Assembly: GCF_028274965.1 (NCBI RefSeq)
Contig: NZ_JAQCNO010000049.1
Location: 1-54,123, forward strand
Direction of reading: 5' to 3'
From: Natronomonas sp.
GTDB taxonomy: Archaea > Halobacteriota > Halobacteria > Halobacteriales > Haloarculaceae
Length of the DNA: 54,123 nucleotides
Positions 1 to 54,123 of the stretch are shown here, piece after piece. The position numbers were made by a program, and so were the translations under genes. The notes below the pieces were generated by a model. It saw only the letters and a list, made by a program, of their open reading frames with translations, searched no databases and was not told the DNA's origin. The first letter of the stretch is position 1. Each line of letters begins with the position of its first letter.

Positions 1-7
1 TCGGCCG

Positions 8-1369
8 CTACTCGATCCAGACCGTCTTCTTGTTGACGAACTCCTTGATGCCGGCCTCGGAGAGCTCCCGGCCGTAGCCGGACTCGCCGACGCCGCCGAA
101 GGGGACCCGCGGATCGGACTTGACGAGTTGGTTGACGTAGACGCAGCCGGCGTCGATGCGCCGGGCGAGTGCCTCGCCGCGCTCGCGGTCGGTCGTCCAG
201 ACGCTCGCGCCCAGCCCGAACTCGGTGTCGTTTGCGAGTTCGACCGCCTCGGCCTCGTCGGAGACCTCGTACACCGCGGCGACGGGGCCGAACGTCTCCT
301 CGCTGTCGGCCGGACAGCCCGCCGGGATGTCAGTGAGCACGGTCGGCGGGTAAAAGGCGCCCGGGCGGTCGAGCGGCTCGCCGCCGGTCCGGACCGTCGC
401 GCCCGCCTCGACGCTCGCCTCGACCTGCTCGTGGAGCTCCCGCATGAGATCCGGGCGGGCCTGCGGACCGACGTCGGTGTCCTTGTCGGTCGGATCGCCC
501 ACGACGAGAGAGTCGAACCCCTCGGTCAGGCGCTCGAGGAACGGCTCGTACACGTCCGTGTGGACGATGAACCGCTTGGCGGCGATGCAGGACTGACCGC
601 CGTTCTGCGTGCGGGCGCGGACGCCGACGTCGGCGGCGGCCTCGATATCGGCGTCGTCGAGGACGACGAAGGGGTCGCTGCCGCCCAACTCGAGGACGGT
701 CTTTTTGAGGTTCTCACCGGCGCTCGCGGCGACGGCCCGCCCCGCGGGACCGCTTCCGGTCAGCGTTGCGGCCCGGACCCGCTCGTCGGAGACGACGTCG
801 TCGACGAGGTCCGAGGGGATCAAAAGCGACTGGAAGACGCCCTCGGGGTAGCCGGCCTCCCGGAACACCTCCTCGATGGCGAGGGCGCACCCGGGCACGT
901 TCGAGGCGTGCTTGAGCAGCCCGACGTTGCCGGCCGTGAGGTACGGGCCGGCAAACCGAAAGACCTGCCAAAAGGGGAAGTTCCAGGGCATAACCGCCAG
1001 CACCGGCCCCAGCGGCTGGTGTACCGTCTTGACGGTCGTCCCCGGGGGGCTCGGGTGGTGTTCGTCCTCGAGGTACGCGCTCGCGTGCTCGGCGTAGTGC
1101 CGACAGCCCCACGCCGACTTCTCGACCTCGGCGACGGCCTGTCCGATCGGCTTGCCCATCTCGCGGGTCATCGTCTCGGCGTACCGACGCTTGTTCTCCT
1201 CGAGCACGTCGGCGGCCGCGTCCAACAGCGCCTCGCGTTCGCGCATCGGCCGGTCGCGCCAGGCCTCGAAGGCGTCGGCCGCGTCCGCGAGCGCGGCGTC
1301 GACGTCCTCTACGGTGTCTTCGTCGTGCGTCTCGGTTATTTCGCCGGTTGCGGGATTGAGTACGTCCAT
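8..1369 (-). CDS. NAD(P)-dependent aldehyde dehydrogenase, succinate-semialdehyde dehydrogenase-like
   Basis: Oxidises an aldehyde to the acid with NAD(P)+. At 453 residues it has the short form seen in the YneI/Sad-type succinate-semialdehyde dehydrogenases. The catalytic Glu motif LELGGSDPF and the catalytic Cys in NGGQSCIAAKRF are present, as is the fold-typical ETFGPVAAVY segment. I start at the ATG giving MDVLNPATGE, where the family begins. An in-frame GTG 102 bases upstream would add an Arg/Pro-rich leader and overlap the transducer gene's stop. The substrate is an inference. A second ALDH lies at 50736. Confidence 0.9.
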   Translation of the reverse strand: MDVLNPATGEITETHDEDTVEDVDAALADAADAFEAWRDRPMREREALLDAAADVLEENKRRYAETMTREMGKPIGQAVAEVEKSAWGCRHYAEHASAYLEDEHHPSPPGTTVKTVHQPLGPVLAVMPWNFPFWQVFRFAGPYLTAGNVGLLKHASNVPGCALAIEEVFREAGYPEGVFQSLLIPSDLVDDVVSDERVRAATLTGSGPAGRAVAASAGENLKKTVLELGGSDPFVVLDDADIEAAADVGVRARTQNGGQSCIAAKRFIVHTDVYEPFLERLTEGFDSLVVGDPTDKDTDVGPQARPDLMRELHEQVEASVEAGATVRTGGEPLDRPGAFYPPTVLTDIPAGCPADSEETFGPVAAVYEVSDEAEAVELANDTEFGLGASVWTTDRERGEALARRIDAGCVYVNQLVKSDPRVPFGGVGESGYGRELSEAGIKEFVNKKTVWIE

Positions 1370-1467
1370 CCGTGATCGTGTCTCCCGCCCGCTCGCAGTT
1401 ATGTACTCGGGTCGGGCCGCCGCGTCCGAGCCGCCGCGGCCGCGCGCCTCCGGGGGCCGACGCCGGG

Positions 1468-3546
1468 TCACTCCTCGGCGGCGCTGAGCCGATCGACCCG
1501 CTCTGTCAGCTCCTCGATCGCCGTCGCTTGGGCTTCGGTCTCGGCGACGACCTCGTCGGCCCGCGTCGCGACCTCGTCGGCCCTGCCGCGCACGCTCTCG
1601 ACGGTCGCGGTGACCTCCTCGACGGTCGCGGCCTGCTCGTCGGTCGCCTCCGCGACCTCCTGGACCCCGTCCGCGGCGTCCTCGATCCCCTCGGAGACGG
1701 TCTCGAGGGCCGAAAGCGCCTGCTCGATCTCCTCGTCGGTCTCCGCGATCCGCTCGTGTGTGCGCTCGACCTCCCGGACGGTGTCGTCGGTCCGCGCCTG
1801 GATCGTCTCGATCAGCGAGCCGATCTCCTCGGTGTGCTGTCGGGTCTCGTTTGCGAGTGCTTTCACCTCGTCGGCGACGACGGCGAACCCGTCGCCGTCC
1901 GTGTCGACGCGGGCGGCCTCGATGTTGGCGTTTAACGCGAGGATGTTCGTCTGGTCGGCCACCTCCGCGATGATCTCGACGACCTCCCCGATCTCAGCCA
2001 TGTTGTCGTCGAGTTCGGTGACGGCCTCGAGCAGCCGGTCGCTGTTGTCGCGTATGTCGTCGGTCGCCGCCCGGGCGTTCCGCCCCGACCGGACGCTCGT
2101 TTCGACGCTCCCGAGGGCGTCGTCGACCACGCTCGCGACCTCGTCGGCCGACGCGGCGACCTCCTCCATCGTCGCCGAGAACGACTCCATCTCGGTCCCG
2201 ACGTCGCCCAGCGCCTCGTTCTGTCTGTCGACCTGATCGTCGATGCGGTGTGCGGTTTCTGTCACCTGATCGATCGACGCCGACAGCTCCTCGGTCTTGG
2301 TCTCGACGCGACCGACGAGCGCCTCGAAGCTTTCGGCCATGTTGTTCACCGCCTCGGTCACGCCCAACAGCTGGTCGTTGACGACGCCGTGTTCGTCCTC
2401 GTACTCGACGCGGGCGCCGAGATCGCCCGAGCCGATCCGGTCCAGCGTCTCGGTGATCTCCGTGATCAGCCCCGTCATCGCCTGCTGGTGCCGCACCTCC
2501 TCGGAGCGGTCGTCGACGAACTCCAAGACGCCGGCGAGTTCGCCCTCTCCGTCGAAAAAGGGCATCGCGATGAAGTCGATGTGTATCTCCTCGCCGTCGG
2601 TGTTCACCGAGACGCTCCGGTCGCCGTAGACGATCCCGTCGTAGTACGGGAAGTCCTCGTCGCGGCGCTCTACGTCCCAGTGTTCCGTCGCGTCCCGCGG
2701 CGTCTCGGCGACCTTGTCGGCGATCGTCTTGTGTCTGGAGTCGTCGGTGTACGTCGCCGCCGCGATCGTCTCCCGACAGTCCGCCCCGAGGTACTCCCGG
2801 TGGTCCCGGTCGAGGCCGAGCTGCTCGGCGACCGTCGAGTTGTACCCGAGGACCGTGTTCTCGTCGTCGATGAGAAACGCCGAGTACGGGACGGCTTCGA
2901 GGAGCTCCGAGACGGTCGTTTCGGGCGCGTACTCCTCCTCGGCGATCGGTTCGACCGACCCTGCGGCGGCGAACTCGTCGACCCCGATCTGTGCGTCGAC
3001 CGTCGCCGCCCGGACCGTCCCGAGCAGGTCGGACTCGACGGCGTCGGGGTCTTCTCCCTCCCGGATCCGCCCGAAGGCCTCCTCGATGGCCGCCTCGAGA
3101 ACGGGGCGGAACGACGCCACGTACGAGGACGGCGGCACGCCCTCGGCGGCCTGCCCGCGGGCGACCGACGCGACGCGACCGGCCCGGTCGGCGTCCAGCG
3201 GCCGCGTGCGGACCTTCGAGCGGTTCCGGGCCTGTTTCCCGAGCCGTCGACTCGACGCCGACGGCGGATACATCCCTTCGAGTTCGGTCGCGGCCACGTC
3301 GAACTCGGCGTCGTTCCGCTCGGTCCGTCCCTCCCGTTCGCCGTCCACCCCGGCGTTCGAGCGGGCGCGCCGCAGTCGTTCGTCGATCCCACGGTCGCCG
3401 TCGCCGGAACCCACCGTTCCCACGTCCGATCCGGTCGCGTCGGCCGTCGCACCGACCGCGCTCATCAGCCGCGGCATGACGCTGAATGGCATACTCTCGA
3501 CGGTACGTTCGAGCGCGCCGACAAAACGGCCCGTTCGCTTCCGCAT
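1468..3546 (-). CDS. Soluble methyl-accepting chemotaxis transducer (PAS-HAMP-MA)
   Basis: A 692-residue cytoplasmic transducer expected to signal to CheA/CheW; no membrane segment is visible. Residues 1-110 are polar linker. About 115-200 form a helical domain with GVPPSSYVASFRPVL, which resembles the protoglobin-like domain of HemAT-type transducers, but I cannot assign a heme ligand. A PAS-like domain spans about 210-350 and a HAMP-like region 350-405. The MA signalling domain covers about 440-680 with the hairpin tip DQTNILALNANIEAAR at 531-546. The ligand is unknown. A CTTAAC box about 20-28 bases upstream supports the start. The double-CheC phosphatase at 16942 belongs to the same pathway but is 13 kb away. 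Confidence 0.9.
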   Translation of the reverse strand: MRKRTGRFVGALERTVESMPFSVMPRLMSAVGATADATGSDVGTVGSGDGDRGIDERLRRARSNAGVDGEREGRTERNDAEFDVAATELEGMYPPSASSRRLGKQARNRSKVRTRPLDADRAGRVASVARGQAAEGVPPSSYVASFRPVLEAAIEEAFGRIREGEDPDAVESDLLGTVRAATVDAQIGVDEFAAAGSVEPIAEEEYAPETTVSELLEAVPYSAFLIDDENTVLGYNSTVAEQLGLDRDHREYLGADCRETIAAATYTDDSRHKTIADKVAETPRDATEHWDVERRDEDFPYYDGIVYGDRSVSVNTDGEEIHIDFIAMPFFDGEGELAGVLEFVDDRSEEVRHQQAMTGLITEITETLDRIGSGDLGARVEYEDEHGVVNDQLLGVTEAVNNMAESFEALVGRVETKTEELSASIDQVTETAHRIDDQVDRQNEALGDVGTEMESFSATMEEVAASADEVASVVDDALGSVETSVRSGRNARAATDDIRDNSDRLLEAVTELDDNMAEIGEVVEIIAEVADQTNILALNANIEAARVDTDGDGFAVVADEVKALANETRQHTEEIGSLIETIQARTDDTVREVERTHERIAETDEEIEQALSALETVSEGIEDAADGVQEVAEATDEQAATVEEVTATVESVRGRADEVATRADEVVAETEAQATAIEELTERVDRLSAAEE

Positions 3547-3646
3547 GGTGTGTCATCTCGTAGAGTTAAGTACGCGACGCGATTGGAAGGGCGCCGCCCG
3601 CTCGGAGCGTCGGGACGTTGATGTGGGCGGGGAACGCAGCGGCGGT

Positions 3647-4711
3647 ATGGACGAGCCACCACGGTCGTTCCTCGAGGAACTGCTATCGACGTCGACGCCC
3701 TCCGGTTTCGAGACCGCCGGCCAACGCCGGTGGCTCGAGTACGTCGAACCCCACGCCGACGAGACGCGCGTCGACGCCTACGGCAACGCCGTTGCGGTTT
3801 CGGAGGGCGACCCGGACGCGCCGAGCATCGCCGTTGCGGGCCACGGCGACGAGATCGGGCTGATGATCCGCTCGATCACCGACGACGGATTCTTGAAACT
3901 CGCCCGGATCGGCGGGTCCGACCGGACGGTCACGAAGGGCCAACACGTCACGGTCCACGCCGACGACGGCGCGGTCGATGGGGTCGTCGGACAGGTGGCG
4001 ATCCACCTCCGCGACGCCGGCAGCGAGGAGTACGACGACATCGCCGAGCAGTACGTCGACATCGGCGTCGAGGACGACGAGGCCGCCCGCGAACGGGTCT
4101 CCGTCGGCGATCCGGTGACGATCGACACCGGCATCTCGGAGCTGGCCGGCGGCCGGATCGCGGCCCGGGGGATGGACAACCGCGTCGGCATCTGGACCGC
4201 GGCGGAGGCGTTCCGGCGCGCCGCCGAAACCGACCCCGAGGCGACGGTGTACGCGGTCTCGACGGTCCAGGAGGAACTCGGTCTCCGGGGGGCGCGGATG
4301 GTCGGCTTCGAGTTGGACCCCGACGCCGTCGTCGCCGTCGACGTGACCCACGCGACCGACCAGCCCGACTCCCCCGGCGACAAGGCGAGCGACGTCGAGT
4401 TGGGCGCCGGGCCGGTCGTCGGCCGCGGGAGCGCGAACCACCCGGCGGTCGTCGAGGCGGTCCGAACCGTCGGCGCGGACTCGGACGTCGACCTCCAGTT
4501 GTCCGCGGCCGGAAACCGGACCGGGACCGACGCCGACGCCTTCTACACGGCCAGCGGGGGAACGCCCGCGCTCAACCTCGGGATCCCGAACCGCTACATG
4601 CACACGCCGGTCGAGGTGGTCGACCTCGAGGATCTCGAGTCCGCCGTCGAGCTGCTCGCCGCCGTCGTCTCGCGCGCAGGGGAGTTCGCCCCGTTCGGCG
4701 TCGACATCTGA
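3647..4711 (+). CDS. M42 family zinc aminopeptidase (FrvX/TET-like)
   Basis: A cytoplasmic co-catalytic metalloaminopeptidase, often annotated as endoglucanase or deblocking aminopeptidase. All expected metal and catalytic residues are visible in the 354-residue product: His66 in AGHGDEIGLM, bridging Asp177 in GMDNRVG, the Glu209-Glu210 pair in TVQEELGLRG, Asp232 in VAVDVTH, and His319 in NRYMHTPVEV. M42 enzymes usually form tetrahedral dodecamers that trim peptides made by the proteasome; the proteasome link is inference here. I use the ATG giving MDEPPRSFLEELL, since the frame upstream is only the antisense shadow of the transducer gene. Confidence 0.92.
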   Translation: MDEPPRSFLEELLSTSTPSGFETAGQRRWLEYVEPHADETRVDAYGNAVAVSEGDPDAPSIAVAGHGDEIGLMIRSITDDGFLKLARIGGSDRTVTKGQHVTVHADDGAVDGVVGQVAIHLRDAGSEEYDDIAEQYVDIGVEDDEAARERVSVGDPVTIDTGISELAGGRIAARGMDNRVGIWTAAEAFRRAAETDPEATVYAVSTVQEELGLRGARMVGFELDPDAVVAVDVTHATDQPDSPGDKASDVELGAGPVVGRGSANHPAVVEAVRTVGADSDVDLQLSAAGNRTGTDADAFYTASGGTPALNLGIPNRYMHTPVEVVDLEDLESAVELLAAVVSRAGEFAPFGVDI

Positions 4712-4772
4712 GCGGGGTCGGCCCCTCGGCGGCCACCCGCCCCGTTAAGCCCGGTCGGCCCGTCCGTTCGGC

Positions 4773-4892
4773 GTGGACGGACTGCGTCAACAGTGGATCA
4801 TTCACGCCTTTTTCCTCCTGCTCGTCGCTCTCAGCGCGGCGCTGTACTGGGCCGTGACGAACGGGGTCTTGGAGTACCTTCGATCGGGGTGA
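4773..4892 (+). CDS. 39-residue single-span membrane protein
   Basis: A GTG-started frame of 39 codons. The product opens MDGLRQQW, has one hydrophobic stretch at about residues 9-30 (IIHAFFLLLVALSAALYWAV), and ends in VLEYLRSG. The length, polar ends and single helix resemble the other tiny membrane protein at 36528. It follows the M42 gene by 61 bases on the same strand and could be co-transcribed. No function can be assigned. That it is translated is an inference from its clean membrane-protein pattern. Confidence 0.55.
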   Translation: MDGLRQQWIIHAFFLLLVALSAALYWAVTNGVLEYLRSG

Positions 4893-4920
4893 GCGGGCGA
4901 AAACTGGTGCCCTTCGTACC

Positions 4921-4962
4921 CGTTCGTCACAAAAACGAGTGGGTCGGGGCGGATTATGAACC
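4921..4962. repeat. Truncated duplicate of tRNA-Val 3' end plus terminator
   Basis: This stretch repeats the 3' part of the tRNA-Val gene (T-arm, acceptor strand, discriminator) and the following T-rich terminator. The true copy is at 5031-5071. They differ by one substitution and one inserted base over about 42 bases. Duplicated tRNA 3' ends are the usual footprint of tyrosine-recombinase integration, but no integrase is present. Confidence 0.75.
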
Positions 4963-5030
4963 TCGGTCGTTCCGCTACCCCTTCACTCCCTGGTTCAAAT
5001 CCGTCCGACGCTCGCTTCGCTCCTCACGTC

Positions 5031-5071
5031 CGTTCGTCATAAAAACGAGTGGGTCGGGGCGGATTTGAACC
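5031..5071. repeat. Parental copy of the tRNA-Val 3'-end direct repeat
   Basis: This is the intact copy, overlapping the last 23 bases of tRNA-Val and its T5 terminator. It lies 110 bases from the partial copy at 4921. Between the copies, near 4992-5009, is a T-arm-like segment (GGTTCAAATCCGTCCGAC) in the opposite orientation, so the stretch looks rearranged rather than simply duplicated. Confidence 0.75.
5041..5045 (-). terminator. T5 terminator of tRNA-Val
   Basis: On the minus strand the tRNA is followed four bases later by TTTTT. A run of T without need for a hairpin is the usual archaeal termination signal. Confidence 0.6.
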
Positions 5072-5124
5072 GCCGGCGTCCTCCGTGTGAAGGAGGTGTC
5101 ATAACCGACCTAGACCACCGACCC
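5049..5124 (-). tRNA. tRNA-Val (anticodon CAC)
   Basis: The 76-base gene folds as a full cloverleaf. Acceptor strands GGGTCGG and CCGACCC pair with discriminator A. The anticodon stem CCTCC/GGAGG encloses loop TTCACAC, giving anticodon CAC for codon GUG. The T-arm is GGCGGTTCAAATCCGCC. There is no intron, and CCA is not encoded. A TATA-like box at 5151-5159 lies about 28 bases upstream. Its 3' end is duplicated at 4921. Confidence 0.95.
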
Positions 5125-5150
5125 GCGGTCGAAATGTACCGCGGCCCCGG

Positions 5151-5159
5151 ACTTAACGC
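5151..5159 (-). promoter_or_regulatory. TATA-like box of tRNA-Val
   Basis: On the minus strand this reads GCGTTAAGT, 27-35 bases before the tRNA 5' end, the normal archaeal spacing. Confidence 0.5.
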
Positions 5160-5170
5160 TTTTCAAGCGC

Positions 5171-5440
5171 CTACGGATCGGCCCGCTGGCGCCGGTAGTT
5201 CTCGATCCGCTCGCGGACCTCGCCGATCGCCTCGCGCGTCTCGCCCTCCGCGCGCTCCTGTAGCTCTTTGAGATCCTCGCGCACCTCGTCGAAGCGGCCG
5301 GCCTCGGGCTCTTCTTCCTCGCGGGCGATGAGGTCGTCGACGCGCTCCTGCAGGGGGGCCAACTCCTCGGAGATGCCGGCCTTGGCGGTCTCTCCGGCGC
5401 GTTTCATGTGGTGTTTGGCGTCGTTGAAGTGTTCGTTCAT
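5171..5440 (-). CDS. Small coiled-coil protein (haloarchaeal DUF7553-like)
   Basis: An 89-residue acidic, almost wholly helical protein beginning MNEHFNDAKHHMKRAGETAK and rich in Glu, Arg and Leu heptads, which suggests a coiled coil. I recognise the pattern as a conserved haloarchaeal family of unknown function, probably DUF7553, from memory only. A second ATG two codons upstream (5446) is equally possible. The stop is followed by a small hairpin, CGCTT/AAGCG, at 5157-5169, just before the tRNA-Val promoter. Confidence 0.75.
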   Translation of the reverse strand: MNEHFNDAKHHMKRAGETAKAGISEELAPLQERVDDLIAREEEEPEAGRFDEVREDLKELQERAEGETREAIGEVRERIENYRRQRADP

Positions 5441-5592
5441 ATACATCCTGTACTACGCCGAGAGAGGAGAAAACGGTTGTGGCCCCACTGTTCCGCGGCG
5501 GGACCCGGCCGGCTCGCCCCGCGGCGTGTCGGAGCGCCCGCGCCGGGGGCCGAGGCGTCAGGGTTATTGATACCCGCACGGTATAGTGGTAC

Positions 5593-5952
5593 ATGAGCCA
5601 GAGCGTCGAGGCGTCCGGCGATCCGGTACAGGTCACCGAAGACGCCGCCGAACAGGCCATCTCGTTGATCGAAAACGAGGGGTACGACACCGACGAGGCC
5701 GGTCTGCGGCTGTTCGTCCAGCAGGGCGGCTGCGCCGGCCTCTCCTATGGCCTCCGGTTCGACGTCGAACCCGAGGAGGACGACGCGATCACCGAGCACA
5801 ACGGGCTGCGCGTCTTCGTCGACCCCGCGAGCCAGAAGTACATCGACGGTTCGGTCCTCGACTTCGAGGGGGGACTCCAAGGCAAGGGCTTCAGCGTCGA
5901 GAACCCGAACGTCGAAAGCGAGTGCGGTTGCGGCGAGTCCTTCCGGACGTAG
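5593..5952 (+). CDS. A-type iron-sulfur cluster carrier (HesB/IscA/ErpA family)
   Basis: Carries a nascent Fe-S cluster and passes it to apoproteins in the cytoplasm. The 119-residue sequence has the three expected cysteines: one in QQGGCAGLSYGL and two in the C-terminal CGCGESF. The N-terminal VTEDAAEQAISLI and the beta core are family-typical. A short A/T-rich box (TTATTGATAC) ends about 20 bases before the ATG. No suf or isc genes are adjacent, so it stands as a single-gene unit here. Confidence 0.93.
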   Translation: MSQSVEASGDPVQVTEDAAEQAISLIENEGYDTDEAGLRLFVQQGGCAGLSYGLRFDVEPEEDDAITEHNGLRVFVDPASQKYIDGSVLDFEGGLQGKGFSVENPNVESECGCGESFRT

Positions 5953-6004
5953 CGCACCCCTCTCCTGTCTCCCGACTCCCGTCTTCGCCCTCCGGCCCCG
6001 GAAC

Positions 6005-6034
6005 CGAAGGCGAACGCGAACGCGGACGCGAACG
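6005..6034. repeat. Hexanucleotide tandem repeat (CGAACG)x5, imperfect
   Basis: Five consecutive six-base units (CGAAGG, CGAACG, CGAACG, CGGACG, CGAACG) lie in the gap between the Fe-S carrier gene and aroC, about 60 bases before the aroC start. Confidence 0.7.
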
Positions 6035-6092
6035 TGGGTGCCGCGTCGCCGGAGTAGTAAACCTCAACCCGCGGGGCCACGTGAAACGGCCA

Positions 6093-7277
6093 ATGAACGG
6101 AAACCGATTCGGGCGGCTCTTTCAGGTGACGACGTACGGCGAGAGCCACGGCGACGCGATGGGCGTCACCGTCTCGGGCTGTCCCGCCGGCGTCGAACTC
6201 GACGAGGACGTGATCCAGCGCGAACTCGACCGGCGCAAGCCGGGGCAATCGAAGATCACGACGAGCCGCGGTGAACCCGACGAGGTCCGGATCAACTCCG
6301 GGACCCTCGAGGGGTACACGACCGGCACGCCGATCGGGATGGTCATCGAGAACAAGGACGCGAAGTCGGGCAAGTACGAACCGTTCGTCACCGCGCCGCG
6401 GCCCTCCCACGGCGATTTCACCTACTCGGCGAAGTTCGGCACGCGCAACTGGGGCGGCGGCGGCCGCTCGTCGGCCCGCGAGACGGTCAACTGGGTCGCC
6501 GCGGGCGCGGTCGCAAAGCAGGTGCTCGAACAGTCCGAGCACGACGTCCGGATCAAGGCCCACGTCAACCAGATCGGCGACATCGAAGCGCCCGACGTCT
6601 CCTTCGAGGAGATGATCGAGCACAGCGAGACGAACGAGGTCCGCTGTGGGCACCCCGAGACGGCCGAGCGCATGCGCGAGTTGATCGACGAGTACCAGAC
6701 GGCGGGCGACTCGATCGGCGGCTCGATCGCCTTCGAGGTGCGCGGCGTCCCCCGCGGTCTCGGCGCGCCCCGGTTCGATTCGTTCCCCTCGCGGCTCGGA
6801 CAGGCGATGTTCTCGATCCCCGCGACGACCCACGTCGAGTTCGGCCTCGGCGCGGAGGCGCGGACGGTCGCCGGATCAGAGCGAAACGAGGACTGGACCT
6901 TCGACGATGGCGAACACATGGACACGGTCAGCGAACCGGGCGACCCGGTCCCGGTCGGGAACGACCACGGCGGCCTCCAGGGCGGCATCACGACCGGCCA
7001 GCCGATCTGGGGCGAGGCCACGTGGCACGCGCCGACCTCGATCCCGAAGCCCCAAACGACGGCCGACTGGGAGACCGGCGAGCACCGCGAGGAGCAGGTC
7101 ATCGGCCGCCACGATCCGGTCCTTCCGCCGCGGGGCGTCCCGGTCGTTGAGGCCGTGTTGCATCTGGTCGTTCTCGATTTCATGCTGCTCGGCGGGCGGA
7201 TCAACCCCGACAGGCTCGACGACGCCCCCGGCGAGTACGACACCCCCTATCACCCCTCGAGCCCCCGAAACGACTGA
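6093..7277 (+). CDS. aroC: Chorismate synthase
   Basis: Catalyses the last shikimate-pathway step, 5-enolpyruvylshikimate-3-phosphate to chorismate, with reduced FMN. The 394-residue product starts MNGNRFGRLFQVTTYGESHG, the family N-terminal signature. It also contains GMVIENKDAKS, the Arg-rich RGGGRSSARET-like loop (here GGGGRSSARETV), and the C-terminal HDPVLPPRGVPVVEA. The length matches monofunctional enzymes. I chose the ATG at the conserved N-terminus because the frame continues upstream without homology. Other aro genes are not in the window. Confidence 0.96.
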   Translation: MNGNRFGRLFQVTTYGESHGDAMGVTVSGCPAGVELDEDVIQRELDRRKPGQSKITTSRGEPDEVRINSGTLEGYTTGTPIGMVIENKDAKSGKYEPFVTAPRPSHGDFTYSAKFGTRNWGGGGRSSARETVNWVAAGAVAKQVLEQSEHDVRIKAHVNQIGDIEAPDVSFEEMIEHSETNEVRCGHPETAERMRELIDEYQTAGDSIGGSIAFEVRGVPRGLGAPRFDSFPSRLGQAMFSIPATTHVEFGLGAEARTVAGSERNEDWTFDDGEHMDTVSEPGDPVPVGNDHGGLQGGITTGQPIWGEATWHAPTSIPKPQTTADWETGEHREEQVIGRHDPVLPPRGVPVVEAVLHLVVLDFMLLGGRINPDRLDDAPGEYDTPYHPSSPRND

Positions 7278-7393
7278 GCGGCCCGCTCGGACCGCCCGGA
7301 CGCGAGGCGGCGATCCGGCCGCCGAGCGCTAACCGCCGACCCCGACCCCGGCCGTAGGGCGACGGCGTTCGACCCCACCGATCCGTGCGGTCA

Positions 7394-7402
7394 TTTTTAT
7401 AC
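7394..7402 (+). promoter_or_regulatory. TATA box of the CopD-like gene
   Basis: TTTTTATAC lies 25-33 bases before the ATG at 7427, one of the clearest archaeal TATA boxes in the window. It implies a nearly leaderless transcript. Confidence 0.65.
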
Positions 7403-7426
7403 GGCTGCCGGACTACGTTTCGCCCG

Positions 7427-7942
7427 ATGGCTGTTCTGACCGGCGCGTACGCCCTCCACGTGCTGTCGGCGGCTCTGTGGACTGGTGCGACCCTCTACGT
7501 CGTCTACGCCGTCCTCCCCGGCGGGGCCGACGGCCGCCTCTCGGCCGAGGCCTTCGTCGACGGGATCCATCGCCTGTTGATGATCACGCGCTGGACCGGT
7601 CTCGTTCTCCCGGCCACCGGCGCGTACCTGATCTGGGTGCTCTATGCGCCCCTCGAGACTCTGATGACGACCGCCCGCGGGTGGGCCGTCGTCGCGATGT
7701 TCGGCCTCTGGGGGACGATGAACACCCTGATCGAACTCGGGGTGTTCCGGACGCGTCGGTCCGTCGACGACGTCGGGGCGGTTCGGTACATGATCGAGGG
7801 GTTCCCGGCCGACGGACTCCGGGGCGGTCTGACCGCGGCGGATCTCGCCGCCGCCGCCCGCCCGTACCTCCTCGCCGCGGCGGCCTGTGCGGTCCTGTTG
7901 TTGGTCGACGCGGCGCTCTTGGCCGGCGGGATCCCGTCGTGA
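7427..7942 (+). CDS. CopD-like integral membrane protein
   Basis: A 171-residue protein with four likely membrane helices: near 5-30 (YALHVLSAALWTGATLYVVY), 48-70, 80-100 and 145-168. The N-terminal HVLSAALWTGA with its conserved His, and the ITRWTGLVLPATGAYL stretch, resemble the CopD/YoaI copper-resistance membrane family. Whether it handles copper is unproven. The ATG at 7427 is chosen over an in-frame codon at 7385 because it lies the right distance from a strong TATA box. Confidence 0.75.
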   Translation: MAVLTGAYALHVLSAALWTGATLYVVYAVLPGGADGRLSAEAFVDGIHRLLMITRWTGLVLPATGAYLIWVLYAPLETLMTTARGWAVVAMFGLWGTMNTLIELGVFRTRRSVDDVGAVRYMIEGFPADGLRGGLTAADLAAAARPYLLAAAACAVLLLVDAALLAGGIPS

Positions 7943-8014
7943 CCCCGGGTGATCGCGCTCGCGCGTTCGTGTCGCTCCGACGCCGTTAGGTACCGCCGCC
8001 GCCAAGCGACGCGC

Positions 8015-8509
8015 GTGGACGATCACACCCGCGACGACACCGTTGCCCCGCCGATTGCGGACGCTCCGACCGGGTGGCGCGCCGCCCGCGGGCCCTCGAA
8101 CGGGTGGGAACACGGCACGCTGCGCCGCGCCGTGATCCACGGCGTGCGCCTCTATAACGCGGGAGCGTACCACGAATCACACGACTGCTTCGAGGCGGAG
8201 TGGTACAACTACGGGCGCGGCACCACGGAGAGCGCGTTTCTCCACGGTATGGTCCAGGTCGCCGCCGGCGGGTACAAACACGTCGACTTCGAGGACGACG
8301 CCGGCATGCGCTCGCTGTTCGAAACCGCCCTCGAGTACCTCCGGGACGTGCCGAAGGACTACTACGGCGTCGACGTCTCCGACGTGCGGCGGGCGCTCGC
8401 CGACGCGCTTGAGGACCCGACGGCGATCGACGGGTGGGCGATCGGACTCGACGGCGCGCGGCCGGAGGCGACCCCGGCCGACTACCGCTACGCCGAAACG
8501 CTGGAGTAG
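8015..8509 (+). CDS. DUF309 domain protein
   Basis: A 164-residue cytoplasmic protein of unknown function. The signature [20 protein letters not shown] at about residues 45-64 matches the DUF309 HE-containing helix pair, followed by [16 protein letters not shown] start at the GTG giving VDDHTRDDT, with a TTAGGTACC box 23-31 bases upstream. The longer frame from 7949 would overlap that promoter. It follows the CopD-like gene on the same strand by 72 bases but seems to have its own promoter. Confidence 0.83.
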
Positions 8510-8571
8510 CGCCGATCGGCCGGGCGCCGATCCCGAAACCGACGGTCTCGTCGGACGCGTCGACGCCCCGA

Positions 8572-9045
8572 TCAGAGGTCCTTCGCGATCCCCCGGAGGC
8601 CGTTCATCCGGTCGCGCTGCGTGCCAACCTCCGTGGGGTCCATCACGGTCGATAGCCGACTGTCCTCGACGAGTTCTCTCGCGAGCCACGCGACGCGCCG
8701 TTCGATTTCGGCCCCCCGGAGGTACGCTCCGACTCGCTCGAGTTCTCGCTCCGTCGGGCGTTTCCCGCCGTCGGGATGTCGGAGTCGTTGAACGAGAGCC
8801 ACCGGCTCGGTCGTCCCGTCGGGGCCCGCTGCGCCCTCCGTGACGAGCAGCGCACGCACCGTCATCGGAGCGATCTCCTCGCGGTCGTCGTACCCAAGCT
8901 CGTCGACGAGGAGCGCGCTCGCCCGCGCCGACAGGACGAGGGTCTTTCGGGCCGGGGCGCCGGACCCCTCGCTCGCCGGGGCGAACGTCGCCGACACCGC
9001 CGCTTCGCCCTCGTCGGTGCGGGACAGACGCGGATGGTCGATCAT
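8572..9045 (-). CDS. Conserved haloarchaeal hypothetical protein
   Basis: A 157-residue soluble, charged protein starting MIDHPRLSRTDEGE. The middle ARASALLVDELGYDDREEIAP and the C-terminal EIERRVAWLARELVEDSRLS are predicted helical. I do not recognise the family, and no catalytic motif stands out. It is convergent with the DUF309 gene and divergent from tRNA-Leu. An in-frame codon at 9069 would add an Arg-rich start; the ATG at 9045 looks more natural. Confidence 0.65.
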   Translation of the reverse strand: MIDHPRLSRTDEGEAAVSATFAPASEGSGAPARKTLVLSARASALLVDELGYDDREEIAPMTVRALLVTEGAAGPDGTTEPVALVQRLRHPDGGKRPTERELERVGAYLRGAEIERRVAWLARELVEDSRLSTVMDPTEVGTQRDRMNGLRGIAKDL

Positions 9046-9108
9046 ACCGACCGTTCGACGGCGACGCACTTCTGTCGTTTCCTTCCGGCCGCGCGAACGG
9101 AAACCGGT

Positions 9109-9119
9109 GGGTTAAATCC
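9109..9119 (+). promoter_or_regulatory. TATA-like box of tRNA-Leu
   Basis: GGGTTAAATCC lies 27-37 bases before the tRNA 5' end. Confidence 0.5.
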
Positions 9120-9145
9120 GGTGCGGTCGCTATCGGTGACCGCGT

Positions 9146-9229
9146 GCGAGGGTAGCCAAGCCTGGAAACGGCGGCGGACTCAAGATCCGCTCCTGTAGAG
9201 GTCCATGCGTTCAAATCGCATCCCTCGCA
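9146..9229 (+). tRNA. tRNA-Leu (anticodon CAA)
   Basis: A class II tRNA of 84 bases. Acceptor strands GCGAGGG and CCCTCGC pair with discriminator A. The anticodon stem GCGGA/TCCGC holds loop CTCAAGA, giving CAA for codon UUG. The long variable arm (TCCTGTAGAGGT) is typical of Leu. The T-arm is ATGCGTTCAAATCGCAT. No intron and no encoded CCA. The minus-strand frame of the DUF3006 gene reads straight through this gene. Confidence 0.95.
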
Positions 9230-9231
9230 CT

Positions 9232-9748
9232 GGTGGCCTCGCGGCCCCTCGCAAACGGCGGGCGGTCGCCACCGCGCGGGCGTGACCGAACCAACGCCCC
9301 GGTGGCGGCCCATCAGTGCGGGAAGACCGCTCGCGGAGCGGCCTTCCCTCGCGACAACTTTCCGAACGCGTAGCGACCTCGCCGCCCCGATCGCGGCCTC
9401 CGCGCGGCGATCGGATCGGGCGTCGAACTGTCGTGAGTTGGCCTCGAGTTCCCGCGAACGCGCCCGCTGGCGTCGGTCCGTGGCCGCCGGGTCGTACGCG
9501 TAGTGCGTCCCCCGTACGCGCAGAACCGCCCCCTCGTGGCGGCCCGCCTCCGGCACCGCATCCAGCGCGACGACGCGCTGTCCGACCTGCTCGCCGCCCG
9601 CCTCGAGCAGTATCACGGCGCTTTCGCTGCCCGTCCGTTCGACGACGCCCGTCCGTTCGACCGCGGGTTCGGCACCCGCCGTCGGCGCTATCGGTACGCC
9701 CGAGACGACCACGACGACGAGCACCGCGATCAGCGACCGTTGATCCAT
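9232..9748 (-). CDS. Exported DUF3006 domain protein, 3' end unresolved or degraded
   Basis: The ATG gives a signal peptide (MDQRSLIAVLVVVVVSGVPI, Ala-rich cleavage region near 25). Residues 27-100 match the small DUF3006 beta fold, with VERTGVVERTGSESAVILLE, a central VVALDAVP and a C-terminal YDPAATDRRQRARSRELEA helix, where the family normally ends. Here no in-frame stop follows: the frame stays open through the antisense of tRNA-Leu and down to 8177. The tail after about residue 120 has no protein-like character. I set the left boundary just short of the tRNA. A lost stop or a frameshift is likely. Confidence 0.5.
9321..9347. other. Long near-perfect hairpin
   Basis: Arms GGAAGACCGCTC and GAGCGGCCTTCC pair over 12 positions with one mismatch around a GCG loop. 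It lies where the DUF3006 coding region would be expected to end. No T-run follows on either strand, so termination is possible but unproven. Confidence 0.5.
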
Positions 9749-9862
9749 CGCGCGGGAGTGGCCGGGCCATCGTAGATAAACCGCGGGGCGTCGGGCGGGG
9801 CCGGGGGCGTCCGACCCGCGTCTGACGGAGAACTATGTGTGCTCGGCGTCTTCGGTCCGACG

Positions 9863-11791
9863 ATGGCCGAGGAAACGATCACCGTCGGCGAAACGACCGC
9901 GGGGTCCGGGGCTGGGACGGCGGTCGATCTCCCCGTCGTCGACGTGCTGACCGGTCGGGGGTTCGTGACGGGAAAAAGCGGCAGCGGGAAGTCGAACTCG
10001 GCGAGCGTCGTCTGCGAGAAACTCCTGGACGAGGGCTACGGCATCCTGATCGTCGACATCGACGGCGAGTACTACGGCCTCAAAGAGGAGTACGAGATCC
10101 TCCACGTCGGCGCCGACGAGGAGTGCGACCTCCGGGTGAACGTCGAACACGCCGAGAAGATCGCCCAACTCGCGCTCGAACGGAACGTGCCGATCATCCT
10201 CGACGTCTCGTCGTTCCTCGACGAGTCAGACGCCCGAGAGCTCCTGACGGAGGTGACGAAACAGCTGTTCGTGAAGGAAAAGAAGCTGAAACAGCCCTTC
10301 TTGATGCTCGTCGAGGAGGTCCACGAGTACGTCCCTGAGGGCGGCGGGATCGACGAGTGCGGCCGGATGCTCATCAAGATCTCGAAGCGCGGCCGGAAAC
10401 ACGGCCTCGGGATCGTCGGCATCAGCCAGCGCCCCGCGGACGTCAAAAAGGACTTCATCACCCAGTGCGACTGGCTCGTCTGGCACCGGCTGACGTGGAA
10501 CAACGACACCAACGTCGTCGGCCGGATCCTCGGCAGCGGGTACGCCGATGCGGTCGAGGACCTCGCGGACGGCGAGGGGTTTCTCATGACGGACTGGAAC
10601 GAGTCCGTGTCGCGGGTGCAGTTCGAGCGCAAGCGGACCTTCGACGCCGGCGCGACGCCCGGCCTGGAGGATTTCGAGCGCCCCGAACTGAAAAGCGTCA
10701 GCGGCGACCTCGTCGACGAACTCGAGGAGATCACCGACGAGCGAGACCGACGCCAGAACCGGATCGCCGAACTCGAATCCGAACTCGAACGCCGCGAGGA
10801 GCGCATCGAGGACCTCGAACGGCAGCTCTCGGAGGCCCGGGACCTCGAGCGGATGGCCGATCGCTTCTCGCGGGCGATGATGGAGCAGGTCACCGGTCGG
10901 CCGCTGTCGGCCGCGACGGGACGACAGAGCGAACTCGACGAGGCCGCCCCGGGATCGCTCCGGCGCGACCCGGAGCTCGAAGCCGAACTCGACGCGGTCC
11001 GGAACGGCGAGGCCGAACCGACGCCGCCGCCCGTCCCCGACGCCGCCGAGGAGCGAAACGGCGACGGCGACGGCGGCGCCGATCCCGAGGAGGGGTCGGC
11101 GTCCCGAGCCGACGACTCGACGACGGGGGACCGATCCGAGGGCGCCTCAACGGGCGGCGCGGACGACGCAGCGGACGGAAACACGCGGGACGCCCCCGAT
11201 CGGAGCGAGGACGCTTGGGACTTCGAACCGTTCGGGACGGGCGCCTCGACGGACGCGGACGCCGCGATGGACGCGCACCGCGGCGCCTCGACGGACGGGT
11301 CAGACCGACCCGATCCGGGGCGTCCGACCCGCGAGGCCGCCTCGTTCCCGGACGAGGATCCGCTCGTCGCGGGGCTCCGGGACGAACTCGACGAGCTCTC
11401 GGAGACGGCCCTCGGGATGCTCAGGCGGTACCGGACGCACGGCCCCGCGACGCCACAGGAGGTCCACGCCATGGCCGGCGGCGCGGGCGATCGCGGCCCC
11501 GCCTACGCGGCCAACCGGACGCTTCGGCGCCGCGGGTTCGTCGAACACGTCGGTCGCGGGCAGTACGACTACGCGCTCTCTCGGCTCGTTCGCGAGGAAC
11601 TGTCCGATCCGCTCCGCCCGAACCGGACGCCGGGGGAGGGCGCGGTCGAGGACCTCGTCGACGCCGTCGAGGCCGCGTTTCTCGACCGAGCCTCGGGGAC
11701 CGACGGCGCCGCCGACGCCTCGGGACGGGCGGACGATCGGCCGGCCGGAACGGTGAGCGACGGGCCTCTCGATCCCTCGCCGGAGCTATAG
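9863..11791 (+). CDS. HerA-like DNA translocase ATPase with coiled coil and C-terminal winged helix
   Basis: A 642-residue P-loop ATPase of the HerA/FtsK group (DUF87-like), of the haloarchaeal kind. Walker A is GKSGSGKS at 37-44 and Walker B is [12 protein letters not shown] at about 146-157 with tandem Glu. [19 protein letters not shown] is the sensor-like strand of this group. A Glu/Arg coiled coil covers about 275-335. Then comes a long acidic disordered linker, and a winged-helix-like domain at about 520-590 ([20 protein letters not shown]). No nurA, mre11 or rad50 gene is nearby, so a role in end resection is not supported by context. I chose MAEETITVG as start; a GTG 24 bases upstream is possible. 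It overlaps the convergent tpiA by six bases. Confidence 0.88.
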
Positions 11792-12421
11792 CGGTTCGAC
11801 GAGCGCCTCGAGCGCCGCTCGGGGGTCGTCCGCCTTGGCGACGCCGGAGGCCAAGAGGACGCCCTCGGCCCCGAGATCGGCGGCGGCGGCGACGTCGGCG
11901 CCCGTCGAGATCCCGGCCCCACAGAGAACGGGGACGCCCTCGGCGGCGGCGCGAACGGACTCGGTGACGACGTCTGGGTCGGCCTTCGAGACGGGCGTTC
12001 CGGTCCCGATGAGTTCCGGCGGTTCGACGGCGACCGCAGCGGGAGCCAGCCGCGACGCCGCGGCGACCTGTCTCGGGTTGTTCGCACAGACGATCGTCCC
12101 CAGTCCGGCCCGCTTAGCCGCCCGCACCCCGGCGTCGATGTCGGCGAGCCGGAGCCGCCGCTCGGAGTGGTTGAGAAGCGCCCCGCTCGCCCCGGCGCGG
12201 GCGATCGCCGCCGCGAGCGTCGATCCGGTGTGCGAGCCGTGTCCGACCCCCGAGACGTGTTGGGCCCACGTCTCGACGCCGGTCGAGGCGACGGACTCGA
12301 TATCGGCCGTCTGCGGGGCGACCGCGATCCGGACGCCCGTCTCCTCGGCGACCTCGCCCGCGACCGTTGCGATCTCGACCGGATCGCAGGGGTAGGCCTT
12401 CAGATTGAGTACGACGAACAT
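11786..12421 (-). CDS. tpiA: Triosephosphate isomerase
   Basis: Interconverts dihydroxyacetone phosphate and glyceraldehyde-3-phosphate. The 211-residue length matches the short archaeal form. Catalytic residues are visible: Asn6 and Lys8 in VLNLKAY, His85 in LLNHSERR, and Glu133 in [12 protein letters not shown]. The phosphate loop [10 protein letters not shown] is present. A TATA-like box at 12442-12452 fits the ATG. The last bases overlap the end of the convergent HerA-like gene. Confidence 0.96.
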
Positions 12422-12441
12422 ACCGACCCGGCGGCGGCCAC

Positions 12442-12452
12442 GGAAAAATACC
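12442..12452 (-). promoter_or_regulatory. TATA-like box of tpiA
   Basis: On the minus strand it reads GGTATTTTTCC, 21-31 bases before the ATG. Confidence 0.55.
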
Positions 12453-12534
12453 TGTCTATGAACGACGGCGGTCGCGCCGGGCGCTCCGAGGGGCCTTCGT
12501 GGGGTTCTTATCCGTATGCGCCGACGGTACGGGT

Positions 12535-13776
12535 ATGGACTCTGCCCGGAGACGCCGGACGTTTCTCGCCGGACTCGTCGGCGCCGGCACCGCCGTCACC
12601 GGGTGTATCGGCGGTGGCAACAGCAACGGCAACGGTGGCGGTGACGACGGCGAGGAGCCGCCGGAACCGACCCCCGACGACGAGCGCGAGCCGGTTTCGG
12701 GTTCGTGGGCGACGTTCGCCCACGACGAGGCCAACACCGGACACTCCCCGGGGATCGACGGCCCCGCCACCGAGATCCGGCGGGCGTGGCGCTTCGAGAC
12801 GGGCGGCCCCGTAACGGCGAGTCCGGCCATCGCCGGCAACACGCTGTACGTCGGCTCGACCGACGGCTCCGTGTACGCCCTCGATCCGTACGTCGGCGCG
12901 GAGATCTGGTCGTTCGAGACCGGGGCTCCCGTCTCCTCGACGCCCGCCGTGCGCGACGGGACCGTCTACGTCGGCTCCGGCGACGACCACCTCTACGCCC
13001 TCGACGCCTCCGACGGAACCGAGCGCTGGCGGTTCGACACCGCCGGCCGCGTCGGTTCGAGCCCGACCGTCGGCGAGACGCTCGTGTACGTCGGGTCGGT
13101 GAGCAGCGCCGCCTACGCGGTCGACCGCGAGACCGGCGAGCGGGCGTGGCGGCTCCAGGCCGGCGCGTCGGTCCTCGGTGCGCCGGCGCTCTCGGCGGAC
13201 GGCGAGACGGTCTACGTCGGATCGAGCGACCAGCGCGTGTACGCCCTCGAGGCGACCGAGGGGACCGAACGGTGGTCGTTCCGGACCGACGGCGCGGTCG
13301 CCGGCGCGCCGGTCACCGCCGGCCGAACGGTGTACGCCGGCTCGCGGGACGACAACGTGTACGCCCTTGAGGCCGACTCCGGCGAGACGCGCTGGGCGTA
13401 CGACGTCGAGGGACAGATCCAGGGCAGCCCCGCGGTCACCGACGCCGGGATCTACGCCGGATCGAGCGACGGCGGGCTGTGGGCGATCGACCCCGGCGAC
13501 GGCTCGCCGACGGGCCGTTGGCGGTTCAGCACCGGCGGCCCGGTCACCGCGAGCCCCGCGGCGACGGCCTCGCACGTCTTCGCCGCGTCGACGAGCGGGA
13601 ACGTCTTTGCGATGCTCCCGGGCGACGGCGGGACCGTCTGGCGGATCGACGCCGGCTCGGAGATACAGGCCGGTCCGGCCGTCGCCGAGGAGTGGCTCTA
13701 CTTCGGGGCGACCGACGGGTCGGTGTACGCGCTCCGGTCGGGGTCCGGGTCCGGGTCCGGGTCCGAGTCCGAGTGA
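12535..13776 (+). CDS. Tat-exported PQQ-type beta-propeller lipoprotein
   Basis: A 413-residue protein anchored outside the cell. The N-terminus carries a twin-arginine signal ([14 protein letters not shown]) and a haloarchaeal lipobox ending VTGC at about residue 22. A Gly/Asn/Asp spacer follows. Residues 65-400 are about eight copies of a PQQ-enzyme-like blade built on the pattern LYVGSxDxxVYALDxxxGxxxW. These repeats often form structural propellers without PQQ, so enzyme activity is not implied. The C-terminus is an SG/SE dipeptide run encoded by a hexanucleotide repeat. The ATG lies about 22 bases after a TTCTTATCC box. Confidence 0.9.
13741..13770 (+). repeat. Hexanucleotide repeat (GGGTCC/GAGTCC)x5 in coding sequence
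   Basis: Four GGGTCC units and one GAGTCC encode the Ser-Gly/Ser-Glu tail of the propeller lipoprotein. Change by whole units keeps the reading frame. Confidence 0.8.
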
Positions 13777-13829
13777 GCGGGCGAGGGCGAACGCAAACGG
13801 GATTACGTTCCGAGCCCTACGAGCGGGCA

Positions 13830-16181
13830 ATGGGCGCGTGCACGCTCTGTGAGTTGCCGACGCCCCCAACGCCGGTGACCGACGACGGCGTCGAGGGGGA
13901 GTTCTGCTGTCGGGGCTGTCTCGAGGTGTACCGGAGCCTCGGCGACGTCGACCCCGACGCCGTCGAGGCCGAGGACATCGGAACGCCCGAGGGCGCAAAC
14001 GAGGTCCCCGAGGACGCCGAAACGGCGTACCTCTCGATCGACGGGCTGCACTGTTCGACCTGCGAGCTGTTCATCGAGGCCACCGCGAGCGACATCGAGG
14101 GCGTGTACGCCGCCGAGGCCAGCTACTCGACCGACATGGCGCGCGTGAGCTACGACCCCGAGACCTGCGATCGGGCCGCGCTGCCGGAGCGACTCAGCCG
14201 GTTCGGCTACTACGCGTCCGAACCGGGCGAGGAGCCCGAGGGCTTTCTCGACCGGCTCTCGTTCGGCGACTACCGCTCCGTCGTTGCGATCCTCGTGATG
14301 ATGCCCGTCATGGCGCCGTACCTGCTTTTCGTCTACCCGACGTACCTGGGGATCTACCCGCGCTCGTTTCTATTCGAGTCGAACCTCTATTTCATGGTCT
14401 TCGTCCCGCTTTTCGTCTGGAGCACGCTCATCGTCGTCGGCGTCGGATACCCCTTCTTCAGAGGGGCGTACGTGAGCCTGCGGGTCGGTCAGCCGAACAT
14501 GGACGTCCTGATCGCGCTCGCGGTGAGCGCCGCGTACCTCTACTCGGCGGCGTCGCTTTTCGTTCTGGAGGGCCGGACGGTGTACTTCGACGTGGCCGTG
14601 ATGATCCTTGCGGTCGTCACCGTCGGCGATCACGTCGAGTCGCGCTTCAAGGAGCGCGCCCTCGGCTACTACTCCGAGTTGGCGGAGTCGCGGGCGACGC
14701 GCGCGAGGCGGCTCCTCGAGGACGGCTCGAGTGAGGAACTCGACCCCGAGGCGTGTCGCCCCGGCGATCGGCTCCTCGTCCGCCCCGGAGAGCGGGTCCC
14801 GACCGACGGGCGCGTTCTCGACGGGACGGCGGCCGTCGACGAGTCCGTCGTCACCGGCGAGTCGATCCCCGTCGAGAAATCCCCCGGCTCGTCGGTGATC
14901 GGCGGGTCGATCGTGACCGACAACGCCCTCGTCGTCGAGGTCGGCGCCGACGGCACGAGCACCGTCGACCGGCTGATGGAACTGCTGTGGTCGGTCCAGA
15001 GCGCCGACGCCGGCGTCCAGCGGGTCGCGAACCGCTTCGCGCTGGTGTTCGTCCCGGTCGTCGCCGCGATCGCGGTGGCGACGACGCTCGGGTGGCTCTC
15101 GCTGGGCCGTCCCCTCAGCGAGGCGGTCCTCATCGGCGTCTCCGTGCTCGTCGTCTCGTGTCCCTGCTCGCTCGGGATCGCGACGCCGCTCGCGCTCGCG
15201 GCCGGATCGAACGCCGCCTCCGAGTCCGGGCTGTTGGTGTTCGAGGCGTCCGTCTTCGAGCGCGTCACCGAGGCCGACACCGTCGCCTTCGACAAGACGG
15301 GGACCCTGACGACGGGGGAGATGTCCGTCGTCGACGTCGTCGGCGACGATCCCGAGGCGGTGCTGCGGCACGCGGCGGCCGTCGAGGAGCGCTCGAACCA
15401 CCCGATCGGCGGGGCGATCCTCGAGGCGGCCGCCGACGTGCCCGCGGACGTCTCCGGGTTCGAACGCAACCCCAGAAGCGTCGCGGCGACGGTCGACGGC
15501 GACCGGACGCTCGTCGGACACCCCGACACCTTCGGGTCCGCCGAGTGGCGGTACCCGACGGACCTCAAGGCGGCGGTGGAATCGGCCAGAGCCAACGGCA
15601 CGCACCCGACGCTCGTCGGGTGGGACGGCGCCGTCCGGGGCGTGATCGTCGTCGAGGACACCCCGCGGCCGGAGTGGCGCGAGGCGGTCGAAGCGCTGAG
15701 CGACGACGCCGACACCGACGTCGTCGTCATCACCGGCGACGACGAGCGCGTCGCGGCCCGCTTCGAGGACGCCCCCGGCGTCGATCGGGTGTTCGCCGAG
15801 GTCCGCCCCGAGGCCAAACGCGAGTTGGTCCGCAGGCTCCGCAGCGAGGGCCCCGTCACGATGGTCGGTGACGGGACGAACGACGCGGCGGCGCTCGCAA
15901 GCGCCGATCTCGGGATCGCGATGTCGCACGGAACCGAACTGACGATCGACGCCGCCGACGCCGTCGTGACGAACGACGACCTCTCGACGGTCCCGGCCTT
16001 CTTCGACACCGCCGAGCGCGTCCGGGCGCGGATCAGACAGAACCTCCTCTGGGCGGTCGGCTACAACCTGGTTGCGATCCCCCTTGCCGTCGTCGGCTTC
16101 ATCAACCCCCTCATCGCCGCCGTGTTGATGGCCGCGAGCAGCCTGATCGTCGTCTCGAACTCGAAGCGATCGCTGAGCTGA
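13830..16181 (+). CDS. Heavy-metal P1B-type ATPase, CcoI/FixI-like copper transporter
   Basis: A 783-residue metal pump. An N-terminal Cys-rich domain (CTLC at 4-7, CCRGC at 26-30) matches the metal-binding domain seen in CcoI/FixI-type ATPases. A heavy-metal-associated domain follows with GLHCSTCEL at 72-80. About eight membrane helices surround the catalytic core: actuator TGES at 342-345, ion-binding CPC at 444-446 (VVSCPCSLG), phosphorylated Asp in DKTGT at 488-492, SNHPIGGAI, and GDGTNDAAAL. CPC with these N-terminal domains points to Cu(I). CcoI-type pumps supply copper for oxidase assembly, but no oxidase gene is adjacent. I start at MGACTLCELP. Confidence 0.92.
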   Translation: MGACTLCELPTPPTPVTDDGVEGEFCCRGCLEVYRSLGDVDPDAVEAEDIGTPEGANEVPEDAETAYLSIDGLHCSTCELFIEATASDIEGVYAAEASYSTDMARVSYDPETCDRAALPERLSRFGYYASEPGEEPEGFLDRLSFGDYRSVVAILVMMPVMAPYLLFVYPTYLGIYPRSFLFESNLYFMVFVPLFVWSTLIVVGVGYPFFRGAYVSLRVGQPNMDVLIALAVSAAYLYSAASLFVLEGRTVYFDVAVMILAVVTVGDHVESRFKERALGYYSELAESRATRARRLLEDGSSEELDPEACRPGDRLLVRPGERVPTDGRVLDGTAAVDESVVTGESIPVEKSPGSSVIGGSIVTDNALVVEVGADGTSTVDRLMELLWSVQSADAGVQRVANRFALVFVPVVAAIAVATTLGWLSLGRPLSEAVLIGVSVLVVSCPCSLGIATPLALAAGSNAASESGLLVFEASVFERVTEADTVAFDKTGTLTTGEMSVVDVVGDDPEAVLRHAAAVEERSNHPIGGAILEAAADVPADVSGFERNPRSVAATVDGDRTLVGHPDTFGSAEWRYPTDLKAAVESARANGTHPTLVGWDGAVRGVIVVEDTPRPEWREAVEALSDDADTDVVVITGDDERVAARFEDAPGVDRVFAEVRPEAKRELVRRLRSEGPVTMVGDGTNDAAALASADLGIAMSHGTELTIDAADAVVTNDDLSTVPAFFDTAERVRARIRQNLLWAVGYNLVAIPLAVVGFINPLIAAVLMAASSLIVVSNSKRSLS

Positions 16182-16277
16182 CCGCGTTTCAGCGGGCGCT
16201 CAGATCCTCTCAGCGCGTCGACGCCCGGACCGACGCTCGGGCGGCCGATCCGCGGCGGTAGTCGCCCGCCGGCGAGA

Positions 16278-16538
16278 TTACGCGCCGACGGCGTCCGTCC
16301 CCGCCTCGTCCGACTCGGCGAGGTGGTAGTTCGACTTCCGTGCGTCCATCAGGTAGACGCTCTCCTCGACGATGTCGACGTCCTCCAGTTCGTTCAGCGC
16401 GTGGCGGACGGTCCGCTGGGGCAGAAGCGACGCGTCGGCGAGTTGCGCCTGGGTCATCGGCCCCTCGTACTGCAGCGTTTTATAAACCAACTTCGCGCTC
16501 GGTGGAAGCGAGGCGACTGCCGACTCGGTCTCTGACAT
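16278..16538 (-). CDS. Small winged helix-turn-helix protein
   Basis: An 86-residue DNA-binding-type protein. Residues 12-60 form a MarR/TrmB-like winged helix, with LVYKTLQYEGPMTQAQLADA, the recognition-helix region LPQRTVRHALNELEDVD, and a wing (VEESVYLMDARKSNYHL). It has no effector domain. Its target is unknown. It is convergent with the copper ATPase gene, ending 97 bases from it. A GGTTAAGC box and a stronger AT-rich box at 16606-16617 lie upstream. Confidence 0.8.
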   Translation of the reverse strand: MSETESAVASLPPSAKLVYKTLQYEGPMTQAQLADASLLPQRTVRHALNELEDVDIVEESVYLMDARKSNYHLAESDEAGTDAVGA

Positions 16539-16605
16539 GCGTATCTCATCGACCCCCGGACGCTTAACCGTCGTTCGGTCTGGTCAATCGCACACATTTA
16601 CGCCG

Positions 16606-16617
16606 TGGATATTTATA
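16606..16617. promoter_or_regulatory. Strong TATA-like element between two minus-strand genes
   Basis: GATATTTATAGG is the most AT-rich stretch for hundreds of bases. Read on the minus strand (CCTATAAATATC) it lies about 70-80 bases before the HTH gene start, which would give a leader of about 45 bases. No plus-strand gene follows. Confidence 0.4.
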
Positions 16618-16642
16618 GGGTTATGCGAACCGCCGGCCGGCG

Positions 16643-16864
16643 TTACCCCTCGTCCCGCTCGTCCAACAGCCCGAGGTCGGCGGCGACGTAGTCCGCGAGC
16701 CGATCGAACACGTCCGGGTCGACCGCCGCCACCGTCTCGCCGCCGTGTCGCTCCTCGTTGTGCCGCTCGACGGTCGCCTCCACGTCCGGGAACGGGACCG
16801 ACGTCCGCGTTCCGCACTCGGGGCAGACGACCGGGATCGCCGGCGGGCCGGTGTCGTCGCTCAT
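16643..16864 (-). CDS. Small zinc-finger protein
   Basis: A 73-residue protein with one putative zinc site: CPECG near residue 14 followed by two histidines in VERHNEERHGGE, giving a C2H2-like spacing. The C-terminal half is acidic and helical (FDRLADYVAADLGLLDE). It resembles the many small zinc-ribbon proteins of haloarchaea; function is unknown. A TATA box at 16887-16896 gives a nearly leaderless transcript. Confidence 0.75.
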   Translation of the reverse strand: MSDDTGPPAIPVVCPECGTRTSVPFPDVEATVERHNEERHGGETVAAVDPDVFDRLADYVAADLGLLDERDEG

Positions 16865-16886
16865 ACCCTTTCGGTCGGTCTCGCCC

Positions 16887-16896
16887 GGATAAAACC
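16887..16896 (-). promoter_or_regulatory. TATA box of the small zinc-finger gene
   Basis: On the minus strand it reads GGTTTTATCC, 23-32 bases before the ATG at 16864. Confidence 0.6.
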
Positions 16897-16941
16897 GATG
16901 CGATCGATCGGGGCCGGGCGCCCCTCGCCCCGTCGGCTCCG

Positions 16942-18111
16942 TCAGGCCGGCTGAGCCGGCAGCGCCGACAGCGCCCGAGCGAGCTCTCGGGTGTCCGGGA
17001 GCACGTACAACTGGGCTTCGGCCTCCTGATCCCCGAGTTCGATCGCCGTGTCGACGGTGAAGGCGTACTCCTGGTCGCCGGAGAGCCGCTGTTGGACCGT
17101 CCGGATGACGCTCGACCCCGTGTCTCGCATGAACTCCGGCGGCGTGTGCTCGATGCTGCTCTGTAGCGTGTTCGCCCAGCTGTCGATGAAGCCGCTCGTG
17201 ATGATGTTCCCGAGTTCCTCGATGGCCGCCTCGGTCATGCCGTCGCCGACGGCGCCCCCTCCCGGCGTCATCGCGGCGGCGATCCGCTTGGCGGAGGACT
17301 CGGTGAACATGGCGATGAAAAAGCCGCTCGGCAGACCGCTCAACTCGAAGACGACGCTGACGTACTCGCCGCCGCCGATCTCCGCCGACATGTCAGAAAA
17401 GGAGAGAAACCGGAGCTGGCTCACCGTCACGTCGGTCCGAAGCCCGGTCAGCTGGGCGATCTGCTCGGAGGCCCGTGCGGCGCTCCGGCTGGCGAACCCG
17501 TTGAACACGGTGAGCTTATTCGCCGGAACGGCGATCCCGCTCGGTTGGCCCTCCAGTAGCTTCACGAACTCGCAGTACTCGGGGATCAGGTAGATCGGAA
17601 CGGAGAGATCGTGCGACACGGCCTCGAGGCGGCTCTCGAAGAGGAACGCGCCGTGTTCGGCGGCGTTTCGCTTCGTCAGCCGCGGGAGGATGCGGGTGCC
17701 GGTCGCCTCGAGGTACGTCGGCGGTGTGATGTCGACGGACGTGTCCAGGTGGTTCGCCCACCCGTCGATGAACCCGCCGATCATGATGTTTCCGAGCTCG
17801 GCGAAGGGGCCGCCGGCGAGCGAGCTCTCGCCGCCCCGCGAGCGGAGCTGTCTCCGGAGCTGGCCGGCGGAACCGGGGTCGAAGATCAACACCGTCTCCC
17901 CCGAGATGCCGCCGCTCAGACCGACCTGGACGCCGACGTAGCGGTGCCCGGTGAAGATGTTCTCCAGGGCCGACTCCGAAACTAAGCTGACGCCCGTCGT
18001 CTCGTTTCGCATCCGGACGCCCGTCATCTGAGAGAGCGACCGCGCGGCCTGTTTGGCGCCCCGCGACGCGAGTTGGTTGTACGCCTCGAGTTGGCTGATG
18101 GCGATCTTCAC
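16942..18111 (-). CDS. cheC: Double-domain CheC-type CheY-P phosphatase
   Basis: Expected to dephosphorylate CheY-P in archaellum-based taxis. The 389-residue product contains two CheC domains. Each carries a full catalytic Glu-Asn signature: FAELGNIMIGGFIDGWAN at about residue 103 and IEELGNIITSGFIDSWAN near 300. Both sites are therefore probably active, as in multi-domain haloarchaeal CheC proteins. Other che genes are absent from this window. About 100 bases upstream the minus strand reads GTTACTATACC, a possible promoter with a leader. Confidence 0.9.
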   Translation of the reverse strand: MKIAISQLEAYNQLASRGAKQAARSLSQMTGVRMRNETTGVSLVSESALENIFTGHRYVGVQVGLSGGISGETVLIFDPGSAGQLRRQLRSRGGESSLAGGPFAELGNIMIGGFIDGWANHLDTSVDITPPTYLEATGTRILPRLTKRNAAEHGAFLFESRLEAVSHDLSVPIYLIPEYCEFVKLLEGQPSGIAVPANKLTVFNGFASRSAARASEQIAQLTGLRTDVTVSQLRFLSFSDMSAEIGGGEYVSVVFELSGLPSGFFIAMFTESSAKRIAAAMTPGGGAVGDGMTEAAIEELGNIITSGFIDSWANTLQSSIEHTPPEFMRDTGSSVIRTVQQRLSGDQEYAFTVDTAIELGDQEAEAQLYVLPDTRELARALSALPAQPA

Positions 18112-18374
18112 GGCCCGGTCCCCTCCGAGCGGTTCGAACGCCCCGGTCGGTTCGGACCCGACGCGTCGATCGAGCGGGTGTCCATACGCCGGGTTCGCGT
18201 CTCGGTATAGTAACCCCCCGGACCGATACAGCGCTCGAAACCCGGGGCCGCGCCGATACCCTCGGCCTCACGGTTCTCGCCTCTTCTGAGGCGTCAAACG
18301 GGAGTCCACGCGAAAGCCCTCCCCTCAACGAACGAGTGGGTCCTTAGCCCCCGAGCGAAGTAGGGTAGGGTAGT

Positions 18375-19355
18375 TTACTCGAACATCCCGGTCGACATGT
18401 AGCGCTCGCCGGAGTCCCAAAAGACCGTCACGACGAGCGGACAGGCCTCCGGGATCGGCTCCGGCGTCCGGGGATCGTCCTCGAGCACGCCGACGTCGTT
18501 GTCGGGGCTCGGGCACGCCGCATCGGCCGCGTCGGCGAGGCGCCGCGCGACGCGTTTCGCGGCGACGAGCGATCCCCCCGAGGACTGCCCGACGAGGATG
18601 CCCTCCTCGCGTGCGAGCCGCCGGCACTCGGCCTCGGCGGCCTCGATGCTCACCGTCTCCACGTCGTCGAGCAGCTCCCGGTCCAGGTTCGGCGAGACGA
18701 ACCCCGGGCCCATCCCCTGGAACTCGTCCTCGCCGGGGTCGTCCCCCGAGAGGACGGCGTTCGTGTCGGGCTCGACGCCGACGACGGACATCTCCGGGAA
18801 CGACTCGCGCAGCCTCCGACCGACCCCCGAGACCGTCCCGCCGGTACCGACGCCCGCGACCAGCGCGTCGACGCGGTGGCCCTCGAGTTCCGCGAGGATC
18901 TCCTCGCCCGTCGTCCGGTAGTGCGACTCGGGGTTCGCCGGGTTCTCGAACTGCCCGAGCTGGACGGCCCCCGCCTCGGCTTCGATCTCGTCGGCGCGCG
19001 CCTTGGCGTCCGTGATCGAGCCCTCGACGAGTTCGAGGTCGGCCCCGTAGGCCGCCATCAGCTGTCGTCGCTCGGGCGATTTCGAGGCCGGCATGACCAC
19101 CGTGAGGTCGTACCCCTTCGCGGCGGCGACGACCGCCAGGCCGATCCCGGTGTTCCCGGAGGTCGGCTCGACGATCCGGTCGCCAGGGGCGAGTTCGCCC
19201 GCCCGTTCGGCCGCCTCGACCATCGCGAGCGCGGGCCGGTCCTTCGCCGACCCGCCGGGGTTCTTCGACTCGATCTTGGCGGCGATGACGGACCCGGGCG
19301 GCGACGACACCTGCACGAGCGGCGAGCCGATGGTTCCGAGGATACCCCGCTTCAT
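18375..19355 (-). CDS. Cysteine synthase family PLP enzyme (CysK/CysM-like)
   Basis: A beta-replacement PLP enzyme forming cysteine from O-acetylserine or O-phosphoserine and sulfide. The PLP Lys38 is in NPGGSAKDR, the substrate loop is TSGNTGIGLA, and the phosphate cup is GTGGTVSGVG; GQSSGG occurs near the C-terminal third. The 326-residue length fits. The C-terminal segment after ACPSPDNDVG is an acidic insertion before the final VFWDSGERY strand. Paralogue choice (cysK, cysM, or cystathionine beta-synthase-like) cannot be settled from sequence alone. A clear TATA box lies at 19377-19386. Confidence 0.92.
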   Translation of the reverse strand: MKRGILGTIGSPLVQVSSPPGSVIAAKIESKNPGGSAKDRPALAMVEAAERAGELAPGDRIVEPTSGNTGIGLAVVAAAKGYDLTVVMPASKSPERRQLMAAYGADLELVEGSITDAKARADEIEAEAGAVQLGQFENPANPESHYRTTGEEILAELEGHRVDALVAGVGTGGTVSGVGRRLRESFPEMSVVGVEPDTNAVLSGDDPGEDEFQGMGPGFVSPNLDRELLDDVETVSIEAAEAECRRLAREEGILVGQSSGGSLVAAKRVARRLADAADAACPSPDNDVGVLEDDPRTPEPIPEACPLVVTVFWDSGERYMSTGMFE

Positions 19356-19376
19356 TGCCGTCGGGTTCGGGGTGCT

Positions 19377-19386
19377 GGTATAAAAC
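19377..19386 (-). promoter_or_regulatory. TATA box of the cysteine synthase gene
   Basis: On the minus strand it reads GTTTTATACC, 22-31 bases before the ATG. Confidence 0.65.
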
Positions 19387-19462
19387 GTCCGTGGCGCGTC
19401 CCGCCCGGCGATCGCCGCGCCGTCGGCCGCTCAAGACCCTTTCGGGCGCCGACGTGACCCGC

Positions 19463-19502
19463 GCGGTCCCGGGCGGTCCCGGACGGTCCCGAGCGTCCCC
19501 GA
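19463..19502. repeat. 10-bp tandem repeat, four imperfect units
   Basis: Units GCGGTCCCGG, GCGGTCCCGG, ACGGTCCCGA and GCGTCCCCGA stand head to tail and end seven bases before the thioredoxin gene's TATA box. A 10-bp period keeps every unit on about the same helix face. Confidence 0.75.
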
Positions 19503-19508
19503 GCGGGC

Positions 19509-19516
19509 TCTTTATC
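19509..19516 (+). promoter_or_regulatory. TATA-like box of the thioredoxin gene
   Basis: TCTTTATC lies 25-32 bases before the ATG at 19541. Confidence 0.55.
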
Positions 19517-19540
19517 ACCCGCGCGGCGGATACGGGAGAT

Positions 19541-19912
19541 ATGGAACTCGAAACGATGCGGCCGAACCCGGTCTGGGACGCCGACGCCTACGACGACGCG
19601 GTCGGCGTCCTCCGGTCGGTCGCCGACGACGTCGTGGTGAAGGTCTGGGGCGGCGACTGGTGCGTCGACTGTCGGTCCCAACTGCCCGATTTCGGCGCGG
19701 CGCTTGACGCCGCCGGCGTCGAAGCGGTCGAGCACTACCCCGTCGAGAAGGCCGAAGACGGCTCGAAGACCGGTCCCGGCGTCGAGGCCTACGGGATCGA
19801 GTTGATCCCGACGGTGGTCGCCGAGGACGCCGACACCGGCGCGGAACTGGCGCGCTTCGTCGAGGAGGCCGACGCGCCGATCGCGGTCCATCTGGCCGAA
19901 CAACTCGCCTGA
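19541..19912 (+). CDS. Thioredoxin-fold protein
   Basis: A 123-residue cytoplasmic thiol-disulfide protein. The active site is GGDWCVDCRSQLPDF with Cys41 and Cys44, spaced CxxC but with Val-Asp between the cysteines rather than the classic Gly-Pro. The cis-Pro is in ELIPTVVAED. The C-terminal part is acidic. It is divergent from the cysteine synthase gene, with a shared 185-base intergenic region, so common sulfur or redox control is possible but only inferred. The start is set by the TATA spacing. Confidence 0.88.
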   Translation: MELETMRPNPVWDADAYDDAVGVLRSVADDVVVKVWGGDWCVDCRSQLPDFGAALDAAGVEAVEHYPVEKAEDGSKTGPGVEAYGIELIPTVVAEDADTGAELARFVEEADAPIAVHLAEQLA

Positions 19913-20050
19913 ATGCGCCGGTTTGCCTCCGCGTGACTCGTGCCGTCAAGCCCCGGCTTTCGTCTCTGTGGCCCGTCCCGTCCGCCCTGTCCTGCCGCGT
20001 CCGGGTCGCCCCGGACACCCTTATGTTTGTCCGCTCCCTCGCTTCGGTCA

Positions 20051-21589
20051 GTGTCGACGCAGGACGGGCGCTTCGTTCGGTTGCTCTCGATCCCGGCCGC
20101 GGCCGCCGAGCGCCTCTCGGCGTACGCGGTCGACGACGCGGTCTCGTATTTCGACCCCGACGGGCTCCTCGTGCCCGGCGAACGGAGCCCCCGGGGTCAC
20201 GCGACGGTGCGGAACGCCGCGTCGGCGCGGCCCGCGATCCACCCGCAGTTGGGCCGCGCCGACGACGGGATCGAGCACGTCCGCTTCGGTCCCGACGGGC
20301 GTCGCTCGGAGGCGGCGGGCCCGCCGTCGCCCGGAGCGATCGATCTCCTCGCGGTCCACTCGGGGGACGTGTTGGCCGCCCTCGGGGAGCGACTGGCCTC
20401 CGGGGAGCGCTCGACGGGCGCGGACGCGGCCACGTACCTCTTCGTTCCGGAACTCTCAATCGAGGCCGACACGACGGCGCTCTCGGCCGATCTCCCGCAC
20501 GCCGCCGACGTGGCGGCGATCGCGGACGAACTCCCCGAACCGGTGGTCGTCCTCGCCGGCGGACAGCCGGCCGGCTACCACCACGTCTGGCGACTCGCCG
20601 GGCGCGACGCCAAGGCGAGCGTCGAGGTCGCGGTCGTCGGACTCGGGGGCGGCGGACCCGACGGCGGCGAGGACCGCCTCGCCGGGGTAGCCTGTACGGC
20701 CCGCGGCGCGGCCGCCGCCGAGACCGTCCCGCCGGACTCCTTCGGCCTCCGGGCGCTCGAGGGCGTCGGCCCGGCGATAGCGGACCGCCTCGGATCGCTC
20801 GGCTGTCGGACCCGCGGCGACGTCCGAAACACCGCCGTCTCCGAACTCGCCGCCCTCGAGGGGCTCGGACGCGAGGGGGCCGAACGGCTCCACGCCCACG
20901 CCGAGGTGATCGCCTCGGGGGAGCCGCTGGTGCTCACGAACGAGACGCCGGTGCGGACCCGAAGCGGCCGCCCCCCGTTGTGTCTCGACGTCGAGACCGA
21001 CGGGCTCTCGCCGACGATCATCTGGCAGTTCGGCGTCTACGACCCGGCGGCGGACGCGTACCGGGCCTTCACGGAGCGATCGACCCCGACGGACCCGGCC
21101 GGCGTCCTCGGTGAGTTCATCGAGTGGCTGTTGGGCACCCACGCCGACCGGACGCTTCTGACGTGGAACGGGTCCGGCTTCGATTACCCCCAGATCGAGC
21201 GGTTCCTCCGTCGGCACTACCCGGAGTACGTCGACGCCTGGCGGGACCTCTGGACGTACGATCTGTACCAGTGGGCGGTCAGGGACGGTAACGCCCTGCT
21301 GCCGGGGCGGACGAACCGCCTCGACGACGTCGCCAGGGCGCTCGGGTACGAACGCGCCGCGAGCGGGCTCTCCGGGGCACAGACCGCGGCCGCCTACCGC
21401 CGGTTCATGCGGCGACCGACGGACCCGGCCGCCGAACCCGACTGGGAGCGCCACGAGGCGTACTGCCGGGACGACTGCGAGGCGCTGTACCGCGTCTACG
21501 ACGCGATCGAGACGGCCGACCGACGCGACGTGACCGACAGCGGGGCGGGCGGGGCCGCCGGCAGACAGAGCGGACTGACGGAGTTCTGA
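20051..21589 (+). CDS. YprB/MrfB-like DEDD nuclease with helix-hairpin-helix and C-terminal PIP-like motif
   Basis: A 512-residue predicted exonuclease. An N-terminal region of about 225 residues is unassigned. Residues 231-290 carry two helix-hairpin-helix motifs (ALEGVGPAIADRLGSLG and ALEGLGREGAERL). An RNase H-like domain spans 308-485 with acidic residues Asp313 and Glu315 (LCLDVETDGLS), Asp378 (NGSGFDYPQ) and Asp474/475 (YCRDDCEALY). It ends QSGLTEF, which fits a PCNA-binding QxxLxxF box. One base separates its stop from the helicase start, so the two are almost certainly co-translated. In Bacillus, YprA/YprB (MrfA/MrfB) repair mitomycin damage. The start is GTG, after a CCTTATG box. Confidence 0.88.
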   Translation: MSTQDGRFVRLLSIPAAAAERLSAYAVDDAVSYFDPDGLLVPGERSPRGHATVRNAASARPAIHPQLGRADDGIEHVRFGPDGRRSEAAGPPSPGAIDLLAVHSGDVLAALGERLASGERSTGADAATYLFVPELSIEADTTALSADLPHAADVAAIADELPEPVVVLAGGQPAGYHHVWRLAGRDAKASVEVAVVGLGGGGPDGGEDRLAGVACTARGAAAAETVPPDSFGLRALEGVGPAIADRLGSLGCRTRGDVRNTAVSELAALEGLGREGAERLHAHAEVIASGEPLVLTNETPVRTRSGRPPLCLDVETDGLSPTIIWQFGVYDPAADAYRAFTERSTPTDPAGVLGEFIEWLLGTHADRTLLTWNGSGFDYPQIERFLRRHYPEYVDAWRDLWTYDLYQWAVRDGNALLPGRTNRLDDVARALGYERAASGLSGAQTAAAYRRFMRRPTDPAAEPDWERHEAYCRDDCEALYRVYDAIETADRRDVTDSGAGGAAGRQSGLTEF

Positions 21590-21590
21590 C

Positions 21591-24305
21591 ATGGATGACA
21601 CACGCCCACCGGACGGTCGCACGCTCGTCGAACGGTTTCCGAGACGCGGACTGACGACCGACTCCGGGCGCGTCTCGACGGTCACGGTCCCACCCCGGGA
21701 GGCCGCTACCGTCCCGGCCGACGGCACGTTGCCGCCGGCGCTCGCGGAGCCGTACCCACACGAGCTGTACACCCACCAGGCCGCGGCGCTTTCGGCGCTC
21801 TCCGAGGGCAAGAACGTCTGCGTCTCGACGTCGACCGCAAGCGGCAAGACCCACGTGTACGCCCTCCGGATCGCCCGACACCTCCTCGAGTCCGGGGTCA
21901 TCGCCCCCGACGGGAGCCGAACGGGCGATCCCTCGGCGGGGTCGACGGCGCTCTGTGTGTACCCGATGAAAGCGCTGACGAAGGACCAACACGAGGCCCT
22001 CGAGGCGCTGTACGACGCGCTCGGTCTCGACGTCCGGGTCCGGGTGTACGACGGCGACACGCCCCGGGCGTCGCGCCGCGAGATACGCGAGAGTGCCGAC
22101 GTCGTTCTGACGAACTTCCAGGCGCTGCACGTGTACCTCGAACACCACGACCGCTGGAGCCGGTTTTACAGCGCCGTCGATCTGATCGCGATCGACGAGT
22201 CCCACACCTACACGGGCGTCCAGGGGATGCACGTCGCGTGGATCCTCCGCCGGCTCCGCCGCGTCATCGAGTACTGGGGCGGGGACCCGGAGTACGTCCT
22301 CACCTCGGCGACGATCGGGAACCCGGCGGCTCACTCCGCCGAGTTGCTCGGCGAGCCCGTGACCGTCGTCGACGACGACGGCTCCCCGCGAGGCCCCCGC
22401 GACGTCGTCCTCTGGAACCCGCCGCCGACGGAGGGCCCGACCGACGAGTCGGTGCCGGACGAGCCGACGACCGACCCCGAATCCGCCTCCGACTCAGAGG
22501 AGGGCGTAACCGACCGCGTCCCGGCCAGCGTCGAGGCGCCGCGGGTGTTCGGCCACCTCACCGCCCGCGACGTCGAGACGCTTCTGTTCTGTCCGAGCCG
22601 CAAGCTGACCGAACTGAGCGTCCGCCGGGCCGCCGAACACGTCCGGAGCGAACCGCACGCCTACGACGCCGGAACGCCCCCGCTCGAACCGTACCACGCC
22701 GGACTGGGCAAACGGACGCGTCACGCCCGCGAGCAGGCGTTCAAGACGGGCGACGTGACAGGTCTGGCGACGACGTCGGCGCTGGAACTCGGGATCGACA
22801 TCGGCTCGCTCGAGGCGGCCGTGCTCATGGGCTACCCCGGTCAGCGGCAGTCGTTCCGACAGCGGATCGGCCGGGCCGGCCGTGGCACCGAGCGCAGCCT
22901 CGCGGTCATGATCGCCGACCACCGGACCCTCGATCAGTACGTCGTCTCGAACCCCGAGTACCTCCTCGAGACGTCCGTCGAGGACGCGGTCGTCGACGTC
23001 TCCAACGACGCGGTCTTCGCCCGACACCTGCTCTGTGCGGCCGACGAGATCGCGATCGGGACCGACGACCTCGATGCGTTCGCCGACGCCGACCGGCTCG
23101 AACGCGCGATCGAGATGTGGCGGCGGGCCGGTCGACTCGAGGGCCACCCCGAGTCGGCGGTCCACTACGTCGGCCCGCGGCGGCCACAGAGCCGCATCAG
23201 CGTCTACGGGACCGACGAGACGGAGTTCCGGCTCGAGTTGTCCGACGGCGTCGACCGCGCCCGGTGGGGCCTCCCGGAGGACGTCGACCTCGAGCCCGTC
23301 GGGCGCAACCGCGCCTACCGGGACTACCACGAGGGGGCCGTCCGGCTCCACGACGGCCAGCAGTTCGAGGTCGTCTCCGTGGACGAAACGCGCCGCCGAC
23401 CGACGATCGAACTCGCGCCCGTCGACGTCGACTACTACACCCGGACCCGCTCGGACGTGACCGTCATGGACGCCGAGTCCGAGCGACACCGAACGATAAA
23501 CGGGTTCGAACTCCACTTCGGACGCGGGACCGTCCTCGTCCATCACCACGCGTACGATCGGGTGTCGATCGACGACAGCGACCCCGAGGAGGCCGCGATC
23601 CCGACGGGGACGCCGCCGATATCGATGGACACCCAGCTCTGTTGGGTCGAGGTCCCCGAGGGGATCGAATCGGCGCTGGTCCGGAAGTACCGCGAGTACG
23701 GCGTCGAAACGGGCGTCGACCCCGACGACCCACAGCCGCCGCACCTCGGGTACGTCGCCGGACTCCACGCCGCCGAGCACGCGACGATCCAGACCGCGCC
23801 GCTCGAGTTGCGCGTCGACAAGGGCGATCTCGGCGGGCTCGCGACGCTCGCGTTGGACACCCACTACGCCCACCGCGAACTGGAGCCGCTCTCGGAGACG
23901 ACCGACGACTCGCTTGCGGCCGCCGAACACGCCCTCAGGCGCCGCGGGCGGGAACTCGACACGACGCCGTCGTCCGGCTGGTTCGTGTACGACGGCGTCG
24001 AGGGCGGGCTCGGCTTCGCGCGGGCGATCTACGACTCCTTCGAGGCCCTCGCCGAACGGGCCCGCGATCAGCTCCGCGATTGTGAGTGCGGGCGGCCGAA
24101 CGGCTGTCCGGCCTGCACCTTCGACGAGAACTGCGGCAACGACAACCGGCCGCTGTTGCGCGCCGCGGCGATCGACACGCTCGATGCGCTCCTCGGCGAG
24201 CGGACGCCCGGGTCCTTCGACCCGGAGCGGTCGGCGTCCGACTCGGATTCCGATTCCGACTCGGACTCCGGGGACGACCGCCGTCCGGTCGTGTTCTACT
24301 CCTGA
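21591..24305 (+). CDS. YprA/MrfA-like DExH superfamily 2 helicase with DUF1998 zinc domain
   Basis: A 904-residue DNA helicase. The N-terminal motor has YTHQAAAL near 60-67, Walker A TSTASGKTH at 80-88, motif II DESH at 202-205, and helicase motifs later (TSALELGIDIG, RQRIGRAGRG). The C-terminal DUF1998-type region holds four cysteines in CECGRPNGCPACTFDENC, the zinc site of MrfA. The tail is an Asp/Ser dipeptide run before VVFYS. The gene follows the nuclease by one base. The MrfA family translocates 3' to 5' and works with MrfB in excision of bulky or crosslinked lesions; that role here is inference from synteny. Confidence 0.93.
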   Translation: MDDTRPPDGRTLVERFPRRGLTTDSGRVSTVTVPPREAATVPADGTLPPALAEPYPHELYTHQAAALSALSEGKNVCVSTSTASGKTHVYALRIARHLLESGVIAPDGSRTGDPSAGSTALCVYPMKALTKDQHEALEALYDALGLDVRVRVYDGDTPRASRREIRESADVVLTNFQALHVYLEHHDRWSRFYSAVDLIAIDESHTYTGVQGMHVAWILRRLRRVIEYWGGDPEYVLTSATIGNPAAHSAELLGEPVTVVDDDGSPRGPRDVVLWNPPPTEGPTDESVPDEPTTDPESASDSEEGVTDRVPASVEAPRVFGHLTARDVETLLFCPSRKLTELSVRRAAEHVRSEPHAYDAGTPPLEPYHAGLGKRTRHAREQAFKTGDVTGLATTSALELGIDIGSLEAAVLMGYPGQRQSFRQRIGRAGRGTERSLAVMIADHRTLDQYVVSNPEYLLETSVEDAVVDVSNDAVFARHLLCAADEIAIGTDDLDAFADADRLERAIEMWRRAGRLEGHPESAVHYVGPRRPQSRISVYGTDETEFRLELSDGVDRARWGLPEDVDLEPVGRNRAYRDYHEGAVRLHDGQQFEVVSVDETRRRPTIELAPVDVDYYTRTRSDVTVMDAESERHRTINGFELHFGRGTVLVHHHAYDRVSIDDSDPEEAAIPTGTPPISMDTQLCWVEVPEGIESALVRKYREYGVETGVDPDDPQPPHLGYVAGLHAAEHATIQTAPLELRVDKGDLGGLATLALDTHYAHRELEPLSETTDDSLAAAEHALRRRGRELDTTPSSGWFVYDGVEGGLGFARAIYDSFEALAERARDQLRDCECGRPNGCPACTFDENCGNDNRPLLRAAAIDTLDALLGERTPGSFDPERSASDSDSDSDSDSGDDRRPVVFYS
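24240..24269 (+). repeat. Hexanucleotide repeat (GAYTCS)x5 in coding sequence
   Basis: Units GACTCG, GATTCC, GATTCC, GACTCG and GACTCC encode the (Asp-Ser) run near the helicase C-terminus. Confidence 0.75.
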
Positions 24306-24366
24306 GATCCCGTCGGCCCGTTCGCGGGGCCTCCGCTGGAACCGAGAGCCGATCGTCGTGGCGACC

Positions 24367-24375
24367 GTTTATATG
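24367..24375 (+). promoter_or_regulatory. TATA box of the TFIIB-like gene
   Basis: GTTTATATG lies 26-34 bases before the ATG at 24401. Confidence 0.65.
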
Positions 24376-24400
24376 CGAGGCTCCCGGACGCACGATACGG

Positions 24401-24715
24401 ATGTACCGCGCCCGCGATCAGGTCGAACACGACGAGTGGACGGCGGCCATCGACGACGCGGCCGAGCGTCTCGACCTCGGCGGCGACGCGAAGTCCCGCG
24501 CGATCGACCTGTTTCTCTCGACGGTCGCCGACGCCGACGCGGACCGATCGAAGCGGGCCACGGCGGCGGCGAGTCTGTACGCTGGCGCGCTCATCGCCGG
24601 CGAGGAGCGCTCCCAGTCGGCCGTCGCCGACGCGGCCGGCGTCTCCCGGCTGACGGTCCAAACGCGGTGGAAGGACCTCCTCGCGGAGGCCGGACTCGAA
24701 CCGCCCGGCTGGTGA
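24401..24715 (+). CDS. Single-cyclin-repeat TFIIB-like protein
   Basis: A 104-residue protein made of one TFIIB-type cyclin fold. Diagnostic parts are KRATAAASLYAGALIAGEER and the helix-turn-helix VADAAGVSRLTVQTRWKDLL, as in the second cyclin repeat of TFB. It lacks the N-terminal zinc ribbon, the B-reader and the first cyclin repeat, so it cannot recruit RNA polymerase the normal way. It may bind DNA or compete with full TFB; both are inference. The spacing to the TATA box supports this short start, so it does not look like a broken long gene. Confidence 0.82.
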   Translation: MYRARDQVEHDEWTAAIDDAAERLDLGGDAKSRAIDLFLSTVADADADRSKRATAAASLYAGALIAGEERSQSAVADAAGVSRLTVQTRWKDLLAEAGLEPPGW

Positions 24716-24801
24716 GACCGCCCGCCGACGCCGCGGCGACCGCCGCTCCGGGTGCGATCCATGGAAAAGCCTTATGACCGCGTTCGCAGTGTGTTCCGAC
24801 G

Positions 24802-25017
24802 ATGTGTTCACCGCACGGCGGCGACCGCCGCGTCCCCGGTTTCGGTCCCGCGTCCGGCTTCGGTTCTGCTTTCGATTTCGGCTTTGATCCTGCTTCCGGC
24901 TTCGGTTCCGGCCCCAGTTCGGCCCCCCTCGGAGCCGCTTTCCTCGCCCCCGACGACCGCCTCGCGCGCGACGTCTCGCGCCCGGAACCCTCCGAGGCCC
25001 CCCGATGGAACGCATGA
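24802..25017 (+). CDS. Possible 71-residue Gly/Phe/Ser-rich protein
   Basis: An ATG frame giving MCSPHGGDRRVPGF followed by a degenerate repeat of GFGP, ASGFGS, AFDFGF and DPASGFGSG. An AGCCTTATG box lies about 26-34 bases upstream. Its TGA overlaps an ATG of the DUF368 gene as ATGA at 25014, a layout seen in coupled genes. Against it, the repeat could simply be low-complexity DNA with a six-base period. No family is recognised. Confidence 0.35.
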   Translation: MCSPHGGDRRVPGFGPASGFGSAFDFGFDPASGFGSGPSSAPLGAAFLAPDDRLARDVSRPEPSEAPRWNA

Positions 25018-25958
25018 GCCGAGCGAGTGCGCTCCGCGCGTGGCTGGCGGTGTATCTCAAGGGCGCCTGCATGGGGGCCGCCGACACGGTTCCGGGCGTC
25101 TCTGGGGGCACGATCGCGTTCCTCTTGGGCGTCTACGAGCGCCTGATCACGGCTCTGACCGCGCTTGGCCCCGAAACGATCCGGTCTCTCGGCGCCGTCC
25201 ACACGCCCGAGGGCCGGACGGAGGCGACGAGGGCGCTTCTGGAGGCCGATCTCCCCTTCCTCCTCGTGTTGGGCGCCGGCGTGCTCTCCGCCGCCGCGAC
25301 GATCGCAACGGCGATGAACCTCGCGGTCACGCGGTACCCCGCGCCGACGTACGCCTTTTTTTTCGGGCTCATCGCCGCCTCGGCGGTCGTGCTGTTCCGG
25401 TACGTCTCGGTCCGGACGCCACAGCGGGTCCTCGCCGGCCTGTCGGGGTTCGTTCTGGCGTTCGTCCTGACCGACCCGTCGCTGGCAGGGACGCGGGCGA
25501 CGACGGCTCCGCTGTTGTTTCTCGCCGGGGCGATCGCCGTCTCCGCGATGGTGCTTCCCGGTGTCTCCGGGGCCTTCCTGCTTCTCGTCTTGGGACAGTA
25601 CGAGTACGTCAGCGGGATCCCCCGGGCGGTCGTCGACGGGGTGATACGCGCCGCCGCCGGAACCCCCGGCCCGCTCGTCGACGCGCTCGTTCCGCTTTTC
25701 GTCTTCTGTTCGGGCGCCCTCGTCGGGCTGTTCTCGGTCGCCTACGCCGTCCGGGCCGCCCTCGCCCGGTACCGCCAGCGCACGCTCGTCTTCCTTCTCA
25801 GCCTCATGATCGGCGCGCTGCGGCTCCCGATCAACGAGGTCCGAAACGCCCTCCCGGACGCCTCGCCCCGGTCGGCCGCGCTCGCCGGTGTCCCCGCCGC
25901 CCTCGGCATCGCGGCCGTGTTGCTTCTGGATCGCTACACCGACGACCTCGAATACTGA
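25005..25958 (+). CDS. DUF368 membrane protein (PopT-like polyprenyl-phosphate transporter family)
   Basis: A 317-residue protein with about eight to ten membrane helices. The two signature glycine-rich loops are AADTVPGVSGGTIAFLLG at about 25-42 and its second-half echo MVLPGVSGAFLLLVLGQY near 183-200, showing internal pseudo-symmetry. Bacterial DUF368 proteins recycle undecaprenyl phosphate across the membrane. In a haloarchaeon the lipid would be dolichyl phosphate for S-layer or archaellin glycosylation; this is inference. Two starts are possible, at 25005 and at 25014 (MSRASALRAW), the latter overlapping the preceding ORF's stop. Confidence 0.88.
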   Translation: MERMSRASALRAWLAVYLKGACMGAADTVPGVSGGTIAFLLGVYERLITALTALGPETIRSLGAVHTPEGRTEATRALLEADLPFLLVLGAGVLSAAATIATAMNLAVTRYPAPTYAFFFGLIAASAVVLFRYVSVRTPQRVLAGLSGFVLAFVLTDPSLAGTRATTAPLLFLAGAIAVSAMVLPGVSGAFLLLVLGQYEYVSGIPRAVVDGVIRAAAGTPGPLVDALVPLFVFCSGALVGLFSVAYAVRAALARYRQRTLVFLLSLMIGALRLPINEVRNALPDASPRSAALAGVPAALGIAAVLLLDRYTDDLEY

Positions 25959-25983
25959 TACGCCTCGGGTCCGAGAGACGACC

Positions 25984-26565
25984 ATGGGCGGTCCCACGCG
26001 CACGACGCTCGCCGCGTTCGCCCTCGTGTTCCTCGCCCGGACGCTCGGGGGCGCGTTCGGGATCGATCCCGGGGCGTTCGCCCTCGCCGCGCCGCTCGGC
26101 CACCGACCCTGGACGATCGCGACGAGCGTCTACACCCACGCCGGGCTCGGACACCTCCTCGCGAACGCCGTTGCGCTCGCGGTGGTGGGCCCGCTCGTCG
26201 CCCGCGTGAGTACCCCGATCCGCTTTCACGCGTTCGTTCTCTGTACCGGCGGGCTCGCCGGGATCGCACAGGTCGTCGCGACCGCGCCGTTCGGCCGGAC
26301 GGCCGTCCTCGGGGCGAGCGGCGCCGTGTTCGCCCTCTTCGGGTACGTCCTCATCGGTAACCGCGCCTCAGAGCGGTTCGTCTCGTGGCTCCCGCTCGGA
26401 CGCCGCGGGCGACTCGCCGTCCTCGTCGTTTTGGCGGCGTCGCTGACGGCCGCAACGGCGGCGCCCGGGGTAGCGCTCGTCGCGCACTTCGTCGGGTTCT
26501 GTCTCGGCGCACTCGCGGGCCGCGGCCGGATCCTCCATGCGACCGCCGAGGCGGCGCGCCGGTAG
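25984..26565 (+). CDS. Rhomboid family intramembrane serine protease
   Basis: A 193-residue membrane protein of six predicted helices. The catalytic dyad is visible: Ser112 in LGASGAVFALFGY and His168 in VAHFVGFCLG. The upstream GHLLANAVAL provides the usual His/Asn helix. Rhomboids cut transmembrane substrates within the bilayer. The gene starts 25 bases after the DUF368 stop, so the pair is probably one transcript. In Haloferax a rhomboid mutant is reported to alter S-layer glycosylation, which would fit the DUF368 context; that is recalled knowledge. Confidence 0.9.
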   Translation: MGGPTRTTLAAFALVFLARTLGGAFGIDPGAFALAAPLGHRPWTIATSVYTHAGLGHLLANAVALAVVGPLVARVSTPIRFHAFVLCTGGLAGIAQVVATAPFGRTAVLGASGAVFALFGYVLIGNRASERFVSWLPLGRRGRLAVLVVLAASLTAATAAPGVALVAHFVGFCLGALAGRGRILHATAEAARR

Positions 26566-26627
26566 GCGCTCCGAGCGCCCCGCGGCACAACGCAACACAA
26601 AAGACCGATCCGGGCGGAGCGATCGGT

Positions 26628-27320
26628 ATGTACGAGGGCGTCCACGCCTACCCCGACGGCCGCGCGACGGTGGCCCGGTTCGCCAAAACCGCCGCGGCGT
26701 ACGGGTACGAGGGGGTGGTCGTTCGGAACCACGGCGACGCCCAAGCCGAGTACGACCCCGAGCGGATCGGGGATCGCTACGGCATCGACGTCGTGCCGGG
26801 GATCGAGATACGCACCGACGACCCCGGACAGGCCGGCGGTCTCGTCGGCAACTACCGCTCGAAGCGGACGATCGTCTGCGTTCACGGCGGATCGTTAAAC
26901 CGGTTCGCGGTCGAGCAGCCGGCCGTCGACGTCCTCGCCCACCCGATGGCCGACGGCGACGTCAACCACGTGTTGGCGAAGTCGGCGGCCGAAAACGGCG
27001 TCCACCTCGAGTTCAACTTCGCCCGCGTGCTCCGGGCCGAGGGCGGCGAGCGGGTCCAAGCGATCGGGGCGCTGAAAAAACTGCGGGAGCTGGTCGAGCA
27101 GTACGACGCGCCGTACGTCGTCTCCGCCGACGCGGCCTCGCATCTCCACCTCGAGGCGCCGCGGGAACTGCTCGCGCTCGGCGAGGCGATCGGCTTCGAT
27201 AGGGGGGCGATCGAATCGGGGCTCGCCGCCTGGGGCGCGCTGTCCGACCGGAACCGCAGACGCCGCGAGGACTCCTTCGTCGAGCCCGGCGTCAGGATCG
27301 AGCGCCGCGACGAGGAATAG
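26628..27320 (+). CDS. rnp3: Ribonuclease P protein component 3 (Rpp30)
   Basis: Protein subunit of RNase P, which matures tRNA 5' ends. The 230-residue sequence begins MYEGVHAYPDG and has the TIM-barrel-like Rpp30 pattern: VVRNHGD, VVPGIEIRTDDP, DVLAHPMADGDVNHVLAKSA, VHLEFNFARVLR and VVSADAASHLHL. It is upstream of the Pop5 and proteasome alpha genes on the same strand, 61 bases from the next start. This order is conserved in archaea. Confidence 0.95.
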   Translation: MYEGVHAYPDGRATVARFAKTAAAYGYEGVVVRNHGDAQAEYDPERIGDRYGIDVVPGIEIRTDDPGQAGGLVGNYRSKRTIVCVHGGSLNRFAVEQPAVDVLAHPMADGDVNHVLAKSAAENGVHLEFNFARVLRAEGGERVQAIGALKKLRELVEQYDAPYVVSADAASHLHLEAPRELLALGEAIGFDRGAIESGLAAWGALSDRNRRRREDSFVEPGVRIERRDEE

Positions 27321-27381
27321 AAGGCGGCCACCCCGGCCGCCGCCGCCGAAGCTATGAGGCCAGCGCCCCCAGCACGAACGC

Positions 27382-27867
27382 GTGAAACACCTCCCGAAGC
27401 ATCTGCGGCCCCGGTGGCGATACGTCGCCGTCGGCATCGAATCGTGGCCCGGCGCCGACGTCGACCGTCGGGCGTTCCAGCGGGCGCTTTGGTTCGCCGC
27501 ACAGAACCTCGTCGGCGACGTCGGCAGCGCCGACATCGACGCGAGCCTGCTGCGGTTCCGGTTCGCAGACGCCGCGGGAGACGCCGTCGTCCGAGCCCGT
27601 CGGGGCGAGGTCGAGCGGCTCAGAGCCGTTCTGGCGACGATCGACGAGATCGACGGCGAGCCGGTCGGGCTTTCGGTCCGGGGAACCAGCGGAACGGTCC
27701 GGGCCTGTGAAGAAAAGTATATACGACGCCCGCCGGAAGCATTTGAGGAGAGAAACGTCGCGTTCGCGGCCGCGGAGCGGACGGCGTCGGTCCGAGGCGA
27801 TCGGGTTGATCTCGACCTCCCCGAGGGCCGCGTTGGCGCGACAGCACTCGATATTCGCGACAACTAA
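27382..27867 (+). CDS. rnp2: Ribonuclease P protein component 2 (Pop5)
   Basis: Partner of Rpp30 in the RNase P catalytic-domain subcomplex. The 161-residue product starts from GTG with KHLPKHLRPRWRYVAVGIES, the typical Pop5 opening, and has the RRM-like core DASLLRFRFADAAGD. It then carries a C-terminal extension (about residues 115-161) containing FEERNVAFA. The stop is two bases before the psmA ATG, so translation is probably coupled. Confidence 0.93.
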   Translation: MKHLPKHLRPRWRYVAVGIESWPGADVDRRAFQRALWFAAQNLVGDVGSADIDASLLRFRFADAAGDAVVRARRGEVERLRAVLATIDEIDGEPVGLSVRGTSGTVRACEEKYIRRPPEAFEERNVAFAAAERTASVRGDRVDLDLPEGRVGATALDIRDN

Positions 27868-27869
27868 CA

Positions 27870-28637
27870 ATGCAGGGACAATCGCAGCAGCAGGCGTACG
27901 ACCGCGGGATCACCATCTTCTCCCCGGACGGACGCCTGTACCAAGTCGAGTACGCGCGCGAGGCGGTCAAACGAGGCACGGCGTCGATCGGTATCCGAAC
28001 CGACGACGGGGTCGTGCTGGCCGTGGACAAACGCATCCGCTCGCCGCTGATGGAGCGGACGAGCGTCGAGAAGATCCACAAGGCCGACGACCACATCGGC
28101 ATCGCCAGCGCCGGCCACGTCGCCGACGCCCGCCAACTCATCGACTTCGCGCGCCGACAAGCACAGGTCAATCAACTCCGGTACGGCGAACCGATCGGCG
28201 TCGAGACGCTGACGAAGGCCGTCACCGACCACATCCAGCAGTACACGCAGGTCGGCGGCGCGCGACCGTTCGGCGTCGCCCTGATCATCGGCGGGATCGA
28301 GGACGGCGAACCGCGCCTCTACGAGACCGACCCCTCCGGGACGCCCTACGAGTGGCAGGCGCTCGCCGTCGGCGCGGACCGCGGCGACATCGAGGACTAC
28401 CTCGAAGCGAACTACAGCGACGACCTCTCGCTCGACGAGGGCGTCGACCTCGCCTTGGAGGCGCTCGCCTCCGTGAACGACGGCGGACTGACGCCGGAAG
28501 GCATCGGTCTGGCGACCGTCTCCGTCGGCGACGACGGCTTCGGACAGCTCTCCGACGACGAGATCGAGTCCCGGCTCGAAGCGGCGGGCGTGCTCGCCGA
28601 CGAGGCTGACGAAGACGACGAGGACGACGAGGAGTAG
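27870..28637 (+). CDS. psmA: 20S proteasome alpha subunit
   Basis: Forms the outer rings of the 20S core and gates substrate entry. The 255-residue protein has the alpha signature YDRGITIFSPDGRLYQVEYA at about 10-29 and GTASIGIRTDDGVVLAVDKR. The gate-opening N-terminal YDR is intact. The C-terminus is a very acidic tail (DEADEDDEDDEE). psmB is not in the window. Haloarchaea often carry two alpha subunits, and I cannot tell which this is, though its RNase P neighbours suggest the main one. Confidence 0.97.
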   Translation: MQGQSQQQAYDRGITIFSPDGRLYQVEYAREAVKRGTASIGIRTDDGVVLAVDKRIRSPLMERTSVEKIHKADDHIGIASAGHVADARQLIDFARRQAQVNQLRYGEPIGVETLTKAVTDHIQQYTQVGGARPFGVALIIGGIEDGEPRLYETDPSGTPYEWQALAVGADRGDIEDYLEANYSDDLSLDEGVDLALEALASVNDGGLTPEGIGLATVSVGDDGFGQLSDDEIESRLEAAGVLADEADEDDEDDEE

Positions 28638-28716
28638 TCCTCCCGGCTCTTCGGGGCCTCCGGACCCTCCGGGTTCTCCGCTTTCCGCGCCCCGGACCGC
28701 GGCGGTACGTGCAACA

Positions 28717-28725
28717 CTTTTTATC
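28717..28725 (+). promoter_or_regulatory. TATA box of the SBDS gene
   Basis: CTTTTTATC lies 24-32 bases before the ATG at 28749, so this gene has its own promoter besides any read-through from psmA. Confidence 0.6.
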
Positions 28726-28748
28726 GATCGGGTCGCGTACCGACACGC

Positions 28749-29474
28749 ATGATATCCCTCGACGAGGCGGTGACGGCCAGACTCGAATCCCACGGCCAGC
28801 GCTTCGAGGTGCTCGTCGACCCCGACGCCGCGTTAGCGATCAAACGCGGGGAGTTCGACGGCGACCTCGAGGACGTCATCGCCGCCGAGGACGTCTTCGA
28901 GGACGCGTCCTCCGGGGACCGACCGCCGGAAAACGCCTTGGAGGAGGTCTTCGAGACGACCGACCCGCTCTCGATCATCCCGGAGGTGATCCGGCGCGGC
29001 GAGATCCAGATCACCGCCCAACAGCGCCGGGAGATGCAGGAACAAAAGCACAACCAACTCGTCACGGAGATCGCCAGAAACGCGGTCAACCCACAGATGG
29101 ACGACGCCCCCCACCCGCCCGAGCGGATCGAACGCGCCCTGGAGGAGGCGGGCTTTACTGTCGACCCGATGGAGCCGGTCGGGGCGCAGGTCGACGACGC
29201 GCTCGACGCCCTCCGGCCTGTGATCCCGATCCGGTTCGACGAGGTCGTGATGGCGGCGCAGATCCCGGCCGAGTACGCCGGCAGCGCCCAGGCGCAGATC
29301 CGACAGTTCGGCGATCTCGAACGCGAGGAGTGGCAATCGGACGGCTCGTGGGTCGGAGTGTTGCGGTTTCCGGCCGGCCTCCAGAACGATTTTTATGACC
29401 TCGTCAACGAGCAGACCAGCGGCGAGGCCGAGACCCGGATCATCAAGGACGAAGACGAGATCGGGACGCGCTGA
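28749..29474 (+). CDS. SBDS/Sdo1 ribosome maturation protein
   Basis: Archaeal homologue of the Shwachman-Bodian-Diamond protein, which helps free anti-association factor aIF6 from the large ribosomal subunit. The 241-residue product begins ISLDEAVTARLESHGQRFEV, continues DPDAALAIKRGE, has the FETTDPLSIIPEVIRRGEIQ segment, and a three-domain length. The C-terminal ferredoxin-like domain includes IRFDEVVMAAQIP. It follows psmA by 111 bases, the usual archaeal order. Confidence 0.95.
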   Translation: MISLDEAVTARLESHGQRFEVLVDPDAALAIKRGEFDGDLEDVIAAEDVFEDASSGDRPPENALEEVFETTDPLSIIPEVIRRGEIQITAQQRREMQEQKHNQLVTEIARNAVNPQMDDAPHPPERIERALEEAGFTVDPMEPVGAQVDDALDALRPVIPIRFDEVVMAAQIPAEYAGSAQAQIRQFGDLEREEWQSDGSWVGVLRFPAGLQNDFYDLVNEQTSGEAETRIIKDEDEIGTR

Positions 29475-29520
29475 CCGCCCGCGCCCCCGGAACGCGACCC
29501 GTTCAGGGGAGTCCCCGTAA

Positions 29521-29529
29521 TTGAAATAC
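29521..29529 (+). promoter_or_regulatory. TATA-like box of hflX
   Basis: TTGAAATAC lies 24-32 bases before the GTG start at 29553. Confidence 0.5.
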
Positions 29530-29552
29530 TGTGACGCCCTACCGTTAGGGAA

Positions 29553-30860
29553 GTGACAGGAACCAACGGCCGAGCGGTCATCGCAAAGCGCGCCGACGAC
29601 GGCGACCCCGACACCGAGGAGATACGGGATCTCGCCCGCGCCGCGGGCTATACGATCGCCGGCGAGGTGACACAGACCCGCACCGAGGACCCGGCGCTCT
29701 GTCTCGGCGAGGGGAAGGTCTCCGAACTCGCCGCGCTCGTCGCCGCCGAGGGCGCGACGACGGTCGTCTTCGACAACCGCCTCGGCCCCTACCAGACGTA
29801 CAACCTCGGCACCAAACTCCCCGAGGGCGTCGAGGTCGTCGACCGGTTCAAGCTCATCCTCGACATCTTCGGCCAGCGCGCACAGACGAAAAAGGCGCAG
29901 CTCCAGGTCGAACTCGCCGAGCTCAGATACGAACTCCCGCGCGCCGAGGCCAAAGCCTCACTCGCCAAGCGCGACGAGCGACCCGGGTTCATGGGCCTCG
30001 GCGAGTACGACGAGTCGCGCGAACGGGACATCAAGGCGCGGATCAGCCGGATCGGCGACGAACTGGAACGGATCGAACAGACCGAGGCCGACCGCCGCGA
30101 GCAGCGCCGCCAGTCCGGGTTCGATCTCGTGGCGCTCGCCGGGTACACCAACGCCGGGAAATCGACGCTGTTGCGGCGGCTCGCGACCGATCTGGACATC
30201 GACGAGAACGAGGGGCTCCACCCGGACCTCGACGCGACCGCCGAGTCCGAAGACCGGCTGTTCACGACGCTCGGAACGACCACCCGACGGGCGACGTTCG
30301 ACCGGCGGGACGTGCTTGTGACCGACACCGTCGGCTTCATCTCGGATCTCCCCCACTGGCTCGTCGAGTCGTTCAGATCGACGCTCTCGGAGGTGTACCG
30401 CGCCGATCTCGTCTTGCTCGTCGTCGACGTCTCCGACCCGATCGAGGAGATACGCGAGAAGCTCGTGACGTGTCACGACACCCTCTACGAGCGGAACGAG
30501 GCGCCGATCGTGACGGTGCTGAACAAGGCCGATCTGGTCGACGAGGCGGAACTGCGGACCAAACGCGAGGCCCTGTCGGCGCTCGCCCCGACGCCCGTCG
30601 TCGTGAGCGCGGCGACCGGCGAGAACGTCGACGCCCTCCGGGATCGGATCGACGACGAACTCCCCGAGTGGCGGCGCGAGCGGCTCGTCGTCCCGATGAC
30701 CGACGACACCATGAGCCTCGTCTCGTGGGTCCACGACCACGCCCACGTCGGCGACGTCGACTACGGCAACGAGGTCACGATCGACTTCGAGGCCCGCCCG
30801 GCGATCGTCGAACAGGCCAGAGCGAAGGCCCGCGAGCTGTCCGCCGCGCCGGCCGAGTGA
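29553..30860 (+). CDS. hflX: HflX ribosome-associated GTPase
   Basis: A translation GTPase that acts on the 50S subunit or on stalled ribosomes. The N-terminal nucleotide-binding domain is present, with TEDPALCLGEGKVSELA and VFDNRLGPYQTYNL. A coiled-coil linker and RRQSGFDLVALAGYTNAGKST (G1) follow, then DTVGFISDLP (G3) and LNKADLV (G4). Length is 435 residues. The start is GTG, positioned by the upstream box; the alternative GTG at 29531 meets a stop after five codons. Confidence 0.93.
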   Translation: MTGTNGRAVIAKRADDGDPDTEEIRDLARAAGYTIAGEVTQTRTEDPALCLGEGKVSELAALVAAEGATTVVFDNRLGPYQTYNLGTKLPEGVEVVDRFKLILDIFGQRAQTKKAQLQVELAELRYELPRAEAKASLAKRDERPGFMGLGEYDESRERDIKARISRIGDELERIEQTEADRREQRRQSGFDLVALAGYTNAGKSTLLRRLATDLDIDENEGLHPDLDATAESEDRLFTTLGTTTRRATFDRRDVLVTDTVGFISDLPHWLVESFRSTLSEVYRADLVLLVVDVSDPIEEIREKLVTCHDTLYERNEAPIVTVLNKADLVDEAELRTKREALSALAPTPVVVSAATGENVDALRDRIDDELPEWRRERLVVPMTDDTMSLVSWVHDHAHVGDVDYGNEVTIDFEARPAIVEQARAKARELSAAPAE

Positions 30861-30896
30861 TGCGACCGCCGTTCGTCTCCCGGCGCGACCCTCGGC

Positions 30897-31379
30897 TCAC
30901 GGCCGACGCTTCTGTTTGGAGAGGACCTCGACCCCTCGGATCTCCGTCGTCGGGTACTCGCCGTCCTCGCTCTTTTCGGCCGCCTTCACCATGTCCCACA
31001 CCACGTTCAGCCCCGTGGTGACGCCCTGTAAGGCCTCCATCTCACACCCCGTCTTGCCGGTCGTCTCGACCGCGACGGTGAGCTCAACCCCGTCGTCGTC
31101 GACCACGAACTCCGTGTCGACGTTCGTGATGGGGATCTGGTGACACATCGGAACGGCTTCCCAGGTGTGTTTGACCGCGTCGATCGCGCCGACGCGGGCC
31201 ACGGCGAGGACATCGCCTTTCTCGACGGTGTCGGCCTCGATCGCCCTGAGCGTCGACGCCCGGAGGTCGATCCGCCCCCGCGCGACCGCCCGCCGCGCGC
31301 TGTCCGGCTTCCCGGAGACGTCGACCATCTGTGCGTTACCGTCGTCCGTGACGTGCGTGAGGTCCGGATCGTCGCCCAT
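30897..31379 (-). CDS. moaC: Cyclic pyranopterin monophosphate synthase
   Basis: Second enzyme of molybdenum cofactor synthesis, converting the MoaA product to cPMP. The 160-residue sequence has the MoaC signatures MVDVSGKPDSARRAVARG, AVPMCHQIPITN, and TTGKTGCEMEALQGV followed by WDMVKAAEK with the catalytic Lys. It is convergent with hflX and ends 36 bases from it. It lies downstream of nnr on the same strand. Confidence 0.96.
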   Translation of the reverse strand: MGDDPDLTHVTDDGNAQMVDVSGKPDSARRAVARGRIDLRASTLRAIEADTVEKGDVLAVARVGAIDAVKHTWEAVPMCHQIPITNVDTEFVVDDDGVELTVAVETTGKTGCEMEALQGVTTGLNVVWDMVKAAEKSEDGEYPTTEIRGVEVLSKQKRRP

Positions 31380-31418
31380 ACCCGTTCGTTCGTCGCCCGG
31401 GCGAAGAATCCATCGGGC

Positions 31419-32852
31419 CTACCGCCCCTCGGGCCACAGCGCCGACGGGACGGTCCCGAGAAGGTCTGTCGCCGTCAGCCCGTCCCCGTTCGTCGCCGCC
31501 GCGAGGTCGCCGGCGCGGCCGGTCGCGTACGCGCCGAGCGACGCCGCCGGGTGCGCCTCGAGCACGCACGCCATCGCCCCTGTCACGCCGGCGAGCACGT
31601 CGCCCGTCCCGCCGACGGTCATCCCGGCGTTTCCACTCCGGTTGTACCGGGTCCGCTCGCCGTCGGAGACGACGTCCTCGGCGCCGGTGACGAGAAGCGT
31701 CGCGCCGAGATCGGCCGCGAAGGACTCGATGCGCGCCGCCCGCTCCGACGCGTCGTCGATCGCACAGCCCATCGCCGCCAGCTCCCCGGCGTGTGGCGTA
31801 CAAATGAGCGTGGCGTCCGTCTCGGTCTCTGGGACCGCCCCCAGCGCGTCGGCGTCAACGACCGCGGTCCCGTCGAACTCCCCGAGGAACGAACGGACGG
31901 CCGCCCGCGTCTCCGAGGCGTCGCCGAGCCCCGGACCGACGACGACGCAGTCTGCCCGTTCGGCCCGCGAGAGGACCTCCGGGACGTGATCGGGACCGAG
32001 CCGCTCGCCTTCCAGCGGCGTGACGATGAGGTTCTCGCTGTACCCCTGGATCTCGCCTGCGACCGACACCGGAGCGACGACGCTGCTCAGGTCCGCGCCG
32101 GCCCGAAGCGACGCCTGGGCGGCAAGCGCCGGCGCGCCGGCGTACGGGCCGCCGCCGACGACGAGGACTCTGCCGAAATCGCCCTTGTGTGCCCCTGGGA
32201 CCCGCGAGAGCCGGAGGAGATCGCCGCGTTCGACGGTCCGCTCGGCCGCCGCCGGAATCCCGATCTCGGCGACCGTCACCTCGGCGTCGACGGCCGAAAG
32301 CCCAGGCTTTCCGTCGTGGAAGGTGACGACGTGGTCCGCCTCGACGGCGACGCCCTCGGTGTCGCCCGTGTCGGCGTCGACCCCCGAGGGTACGTCGACG
32401 GAGACGACCGTCGCCTCGGCGTCGTTGATCGCCGCGGCGGCGCTCGCCTCCGGCTCCCGCAACGCCCCGGTCGCCCCGGTCCCGAGCATCGCGTCGACGA
32501 CGACGTCGGGCGTTCCGAGATCGAACGCGGTCGAGTCCCGAACGGTCCGAACCGTCGCGTCCGTCGCCTCGAGGGCGTCGAAGTTCTCCCGGGCGATCGC
32601 CGTCGAGATCGCCGCGGGCCGGCCCAGAAGCCGGACCGTCACGTCGTGCGACGGGAGAAACCGGGCCGCGACGAAGGCGTCGCCGCCGTTGTTCCCGCGG
32701 CCGCAGACGAGCGCCACCGACCCGCCCGGCTCGGCGAGACGCCGGACCGCGCGGGCGACGGCGCTGCCCGAGGACTCCATCAGTTGTTTTCTCGGAACGC
32801 CGAGCGCCGCGGCGTTCGCGTCGACGACGGCCATCTCGTCGCTGGAGATCAT
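31419..32852 (-). CDS. nnr: Bifunctional NAD(P)H-hydrate epimerase/dehydratase
   Basis: Repairs hydrated NADH and NADPH. The N-terminal YjeF domain (about 1-210) carries LVCGRGNNGGDAFVAARFL and VDVPSGVDADTGD. The C-terminal ADP- or ATP-dependent dehydratase domain (about 225-477) carries VVGPGLGDAS, ICTPHAGEL and NAGMTVGGTGDVLAGVTGA with the catalytic Asp. At 477 residues it is a complete two-domain fusion. It sits 39 bases after moaC's start on the same strand. Confidence 0.95.
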   Translation of the reverse strand: MISSDEMAVVDANAAALGVPRKQLMESSGSAVARAVRRLAEPGGSVALVCGRGNNGGDAFVAARFLPSHDVTVRLLGRPAAISTAIARENFDALEATDATVRTVRDSTAFDLGTPDVVVDAMLGTGATGALREPEASAAAAINDAEATVVSVDVPSGVDADTGDTEGVAVEADHVVTFHDGKPGLSAVDAEVTVAEIGIPAAAERTVERGDLLRLSRVPGAHKGDFGRVLVVGGGPYAGAPALAAQASLRAGADLSSVVAPVSVAGEIQGYSENLIVTPLEGERLGPDHVPEVLSRAERADCVVVGPGLGDASETRAAVRSFLGEFDGTAVVDADALGAVPETETDATLICTPHAGELAAMGCAIDDASERAARIESFAADLGATLLVTGAEDVVSDGERTRYNRSGNAGMTVGGTGDVLAGVTGAMACVLEAHPAASLGAYATGRAGDLAAATNGDGLTATDLLGTVPSALWPEGR

Positions 32853-32891
32853 ACCGCCGCTCCGGACCGCTCGGCACTAACCTTTCCGCCG

Positions 32892-33170
32892 TCAGCGGCG
32901 AACCTCGAATCCGTCGACGCCGGTCGGGTCCCCGTACTCGACGTCGACGCCGTCGACGCGCGCCCTCGGGCTCCCGGTCCGACACCACTCGATCATCGCC
33001 TCGACGGCGGGCCGGTCGCCTTCGAAGACCGCCTCGACGCGCCCGTCGTCGAGGTTTTTCACCCAGCCGTCGACGCCGTTTTCGGCGGCGGCCTCCCGGG
33101 TGCTCGCCCGGTAGTACACGCCCTGGACGTGTCCGGAGACGAACACGCGTGCGCGGACCTTGTCGCTCAC
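32892..33170 (-). CDS. acyP: Acylphosphatase
   Basis: Hydrolyses acyl phosphates. The 92-residue protein has the acylphosphatase fold signature: VFVSGHVQGVYYRASTREAA with catalytic Arg21, and GWVKNLDDGRVEAV with catalytic Asn39. Two in-frame GTG codons, at 33176 and 33170, could start it. I prefer the second, which gives MSDKVRARVF as in related proteins. It is 39 bases upstream of nnr on the same strand. Confidence 0.92.
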   Translation of the reverse strand: MSDKVRARVFVSGHVQGVYYRASTREAAAENGVDGWVKNLDDGRVEAVFEGDRPAVEAMIEWCRTGSPRARVDGVDVEYGDPTGVDGFEVRR

Positions 33171-33297
33171 GCTCACACGTCGGAAGCCGATCGATAAAAC
33201 TGCCACGGACGCGGTCGTCCGCCCCGACACCGCGTGCCGCGGTGCGTGTCGTGTCGTGCTGTGCCGCCCTGTACCGCCTCGTCCATCTCGGTCCGTT

Positions 33298-34212
33298 TCA
33301 GGCGTCGCCGTCGGTTCGGAGGTGATAGAACACGTAGGTCTGTGCGTACCCGGCGTACTCCCCGCCGAAGCGCGCCCTGATCGCCCGCGACGTCTCGGCG
33401 TAGTTCCCGCGCTCGCAGTCCGGGTAGTGCTCCTCGATGGCGGTCCGGATCCACGTGTCCAGCGGGACGGCCTCGAGGTAGCCCAGCGAAAAGAGCAACA
33501 CGCAGTCGGCAACCTTCTCGCCGACGCCGACGAACCGGGTCAACGACTCGCGGGCCGCCTCGTACGCCAACCCGAGGGCCTCCTTCGGGTGCGCCTCGCC
33601 GTCGGCCACCATCTCCGCGGTCCGTCGGACGTAGGGGGCCCGATAGCCCAACGAGAGGTCTCGGAGCTCCGATTCGGTCGCCGCGGCGAGCCGTTCCGGC
33701 GTCGGGAAGGCGTCGTACCCACGGCCGTCGAACCGGACGGTCTCGCCGTAGCGCTCCGCGAGCGCGCACTGCATGCCGTGGATGCGGGCGACCCGCATCT
33801 GCGCCGAGCAGATGAACGAGACGAGACTGCCGAAGGGCGGATCCCGAACGAGCCGCATCCCCCGGTGGGCGTCGTACGCGCGATCGAGCAGGGGGTCCTC
33901 CGGCGTCGCCTCAACGATCGCATCGAGGTCGTCCTCGAGCCTGAGCAGGTGGACGAGCCGGTCGTAGGCGTTCGGCGTCGAAGAGACCCACTCGAGTCGG
34001 CCCTCGGTCTGTCTGACCCGGAGCACCTCCGGTTCGTTCGTCTCCGTCGTCTCCGCCGGGAGCACCGTGTGATACCACGGCGAGCCGTCCGTCTCGCCGT
34101 CGTACATCCGGCCGTCGTCGCGCCGCCAGAGGTACGACTGCCCGCTTTCCAGCGTCGTCGTCAGATCGAGTCCGCCGTCGAACGCCGCCGTCGGACGGCT
34201 CCCTGTCTCCAT
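33298..34212 (-). CDS. OGG1-type 8-oxoguanine DNA glycosylase
   Basis: A bifunctional HhH-GPD glycosylase/lyase of 304 residues. The N-terminal LESGQSYLWRR matches the OGG1 SGQSFRW signature. The helix-hairpin-helix is FVGVGEKVADCVLLFSLGY with catalytic Lys233, followed by AVPLDTWIRTA with catalytic Asp252. This layout follows human OGG1 (GVGTKVADC, VPVD) more closely than bacterial AlkA or MutY. No iron-sulfur Cys cluster is seen. It removes 8-oxoG from oxidised DNA. I start at METGSRPTAAFDGG. Confidence 0.9.
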   Translation of the reverse strand: METGSRPTAAFDGGLDLTTTLESGQSYLWRRDDGRMYDGETDGSPWYHTVLPAETTETNEPEVLRVRQTEGRLEWVSSTPNAYDRLVHLLRLEDDLDAIVEATPEDPLLDRAYDAHRGMRLVRDPPFGSLVSFICSAQMRVARIHGMQCALAERYGETVRFDGRGYDAFPTPERLAAATESELRDLSLGYRAPYVRRTAEMVADGEAHPKEALGLAYEAARESLTRFVGVGEKVADCVLLFSLGYLEAVPLDTWIRTAIEEHYPDCERGNYAETSRAIRARFGGEYAGYAQTYVFYHLRTDGDA

Positions 34213-34312
34213 ACCCTCGTCACGGCCCCGGTCGGTTTCGTCCTTTCGAGTCTGTGACGCCTCGACCCTCGGAGGGAGAACCTTCTTCACGCAGGGGACG
34301 TAATACCGTACC

Positions 34313-34777
34313 ATGGATCGCCGAGTTGTCGTCGAAGCCGCGGTCCCGGTGTACGACGTCGAAACGGCCGACGAGGCGGTTCGGATCGCGATATCGAAGA
34401 CCGGCGAGATGCTCAACCCCGATCTCAACTACGTCGAGATCAGCATGGGCGAGCGGACCTGCTCGGACTGCGGCGCGGTCCACGACCCCGCGTTCATCGC
34501 CGCCGACGAGGGCCTCGTCGCCCTCGAACTCGAGATGACCGTGTTCAACGTCGAACGCGACGAACACGCGGCCCGGATCGCGCGCAAGGAGATCGGCCAA
34601 CGACTCGAGAACATCCCGCTCGAGGTCCTCAAGATCGAGACCGTACCCGATGACGACGACACACAACCCGATGACACGTCCACCGACGACGCGCGAACCA
34701 CCGATACGCAACCCGACGACGCGTCAACCGAGGACGACGAGGTTCTCCCGGAGTTCGAAGAGCTCCTCGACGAGTGA
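34313..34777 (+). CDS. UPF0212 / DUF555 family protein
   Basis: A 154-residue archaeal protein of unknown function. It begins MDRRVVVEAAVPVYDVETAD and contains a single zinc-type CSDCG near residue 50, in GERTCSDCGAVHDPAF, then VFNVERDEHAARIARKEIGQ. Beyond residue 112 is an Asp/Thr-rich tail of three loose repeats around (D/T)TQPDD. The family is archaea-specific. It is divergent from the ogg-like gene by 100 bases. Confidence 0.9.
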   Translation: MDRRVVVEAAVPVYDVETADEAVRIAISKTGEMLNPDLNYVEISMGERTCSDCGAVHDPAFIAADEGLVALELEMTVFNVERDEHAARIARKEIGQRLENIPLEVLKIETVPDDDDTQPDDTSTDDARTTDTQPDDASTEDDEVLPEFEELLDE

Positions 34778-34873
34778 CTCACGGACGCGCCCGAAGCTAA
34801 GAGGTACTCGCTAACTCGGACCGATGGGCGTCGCTACGTGCGGTAGTCCGGCAGAACGGGTTCCGGCGCGCGG

Positions 34874-35116
34874 TCAGTCGGCGGTCGCCGACACGGGCGC
34901 TTCGGGTTCGGTCTCGGTCTCCATTTCCTCGGTGATGCCGTCGGCGAGCGCGAAGACGGCCGCCTTGTGGTCTGTCTTCGATTTGTGGATCGATGTCGGT
35001 CGGACGCCCAACTCGGAGTACTTGGCGTGTTCGACGTCGCACTGTGCCATCTGTTCGTAGTGGTTGCATACCTCGGCGAGCAGGCCGTGGAGATGAATGA
35101 GCTCCTGCTTTTTCAT
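34874..35116 (-). CDS. UPF0058 family protein
   Basis: An 80-residue, mostly helical protein starting MKKQELIHLHGLLAEVCNHY, with MAQCDVEHAKYSELGVRPTS and IHKSKTDHKAAVFALA. The His and Cys pattern fits the UPF0058 family common in haloarchaea; function is unknown. The acidic C-terminus is haloarchaeal in style. Two candidate promoter boxes lie upstream near 35126-35134 and 35140-35152 (minus strand TACTAAATACC). Confidence 0.9.
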   Translation of the reverse strand: MKKQELIHLHGLLAEVCNHYEQMAQCDVEHAKYSELGVRPTSIHKSKTDHKAAVFALADGITEEMETETEPEAPVSATAD

Positions 35117-35254
35117 AGTCGTATTCGCTTAACGACTCGGGGTATTTAGTAGTATCCTGAGACAAGTTAACACGTTTCCAGTCCAGAGACGCTATACGCC
35201 CCGATATCGGCTGGTTTCGGTGCTGTCGGGTCCTCCCGGAGGCTGAGATCGCGC

Positions 35255-35260
35255 AAAAAA
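35255..35260 (-). terminator. T6 terminator after the ATP-NAD kinase-like gene
   Basis: On the minus strand a TTTTTT run stands about 82 bases after the stop at 35342, with GC-rich flanks. Confidence 0.4.
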
Positions 35261-35268
35261 CGTCCGGG

Positions 35269-35312
35269 GATCGCCCGTCGATCGTCTGCCGATCGCCCGC
35301 CGATCGCCGTCG
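35269..35312. repeat. 11-bp tandem repeat, four imperfect units
   Basis: Units GATCGCCCGTC, GATCGTCTGCC, GATCGCCCGCC and GATCGCCGTCG stand head to tail in the 225-base gap between the UPF0058 gene and the ATP-NAD kinase-like gene. This gap otherwise holds the UPF0058 promoter and a T6 run. Confidence 0.75.
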
Positions 35313-35341
35313 AGTGCTCCGGGACGGGCGCCGGCCGCCCT

Positions 35342-36412
35342 TCAGACCAGCTCCAGGAACCGCCGCTCGAAGCGACCGGTCCGGACCCGCCGCCAGCCGC
35401 GGAGCGTCTCGTCTACCTCCGGGTCGCCGGTGTCGACGCGGAGCACGCCGATGCCGTCGAGTTTCTCACCCGAGGCGACGATCCGGACCTCCGAGCGGCG
35501 GATGACCGCCGGGGAGATCTGGTCGTTGCCGCGGCCGAACACGAACCCCTGTCCGCCGATCGGCGAGACGACGACGACGTTTCGCTCCCCGAGGGCGGCG
35601 ACGATGTCGGCCTCGCTGCCGTCCCGGACGAGGACGGCGCCGTTTCGGTACACGTCGACGCCGAGCGGCGTCCCGTCGAACCCGAGTTCGGTCTTGATCG
35701 CGTCGAGCGTCGATCCCGGCCCGAGCACGTAGACCGCGTCGTCGGCCTCGATGTCGTCGGCGACCCCCGCCGCGAGCGAGGCGACCGTCCCGCCGCCGAT
35801 CTGTTTGGACGCCTGCAGTTCGTCGGCGACCGGCACCGAGACGACCCCTTTCAGTTCCGTCTCGACGTCTCCGCCGCGGTAGGCGTCCTCGTCGATGTCG
35901 TTTACCTCCCGGCGTTCGGTCCGGTCGTACGTCGCCGCGATGTCGCCGGCGGCCCGCGGGCTGACAGCGAACACCGAGGAGTACACCTTCACGCCCCCCG
36001 GAACGCCCAACACCGGCGTGTCCGCCCCGAGTTCCTCGAGCGCCCCGGCGACGTCGACCGCGGTCCCGTCGCCCCCGACGAACACGACGAGATCGACGCC
36101 CTCGTCGACGAAGCGCCGGACCGCCTCGCGGGTGTCGAGCGCGCCCGTCTCCGCCCCCGCCGGGCGCCCGACCACAACGGGCGAGAACCCGACGCCGAGC
36201 GCTTCGTCCTCGCCCATCGCCCCCCCGTAGGCGTACAGTTCGAGCTCCTCGGCGCGCTCGTAGAGCGCCTCGAGCGCCTCCCGTCCCCGGCCCGGCGCGC
36301 GCGGTTCCGCGCCGCGCCGTCTGGCCTCCTCGAGTTTGCTGTCGGTCCCTTTCAGCCCGACGCGCCCGCCCATCCCGGCGATGGGATTGATCACGAACCC
36401 GATACGTCTCAT
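35342..36412 (-). CDS. ATP-NAD kinase-like protein
   Basis: A 356-residue protein of the ATP-NAD/AcoX kinase family. The N-terminal RRIGFVINPIAGMGGRVGLK and the VVFVGGDGTAVDVAGAL segment (GGDGT is the catalytic and nucleotide-binding signature) are clear, as is LGVPGGVKVYSSVFAVSP. The C-terminal half (VLGPGSTLDAIKTELG, GGQGFVFGRGNDQ) is typical of this long branch, whose true substrate is not established. It is distinct from the shorter PpnK-type NAD kinase. A CTTTTTTC box lies 21-31 bases upstream. Confidence 0.88.
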   Translation of the reverse strand: MRRIGFVINPIAGMGGRVGLKGTDSKLEEARRRGAEPRAPGRGREALEALYERAEELELYAYGGAMGEDEALGVGFSPVVVGRPAGAETGALDTREAVRRFVDEGVDLVVFVGGDGTAVDVAGALEELGADTPVLGVPGGVKVYSSVFAVSPRAAGDIAATYDRTERREVNDIDEDAYRGGDVETELKGVVSVPVADELQASKQIGGGTVASLAAGVADDIEADDAVYVLGPGSTLDAIKTELGFDGTPLGVDVYRNGAVLVRDGSEADIVAALGERNVVVVSPIGGQGFVFGRGNDQISPAVIRRSEVRIVASGEKLDGIGVLRVDTGDPEVDETLRGWRRVRTGRFERRFLELV

Positions 36413-36527
36413 ACGCCGGGTACGACTGCGAGCGAAAAAAGCCACCCGGTGTCGGGCACGCGCCGAGCGCGCCGGCCGCGCCGGCGAAATGGAATCCGTT
36501 AAGAGGGCCCCACCGGAACCGGAGCCC

Positions 36528-36647
36528 ATGAACGCCGTTTTGCAAGCCTATCAGGACAATCCGTTCATCATCGATGTCTCGGGTTGGGTCGTCTTGCTCG
36601 CAAGCCTCGCGATCACCGTCGGGTGGCTCTGGTACCTCTACCGGTAG
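36528..36647 (+). CDS. 39-residue single-span membrane protein
   Basis: An ATG frame giving MNAVLQAYQDNPFIID, one hydrophobic segment (VSGWVVLLASLAITVGWLWY, about 17-36) and the basic end LYR. A CCGTTAAGAG box stands about 28-36 bases upstream, which supports a real leaderless gene. It is convergent with the CinA-type gene, whose stop is two bases away. No function is known to me. It has the same length and plan as the protein at 4773, but no clear sequence identity. Confidence 0.65.
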   Translation: MNAVLQAYQDNPFIIDVSGWVVLLASLAITVGWLWYLYR

Positions 36648-36648
36648 C

Positions 36649-37335
36649 TCACACCGTTTCGCTGTTCGCCTCAAGCCACGCGATCGCCGCCGATACGGTC
36701 TCCTCGTCGGTCCCCTCGATCTTTATGCGCACGCTCTCGCCCGGGTAGCTGCCGACCTTGACGTCGAAGCGCTCCTGTAGCTCCGCGAGGCGGTCCAACA
36801 GCGCGCTCTCCGGTTCGTCGACGGCGACGTGTTCGACGTGTCTCGCGTCGCCGGTGAACGCCGAGCGCACCGACTCGAACATCGCCTTCATCTCGTCGGG
36901 GACGCCCGGCAGCACGTAGATGTTCTCGACGACGCAGCCGGGTGCGACCCCGGCGGTGTTGTGTACGGGCTGCGACCCGGCCGGGATGTCGCCGGTTCCC
37001 TCGGTGAGGTCCGATCTGGCGTAGCCGCCGTGTTCGGCGAGCCACTCGAGTGCGGCCTCGCTCGTCTCCAAGGACCGACCGACGGCCGCGGCGACGCCTC
37101 TCATCGTCACGTCGTCGTGCGTGGGGCCGACGCCGCCCGTGACGATCACCGAATCGTACTCTGCCGCGTACTCGTTGACGACGCGGGCGATGTCGGCGAC
37201 GCGGTCCGGGACCACGGTCGCGCGCTCGACGTCGACGCCGCGCTCGTCGAGTCGCTCCCCGAGCCACGCCGCGTTGGTGTTGACGGTGTCGCCGCACAGC
37301 AGTTCGTCGCCGACGGAGACTAAGGCCACGTTCAT
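36649..37335 (-). CDS. CinA N-terminal / MoaB-like molybdopterin-binding domain protein
   Basis: A 228-residue protein equal to the N-terminal (COG1058) domain of CinA, without the deamidase domain. It has VALVSVGDELLCGDTVNTNA, VIVTGGVGPTHDDVT (the MoaB/MogA-like nucleotide loop) and VLPGVPDEMKAMFE. In related proteins this domain has ADP-ribose or pyridine-nucleotide pyrophosphatase activity; which applies here is unknown. A TATA box lies at 37357-37367. Confidence 0.92.
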   Translation of the reverse strand: MNVALVSVGDELLCGDTVNTNAAWLGERLDERGVDVERATVVPDRVADIARVVNEYAAEYDSVIVTGGVGPTHDDVTMRGVAAAVGRSLETSEAALEWLAEHGGYARSDLTEGTGDIPAGSQPVHNTAGVAPGCVVENIYVLPGVPDEMKAMFESVRSAFTGDARHVEHVAVDEPESALLDRLAELQERFDVKVGSYPGESVRIKIEGTDEETVSAAIAWLEANSETV

Positions 37336-37356
37336 ACGCGCCGTAGGGGTGGGGAC

Positions 37357-37367
37357 GGAATAAACGC
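37357..37367 (-). promoter_or_regulatory. TATA box of the CinA-type gene
   Basis: On the minus strand it reads GCGTTTATTCC, 22-32 bases before the ATG at 37335. Confidence 0.6.
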
Positions 37368-37416
37368 ATAGCACGCGCCGGCGCTCGCCCCGACCGTCCC
37401 TCTCGTTCTGACGGCG

Positions 37417-38238
37417 CTACCGCATCCCCGGCGGCGGCCCCTCGTCGTCGCCGCTCTCGCCGATGTCGAACCCCTCGGACTCGCGGCGCTCGGTCGCACT
37501 CCTGATCTGTCTGTAGTAGTACGCGGCGCCGACCACGCCGATGAGACCGGCGATAGCGGCCAGCCCGCCGAACAGCCAGAGGTCCCGGTCGAGATACCAC
37601 CGCACGACGACGACCGACGTCTCGACGGAGTCCCACCGGAGGTGGACCCGATCGTCGACCCGCTGGCGGTCGTCGTTCGAGGGTTGGACCCGCGAGAGAA
37701 GCGGCAGGGCGGCGTCCGTCTCGGGCGGCAACGCGACGTCGTAGCTCCCGTGGACCGGCGTGTAGACGGTGAGCTGTTTCCCGCTTTTCGGCGCGGTGAA
37801 CGCGAGTTGGCCCTCCTCGGCGGGCAACTCGACGACCGTCCGGCGGCGCGTGTTGTCGACCGCCAGGCTGTCCGTCGGCTCCTCGGTCCCGTCGCCGGCT
37901 ATCCGGACCGCCTCGCCGTCGACGTACCTGACGATCGTCCCGTTCGGGTACCTGAACTGCAGCGCCGAGATCTCCAGGGGCTGTTCGACCGTCAGCCGGT
38001 TCGTCCGCCACAGCTGCATCGTCCCCTCCCCGCCCGTCACCTTCGCCGAGACGTTGTACACCGCGGTGTACTCGTTGCGATCGATCGCGATGTTCGCGTC
38101 GTACTCGGTGTCGTACTCGTAGTCGGCGTCCGCCGACAGCGCCTCGGGATCACCGACGTCGGTCCCGAACACACCCGTACACCCGGCGGAGCCGGCGACG
38201 AGGACGAACGCCAGCGCGGCGAGGAGGCGGCGGTTCAT
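37417..38238 (-). CDS. DUF5803 membrane-anchored lipoprotein
   Basis: A 273-residue extracytoplasmic protein. The N-terminus has a lipoprotein signal (LLAALAFVLVAGSAGC, Cys20). A beta-rich outer domain of about 190 residues follows, then one membrane helix near 223-245 (LFGGLAAIAGLIGVVGAAYY) and a basic-then-acidic cytoplasmic tail. I recognise it as the haloarchaeal DUF5803 family. It begins two bases after the DUF2110 stop and so belongs to the tfe operon, although its surface location makes a transcription role unlikely. Confidence 0.85.
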   Translation of the reverse strand: MNRRLLAALAFVLVAGSAGCTGVFGTDVGDPEALSADADYEYDTEYDANIAIDRNEYTAVYNVSAKVTGGEGTMQLWRTNRLTVEQPLEISALQFRYPNGTIVRYVDGEAVRIAGDGTEEPTDSLAVDNTRRRTVVELPAEEGQLAFTAPKSGKQLTVYTPVHGSYDVALPPETDAALPLLSRVQPSNDDRQRVDDRVHLRWDSVETSVVVVRWYLDRDLWLFGGLAAIAGLIGVVGAAYYYRQIRSATERRESEGFDIGESGDDEGPPPGMR

Positions 38239-38240
38239 GC

Positions 38241-38909
38241 TTATGGAACGACGGCGAGCAGTTCGGCTTCGAGGTGCGGTCCGATGTCGGCGAGCAGCCC
38301 GGGTGCGTCGGTGCCCTCCCGGCAGACGACGCTTCCCTCCAAGAGCCCGAGCCGCTCGACGGTGACGATGTCGTCGGCGTGGCCGGAGCGGTTGACCGTC
38401 GCTCTGATCTGGGCCCGCGTGGTGCTGTTGACGTTGACCCGGTCGGTCCCGCGGGTCCACCCGTAGAGTCGGTCCCGCTCGGCGTCCGCGAGGCGGGTCT
38501 CCCCGTCGTCCTCGACGAACTCGAGGGGCATGTGCTGGACGAGCCCGAACCTGGTCCGGATCTGCGCCGGCGTCCCCTGTCCGAGCCCGAGCCCGTCGGC
38601 CGGGACCCGAACGGACTCGCCGGCGTCGAGGACGATCCCGTCGTCGTCCCACGACTCGAGCGTCCCGACGTGCGTCTCGCCGGCGTCCCTGTGCGGCGTG
38701 ATCGCGCCCCACTCCTCGGCGAGGAGCGCCCGGGCCACCGGCGCGTCCTCGCCGGTGACGGTGACGGAGGGGAACCCGTCGTCGCGGAGCCCGACGCTGA
38801 ACTCGACGTCGAGTTCGCCGAGTGCGTTGCCGACGAGCGACTCCAGTGAGTCCATCGCCCGGCGCCTGCTCTCGCCGGTCACGTACACTTTCGTTGCGAG
38901 GACGACCAT
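38241..38909 (-). CDS. DUF2110 family protein
   Basis: A 222-residue archaeal protein of unknown function, starting MVVLATKVYVTGESRRRAMD. The middle region (HVGTLESWDDDGIVLDAGE then GLGLGQGTPAQIRTRFGLVQ) looks like a small beta-barrel and may bind nucleic acid; this is inference. Its ATG shares one base with the tfe stop (TGATG), so it is translationally coupled to tfe. That tight link is the best clue to a transcription- or RNA-related role. Confidence 0.85.
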   Translation of the reverse strand: MVVLATKVYVTGESRRRAMDSLESLVGNALGELDVEFSVGLRDDGFPSVTVTGEDAPVARALLAEEWGAITPHRDAGETHVGTLESWDDDGIVLDAGESVRVPADGLGLGQGTPAQIRTRFGLVQHMPLEFVEDDGETRLADAERDRLYGWTRGTDRVNVNSTTRAQIRATVNRSGHADDIVTVERLGLLEGSVVCREGTDAPGLLADIGPHLEAELLAVVP

Positions 38910-39460
38910 CAGGCGTCCGCGGCCTCGGGCTCGGTTTCGGCCTCGGTTCGCACGTTCAGTTCGTCGCGAAGCTCCTCGATCCGCCGCCGCATCGTGTCGA
39001 CGAGCCGGTCGTTGTCCATCGTTTCGACCTGTCCGCCGCACTGGGGGCACTCGAACCCGAACTCCATCGCCTCGCCGAACTCGAAGCGGAGCTGACACTG
39101 CCCACAGAGGTAGAACTCGTTGTTCGTCTCGTACTCGCGTCGCTCGTCGAGCGCCTCAAGAAGACGGTTCATCTCGAACTCCAGTTGCTCGGGGATGTTC
39201 TCGTACTCGAAGGTCCAGAGGTACGTGAGCCACCCGGAGTCCTCGTCGCGGAGCCGGCGGTAGGAGGCGAGATCGTTCTCGTAGAGAATGAAAAGCGCCC
39301 GCCGGACGTCGTTGAGTTCCAGCCCGAGTTCCTCCGCGAGCTCCTCGTCTGTGACCTCGCCGTCGGGCGGCGCGGCGGCGACGGGCATCCCCGTCGGACC
39401 GACGAGCTCGTGGAGGTACTTCTGAATGACGGGATCGTTCAGTAGTTCCTCAAAAGCCAT
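38909..39460 (-). CDS. tfe: Transcription factor E
   Basis: Archaeal TFIIE-alpha homologue, which aids promoter opening by RNA polymerase. The 183-residue product has the N-terminal winged helix (about 5-90), with VTDEELAEELGLELNDVRRA, and SYRRLRDEDSGWLTYLW. The zinc ribbon follows with Cys119, Cys122 (LCGQC), Cys138 and Cys141 (CPQCGG). A short acidic tail ends the protein. The promoter at 39485-39494 drives tfe, DUF2110 and DUF5803 in that order. Confidence 0.96.
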   Translation of the reverse strand: MAFEELLNDPVIQKYLHELVGPTGMPVAAAPPDGEVTDEELAEELGLELNDVRRALFILYENDLASYRRLRDEDSGWLTYLWTFEYENIPEQLEFEMNRLLEALDERREYETNNEFYLCGQCQLRFEFGEAMEFGFECPQCGGQVETMDNDRLVDTMRRRIEELRDELNVRTEAETEPEAADA

Positions 39461-39484
39461 TACGTACACGTCGGCCAGCGAGTC

Positions 39485-39494
39485 GGTTAAAAGC
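39485..39494 (-). promoter_or_regulatory. TATA box of the tfe operon
   Basis: On the minus strand it reads GCTTTTAACC, 25-34 bases before the tfe ATG. Confidence 0.6.
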
Positions 39495-39616
39495 TCCGGA
39501 ACCAGGGGCGACGCCTCAAACGCCCGCCCTCTGACGCCCCGCCCCGCTCGGGGACGCCCACCGTCCGGGCGTTCCGGCTCCGTTCGGTTTTTGCGTCCGT
39601 CGCCCGACGCCCGCGT

Positions 39617-40837
39617 ATGACGACACCGGAGGAGGTCCGTCTCGGGACGCCGCACGCACCGAACGCCACGACGCTTCTGTTGCTCGGCAGCGGCGAGTTG
39701 GGCAAGGAGCTGCTGATCGAAGCCCAGCGGCTCGGCGTCGAAACGGTCGCCGTCGACCGGTACGACGACGCGCCCGCGATGCAGGTCGCCCACCGCTCAC
39801 ACACCGCCGACATGACCGACGCCGACCGGATCCGCGCCATCGTCGACCGCGAGGAGCCCGACCTGATCGTCCCCGAGATCGAGGCGATCGCAACGGACGA
39901 ACTCGAGCGGCTCGAGGACGAGGGGTATCAGGTCGTCCCGACGGCGAAGGCGACGCGGCTGACGATGGACCGCGAGTGGATCCGGGAGTTCGCCGCCGAG
40001 GAGATCGGCGTCCCGACGAGCGAGTACGCCTTCGCCGACGGCCGAACCGCCTACGAGGAGGCCGTCGAATCGATCGGGCCGCCCGTCGTGGTCAAGCCGA
40101 CGATGTCCTCCTCGGGGAAGGGACAGTCGATCGTTCGAGGTCCCGACGATGTCGCCGACGCCTGGGCGGCGGCCCGGGAGGGAACGCGCTCGGACACCGG
40201 CCGGGTCATCGTCGAGGAGCTCGTCGGGTTCGACTACGAGCTCACGCTGTTGACCGTCAGACACCGGGACGGAACGAGCTTCTGTCCGCCGGTCGGGCAC
40301 ACCCAATCCGGCGGCGACTACCGGGGAAGCTGGCAGCCGCATCCGATGACGGACGACGAACTCGAGGCCGCAAAGCGGATGGCCGAACGCGTCACCGACG
40401 GGCTCGGCGGACGCGGCATCTTCGGCGTCGAGTTCTTCGTCCGCGACGGCGAGGTGCTGTTCAGCGAGCTCTCGCCGCGCCCCCACGACACGGGGCTCGT
40501 CACGCTCGGCTCGCAGCCCGTCAGCCAGTTTGGGCTGCACCTCCGGGCGATACTCGGGCTGCCGATCCCCGAGATAACGGTCGACTCCCCGGGGTCGAGC
40601 GTCCCGATCGTGTCCGAGGATCCGATCGACGAACCCGCCTTCGAGGGCGTCGACGACGCCCTCTCGCTGCCGGGGACGCAGCTCCGTCTCTTCGGCAAGC
40701 CCGAGGCCTACGCCGGCCGGCGGATGGGTGTTGCGGTCTCGACCGCCGAAGACGTCGAAACCGCCCGCGAGCGGGCCGAAGACGCCGCCGAGCGGGTCCG
40801 GATCGTCGAGGACGCCACCGACGAGCGATCCGGGTAG
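39617..40837 (+). CDS. purT: Formate-dependent phosphoribosylglycinamide formyltransferase 2
   Basis: ATP-grasp enzyme of purine synthesis that formylates GAR using formate and ATP. The 406-residue protein has [34 protein letters not shown] (ATP loop), [48 protein letters not shown], and the C-terminal [18 protein letters not shown]. All are standard PurT landmarks. A GGTTTTTGCG box is 22-31 bases upstream. Confidence 0.95.
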
Positions 40838-40885
40838 CGGCCCTCAAGCGACGAGCGCCGGCCGCCGCTCTCGTTTCGGTATCTC

Positions 40886-40897
40886 AAACGGCCGTTT
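40886..40897. promoter_or_regulatory. 12-bp perfect palindrome upstream of a lipoprotein gene
   Basis: AAACGGCCGTTT lies 45-56 bases before the ATG at 40942. It is at an upstream-element distance and could be an operator; no regulator is known. Confidence 0.35.
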
Positions 40898-40941
40898 TGC
40901 ATTCGGATACCGTTACGGTCCGGCCGACCGTTCCCCGAGTT

Positions 40942-41370
40942 ATGAACCGACGCGTGGTACTCGGCGCTCTGTCCGGCGTCGTCGGCGCGACCGCGGGCTG
41001 TCTCGGCGGCGCGGGACGCGAGGACGACACCGAGTTCGAACTGGTCGATCCGGTTTACGCCGTCGACGACCCGCCGGACGTCGCCGTCGAGGGCGACACC
41101 GTCCGCATCGAGGGGACCGTGAGGTACGCCTCGAGCAGTTGCGGGACGGCGGAACTGGTCTACGACGGGTACGAGCGATTCCAGCGGCGCGTGGACGTAC
41201 TCGTCGTCGCCGCGGACGCCGTGGACGACGCCGACGGGTGCACCGACGACCTCGTCGACACCGGCTACCGCGCCGTCGTCTCGCTCCCCGAGAACGCCCG
41301 GCGGGTGGCGGCGACCGAACACCACGCCTTCGGCGACGCGTACTCGGCCGCGGTCGATCCGACCGACTGA
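40942..41370 (+). CDS. Small Tat/lipobox protein of unknown function
   Basis: A 142-residue exported protein. The N-terminus MNRRVVLGALSGVVGATAGC has an Arg pair and a lipobox Cys20. The mature part is a small beta-rich domain with two further cysteines (SSSCGTAEL and DADGCTDDL), which may form a disulfide. I do not recognise a named family, though small haloarchaeal lipoproteins of this kind are common. It follows purT by 104 bases and probably has its own promoter. Confidence 0.78.
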   Translation: MNRRVVLGALSGVVGATAGCLGGAGREDDTEFELVDPVYAVDDPPDVAVEGDTVRIEGTVRYASSSCGTAELVYDGYERFQRRVDVLVVAADAVDDADGCTDDLVDTGYRAVVSLPENARRVAATEHHAFGDAYSAAVDPTD

Positions 41371-41385
41371 CCCGCGCGCCGCCCG

Positions 41386-41688
41386 TCACCGCTCGCGGAC
41401 CCGGCGGCTCGTTTCGACGCTAATCTCCAGCGTTTCGGTGCCGCGGATCCACTCGATGTACCCCTGGAGACGGTCGGCGGATCGGAGCGACTCGATCTCG
41501 TCGTAGGCTTCCCGGAGCTCCTCGTTCGTAAACAGCGCGTGGATCTGCTCGTGGCAGGGCCGACAGAGCATCACCGTCGGGCTCGTCGCCCGCTCTTCGG
41601 GCCGGAGGTGGTGCTCCTGGAGGGCCTGCGGGTCGGCGATGCGCTCGTCGGGGATGACGCGCCGACAGAGCGCACACGTCGTCGGCAT
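41386..41688 (-). CDS. HNH endonuclease-like protein
   Basis: A 100-residue protein with a zinc-bound HNH fold: CALCRRVIP, then QEHHLRPEE with the His pair, and VMLCRPCHEQIHALF. The two CxxC pairs and the central His fit the beta-beta-alpha-metal nuclease. It contains no DNA-recognition domain and no intron or intein context, so its target is unknown. The C-terminal half is helical (LREAYDEIESLRSADRLQGY). A minus-strand AAACTATGTCC box lies 25-35 bases upstream. Confidence 0.87.
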   Translation of the reverse strand: MPTTCALCRRVIPDERIADPQALQEHHLRPEERATSPTVMLCRPCHEQIHALFTNEELREAYDEIESLRSADRLQGYIEWIRGTETLEISVETSRRVRER

Positions 41689-41730
41689 ACCCTCGTTAGG
41701 ACCCACAAGGACATAGTTTCTCGGCGCGGT

Positions 41731-42768
41731 TCAGTCGTCGCAGGGACACGGCGACTCCGCGCGCCGCGCCGACCCGGCCCCTCCGCGGCGCCGTCGCCAC
41801 CGCCGGAGCCGACACACCTCACACCGTAGCGTCTGTCGTTCGACGAGCCCGAACCCGACGACCACTATCAGGAACCCCGCGACGGTCGCGGCGGACAGTC
41901 CGGTCCCGAGAAGCGCCCACCCGGCGAGCGCGGCGACGACGGGGACGACGTAGGCGACCAGGTTCGTCCGGACCGGCCCGATCCGCTCGAGCAGATCGAA
42001 GTTGATGGCGTACGCGACCGCCGTCGACGGGATCCCGACCGCCAGGAGGCTCACCAGCGTGAGCCGGCCGACGCCGACCGCGCGCGCCGGCGACTCGCCG
42101 GCGGCGACGCTCAGAGCGTGCAGGAGCACAGCCCCGAGGACCATCGCCCACGCGGTCAACGGGAGACTCCCCATCTCCGGACGAACCCGCTTGAGCAGGA
42201 CGCTCCCGATCGCGACGGCGGCGGCCGCCCCGAGGACGAGGACCTGGCCGACAGTCCCCGCCCCCGTGAGCGTCGAGGGCGACGGCTGGACGATAGCGGC
42301 GACGCCGGCCAGTGCGACGCCGATCCCGAGCATCCCGGTCTTCGAGAGCCGATCGTCGAGGATCCACCACGCGAACACCGGCGCCAACACCGGGTTCAAC
42401 CCGTACATGATCGACGCCATCGCCGGCGTCGTCGACCCCTGGCCGACGAACAGCAGGGCGTTGTTGGCCGCGACGATGAACACGCCCGCGACGGCGATAC
42501 CGGCGATGTCCCGGCGCGTCCGTGGGAGCCACGCCGACCGGGGCCGCCGTAGGAGGACGTACCCGATCAGCGCGGCCGCGCCGATGTCGAACCGGAGCCC
42601 GGCGAACAGAAGCGGGGGCAACTCGCGGAGTCCCGTCTCGATCGCGACGAACGTACCGCCGAACAACAGCGCCAACAGCGCGAACAGCGCGGCATTGCGG
42701 TACCGGAGCGGCAGGGCGAAACGGCCGGGAATACTACGAAATCTGGTAGGTATACTCAGCGCCACCAC
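41731..42768 (-). CDS. EamA/DMT family transporter
   Basis: A 345-residue inner-membrane exporter of the drug/metabolite superfamily, with ten predicted helices in two EamA halves (about 25-155 and 172-310). Landmarks are ALLFGGTFVAIETGLRELPP, MASIMYGLNPVLAPVFAWW, and the second-half PSTAVAYAINFDLLERIGPV. The C-terminus adds an unusual cytoplasmic tail rich in Arg then Cys (CEVCRLRRW, and a final CPCDD), which could bind a metal. The substrate is unknown. The start is GTG at 42768, 30 bases after a TATA box buried in a palindrome. Confidence 0.88.
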   Translation of the reverse strand: MVALSIPTRFRSIPGRFALPLRYRNAALFALLALLFGGTFVAIETGLRELPPLLFAGLRFDIGAAALIGYVLLRRPRSAWLPRTRRDIAGIAVAGVFIVAANNALLFVGQGSTTPAMASIMYGLNPVLAPVFAWWILDDRLSKTGMLGIGVALAGVAAIVQPSPSTLTGAGTVGQVLVLGAAAAVAIGSVLLKRVRPEMGSLPLTAWAMVLGAVLLHALSVAAGESPARAVGVGRLTLVSLLAVGIPSTAVAYAINFDLLERIGPVRTNLVAYVVPVVAALAGWALLGTGLSAATVAGFLIVVVGFGLVERQTLRCEVCRLRRWRRRRGGAGSARRAESPCPCDD

Positions 42769-42943
42769 ACGCTCGAAGGCGTCGTTCTCATACTCCGAGT
42801 ATAGGGGCTAGAGACGTAAGAAAGCCGCGTGAGGGGCCGTATCACGATCGGATCCATCACGAAAGATACAACGCAAAGTCGTCCGACTCGACGAAAGCTT
42901 ACGGATATATTACACTTTTCTCCGGCCGAACTCCCCGGCGAAA
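42769..42943. other. AT-richer intergenic region between the EamA and carotenoid oxygenase genes
   Basis: Besides the EamA promoter it holds a second strong AT element near 42903-42916 (minus strand GTAATATATCC), followed by a possible 33-codon frame (42755-42857, minus) beginning MDPIVIRPL and ending 11 bases inside the EamA gene. The carotenoid oxygenase stop lies at its other end. Confidence 0.35.
42790..42807 (-). promoter_or_regulatory. EamA promoter overlapped by a palindrome
   Basis: The perfect inverted repeat ATACTC-C-GAGTAT (42790-42802) overlaps the minus-strand TATA-like CTATACTC. The GTG start is about 30 bases downstream. This is the geometry of a repressor operator. Confidence 0.5.
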
Positions 42944-44422
42944 TCACGCCTCCGTCGCCGCTCGGAGCTCCGGAAAGTACCGGCCGTGGAAGTCGAACGG
43001 CGCCGCGTGAGGCAGCGTCGCCCGGGCGCGTTCGGTGAACGTCTCGCCGTCGAGAACGAGCAGCCGCGATCGGTCGGCCTCGGTATCGAGGGCGACGGTC
43101 AGGACCACCCCGGCGTCCTCGGCGTCGCCCTCCGGCGCTGGAACGAAGATCGGTTCCCCGAAGTAGTCGCCGCCGTCGTCGAACATCGAGGCGGTCTCGG
43201 CGTCCGCGTCGATCTTGACGATCCGCCGCGCCCACTCCGTGACCGGCGTGTCGAGCCCCATCGCGTAGACGTACCGGTGTCGTCGACACCACCGCGCCGG
43301 CGACACCGTCGGCAGCGCGCTCCCGTCGTCGTACAGCATCTCCCGCGAGACGGTCGCGCCGGACGGTCCGGTCCCGTTCTGTGCCCCCGGATCGCCCCCG
43401 AGATCGACGGTGAACCGTTCGATCTCGCCGACGATCGCGCCCATCTCGCCGGCGCGGACGTTCTCGAGGTACAGCGAGTCGATCGTCGTCGCGTCCGGGA
43501 CGGTCTCGAGGTCGAACACGATCTCCGCGCCGCCGTTTCGCTCGAAGGCGTTGACGTGGTGAAAGCCGAACACCGCGTCGGTCACCGGCTCCGCGACAAC
43601 CGCCCCGGTGGTCCGGTCCACGACGACGATGCGGGTCCCGCGGTCCGGTTCCCACTCGAACTGCTCGATGAACGGCGCCTGCCGCCCCGGCTTGAGGAAC
43701 CGCAGCGGATCGAGCCGGAACGGGAACTCGGTCAACACGACGTACCGCGGCGTCAGCGCGAAGCTGTGCATGTACGCCGGTTCGTCCGTCTCGACGCTTC
43801 CGACGTGGCGTCTCTCGCCGTCCGGCGTCCAGGCGTAGACGTGGTACCGACAGGTCCGCCCGAAGGCCGTATCGACGTTGACGACCGCCCCGGTCGTCGG
43901 GTCGCGCTTGAGGTGTGCACACGAGAGCTGCCCGCTCGGTACGCCGTCGCCATCGCTGTCGGCGTGGCCGATCGTCCCGAGCGTGTTCGGATCGAACCGG
44001 ACCCGCCGCGGGGACTCGGTCAGCGCGACGTACTCCTCGCCGATCCGCTCGACGATGACGTTCGTGTTGTCGTAGGGCTCCGAGAGCAGCCCCGCCAGAC
44101 GCCCCCGGAGCGTCGTTTCGCCCGTTGCGAACCCGCCCTCGAACTCGCCGTCGACCGCGTCCTCGTAGGCGTCCGTCCGGAGAAACCGGTTGCGGTAGTG
44201 GACCGTGCCGCCGTTTTCCGTCGTCCCCGGATCGAACGTGAACCGGTACAGCATCGCGAGGCCGTCGAACCAGTGATCGACGCCGCTGCCGTCCGGAAAC
44301 GAGAAAGCGCCGGGGCCGTTCCGGACGAGGCTGCCGTCGAGCCACCCGGGCAGGTCGCCGGTCACGTCGATCGCGGCCGTCGTCTCCTCACGAAGCGAGT
44401 GGAAACCGGAGTGAGAACCCAT
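42944..44422 (-). CDS. Carotenoid oxygenase (RPE65/BCO/CCD family)
   Basis: A non-heme iron dioxygenase of 492 residues that cleaves a carotenoid or apocarotenoid. The four iron-binding histidines are visible: His170 (LSCAHLKRD), His219 (AYMHSFALT), His288 or His289 (FGFHHVNAF) and His479 (FDFHGRYFPE). The N-terminal LVRNGPGAF and VDHWFDGLAM strands are family-typical. It may make retinal or shorten bacterioruberin-type pigments; the substrate is not determinable. It is divergent from the photolyase gene, 146 bases apart. Confidence 0.92.
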   Translation of the reverse strand: MGSHSGFHSLREETTAAIDVTGDLPGWLDGSLVRNGPGAFSFPDGSGVDHWFDGLAMLYRFTFDPGTTENGGTVHYRNRFLRTDAYEDAVDGEFEGGFATGETTLRGRLAGLLSEPYDNTNVIVERIGEEYVALTESPRRVRFDPNTLGTIGHADSDGDGVPSGQLSCAHLKRDPTTGAVVNVDTAFGRTCRYHVYAWTPDGERRHVGSVETDEPAYMHSFALTPRYVVLTEFPFRLDPLRFLKPGRQAPFIEQFEWEPDRGTRIVVVDRTTGAVVAEPVTDAVFGFHHVNAFERNGGAEIVFDLETVPDATTIDSLYLENVRAGEMGAIVGEIERFTVDLGGDPGAQNGTGPSGATVSREMLYDDGSALPTVSPARWCRRHRYVYAMGLDTPVTEWARRIVKIDADAETASMFDDGGDYFGEPIFVPAPEGDAEDAGVVLTVALDTEADRSRLLVLDGETFTERARATLPHAAPFDFHGRYFPELRAATEA

Positions 44423-44443
44423 ACCGTCACCGACGGGCGGTTC

Positions 44444-44453
44444 GGATTAAGGC
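44444..44453 (-). promoter_or_regulatory. TATA-like box of the carotenoid oxygenase gene
   Basis: On the minus strand it reads GCCTTAATCC, 22-31 bases before the ATG at 44422. Confidence 0.5.
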
Positions 44454-44568
44454 CTGACGCCCGCCTCCGGACGCCCGGATCGCCGGCGAGTAGGGTCGGT
44501 TCCGTCGCCGGAGGGCCGCCGGGAGGTCAGGATTCAAGCCGCTCCGTCCCCTCCAAACGAACGGACCG

Positions 44569-46653
44569 ATGACGGGAAACCCGACGCCGGGCGCCGCGGA
44601 CCGGACGGAGCCGGAGACCCCGCGGACGGACGCGACGACGGTCCCGGTACCGGAGGAGATCCCGAGCCCGAGTGAGGTCTGTGCCGACCGCGACGCGACG
44701 GGGTACGTCGTGTGGCACCGAAAGCACCTCCGGACCGACGACCACCTCGCGCTCTCGCGGGCGCTCGCCGACGCCGACATCGTCTGTCCGCTGTTCGTCT
44801 TCGACCCCTCCTTTTACGATGACGGGGGGTTGGCGTGCGACGCCCGCCTCCGGTTTCTCCACGAGGCCGTCGGAAGCCTCGATCGGCTGTACGCGACCGC
44901 GCCGGCGACCGTCGCCGTCCGCTCCGCGGAACGATCCACAGAGCGGGTCGCAGAGCGGACGCCGCTTTGCCCCCGGCGCTCGGAGGAGCGGACGACGGCG
45001 GCCGACCCCGTTCCCTGCGCCGCGTCGCCGGGCCTGACGTTCGGGTACGGCGATCCGGTCGCGGTGCTCTCGAGGTTCGTCGACAGCGGCTGGAACGTGA
45101 TCACGATGGCGACGCCGACGAGCCGGTACGGCAAGCGCCGCGACGAACGGGTTCGGGCGGCCTGCGGGGACGGCGTCTCGTTCGTCTCCGGCGATGGGCT
45201 GGTCCGGTGGCGGGAGCGATCGCGGCGGAACTGGCAGGCCCACGTCGAGGGGTGGCTCGAGGCCCCACAGCACGCGCCGGGGTGGACCGACGGGGACGGG
45301 AACGCGGACGCGCTCGCGCTCGACGCCGGCGTCACCCCCGCCGTCGTCGACCGCGCCCACGGCGTCGCGCCGACGAAGACGAAGGTACCGACCGGCACCC
45401 ACCGTGTCGGCGCCGAGCGACTGCGCTCGTTCGTCGGTCGGATACGCTCGTACCCCGAACGCATCTCCGCGCCCCAGGACGCCAGAGGCGGGACGAGCGG
45501 GCTCTCGCCGTATCTCAACTTCGGGCTGTTCTCCGTGCGGCAGGCGTACCAGTCCGTCACCGACCGCGCCCCCTCGTGTCGCGGCGTCGAGATGTTCACC
45601 GACCGGCTGGCGTGGAACCTCCACTACAACCAGAAACTCGTCGACTGGCCGGGGTGGACCGATACCGCCGTCAACCCGGTGTTCGAGGGGTTCAACGAGG
45701 ATCGCCACGACCCCGAGTTGGTCCGCGCCTGGAAGCGCGGTCGGACGGGCTTCCCGATGGTCGACGCCTCGATGCGCTGTCTCAGCGCGACCGGGTGGCT
45801 GAACTTCCGGATGCGCGCGATGTGTGCCTCCGTCTTCGCGCACGTCCTCCAACAGCCGTGGTGGATCGGCGCGGACTGGTACCACCACCACCTCATCGAC
45901 AGCGACGTCGGCATCAACTACACGCAGTGGCAGAGCCAGGCCGGCCTGATCGGCAAGCCCGCCCAGCGGGTGTATAACCCCCGCAAACAGGTCCGCGATC
46001 AGGACCCCGACGGCGAGTGGATCACCGAGTGGGTCCCCGAACTCGAGGCCCTTCCGAGCCGGTTTCTCGACCGCCCGGAGCGGACGCCGCGTTCGGTCCA
46101 GGAGGACTGCGGCGTGCGCATCGGCGAGGATTACCCGCGGCCGGTGGTCAACTTCGACGCCCGGCGGGAGTCCTTCTGGCTGCGGTACGAACGCCGGCGC
46201 CCGGCGGCGGCGCGCGCACTCGCCCGCCCGGACATCGCGGAACGGGCGTCGTTTTCGGGCGGCTACGGGGCCGCCAAGGCGATCGCGGCGAAACACGGCG
46301 GCGACCCCGAAACGGCCTCGGACGTCCAGGTGTCGCTCTCGGACGCCCTGGGCGCCGAACGGCACTCCGGTGAGTCGACCCCGTCCCCGCCCACAGCCCC
46401 GACCGACGGGGAGGGGTCCCCCGGGCGATCGCTCGGGCCCGACACGACGGCCCGCGGGGACGACCCGGCGCCCGAGACGACACGTCCGACCGGCGCCGGG
46501 AACCGCGCCGGCGAACCCTCTCCGGACGATCGCGCGGCCGCTTCCGGACGCGGGGCGGACGCCGCGGACGGCCCGTCGGATGGGGGCGGGACGGACGAGG
46601 GCAACGCCGCCGACGGAGACGACGAACAGACGACGATCGGGGGCTTCGAGTGA
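44569..46653 (+). CDS. Cryptochrome/photolyase family protein with long acidic tail and terminal PIP-like motif
   Basis: A 694-residue FAD photolyase-type protein. Residues 1-43 are disordered. The Rossmann domain begins YVVWHRKHLRTDDHLALSRA and includes LFVFDPSFYDD. A low-complexity insertion of about 40 residues (118-157) splits it before GDPVAVLSRF. The FAD-binding helical domain has GLSPYLNFGLFS, RDxLAWNL-like TDRLAWNLHYNQ, PMVDASMRCL, TGWLNFRMR, WWIGADWYHHHLIDSD and NYTQWQSQAG. A disordered acidic tail starts near 599, and the last residues QTTIGGFE fit a PCNA-binding box. CPD photolyase activity is likely but not proven. Confidence 0.92.
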   Translation: MTGNPTPGAADRTEPETPRTDATTVPVPEEIPSPSEVCADRDATGYVVWHRKHLRTDDHLALSRALADADIVCPLFVFDPSFYDDGGLACDARLRFLHEAVGSLDRLYATAPATVAVRSAERSTERVAERTPLCPRRSEERTTAADPVPCAASPGLTFGYGDPVAVLSRFVDSGWNVITMATPTSRYGKRRDERVRAACGDGVSFVSGDGLVRWRERSRRNWQAHVEGWLEAPQHAPGWTDGDGNADALALDAGVTPAVVDRAHGVAPTKTKVPTGTHRVGAERLRSFVGRIRSYPERISAPQDARGGTSGLSPYLNFGLFSVRQAYQSVTDRAPSCRGVEMFTDRLAWNLHYNQKLVDWPGWTDTAVNPVFEGFNEDRHDPELVRAWKRGRTGFPMVDASMRCLSATGWLNFRMRAMCASVFAHVLQQPWWIGADWYHHHLIDSDVGINYTQWQSQAGLIGKPAQRVYNPRKQVRDQDPDGEWITEWVPELEALPSRFLDRPERTPRSVQEDCGVRIGEDYPRPVVNFDARRESFWLRYERRRPAAARALARPDIAERASFSGGYGAAKAIAAKHGGDPETASDVQVSLSDALGAERHSGESTPSPPTAPTDGEGSPGRSLGPDTTARGDDPAPETTRPTGAGNRAGEPSPDDRAAASGRGADAADGPSDGGGTDEGNAADGDDEQTTIGGFE

Positions 46654-46669
46654 CCGGGCCGGGGCGCGA

Positions 46670-46849
46670 TCATTCCGCGGCGTCCGGCCGCGGCGCCGGG
46701 TCGTCCCCGTGGCGAGCGAGCACGATGCCGACGACAAAGAGCACAGCGGCGATCGCGAGCAGGGCGACCGTTCTCGATCCCTCGAACAGAAACACCCCGA
46801 CGCCGGCCGTAACCGTCGCCGTCAGGTGGGTGATGGCGGTCCAGTTCAC
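46670..46849 (-). CDS. 59-residue membrane protein
   Basis: A GTG-started frame whose product opens MNWTAITHLTATVTAG, has two short hydrophobic segments (about 5-23 and 28-46, the second being VALLAIAAVLFVVGIVLA) and a polar tail ARHGDDPAPRPDAAE. A minus-strand GTTTTGAAA box lies about 21-32 bases upstream, supporting expression. It is convergent with the photolyase gene (16 bases between stops). No family is recognised. Confidence 0.6.
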   Translation of the reverse strand: MNWTAITHLTATVTAGVGVFLFEGSRTVALLAIAAVLFVVGIVLARHGDDPAPRPDAAE

Positions 46850-46991
46850 GCCACTGTTATGTCTTCCGGTTTCAAAACAGTCCCGGCCGCGGCACTCGCG
46901 CGCTCGCCGCGGCGTCGAGTTACGCTGCGTCCGTCCGCGCCCGCAGAGTCGCTCGCGCCTCGGGTCTCTTGCGTGCGCTTGGGGCGGGCGG

Positions 46992-48149
46992 TCACGTCGG
47001 GAACCGGCCGGCGCGCTCTAGCCCCGCAGCGACGGCCAGCGTCCCGAACAGGACCGCCGCGGCGGCGACGAAGACCGCGTCGTAGGCGAACCCGCGCCCG
47101 ACGAGGCCCCCGAGCGCCGACGATCCGACGGACTGTACGAGCATCCAGACGGCGCTGAAGACGGCGTAGGCGCTCCCGCGGGCCGAGTCCGGCAGCGCGG
47201 TCAGGACGTACGCGTCGGTCGCCGGGAACAGCGCGTGGACGACGAACCCGATGACGGCCGACAGCGCCGCGAGCGCGACCACCCCCTCCGCGGCGACCAA
47301 CAGCAGGAGGCTCCCGCCGAAGGCGCCGCCGATCCCGAGCAACAGCGCGACCGGCGGCACCCGGTCGGCCAACTCGCCGGCGACGAAGAACGCGGGGACC
47401 CCGGCCGCAAAGACGACCGTCAGCATCGCCGAGGCCTCGGCCGGCGAGAGCCCCTGGGACCGCATGTACAGCTCGTAGAAGTTGAACACGCCCTGCCAGA
47501 CGAAGACGGCGACGCCGGTCAGCCCCAGCGCCGCGGCGATGATCCGCCACTCCGAGCGCGCGCCCGAGAAAAGCGACCGGTCGGCCTCGCCCGCCGCCGG
47601 CATCTCCGTCCGCCGGGCCTGGACGGTGGCGTAGGCGGTGACCGCGGCGGCGCCGACGGCGATCGCCCACAGCGCGTAGCGCCACTCGACCCACAGCGCG
47701 ACCGCGACGAGCGGCGCCGCCGCCACGGCCGCGAGCTGACTCGCCGCGCCGTGGGCCCCGAGGACCCGGCCGACCCGCTCGGGGAACAGCTCGCTCAACA
47801 GCGGGTTCGCGGCGATGAAGTACACGCCCGAGGCCGTCCCCATCAGAAACGCGCCGACCATGAGCTGCCGGACGGTCGTCGCAGCCCCGGCGCCGGCCGC
47901 CGACCCCGCGAGGACGGCCCCCGAGACGAGCACGAGGTAGTGTCTCGGGACGCGGGTGAGCAGCCAGCCGGCCGGGAGCCGGAGCGACGCGCTGCCGACC
48001 CACACGAGCGTCACGATGAGGCCGGCGGCCGCCTCGCCGATCCCGAACTCCGCGATGAACACGCTCAAAAGCGGCGCGAACACGACCCTGGCGAGGTTCA
48101 GAAAGAAGACGAGCCCACACAGCGACCCGAACAGGCGACGGCGACTCAC
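46992..48149 (-). CDS. Major facilitator superfamily transporter
   Basis: A 385-residue protein with twelve predicted helices in two halves joined by a polar loop near 178-195. The first half has LVFFLNLARVVFAPLLSVF, VWVGSASLRLPAGWLLTRVP (the motif A loop region) and GTASGVYFIAANPLLSELFP. The second repeat opens IIAAALGLTGVAVFVW. The substrate is unknown. The start is GTG; no better codon is near. It is divergent from the SDR gene across 144 bases. Confidence 0.87.
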   Translation of the reverse strand: MSRRRLFGSLCGLVFFLNLARVVFAPLLSVFIAEFGIGEAAAGLIVTLVWVGSASLRLPAGWLLTRVPRHYLVLVSGAVLAGSAAGAGAATTVRQLMVGAFLMGTASGVYFIAANPLLSELFPERVGRVLGAHGAASQLAAVAAAPLVAVALWVEWRYALWAIAVGAAAVTAYATVQARRTEMPAAGEADRSLFSGARSEWRIIAAALGLTGVAVFVWQGVFNFYELYMRSQGLSPAEASAMLTVVFAAGVPAFFVAGELADRVPPVALLLGIGGAFGGSLLLLVAAEGVVALAALSAVIGFVVHALFPATDAYVLTALPDSARGSAYAVFSAVWMLVQSVGSSALGGLVGRGFAYDAVFVAAAAVLFGTLAVAAGLERAGRFPT

Positions 48150-48258
48150 ACCGGCGGTTCGACGATGGGCGACTCAAGCGTTCCGGAGTGGCCCGCCCCG
48201 CCTGTTGCACCCACGCCTGAAAACGCGGGCTCGCCAGCCGGTGCCGACACGGAAACGC

Positions 48259-48284
48259 TTACGTATTAGTTGGTTGTACAATCA
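48259..48284 (+). promoter_or_regulatory. SDR gene promoter with adjacent near-palindrome
   Basis: TTACGTATTAG (48259-48269) is the TATA-like box 25-35 bases before the ATG. Directly after it, TGGTTGTACAATCA (48271-48284) is a 14-bp inverted repeat with one mismatch, centred on TTGTACAA, where a repressor would block initiation. Confidence 0.5.
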
Positions 48285-48293
48285 GGTGTTAAA

Positions 48294-49025
48294 ATGAACG
48301 TGCTCGTCACGGGCGCGAGTCGGGGCGTCGGACGATCGGTCGCGTCGACCCTCGGGGGCGACCACGACGTCGCGATCAACCACCGGGACTCGGCGGCGGC
48401 GGCCGCCGACGTGGCCGAGGCGGTCAGAGACGAGGGCGGTACCGCGGTCGTCGTCGAGGCCGACGTCCGCGACTCCGAGGCCGTCGACTCGATGATCGAG
48501 GCGGTCCGCGAGGGCCTCGGCGGCCTTGATGCGGTGATCAACAACGCCGGCATCGCTGACCCGGACCTCGCGACCGACATCGGGGACGACCAGTGGCGCC
48601 GGGTCATCGACACGAACCTCACCGGCGCGTTTTATGTGACCCGGGCGGCCATCCCCCACCTCGAACCGGGCGGCGACGTGGTGTTTGTCTCCAGCATCGG
48701 CGGCACCGCCGGGACGGTCGACGCCGGGTACGCGGCGAGCAAGGCGGGCCTCCACGGGCTGACCCGCTCGCTGGCGCGGGAGTACGGCGACGAGGGGGTC
48801 CAGGTCAACGCCGTCGCGCCAGGCCCCGTCGAAACGGAACTGAACGACGCGATCCTCGAGCACCTACAGGAGATCGAGTTCCGGGGCCACGAGAACGTCG
48901 GGACGCACCTCCCCGAGTACGCCTGCCGGCCCGACGCCGTTGCCCACACCGTGGCGTACCTGCTGGAAAACGAGTACGTCCAAGGCGAGATCATCAACGT
49001 CAACGGCGGGATGCAGTTCCGGTAG
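48294..49025 (+). CDS. Short-chain dehydrogenase/reductase, FabG-like
   Basis: A 243-residue NAD(P)-dependent oxidoreductase. The Rossmann dinucleotide loop is VTGASRGVGRSV near residues 5-16. The NNAG motif is VINNAGIAD. The catalytic Ser is in VFVSSIGG and the Tyr-Lys pair in GYAASKAGLHG. The C-terminal VAYLLENEYVQGEIINVNGG is FabG-like. Haloarchaea make little fatty acid, so the substrate may be an acetoacetyl-CoA or sugar rather than an acyl-ACP. I start at the ATG placed by the promoter, not at an upstream TTG. Confidence 0.92.
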   Translation: MNVLVTGASRGVGRSVASTLGGDHDVAINHRDSAAAAADVAEAVRDEGGTAVVVEADVRDSEAVDSMIEAVREGLGGLDAVINNAGIADPDLATDIGDDQWRRVIDTNLTGAFYVTRAAIPHLEPGGDVVFVSSIGGTAGTVDAGYAASKAGLHGLTRSLAREYGDEGVQVNAVAPGPVETELNDAILEHLQEIEFRGHENVGTHLPEYACRPDAVAHTVAYLLENEYVQGEIINVNGGMQFR

Positions 49026-49033
49026 CGCCCCGC

Positions 49034-50086
49034 TCATACGAGTACCGACTCCAGGGTCTGTTCGGTCAGGTAGGCGGTGTACCCGGTCGCCTCGCTCACC
49101 ATCCACAAAAGAAAGAGCAGATAGAGCCCGACGAGTAAGGCCCCTTCCCTCCGGGTGAGTTCGAAGTCGGTCGCGGCGGCGACGATAACGACGAGCGTGC
49201 TGTAAAACAGGAACAACAACAGCGGCACCGACGTCAGAAAGCTGACCGAGATGCCGCCGGCCAGTATGATCCCGATCGGAAAGGCGCCCACGAGATTGAA
49301 CGTGTTCGTCCCGAAGACGTTTGCCATCGCCGCCTTCCGGTCGCCGCCCTGTCCCATCTTCACCCCGACGAGCAGATCGGGGAACGAACTCAGCACCGAC
49401 AGCACGGTCACGGAGATCAAAAACGGCGGCGCGCCGAGGGCGGCGGCGATCTCGACGGTCATCGTGACCATCGATTCGACGCCCACGAGAATGATACCCA
49501 ACCCGCCGAGAAAGCGGCCCACCTGCCTTCCGACGGCCGTCTCCGTCCGCGTGACGTCCGTGTCGCTGTTGCGCCGCCCTTCGACGATGAGTATCACGTA
49601 GACGGCGTACAGACACAACAGCCCGACGCCCATCGCGGGGGAGACCGTAGCCACCTCGGGGCCGTCCGTGCTGAGGATGCCGAGCGCGATCACCGCGAAA
49701 AAGCCCAGTATCGCGACGATATAAAACAGCGCGTCCCGGTAGACGATCCCCCGGGTCGTCGTCGTCGTCCCGGCCGTGAGCGCGACCGCACCCGGGATGA
49801 CGAGGATGTTGAACACGGCGGTCCCGATCAGCGCGCCGGCGCCGACGCCGAACTCGCCCAACAGGAGGACCGAGATGACGATGATCGCCAACTCCGGGAA
49901 CGACGTCGCGACGGCGACGATGAGGCTCCCCTGGATCGCCTGCGAGACGCCGTAGTGGTCGCTGAGCTTTTCCGTGGTGACCTCGACGACGTTCGCGCCC
50001 TTCCAGGTGAGCGCGAAGCCGATGATGCCGAGGACGATCCACACCGCGAGCGACTGCTCGCCGAGCAGCGTCCGAACCAGTGTCAC
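49034..50086 (-). CDS. Sodium/calcium exchanger family protein (CaCA)
   Basis: A 350-residue antiporter with about ten membrane helices and the two alpha repeats of the CaCA fold. The first is VAVATSFPELAIIVISVLL then GALIGTAVFNILVI at about 57-97. The second is SVLSSFPDLLVGVKMG then ANVFGTNTFNLVGAFP near 236-270. The second repeat has Asp (FPD) where Glu is usual. The exchanged ions cannot be fixed from sequence. The start is GTG, supported by the AT-rich box at 50112-50121. It is convergent with the SDR gene. Confidence 0.9.
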   Translation of the reverse strand: MTLVRTLLGEQSLAVWIVLGIIGFALTWKGANVVEVTTEKLSDHYGVSQAIQGSLIVAVATSFPELAIIVISVLLLGEFGVGAGALIGTAVFNILVIPGAVALTAGTTTTTRGIVYRDALFYIVAILGFFAVIALGILSTDGPEVATVSPAMGVGLLCLYAVYVILIVEGRRNSDTDVTRTETAVGRQVGRFLGGLGIILVGVESMVTMTVEIAAALGAPPFLISVTVLSVLSSFPDLLVGVKMGQGGDRKAAMANVFGTNTFNLVGAFPIGIILAGGISVSFLTSVPLLLFLFYSTLVVIVAAATDFELTRREGALLVGLYLLFLLWMVSEATGYTAYLTEQTLESVLV

Positions 50087-50111
50087 TGGGTCGGATCACC
50101 GCTCAGATGCG

Positions 50112-50121
50112 CAAAATAATT
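50112..50121 (-). promoter_or_regulatory. TATA-like box of the CaCA antiporter gene
   Basis: On the minus strand it reads AATTATTTTG, 26-35 bases before the GTG start. Confidence 0.6.
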
Positions 50122-50204
50122 GCGGTTCGCACCGAGAGACGCCCCCTTCGACGGCCGCCACCGGGCGCTCGACGGTCACCGGCGTTCGCCCCGGTCGCCG
50201 CGGC

Positions 50205-50609
50205 TCAGTCGGCGGGCTCCCCGGCTTTCAGTTCGATCCGGTAGCCGAAGGGGTCCTCGACGTACACCGCCGGCGCCTCCCCGGTCGCCCCTCGCGGGGC
50301 CTGTCGCTCGTTTTCGACGACGACGCCGGCCTCTCCGAGCGCCGTTTTCAGCGCCGCGATGTCGGCCTCGACGACCAACGCGACGTGATCGTAGTTGTTC
50401 CCCTCGGGGGGATCGAACGCCGCCGTCGGCCACAGGTGGATCACGTGCGCCGGCGCGAGCCGGACGTCGAAGAAGGACTGCTCGCCGTCCCGGTACCGCT
50501 CGAGGCCCTCGATGCCGAACCCCAACCGGTCGGCGTAAAACCGGACCGCCGTCTCGACGCCGTCCTCGGGGATGCGGAGGTTCAGGTGATCGATCCGTCT
50601 GACGTTCAC
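50205..50609 (-). CDS. VOC (glyoxalase/dioxygenase) superfamily protein
   Basis: A 134-residue vicinal-oxygen-chelate fold protein with two beta-alpha-beta-beta-beta units. Metal-site positions are visible: His in RRIDHLNLRIPEDG, a second His in NNYDHVALVVEADI, and Glu in DPFGYRIELKAGE. The reaction is unknown; candidates are glyoxalase I-like or dioxygenase-like chemistry. The start is GTG (VNVRRIDHL), with a minus-strand CTATTTGTC box about 21-29 bases upstream. It is divergent from the ALDH gene at 50736. Confidence 0.87.
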   Translation of the reverse strand: MNVRRIDHLNLRIPEDGVETAVRFYADRLGFGIEGLERYRDGEQSFFDVRLAPAHVIHLWPTAAFDPPEGNNYDHVALVVEADIAALKTALGEAGVVVENERQAPRGATGEAPAVYVEDPFGYRIELKAGEPAD

Positions 50610-50704
50610 AGGGCGACAGTGGCGGTCGCCGGACAAATAGCTGTCTCCGATCGACGCCCTGCCCCGCCTGCGTCGTCGGCTCCCCCCGGTGGACGGGGTG
50701 AACA

Positions 50705-50713
50705 TTCATTATC
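50705..50713 (+). promoter_or_regulatory. TATA-like box of the ALDH gene
   Basis: TTCATTATC lies 23-31 bases before the ATG at 50736. Confidence 0.5.
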
Positions 50714-50735
50714 GCCCGGGCGCAGCCATTGGGTA

Positions 50736-52181
50736 ATGTCGCCCTTGGATCAACTCGACCGTACGGCGCTCCTGATCGGCGGCGACCGCCGAGAGGCGAG
50801 CGACGGCGCGACGCTGACGACGGAGAACCCGGCCACGACCGAACCGCTCGCCGACGTCCCAGCGGCGACCCCGGCCGACGTCGATGACGCGGTCTCGGCC
50901 GCCCGCGAGGCGTTCCGGGCGTGGCGGGACACCGCCCCAGACGAACGGGGCCGGATCGTCCACCGGATCGCGACGGAGATCCGCGATCACGCCGAGGAAC
51001 TGGCGCGCCTCGAGAGCACCGACCAGGGCAAGCCGCTCTCGCAGGCCGAAAGCGACATCGAGGGGGCCGCGGCGTACTTCGAGTACTACGCCGGCGCGGC
51101 CGACAAACTCGAGGGCGCGTCCATCCCGGTCGGTCCGGATCAACTCGACTACACGGTCAGGGAGCCCTACGGCGTGAGCGGGCAGATCACGCCGTGGAAC
51201 TACCCCGCGAACCTCTTTGCCAGAGGCGTTGCGCCGGCGCTTGTCGCCGGCAACGCCGTTGTGGTGAAACCGGCCGAGCAGACGCCGCTGTCGTCGATCC
51301 GTCTGGCGGAGCTCTGTGTGTCGGCCGGGCTTCCCGAGGGGCTACTAAACGTCGTCACCGGCTACGGCGACCCCACCGGCCAGGCGCTGGCCGAACACGA
51401 CGGCGTCGATCAGCTCACCTTCACCGGCAGCGTTCCGACCGGAAAGCACATCATGCGCACGGCGGCGGACAGCGTGACACCGGTAACCCTCGAACTCGGC
51501 GGCAAGAACCCGGCGATCGTGTTTCCCGACGCCGACCTCGGGGCGGCCGCGGAGTGGATCGCAACGGGCATCTTCACGAACGTCGGGCAGATCTGCTCGG
51601 CCGCCGACCGGGTGTTGGTCCACGAGTCGGTGCGGGAGGAACTGATCGACCGACTCGCCGGGGTCGTCGAGGGGTACACCGTCGGTCCCGGCACCGAGGA
51701 CCCCGACATCGGGCCGTTGGTCTCCGAGGCCCAACACGAGACCGTCTCGGAGTACCTCGAGGTGGGGCGCTCCGAGGGGGCGACCGTCCGCGTCGGCGGG
51801 GAGCCGATGGACCGGCCGGGGTACTTTATCGAGCCGACGATCTTCACCGGCGTCGATCCGACCGACCGGGTCGCACGCGAGGAGATCTTCGGTCCGGTCC
51901 TGTCGGTGCTGTCGTTCGAGGCGACCGACGAGGCCGTCTCGATCGCGAACGACGTCGAGTACGGGCTCGTCGCCGGGGTGTTCACGAACGATCTCACCCG
52001 GGCCCACCGGCTGACAAGAGAGCTCGAGGCCGGGAACGTCTACGTCAACACGTGGTTCGGCGATACGAACCAGACGCCGTTCGGCGGGTACAAACACAGC
52101 GGGATCGGCCGCGAGAAGGGCCTCGAGGCGCTCGATTCGTACCTCCGAACGAAGAACGTCGCGATCGACCTCGGGACCTGA
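50736..52181 (+). CDS. NAD(P)-dependent aldehyde dehydrogenase, betaine-aldehyde or similar
   Basis: A 481-residue aldehyde dehydrogenase. The Asn in TPWNYPANLF, the nucleotide loop FTGSVPTGKHIM, the catalytic Glu in LELGGKNPAIVF and the catalytic Cys in NVGQICSAADRV are all present. The C-terminal TNQTPFGGYKHSGIGREKG resembles the betaine-aldehyde/gamma-aminobutyraldehyde group, but substrate is not decided by this. It is convergent with the alcohol dehydrogenase gene, 74 bases away, so a shared alcohol-to-acid route is conceivable. Confidence 0.93.
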   Translation: MSPLDQLDRTALLIGGDRREASDGATLTTENPATTEPLADVPAATPADVDDAVSAAREAFRAWRDTAPDERGRIVHRIATEIRDHAEELARLESTDQGKPLSQAESDIEGAAAYFEYYAGAADKLEGASIPVGPDQLDYTVREPYGVSGQITPWNYPANLFARGVAPALVAGNAVVVKPAEQTPLSSIRLAELCVSAGLPEGLLNVVTGYGDPTGQALAEHDGVDQLTFTGSVPTGKHIMRTAADSVTPVTLELGGKNPAIVFPDADLGAAAEWIATGIFTNVGQICSAADRVLVHESVREELIDRLAGVVEGYTVGPGTEDPDIGPLVSEAQHETVSEYLEVGRSEGATVRVGGEPMDRPGYFIEPTIFTGVDPTDRVAREEIFGPVLSVLSFEATDEAVSIANDVEYGLVAGVFTNDLTRAHRLTRELEAGNVYVNTWFGDTNQTPFGGYKHSGIGREKGLEALDSYLRTKNVAIDLGT

Positions 52182-52255
52182 ACGATCGCCCGATACGACG
52201 AGACGGCCGCCCCGAAGCGAGGACGACCGCCCGGACAGCACGCCCGGCGGTCCGA

Positions 52256-53362
52256 TCACTCGGGCGTCGTCGGACGCAGCGCCGCCCGCGTGACGCCCCG
52301 CGAGTCGGACTCGGCCAGCGCCTCGTCGACGTCCTCGAGATCGAAGCGCGCGTCGACGAGGTCCTCGTAGGGGTACTTCTCGGCGTTCCGTTCGAGGAAC
52401 CGCAGCGCGCGCTTGAGGTACCACGGCTGGTACCGGACGACGGCCTCGATCGTCAGCGCCGCCCGGGTGAGCGACCCGGGATCGAACTCGGTCGTCTGTC
52501 CGGGGCTCACGTTCCCGACCTCGAGGTACCGGCCGCCGTCGCGGACGAGATCGATACCCTCGGCGAACGCGTCCGGAACGCCGGCGACCTCAACGCCGAC
52601 GTCGGCCCCGACCCCGCCGGTCAACTCCCGGACGCGCTCGGCGCGGGCCTCGACCGTGTCGTACTCCCGGAAGTCGATGACGTGATCGGCGCCGAACGCC
52701 CGCGCGCGATCGATCCGCCCGTCGATCCCCTCGATGACGATCGTCTCGGCGCCGCGCTCCTGTGCGATGGCGACCGTGTTCAGCCCCAGGCCGCCGGCGC
52801 CCTGGACGACGACCGTATCGCCGTACTCGACGCCGATCTCGTCGAGCCCGTACAGCATCTGCGAGAGCGCGCAGTTCGCCCCGGCGGCGATGGAGGGGTC
52901 GAGCCCCTCCGGAACCTTGTAGAAGTACTGATCGGGGTGGACAACGTAGTGCGTCGCGAAGGTCCCGTGGAAGTGCGGCGGCTCCTCGGGCGGTTTCGAC
53001 CAGTTCTCGTAGGCGTTCTGACAGAGGTTGAACTGGCCCCGCTGGCACGAGTGACACCGCTGGCAGGTGACGTAGTACGCCGGCGCGATCAGATCGCCCG
53101 CCGCGATCGGTTCGCCCGCGTAGTCCGTTTCGACGCCCGCACCGAGTTCGCTCACCCGACAGAGGACCTCGTGCCCGAGCACCCCCTCTTTGACCTCGGG
53201 GTGGTGCCCCCGCCAGATGTGTAGCTCCGAACCGCAGACGTTCGCCTGCTCGACCTCCGTCAGAACGGCTCCGGGATCCGGCTCCGGGACCTCGTACTCC
53301 CGCATCTCGACGCGCTCCGGTTCGGACAGGTACGCCAGCTTGCCAGTGGGTCGTGTTGTCAT
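52256..53362 (-). CDS. Zinc-dependent medium-chain alcohol dehydrogenase
   Basis: A 368-residue MDR enzyme. The catalytic zinc residues include Cys in ANVCGSELHIW and His-Glu in VLGHEVLC. The four-Cys structural zinc lobe is CQRCHSCQRGQFNLC near 100-114. The NAD fold has VVQGAGGLGLNTVAI, and the acidic Glu of VIEGIDGRIDRARAFG after it suggests NAD. The insertion ENWSKPPEEPPHFHGTF follows the structural lobe. The substrate is unknown. The ATG (MTTRPTGKL) is chosen; the frame extends upstream into AT-rich DNA without family similarity. Confidence 0.9.
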   Translation of the reverse strand: MTTRPTGKLAYLSEPERVEMREYEVPEPDPGAVLTEVEQANVCGSELHIWRGHHPEVKEGVLGHEVLCRVSELGAGVETDYAGEPIAAGDLIAPAYYVTCQRCHSCQRGQFNLCQNAYENWSKPPEEPPHFHGTFATHYVVHPDQYFYKVPEGLDPSIAAGANCALSQMLYGLDEIGVEYGDTVVVQGAGGLGLNTVAIAQERGAETIVIEGIDGRIDRARAFGADHVIDFREYDTVEARAERVRELTGGVGADVGVEVAGVPDAFAEGIDLVRDGGRYLEVGNVSPGQTTEFDPGSLTRAALTIEAVVRYQPWYLKRALRFLERNAEKYPYEDLVDARFDLEDVDEALAESDSRGVTRAALRPTTPE

Positions 53363-53706
53363 ACCATCCGATACTCTCAGCGACCTCTTCAGTCCTTCGC
53401 AGACGCGAGCGCCGGCGGGCCTTCCTCCTCTCTTACTCATATATGATGTAGCCCAATGGACGAATGGTTTCATATACTCCTCCCCTGCCATCGTTTAGTC
53501 CATCGCGGGTGCCGTTCTCCTGCTGTGGGGTGTATCACGTGACCGACGCTCGTGACAGCACTCAGCTATACGTACCGAAGGTACTCCCCACATCGAAGGA
53601 CAGAGGAACAGTCCCCTCGATGGCGTGGCTTACGATTGACGATGACCGGAGCCAAATACGCTGAATCTTCCACTCCTATTTCGCCGCATCGAGGGCCTTT
53701 CGTCAC
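53363..53706. other. 344-base stretch without a supported gene, visibly lower GC
   Basis: The AT content rises clearly compared with flanking genes. It holds the palindrome TCATATATGA at 53437-53446, which may be the ADH promoter with a leader of about 50 bases. The only frames are short: a 66-codon plus-strand ORF at 53464-53664, and the upstream extension of ADH. Neither looks like a known protein. It could be remnant DNA from an integrated element. Confidence 0.5.
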
Positions 53707-53973
53707 TTAGTCGTCGTCAGCGGTGTACGCGCCGCCCCGACGCTTGATACGTGCGATGACGAGCCGCCCGTCGTCCTGCCGGAAGCTCACGGAGAGCCGG
53801 AACTCCCCGACGCGTATCTTCTTGTACGGGCTGTTCTGGAGCGGCTCGCCGTAGTCCGGCGGGTCGCGCCACGGCGAGGAGACGATTTCATCGAGCTTGT
53901 CGAGTATCCGGTCTTGGTCGGCGGGGGACAGTCCGTCGAGGTCGTCTTCGGCTGTCGAGGAGAGTTCCCACAT
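53707..53973 (-). CDS. RelE/ParE-type toxin
   Basis: An 88-residue basic protein of the RelE fold. It begins MWELSSTAEDDLDGLSPADQ and has the typical KLDEIVSSPWRDP helix end, PYKKIRVGEFRLSVSF and VIARIKRRGGAY C-terminal strands with Arg/Lys residues placed as in ribosome-dependent mRNA interferases. The antitoxin gene ends 10 bases upstream on the same strand, the normal antitoxin-first order. Toxicity is inferred from family only. Confidence 0.88.
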   Translation of the reverse strand: MWELSSTAEDDLDGLSPADQDRILDKLDEIVSSPWRDPPDYGEPLQNSPYKKIRVGEFRLSVSFRQDDGRLVIARIKRRGGAYTADDD

Positions 53974-53983
53974 TCACCCGTCG

Positions 53984-54123
53984 TCACTCATCGCTCGTGC
54001 CGAACCGCTCGCGGGCCTCCTCGGCGCTCGTCGTTCGTCCCTCGCGGATGTCCTCCTCGGCCTCGAGCAGGGCGACGAGTTCGTCGCGGTCGAACGTCGG
54101 GAACTCGACGGCGTCCCGAAGCG
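53984..54123 (-). CDS. Antitoxin, C-terminal part, cut by the window edge
   Basis: The last 45 codons of a gene whose 5' end lies beyond the window. The visible product ends LLEAEEDIREGRTTSAEEAR followed by ERFGTSDE. The acidic helical C-terminus is as expected for a toxin-wrapping antitoxin tail. The DNA-binding half is not seen, so the antitoxin family cannot be named. Confidence 0.75.
   Translation of the reverse strand, partial: LRDAVEFPTFDRDELVALLEAEEDIREGRTTSAEEARERFGTSDE

Follow-up and report, generated by a model that had tools for sequence, protein, structure and literature searches.

A haloarchaeal exonuclease–helicase gene pair with a conserved PIP-like tail, a possible clamp-tethered analogue of Bacillus MrfAB

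Among described systems, Bacillus MrfAB (YprA/YprB) is the main reference for the locus considered here. In the accessible part of PMC11194089, MrfB is characterized as a DEDDh exonuclease with the catalytic residue His258 and with TPR. The YprA family is the subject of a preprint (PMC12458937), whose accessible text distinguishes a repair branch, whose members may or may not have an MrfB partner, from the defence branches and names halophilic archaea, in the places found, only for BRIGADE; the supplements of this preprint may list the pair. Another relevant group of proteins is formed by archaeal clients of PCNA. According to the accessible parts of two reviews, Fen1, RNase H2 and NreA bind PCNA, the motif being QXXhXXaa (MacNeill, PMC4929162), and, for the PCNA of Haloferax volcanii, binding of Fen1, RNase H2 and other proteins via QxxLxxFx is predicted (PMC7776575). 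In the text accessible to us, no paper among the matches listed (subscription papers aside) describes the haloarchaeal pair or its tail.

The DNA analyzed here as a whole (the window) is a stretch of 54,123 nucleotides from Natronomonas sp. It contains the genes of an exonuclease and of an MrfA/YprA-family helicase, both on the plus strand and separated by a single base (Table 1), in agreement with the first-pass annotation of this DNA. From the N- to the C-terminus, the nuclease consists of an N-terminal domain, a helix-hairpin-helix (HHH) motif, an RNase_H_2 domain of the DEDDy type, a linker and a PIP-like tail. HHH_5 is matched in all 77 aligned members of the nuclease family. The extra N-terminal stretch, initially estimated at about 225 residues, comprises the 228 residues that precede the HHH; these give no Pfam match in the protein from the window. 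The helicase carries the MZB domain, which we take to be the four-Cys DUF1998 domain named in that annotation, and five cysteines fall within its residues 831-848. The adjoining nuclease–helicase pair with a PIP-like tail is thus confirmed as a real feature of the locus.

Table 1. Positions of the exonuclease and helicase genes and of their parts in the window
Feature	Coordinates	Strand	Details
Exonuclease gene	20051..21589	+	512 aa, GTG start
N-terminal domain, residues 1-228	20051..20734	+	runs along the family alignment
Helix-hairpin-helix, residues 234-284	20750..20902	+	HHH_5, Pfam E 3.5e-07
RNase_H_2 domain, residues 310-485	20978..21505	+	PF13482 E 4.4e-26
Variable linker ahead of the tail	21506..21565	+	entropy of about 3 bits from -10 to -3 before Q
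PIP-like motif QSGLTEF	21566..21586	+	conservation in relatives, own-genome pattern scan
MrfA/YprA-family DExH helicase gene	21591..24305	+	904 aa
Helicase DEAD domain, residues 61-243	21771..22319	+	PF00270 E 9.2e-26
Helicase C-terminal domain (Helicase_C), residues 325-431	22563..22883	+	PF00271 E 1.1e-12
MZB ('MrfA Zn-binding domain'), residues 728-843	23772..24119	+	PF09369 E 4.5e-14
Cysteine cluster CECGRPNGCPACTFDENC, residues 831-848	24081..24134	+	from sequence

The nuclease was used as a query in 292 genomes of the class. Matches at E <= 0.001 are present in 151 of the 292 genomes, many of them short or restricted to the HHH, and 119 places in 111 genomes, including that of the window, match at E 6.9e-40 or better. 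All 119 loci were taken, being chosen by overall similarity and not by the tail motif. In each of them (119/119) a gene of an MrfA-type helicase lies downstream of the nuclease on the same strand. The distance between the two genes, which depends on the gene starts picked by a script for the relatives, is at most 5 nt in 80 loci (15 overlaps among them) and at most 30 nt in 98, while exceeding 100 nt in seven. The scan of named genomes yielded 114 nuclease relatives, and 80 loci were kept; some of them are apparently shared with the 119, so the two sets are not independent counts. Both the helicase and the C-terminal motif are present in 119/119 and in 80/80 loci, and the survey of further haloarchaeal genomes, proposed in the first-pass annotation, has thus revealed no orthologue without the motif, a case named there as refuting.

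Two distant, weaker matches outside the 119 (L151, L152) have neither the helicase nor the tail; the other weak nuclease matches of the class survey were sampled in part (three). In L146 (133.6-kb contig of G213) the nuclease gene appears as two open frames, with the C-terminal tail and the helicase kept, and only the C-terminal nuclease piece of this locus is counted among the 119.

The distribution of the pair is patchy, as it was not found in 181 of the 292 genomes of the class, though the genome searches score few candidates per genome, and non-detection there is not proof of absence. Helicases of the wider family are present in 263/292 genomes at E <= 1e-30, and hence it is the nuclease partner that is rarer.

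The C-terminus of the window's nuclease, QSGLTEF, had been read as a PIP-like box, and the comparison of relatives bears this reading out. Gln and Leu of QxxL are invariant in 119/119 nucleases (0 bits entropy). The tail has the form QxxLxx[FWY] in 116 of the 119 sequences and QGTLGD[VIA]Y, with the aromatic residue one position later, in the other three; position 6 is Asp in 111 and Glu in eight. In 93 of the 116 tails the aromatic residue is the last one, and in 23 one or two further residues come after it. The region ahead of the motif is variable: eight of the ten positions before Gln show an entropy near 3 bits, position -2 has 1.8 and position -1 has 2.6 bits, and the spacing between the catalytic Tyr and the tail Gln is 28-84 residues (119 sequences). 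In the alignment of 77 of the 119 nucleases (alignment A1, near-copies left out), 23 columns are invariant, and these include Q506 and L509 together with the catalytic residues. A scan of the last 25 residues showed the tail in 0/22 outgroup nucleases, 0/119 partner helicases and 0/30 other helicases. The conservation of the tail is far above what chance would give.

In the window's genome, the QxxLxxF-stop DNA pattern occurs at five sites and its reversed-pattern control at more (7 + 10 genome-wide), so the motif alone is not rare, and the weight therefore rests on its conservation and on the genes that carry it. Apart from the nuclease itself, the sites belong to RNase HII (QSGLDEF), a Hel308-type helicase (QSSLGDF), a contig-end fragment of 38 residues (QSRLGEF), and an open frame that matches no Pfam family. 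The fragment is 59% identical, over its 38 residues, to its relative L282, a family-4 uracil-DNA glycosylase (UDG) ending QSRLGDY, and by this similarity is itself assigned to family-4 UDG. Moreover, FEN1 of the same genome ends QTGLDRWS, and its Nre protein has QSDLSAF nine residues short of the end; the form of the tail agrees with that of RNase HII, FEN1 and Nre, accepted PCNA clients. The window's tail ends at PIP position 7, lacking the eighth, aromatic residue of the full QXXhXXaa motif, and so do RNase HII and the Hel308-type helicase of this genome. UDG and Hel308 bind PCNA, and interchange of Phe, Trp and Tyr is typical in PIP boxes. Taken together, the tail is very probably a PIP box, and the nuclease is likely to bind PCNA.

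The nuclease was correctly recognized in the first-pass annotation as a DEDD nuclease. No variation is seen among the 77 aligned sequences at D313, E315, D378, Y471 and D475, which assigns it more exactly to the DEDDy type and not to DEDDh. The profile of the haloarchaeal family matches the MrfB structure (8un9) at E 0.044 over about 80 positions, compared to E 5e-35 for the profile of 12 MrfB-like relatives from the same phylum. The same-phylum relatives were found in the phylum-wide search as shorter RNase_H_2 proteins with an HHH-like stretch, encoded in genomes outside the class. They have the DEDDh active site; an MrfA-type helicase adjoins 11 of the 16 (two open frames in L247), five are without it, and the tail is present in 0/16. 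No TPR is seen among the 16 Pfam families matched at E <= 0.01 by any of the 77 haloarchaeal members (six of the 16 families are matched by one member each), and what follows the RNase_H_2 domain is the linker and the tail, not TPR.

In the unrooted tree, B. subtilis MrfB groups with the same-phylum DEDDh set at 100/100, and the constraint that unites MrfB and the haloarchaeal clade gives p-AU 0.0097 and is rejected. The paired nucleases form one side of a branch both in one tree (100/99) and in the tree with MrfB (97/96); these unrooted trees include 31 of the 119 paired nucleases and some long branches, and the one with B. subtilis MrfB omits L258 and L238, which are long branches in the other nuclease tree. 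In the tree including L258, the paired nucleases join the metallophosphatase-fused set at 92/76, this join depending on the midpoint root beside the long L258 branch. The profile comparison gives E 1.2e-33 for the HHH-DEDDy module of the metallophosphatase-fused nucleases (5 rows) versus E 2.1e-21 for the DEDDh MrfB-like set (12 rows). TIGR03491 is matched by 77/77 members; the window's nuclease scores 39 bits, under the cut-off of 97.45, and its match covers only positions 214-459 of this model, whose N-terminal part is RecB/Cas4.

The assignment of the nuclease to MrfB is disfavoured by the profile search, the catalytic residues and the trees. By sequence, it is not MrfB and would belong to another branch of the RNase_H_2 superfamily, the nearest module by profile being the HHH-DEDDy one that is otherwise fused to a metallophosphatase. 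Calling it 'MrfB' would be a wrong name transfer, and the initial identification of the pair with Bacillus MrfB/MrfA is supported for the helicase and not for the nuclease.

Two other types of RNase_H_2 proteins were observed in haloarchaea. L151 and L254 (the latter with its close kin L255 and L256) are metallophosphatase-HHH-RNase_H_2 fusions; no PIP-like tail is present in L151 and L254, the two tested, and no helicase partner is seen beside them within the stretch taken. L258, from contig C72 of the window's genome, is a solo RNase_H_2 protein (406-aa open frame) with the motif Y-N-R-E-D; it adjoins an ORF that looks, by eye, like a lipoate-protein ligase, and the stretch around it has no MrfA-type helicase.

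The partner is an MrfA-family helicase, as was claimed, with the MZB domain; among solved structures, B. subtilis YprA/MrfA (6znp) is closest to it in sequence (E 2.4e-92, 313 bits), the second-best chain reaching only 69.5 bits. Its score against TIGR03817 is 468.6 bits; L259, a haloarchaeal helicase from the solo group, scores 724 bits. In the unrooted helicase tree, which includes 23 of the 119 paired helicases, three groups stand apart from one another (the paired, the solo haloarchaeal and the same-phylum MrfA-like helicases), and B. subtilis MrfA is placed with poor support. By BLAST scores of B. subtilis MrfA, the same-phylum set is the nearest one, followed mostly by the solo and then by the paired helicases, with overlaps. 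Two profiles found no nuclease beside the solo haloarchaeal helicases in 19/19 loci, a subset of the helicase matches.

When N-terminal fragments from 10 different members of the nuclease family were compared with Pfam, none matched at the curated cut-off; four of the 10 gave stray matches below threshold (E 0.0023-0.045), spread over five different families. Two candidate origins of this domain, a remnant of the metallophosphatase and a remnant of the MrfB-like N-terminus, were rejected, as neither shows profile similarity (the metallophosphatase profile has 5 rows).

In the window, the pair is surrounded by genes that look, by eye, like chromosomal housekeeping ones, with proteasome alpha and SBDS-like ORFs downstream. 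In 33 of the 35 loci L049-L083 (except L054 and L063), the divergent upstream gene reads, by eye, as thymidylate synthase, which looks more like stable synteny than like a defence island. Clustering of neighbours showed no third gene common to all groups, the recurring neighbours being group-specific. Matches to the nuclease are present in 47 plasmid records, 25 of them covering over 80% of its length, and some of the weaker ones resemble the metallophosphatase-fused type; in 8/8 annotated plasmid neighbourhoods a DEAD/DEAH box helicase gene directly follows the nuclease. No match was found in 50,697 phage records. Copies of the pair are present on the Halobacterium salinarum plasmid PHS3 (OE_RS12870/OE_RS12865, tail QGTLADFSR) and in four Haloferax species (L161, L206, L226, L227), which makes the clamp idea testable by a short C-terminal truncation.

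Some plasmid loci contain additional genes. On PHS3, the pair is followed by a small third RNase_H_2 gene (214 aa, positions 9945-10589 of L278). On a Natronosalvus amylolyticus plasmid (L286, positions 1-17437), the pair is part of an island that also encodes a second MrfA-family helicase with MZB, a protein annotated as an ATP-dependent DNA helicase, a weak PLD-like protein and, as an Mre11/Rad50-like combination, a metallophosphatase and an SMC-like ATPase. Related copies with the tail QTGLMDF are found in L089, L091, L093, L094 and L099-L101; these seven nucleases are mutually 79-99% identical, suggesting recent spread, and the island is possibly a mobile repair or defence island. On a Halorubrum ezzemoulense megaplasmid (L289, positions 6301-14968), the pair is situated between a DNA adenine methylase gene and genes of 6-pyruvoyl tetrahydropterin synthase, QueE and QueC.

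The reading that we prefer, an analogue of MrfAB that is tethered to the clamp and uses another kind of exonuclease, has to be weighed against several others. The pair could be the archaeal orthologue of Bacillus MrfAB that has merely acquired a PIP box, as its helicase is of the MrfA family with MZB and close to 6znp, an exonuclease-superfamily domain is encoded next to it in a generally similar layout, and, the trees being unrooted, a root within the MrfB side is conceivable. Against this, the nuclease is DEDDy, where MrfB is DEDDh and uses His258 (accessible part of PMC11194089). Moreover, no TPR is seen among the Pfam families of the 77 members, the match to 8un9 is far weaker than that of the same-phylum profile, and MrfB takes its place in the same-phylum set with full support, its union with the haloarchaeal clade being rejected; we consider such orthology quite improbable. 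Docking of the tail on the partner helicase or some protein other than PCNA would be consistent with the tail being present, among the nucleases scanned, only in those with a helicase partner, but RNase HII, the Hel308-type helicase and the UDG of the same genome end in the same motif, and the aromatic residue varies between Phe, Trp and Tyr in the manner of PIP boxes, which leaves this reading very little room.

The function of the pair is also subject to alternatives. An anti-virus or anti-plasmid defence module, similar to YprA-family DISARM, Druantia, ARMADA and BRIGADE, is suggested by the patchy distribution and the plasmid copies (both of which would also fit a mobile role), by the island composition of the plasmid lineage described above (weak PLD-like protein, second MZB helicase, metallophosphatase/SMC-like pair), by one copy near DNA adenine methylase and QueC/QueE genes, and by matches of the helicase to defence-helicase models, the best being DruE3 (E 2.5e-43). 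Still, at 146 bits, DruE3 is well behind the repair-type TIGR03817 and 6znp, and the best stretches of the helicase cover only parts of DruE3 and of other defence models; the nuclease has no PADLOC match (0 families), the thymidylate-synthase-like neighbour is common to 33/35 loci of one group, and the PIP-like tail suits replication or repair. Based on this comparison, which covers the clustered neighbours and the eight annotated plasmids that were read, a defence role is unlikely. A somewhat better chance, although clearly a minor one, is given to a replication-associated role, in which the pair would process RNA-DNA hybrids, flaps or stalled forks instead of excising damaged bases: the form of the tail is common to RNase HII, FEN1 and the Hel308-type helicase, a helicase-exonuclease pair is suited to stalled-fork processing, and a thymidylate-synthase-like gene is the neighbour in one group. 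It is opposed by the failure to find the pair in 181/292 genomes and by the closest studied helicase, MrfA, being a DNA-damage factor, as stated in the accessible parts of PMC12458937 and PMC11194089.

A role of the pair in DNA repair or at the fork is, on the whole, probable, and its mode of action is most likely that of MrfAB; towards the haloarchaeal clamp-tethered analogue of MrfAB, with its complete clamp-directed mechanism, we lean slightly at most. As the motif suggests, the nuclease would be docked on PCNA by its flexible C-terminal QxxLxxF tail, and with such tethering the pair would act where PCNA is loaded, that is, at replication forks or repair gaps. By analogy with its family, the MrfA-type helicase may translocate in the 3'-5' direction, opening the damaged or blocked duplex, while the HHH would touch DNA and the DEDDy domain degrade the exposed strand 3'-5', as expected for these domain families. 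It may be speculated that polymerase and ligase then receive the gap from PCNA. The helicase–nuclease principle does not require tethering, since pairs of the same-phylum MrfB-like set have no tail.

It is conceivable, though we hold this only tentatively and a little short of an even balance, that a divergent MrfA-type helicase and an HHH-DEDDy exonuclease, with its unassigned N-terminal domain and a PCNA tail, make up a second excision machine of haloarchaea, one that is directed by the clamp and runs in parallel to MrfAB, another MrfA-like helicase persisting without a nuclease neighbour. If true, bulky or crosslink lesions would have, apart from UvrABC, a separate route coupled to PCNA. 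The pair would also be a likely addition to the archaeal PCNA interactome beyond its known core.

Compared with known systems, the pair resembles archaeal PCNA clients (RNase H2, Fen1, NreA) in the terminal QxxLxxF/W form, seen in the same genome, but these clients, which have C-terminal PIP motifs, include no comparable pair of a helicase and an exonuclease. The metallophosphatase-HHH-RNase_H_2 nucleases and TIGR03491 (TM0106 family) contain the HHH-DEDDy module closest by profile, while differing in the N-terminal domain, in having no helicase in the stretch taken, and in the lack of the tail. The same-phylum MrfB-like set (L239-L253, L257) shares the RNase_H_2 domain after an HHH-like stretch and, in 11/16 cases, the helicase beside it; in contrast, its members have the DEDDh site (HN[RK][QK]D), shorter open frames (354-433 aa) and no tail (0/16). 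As in Bacillus MrfAB, a gene of an MrfA-type MZB helicase is adjacent to a gene of an RNase_H_2/DnaQ-fold exonuclease, whereas the haloarchaeal exonuclease is DEDDy, has an HHH, an N-terminal domain of its own and a PIP-like tail, with no TPR found, and groups apart from MrfB, the paired helicase forming a separate clade. These systems thus allow one helicase-exonuclease principle to be compared in a putatively clamp-tethered and an untethered version.
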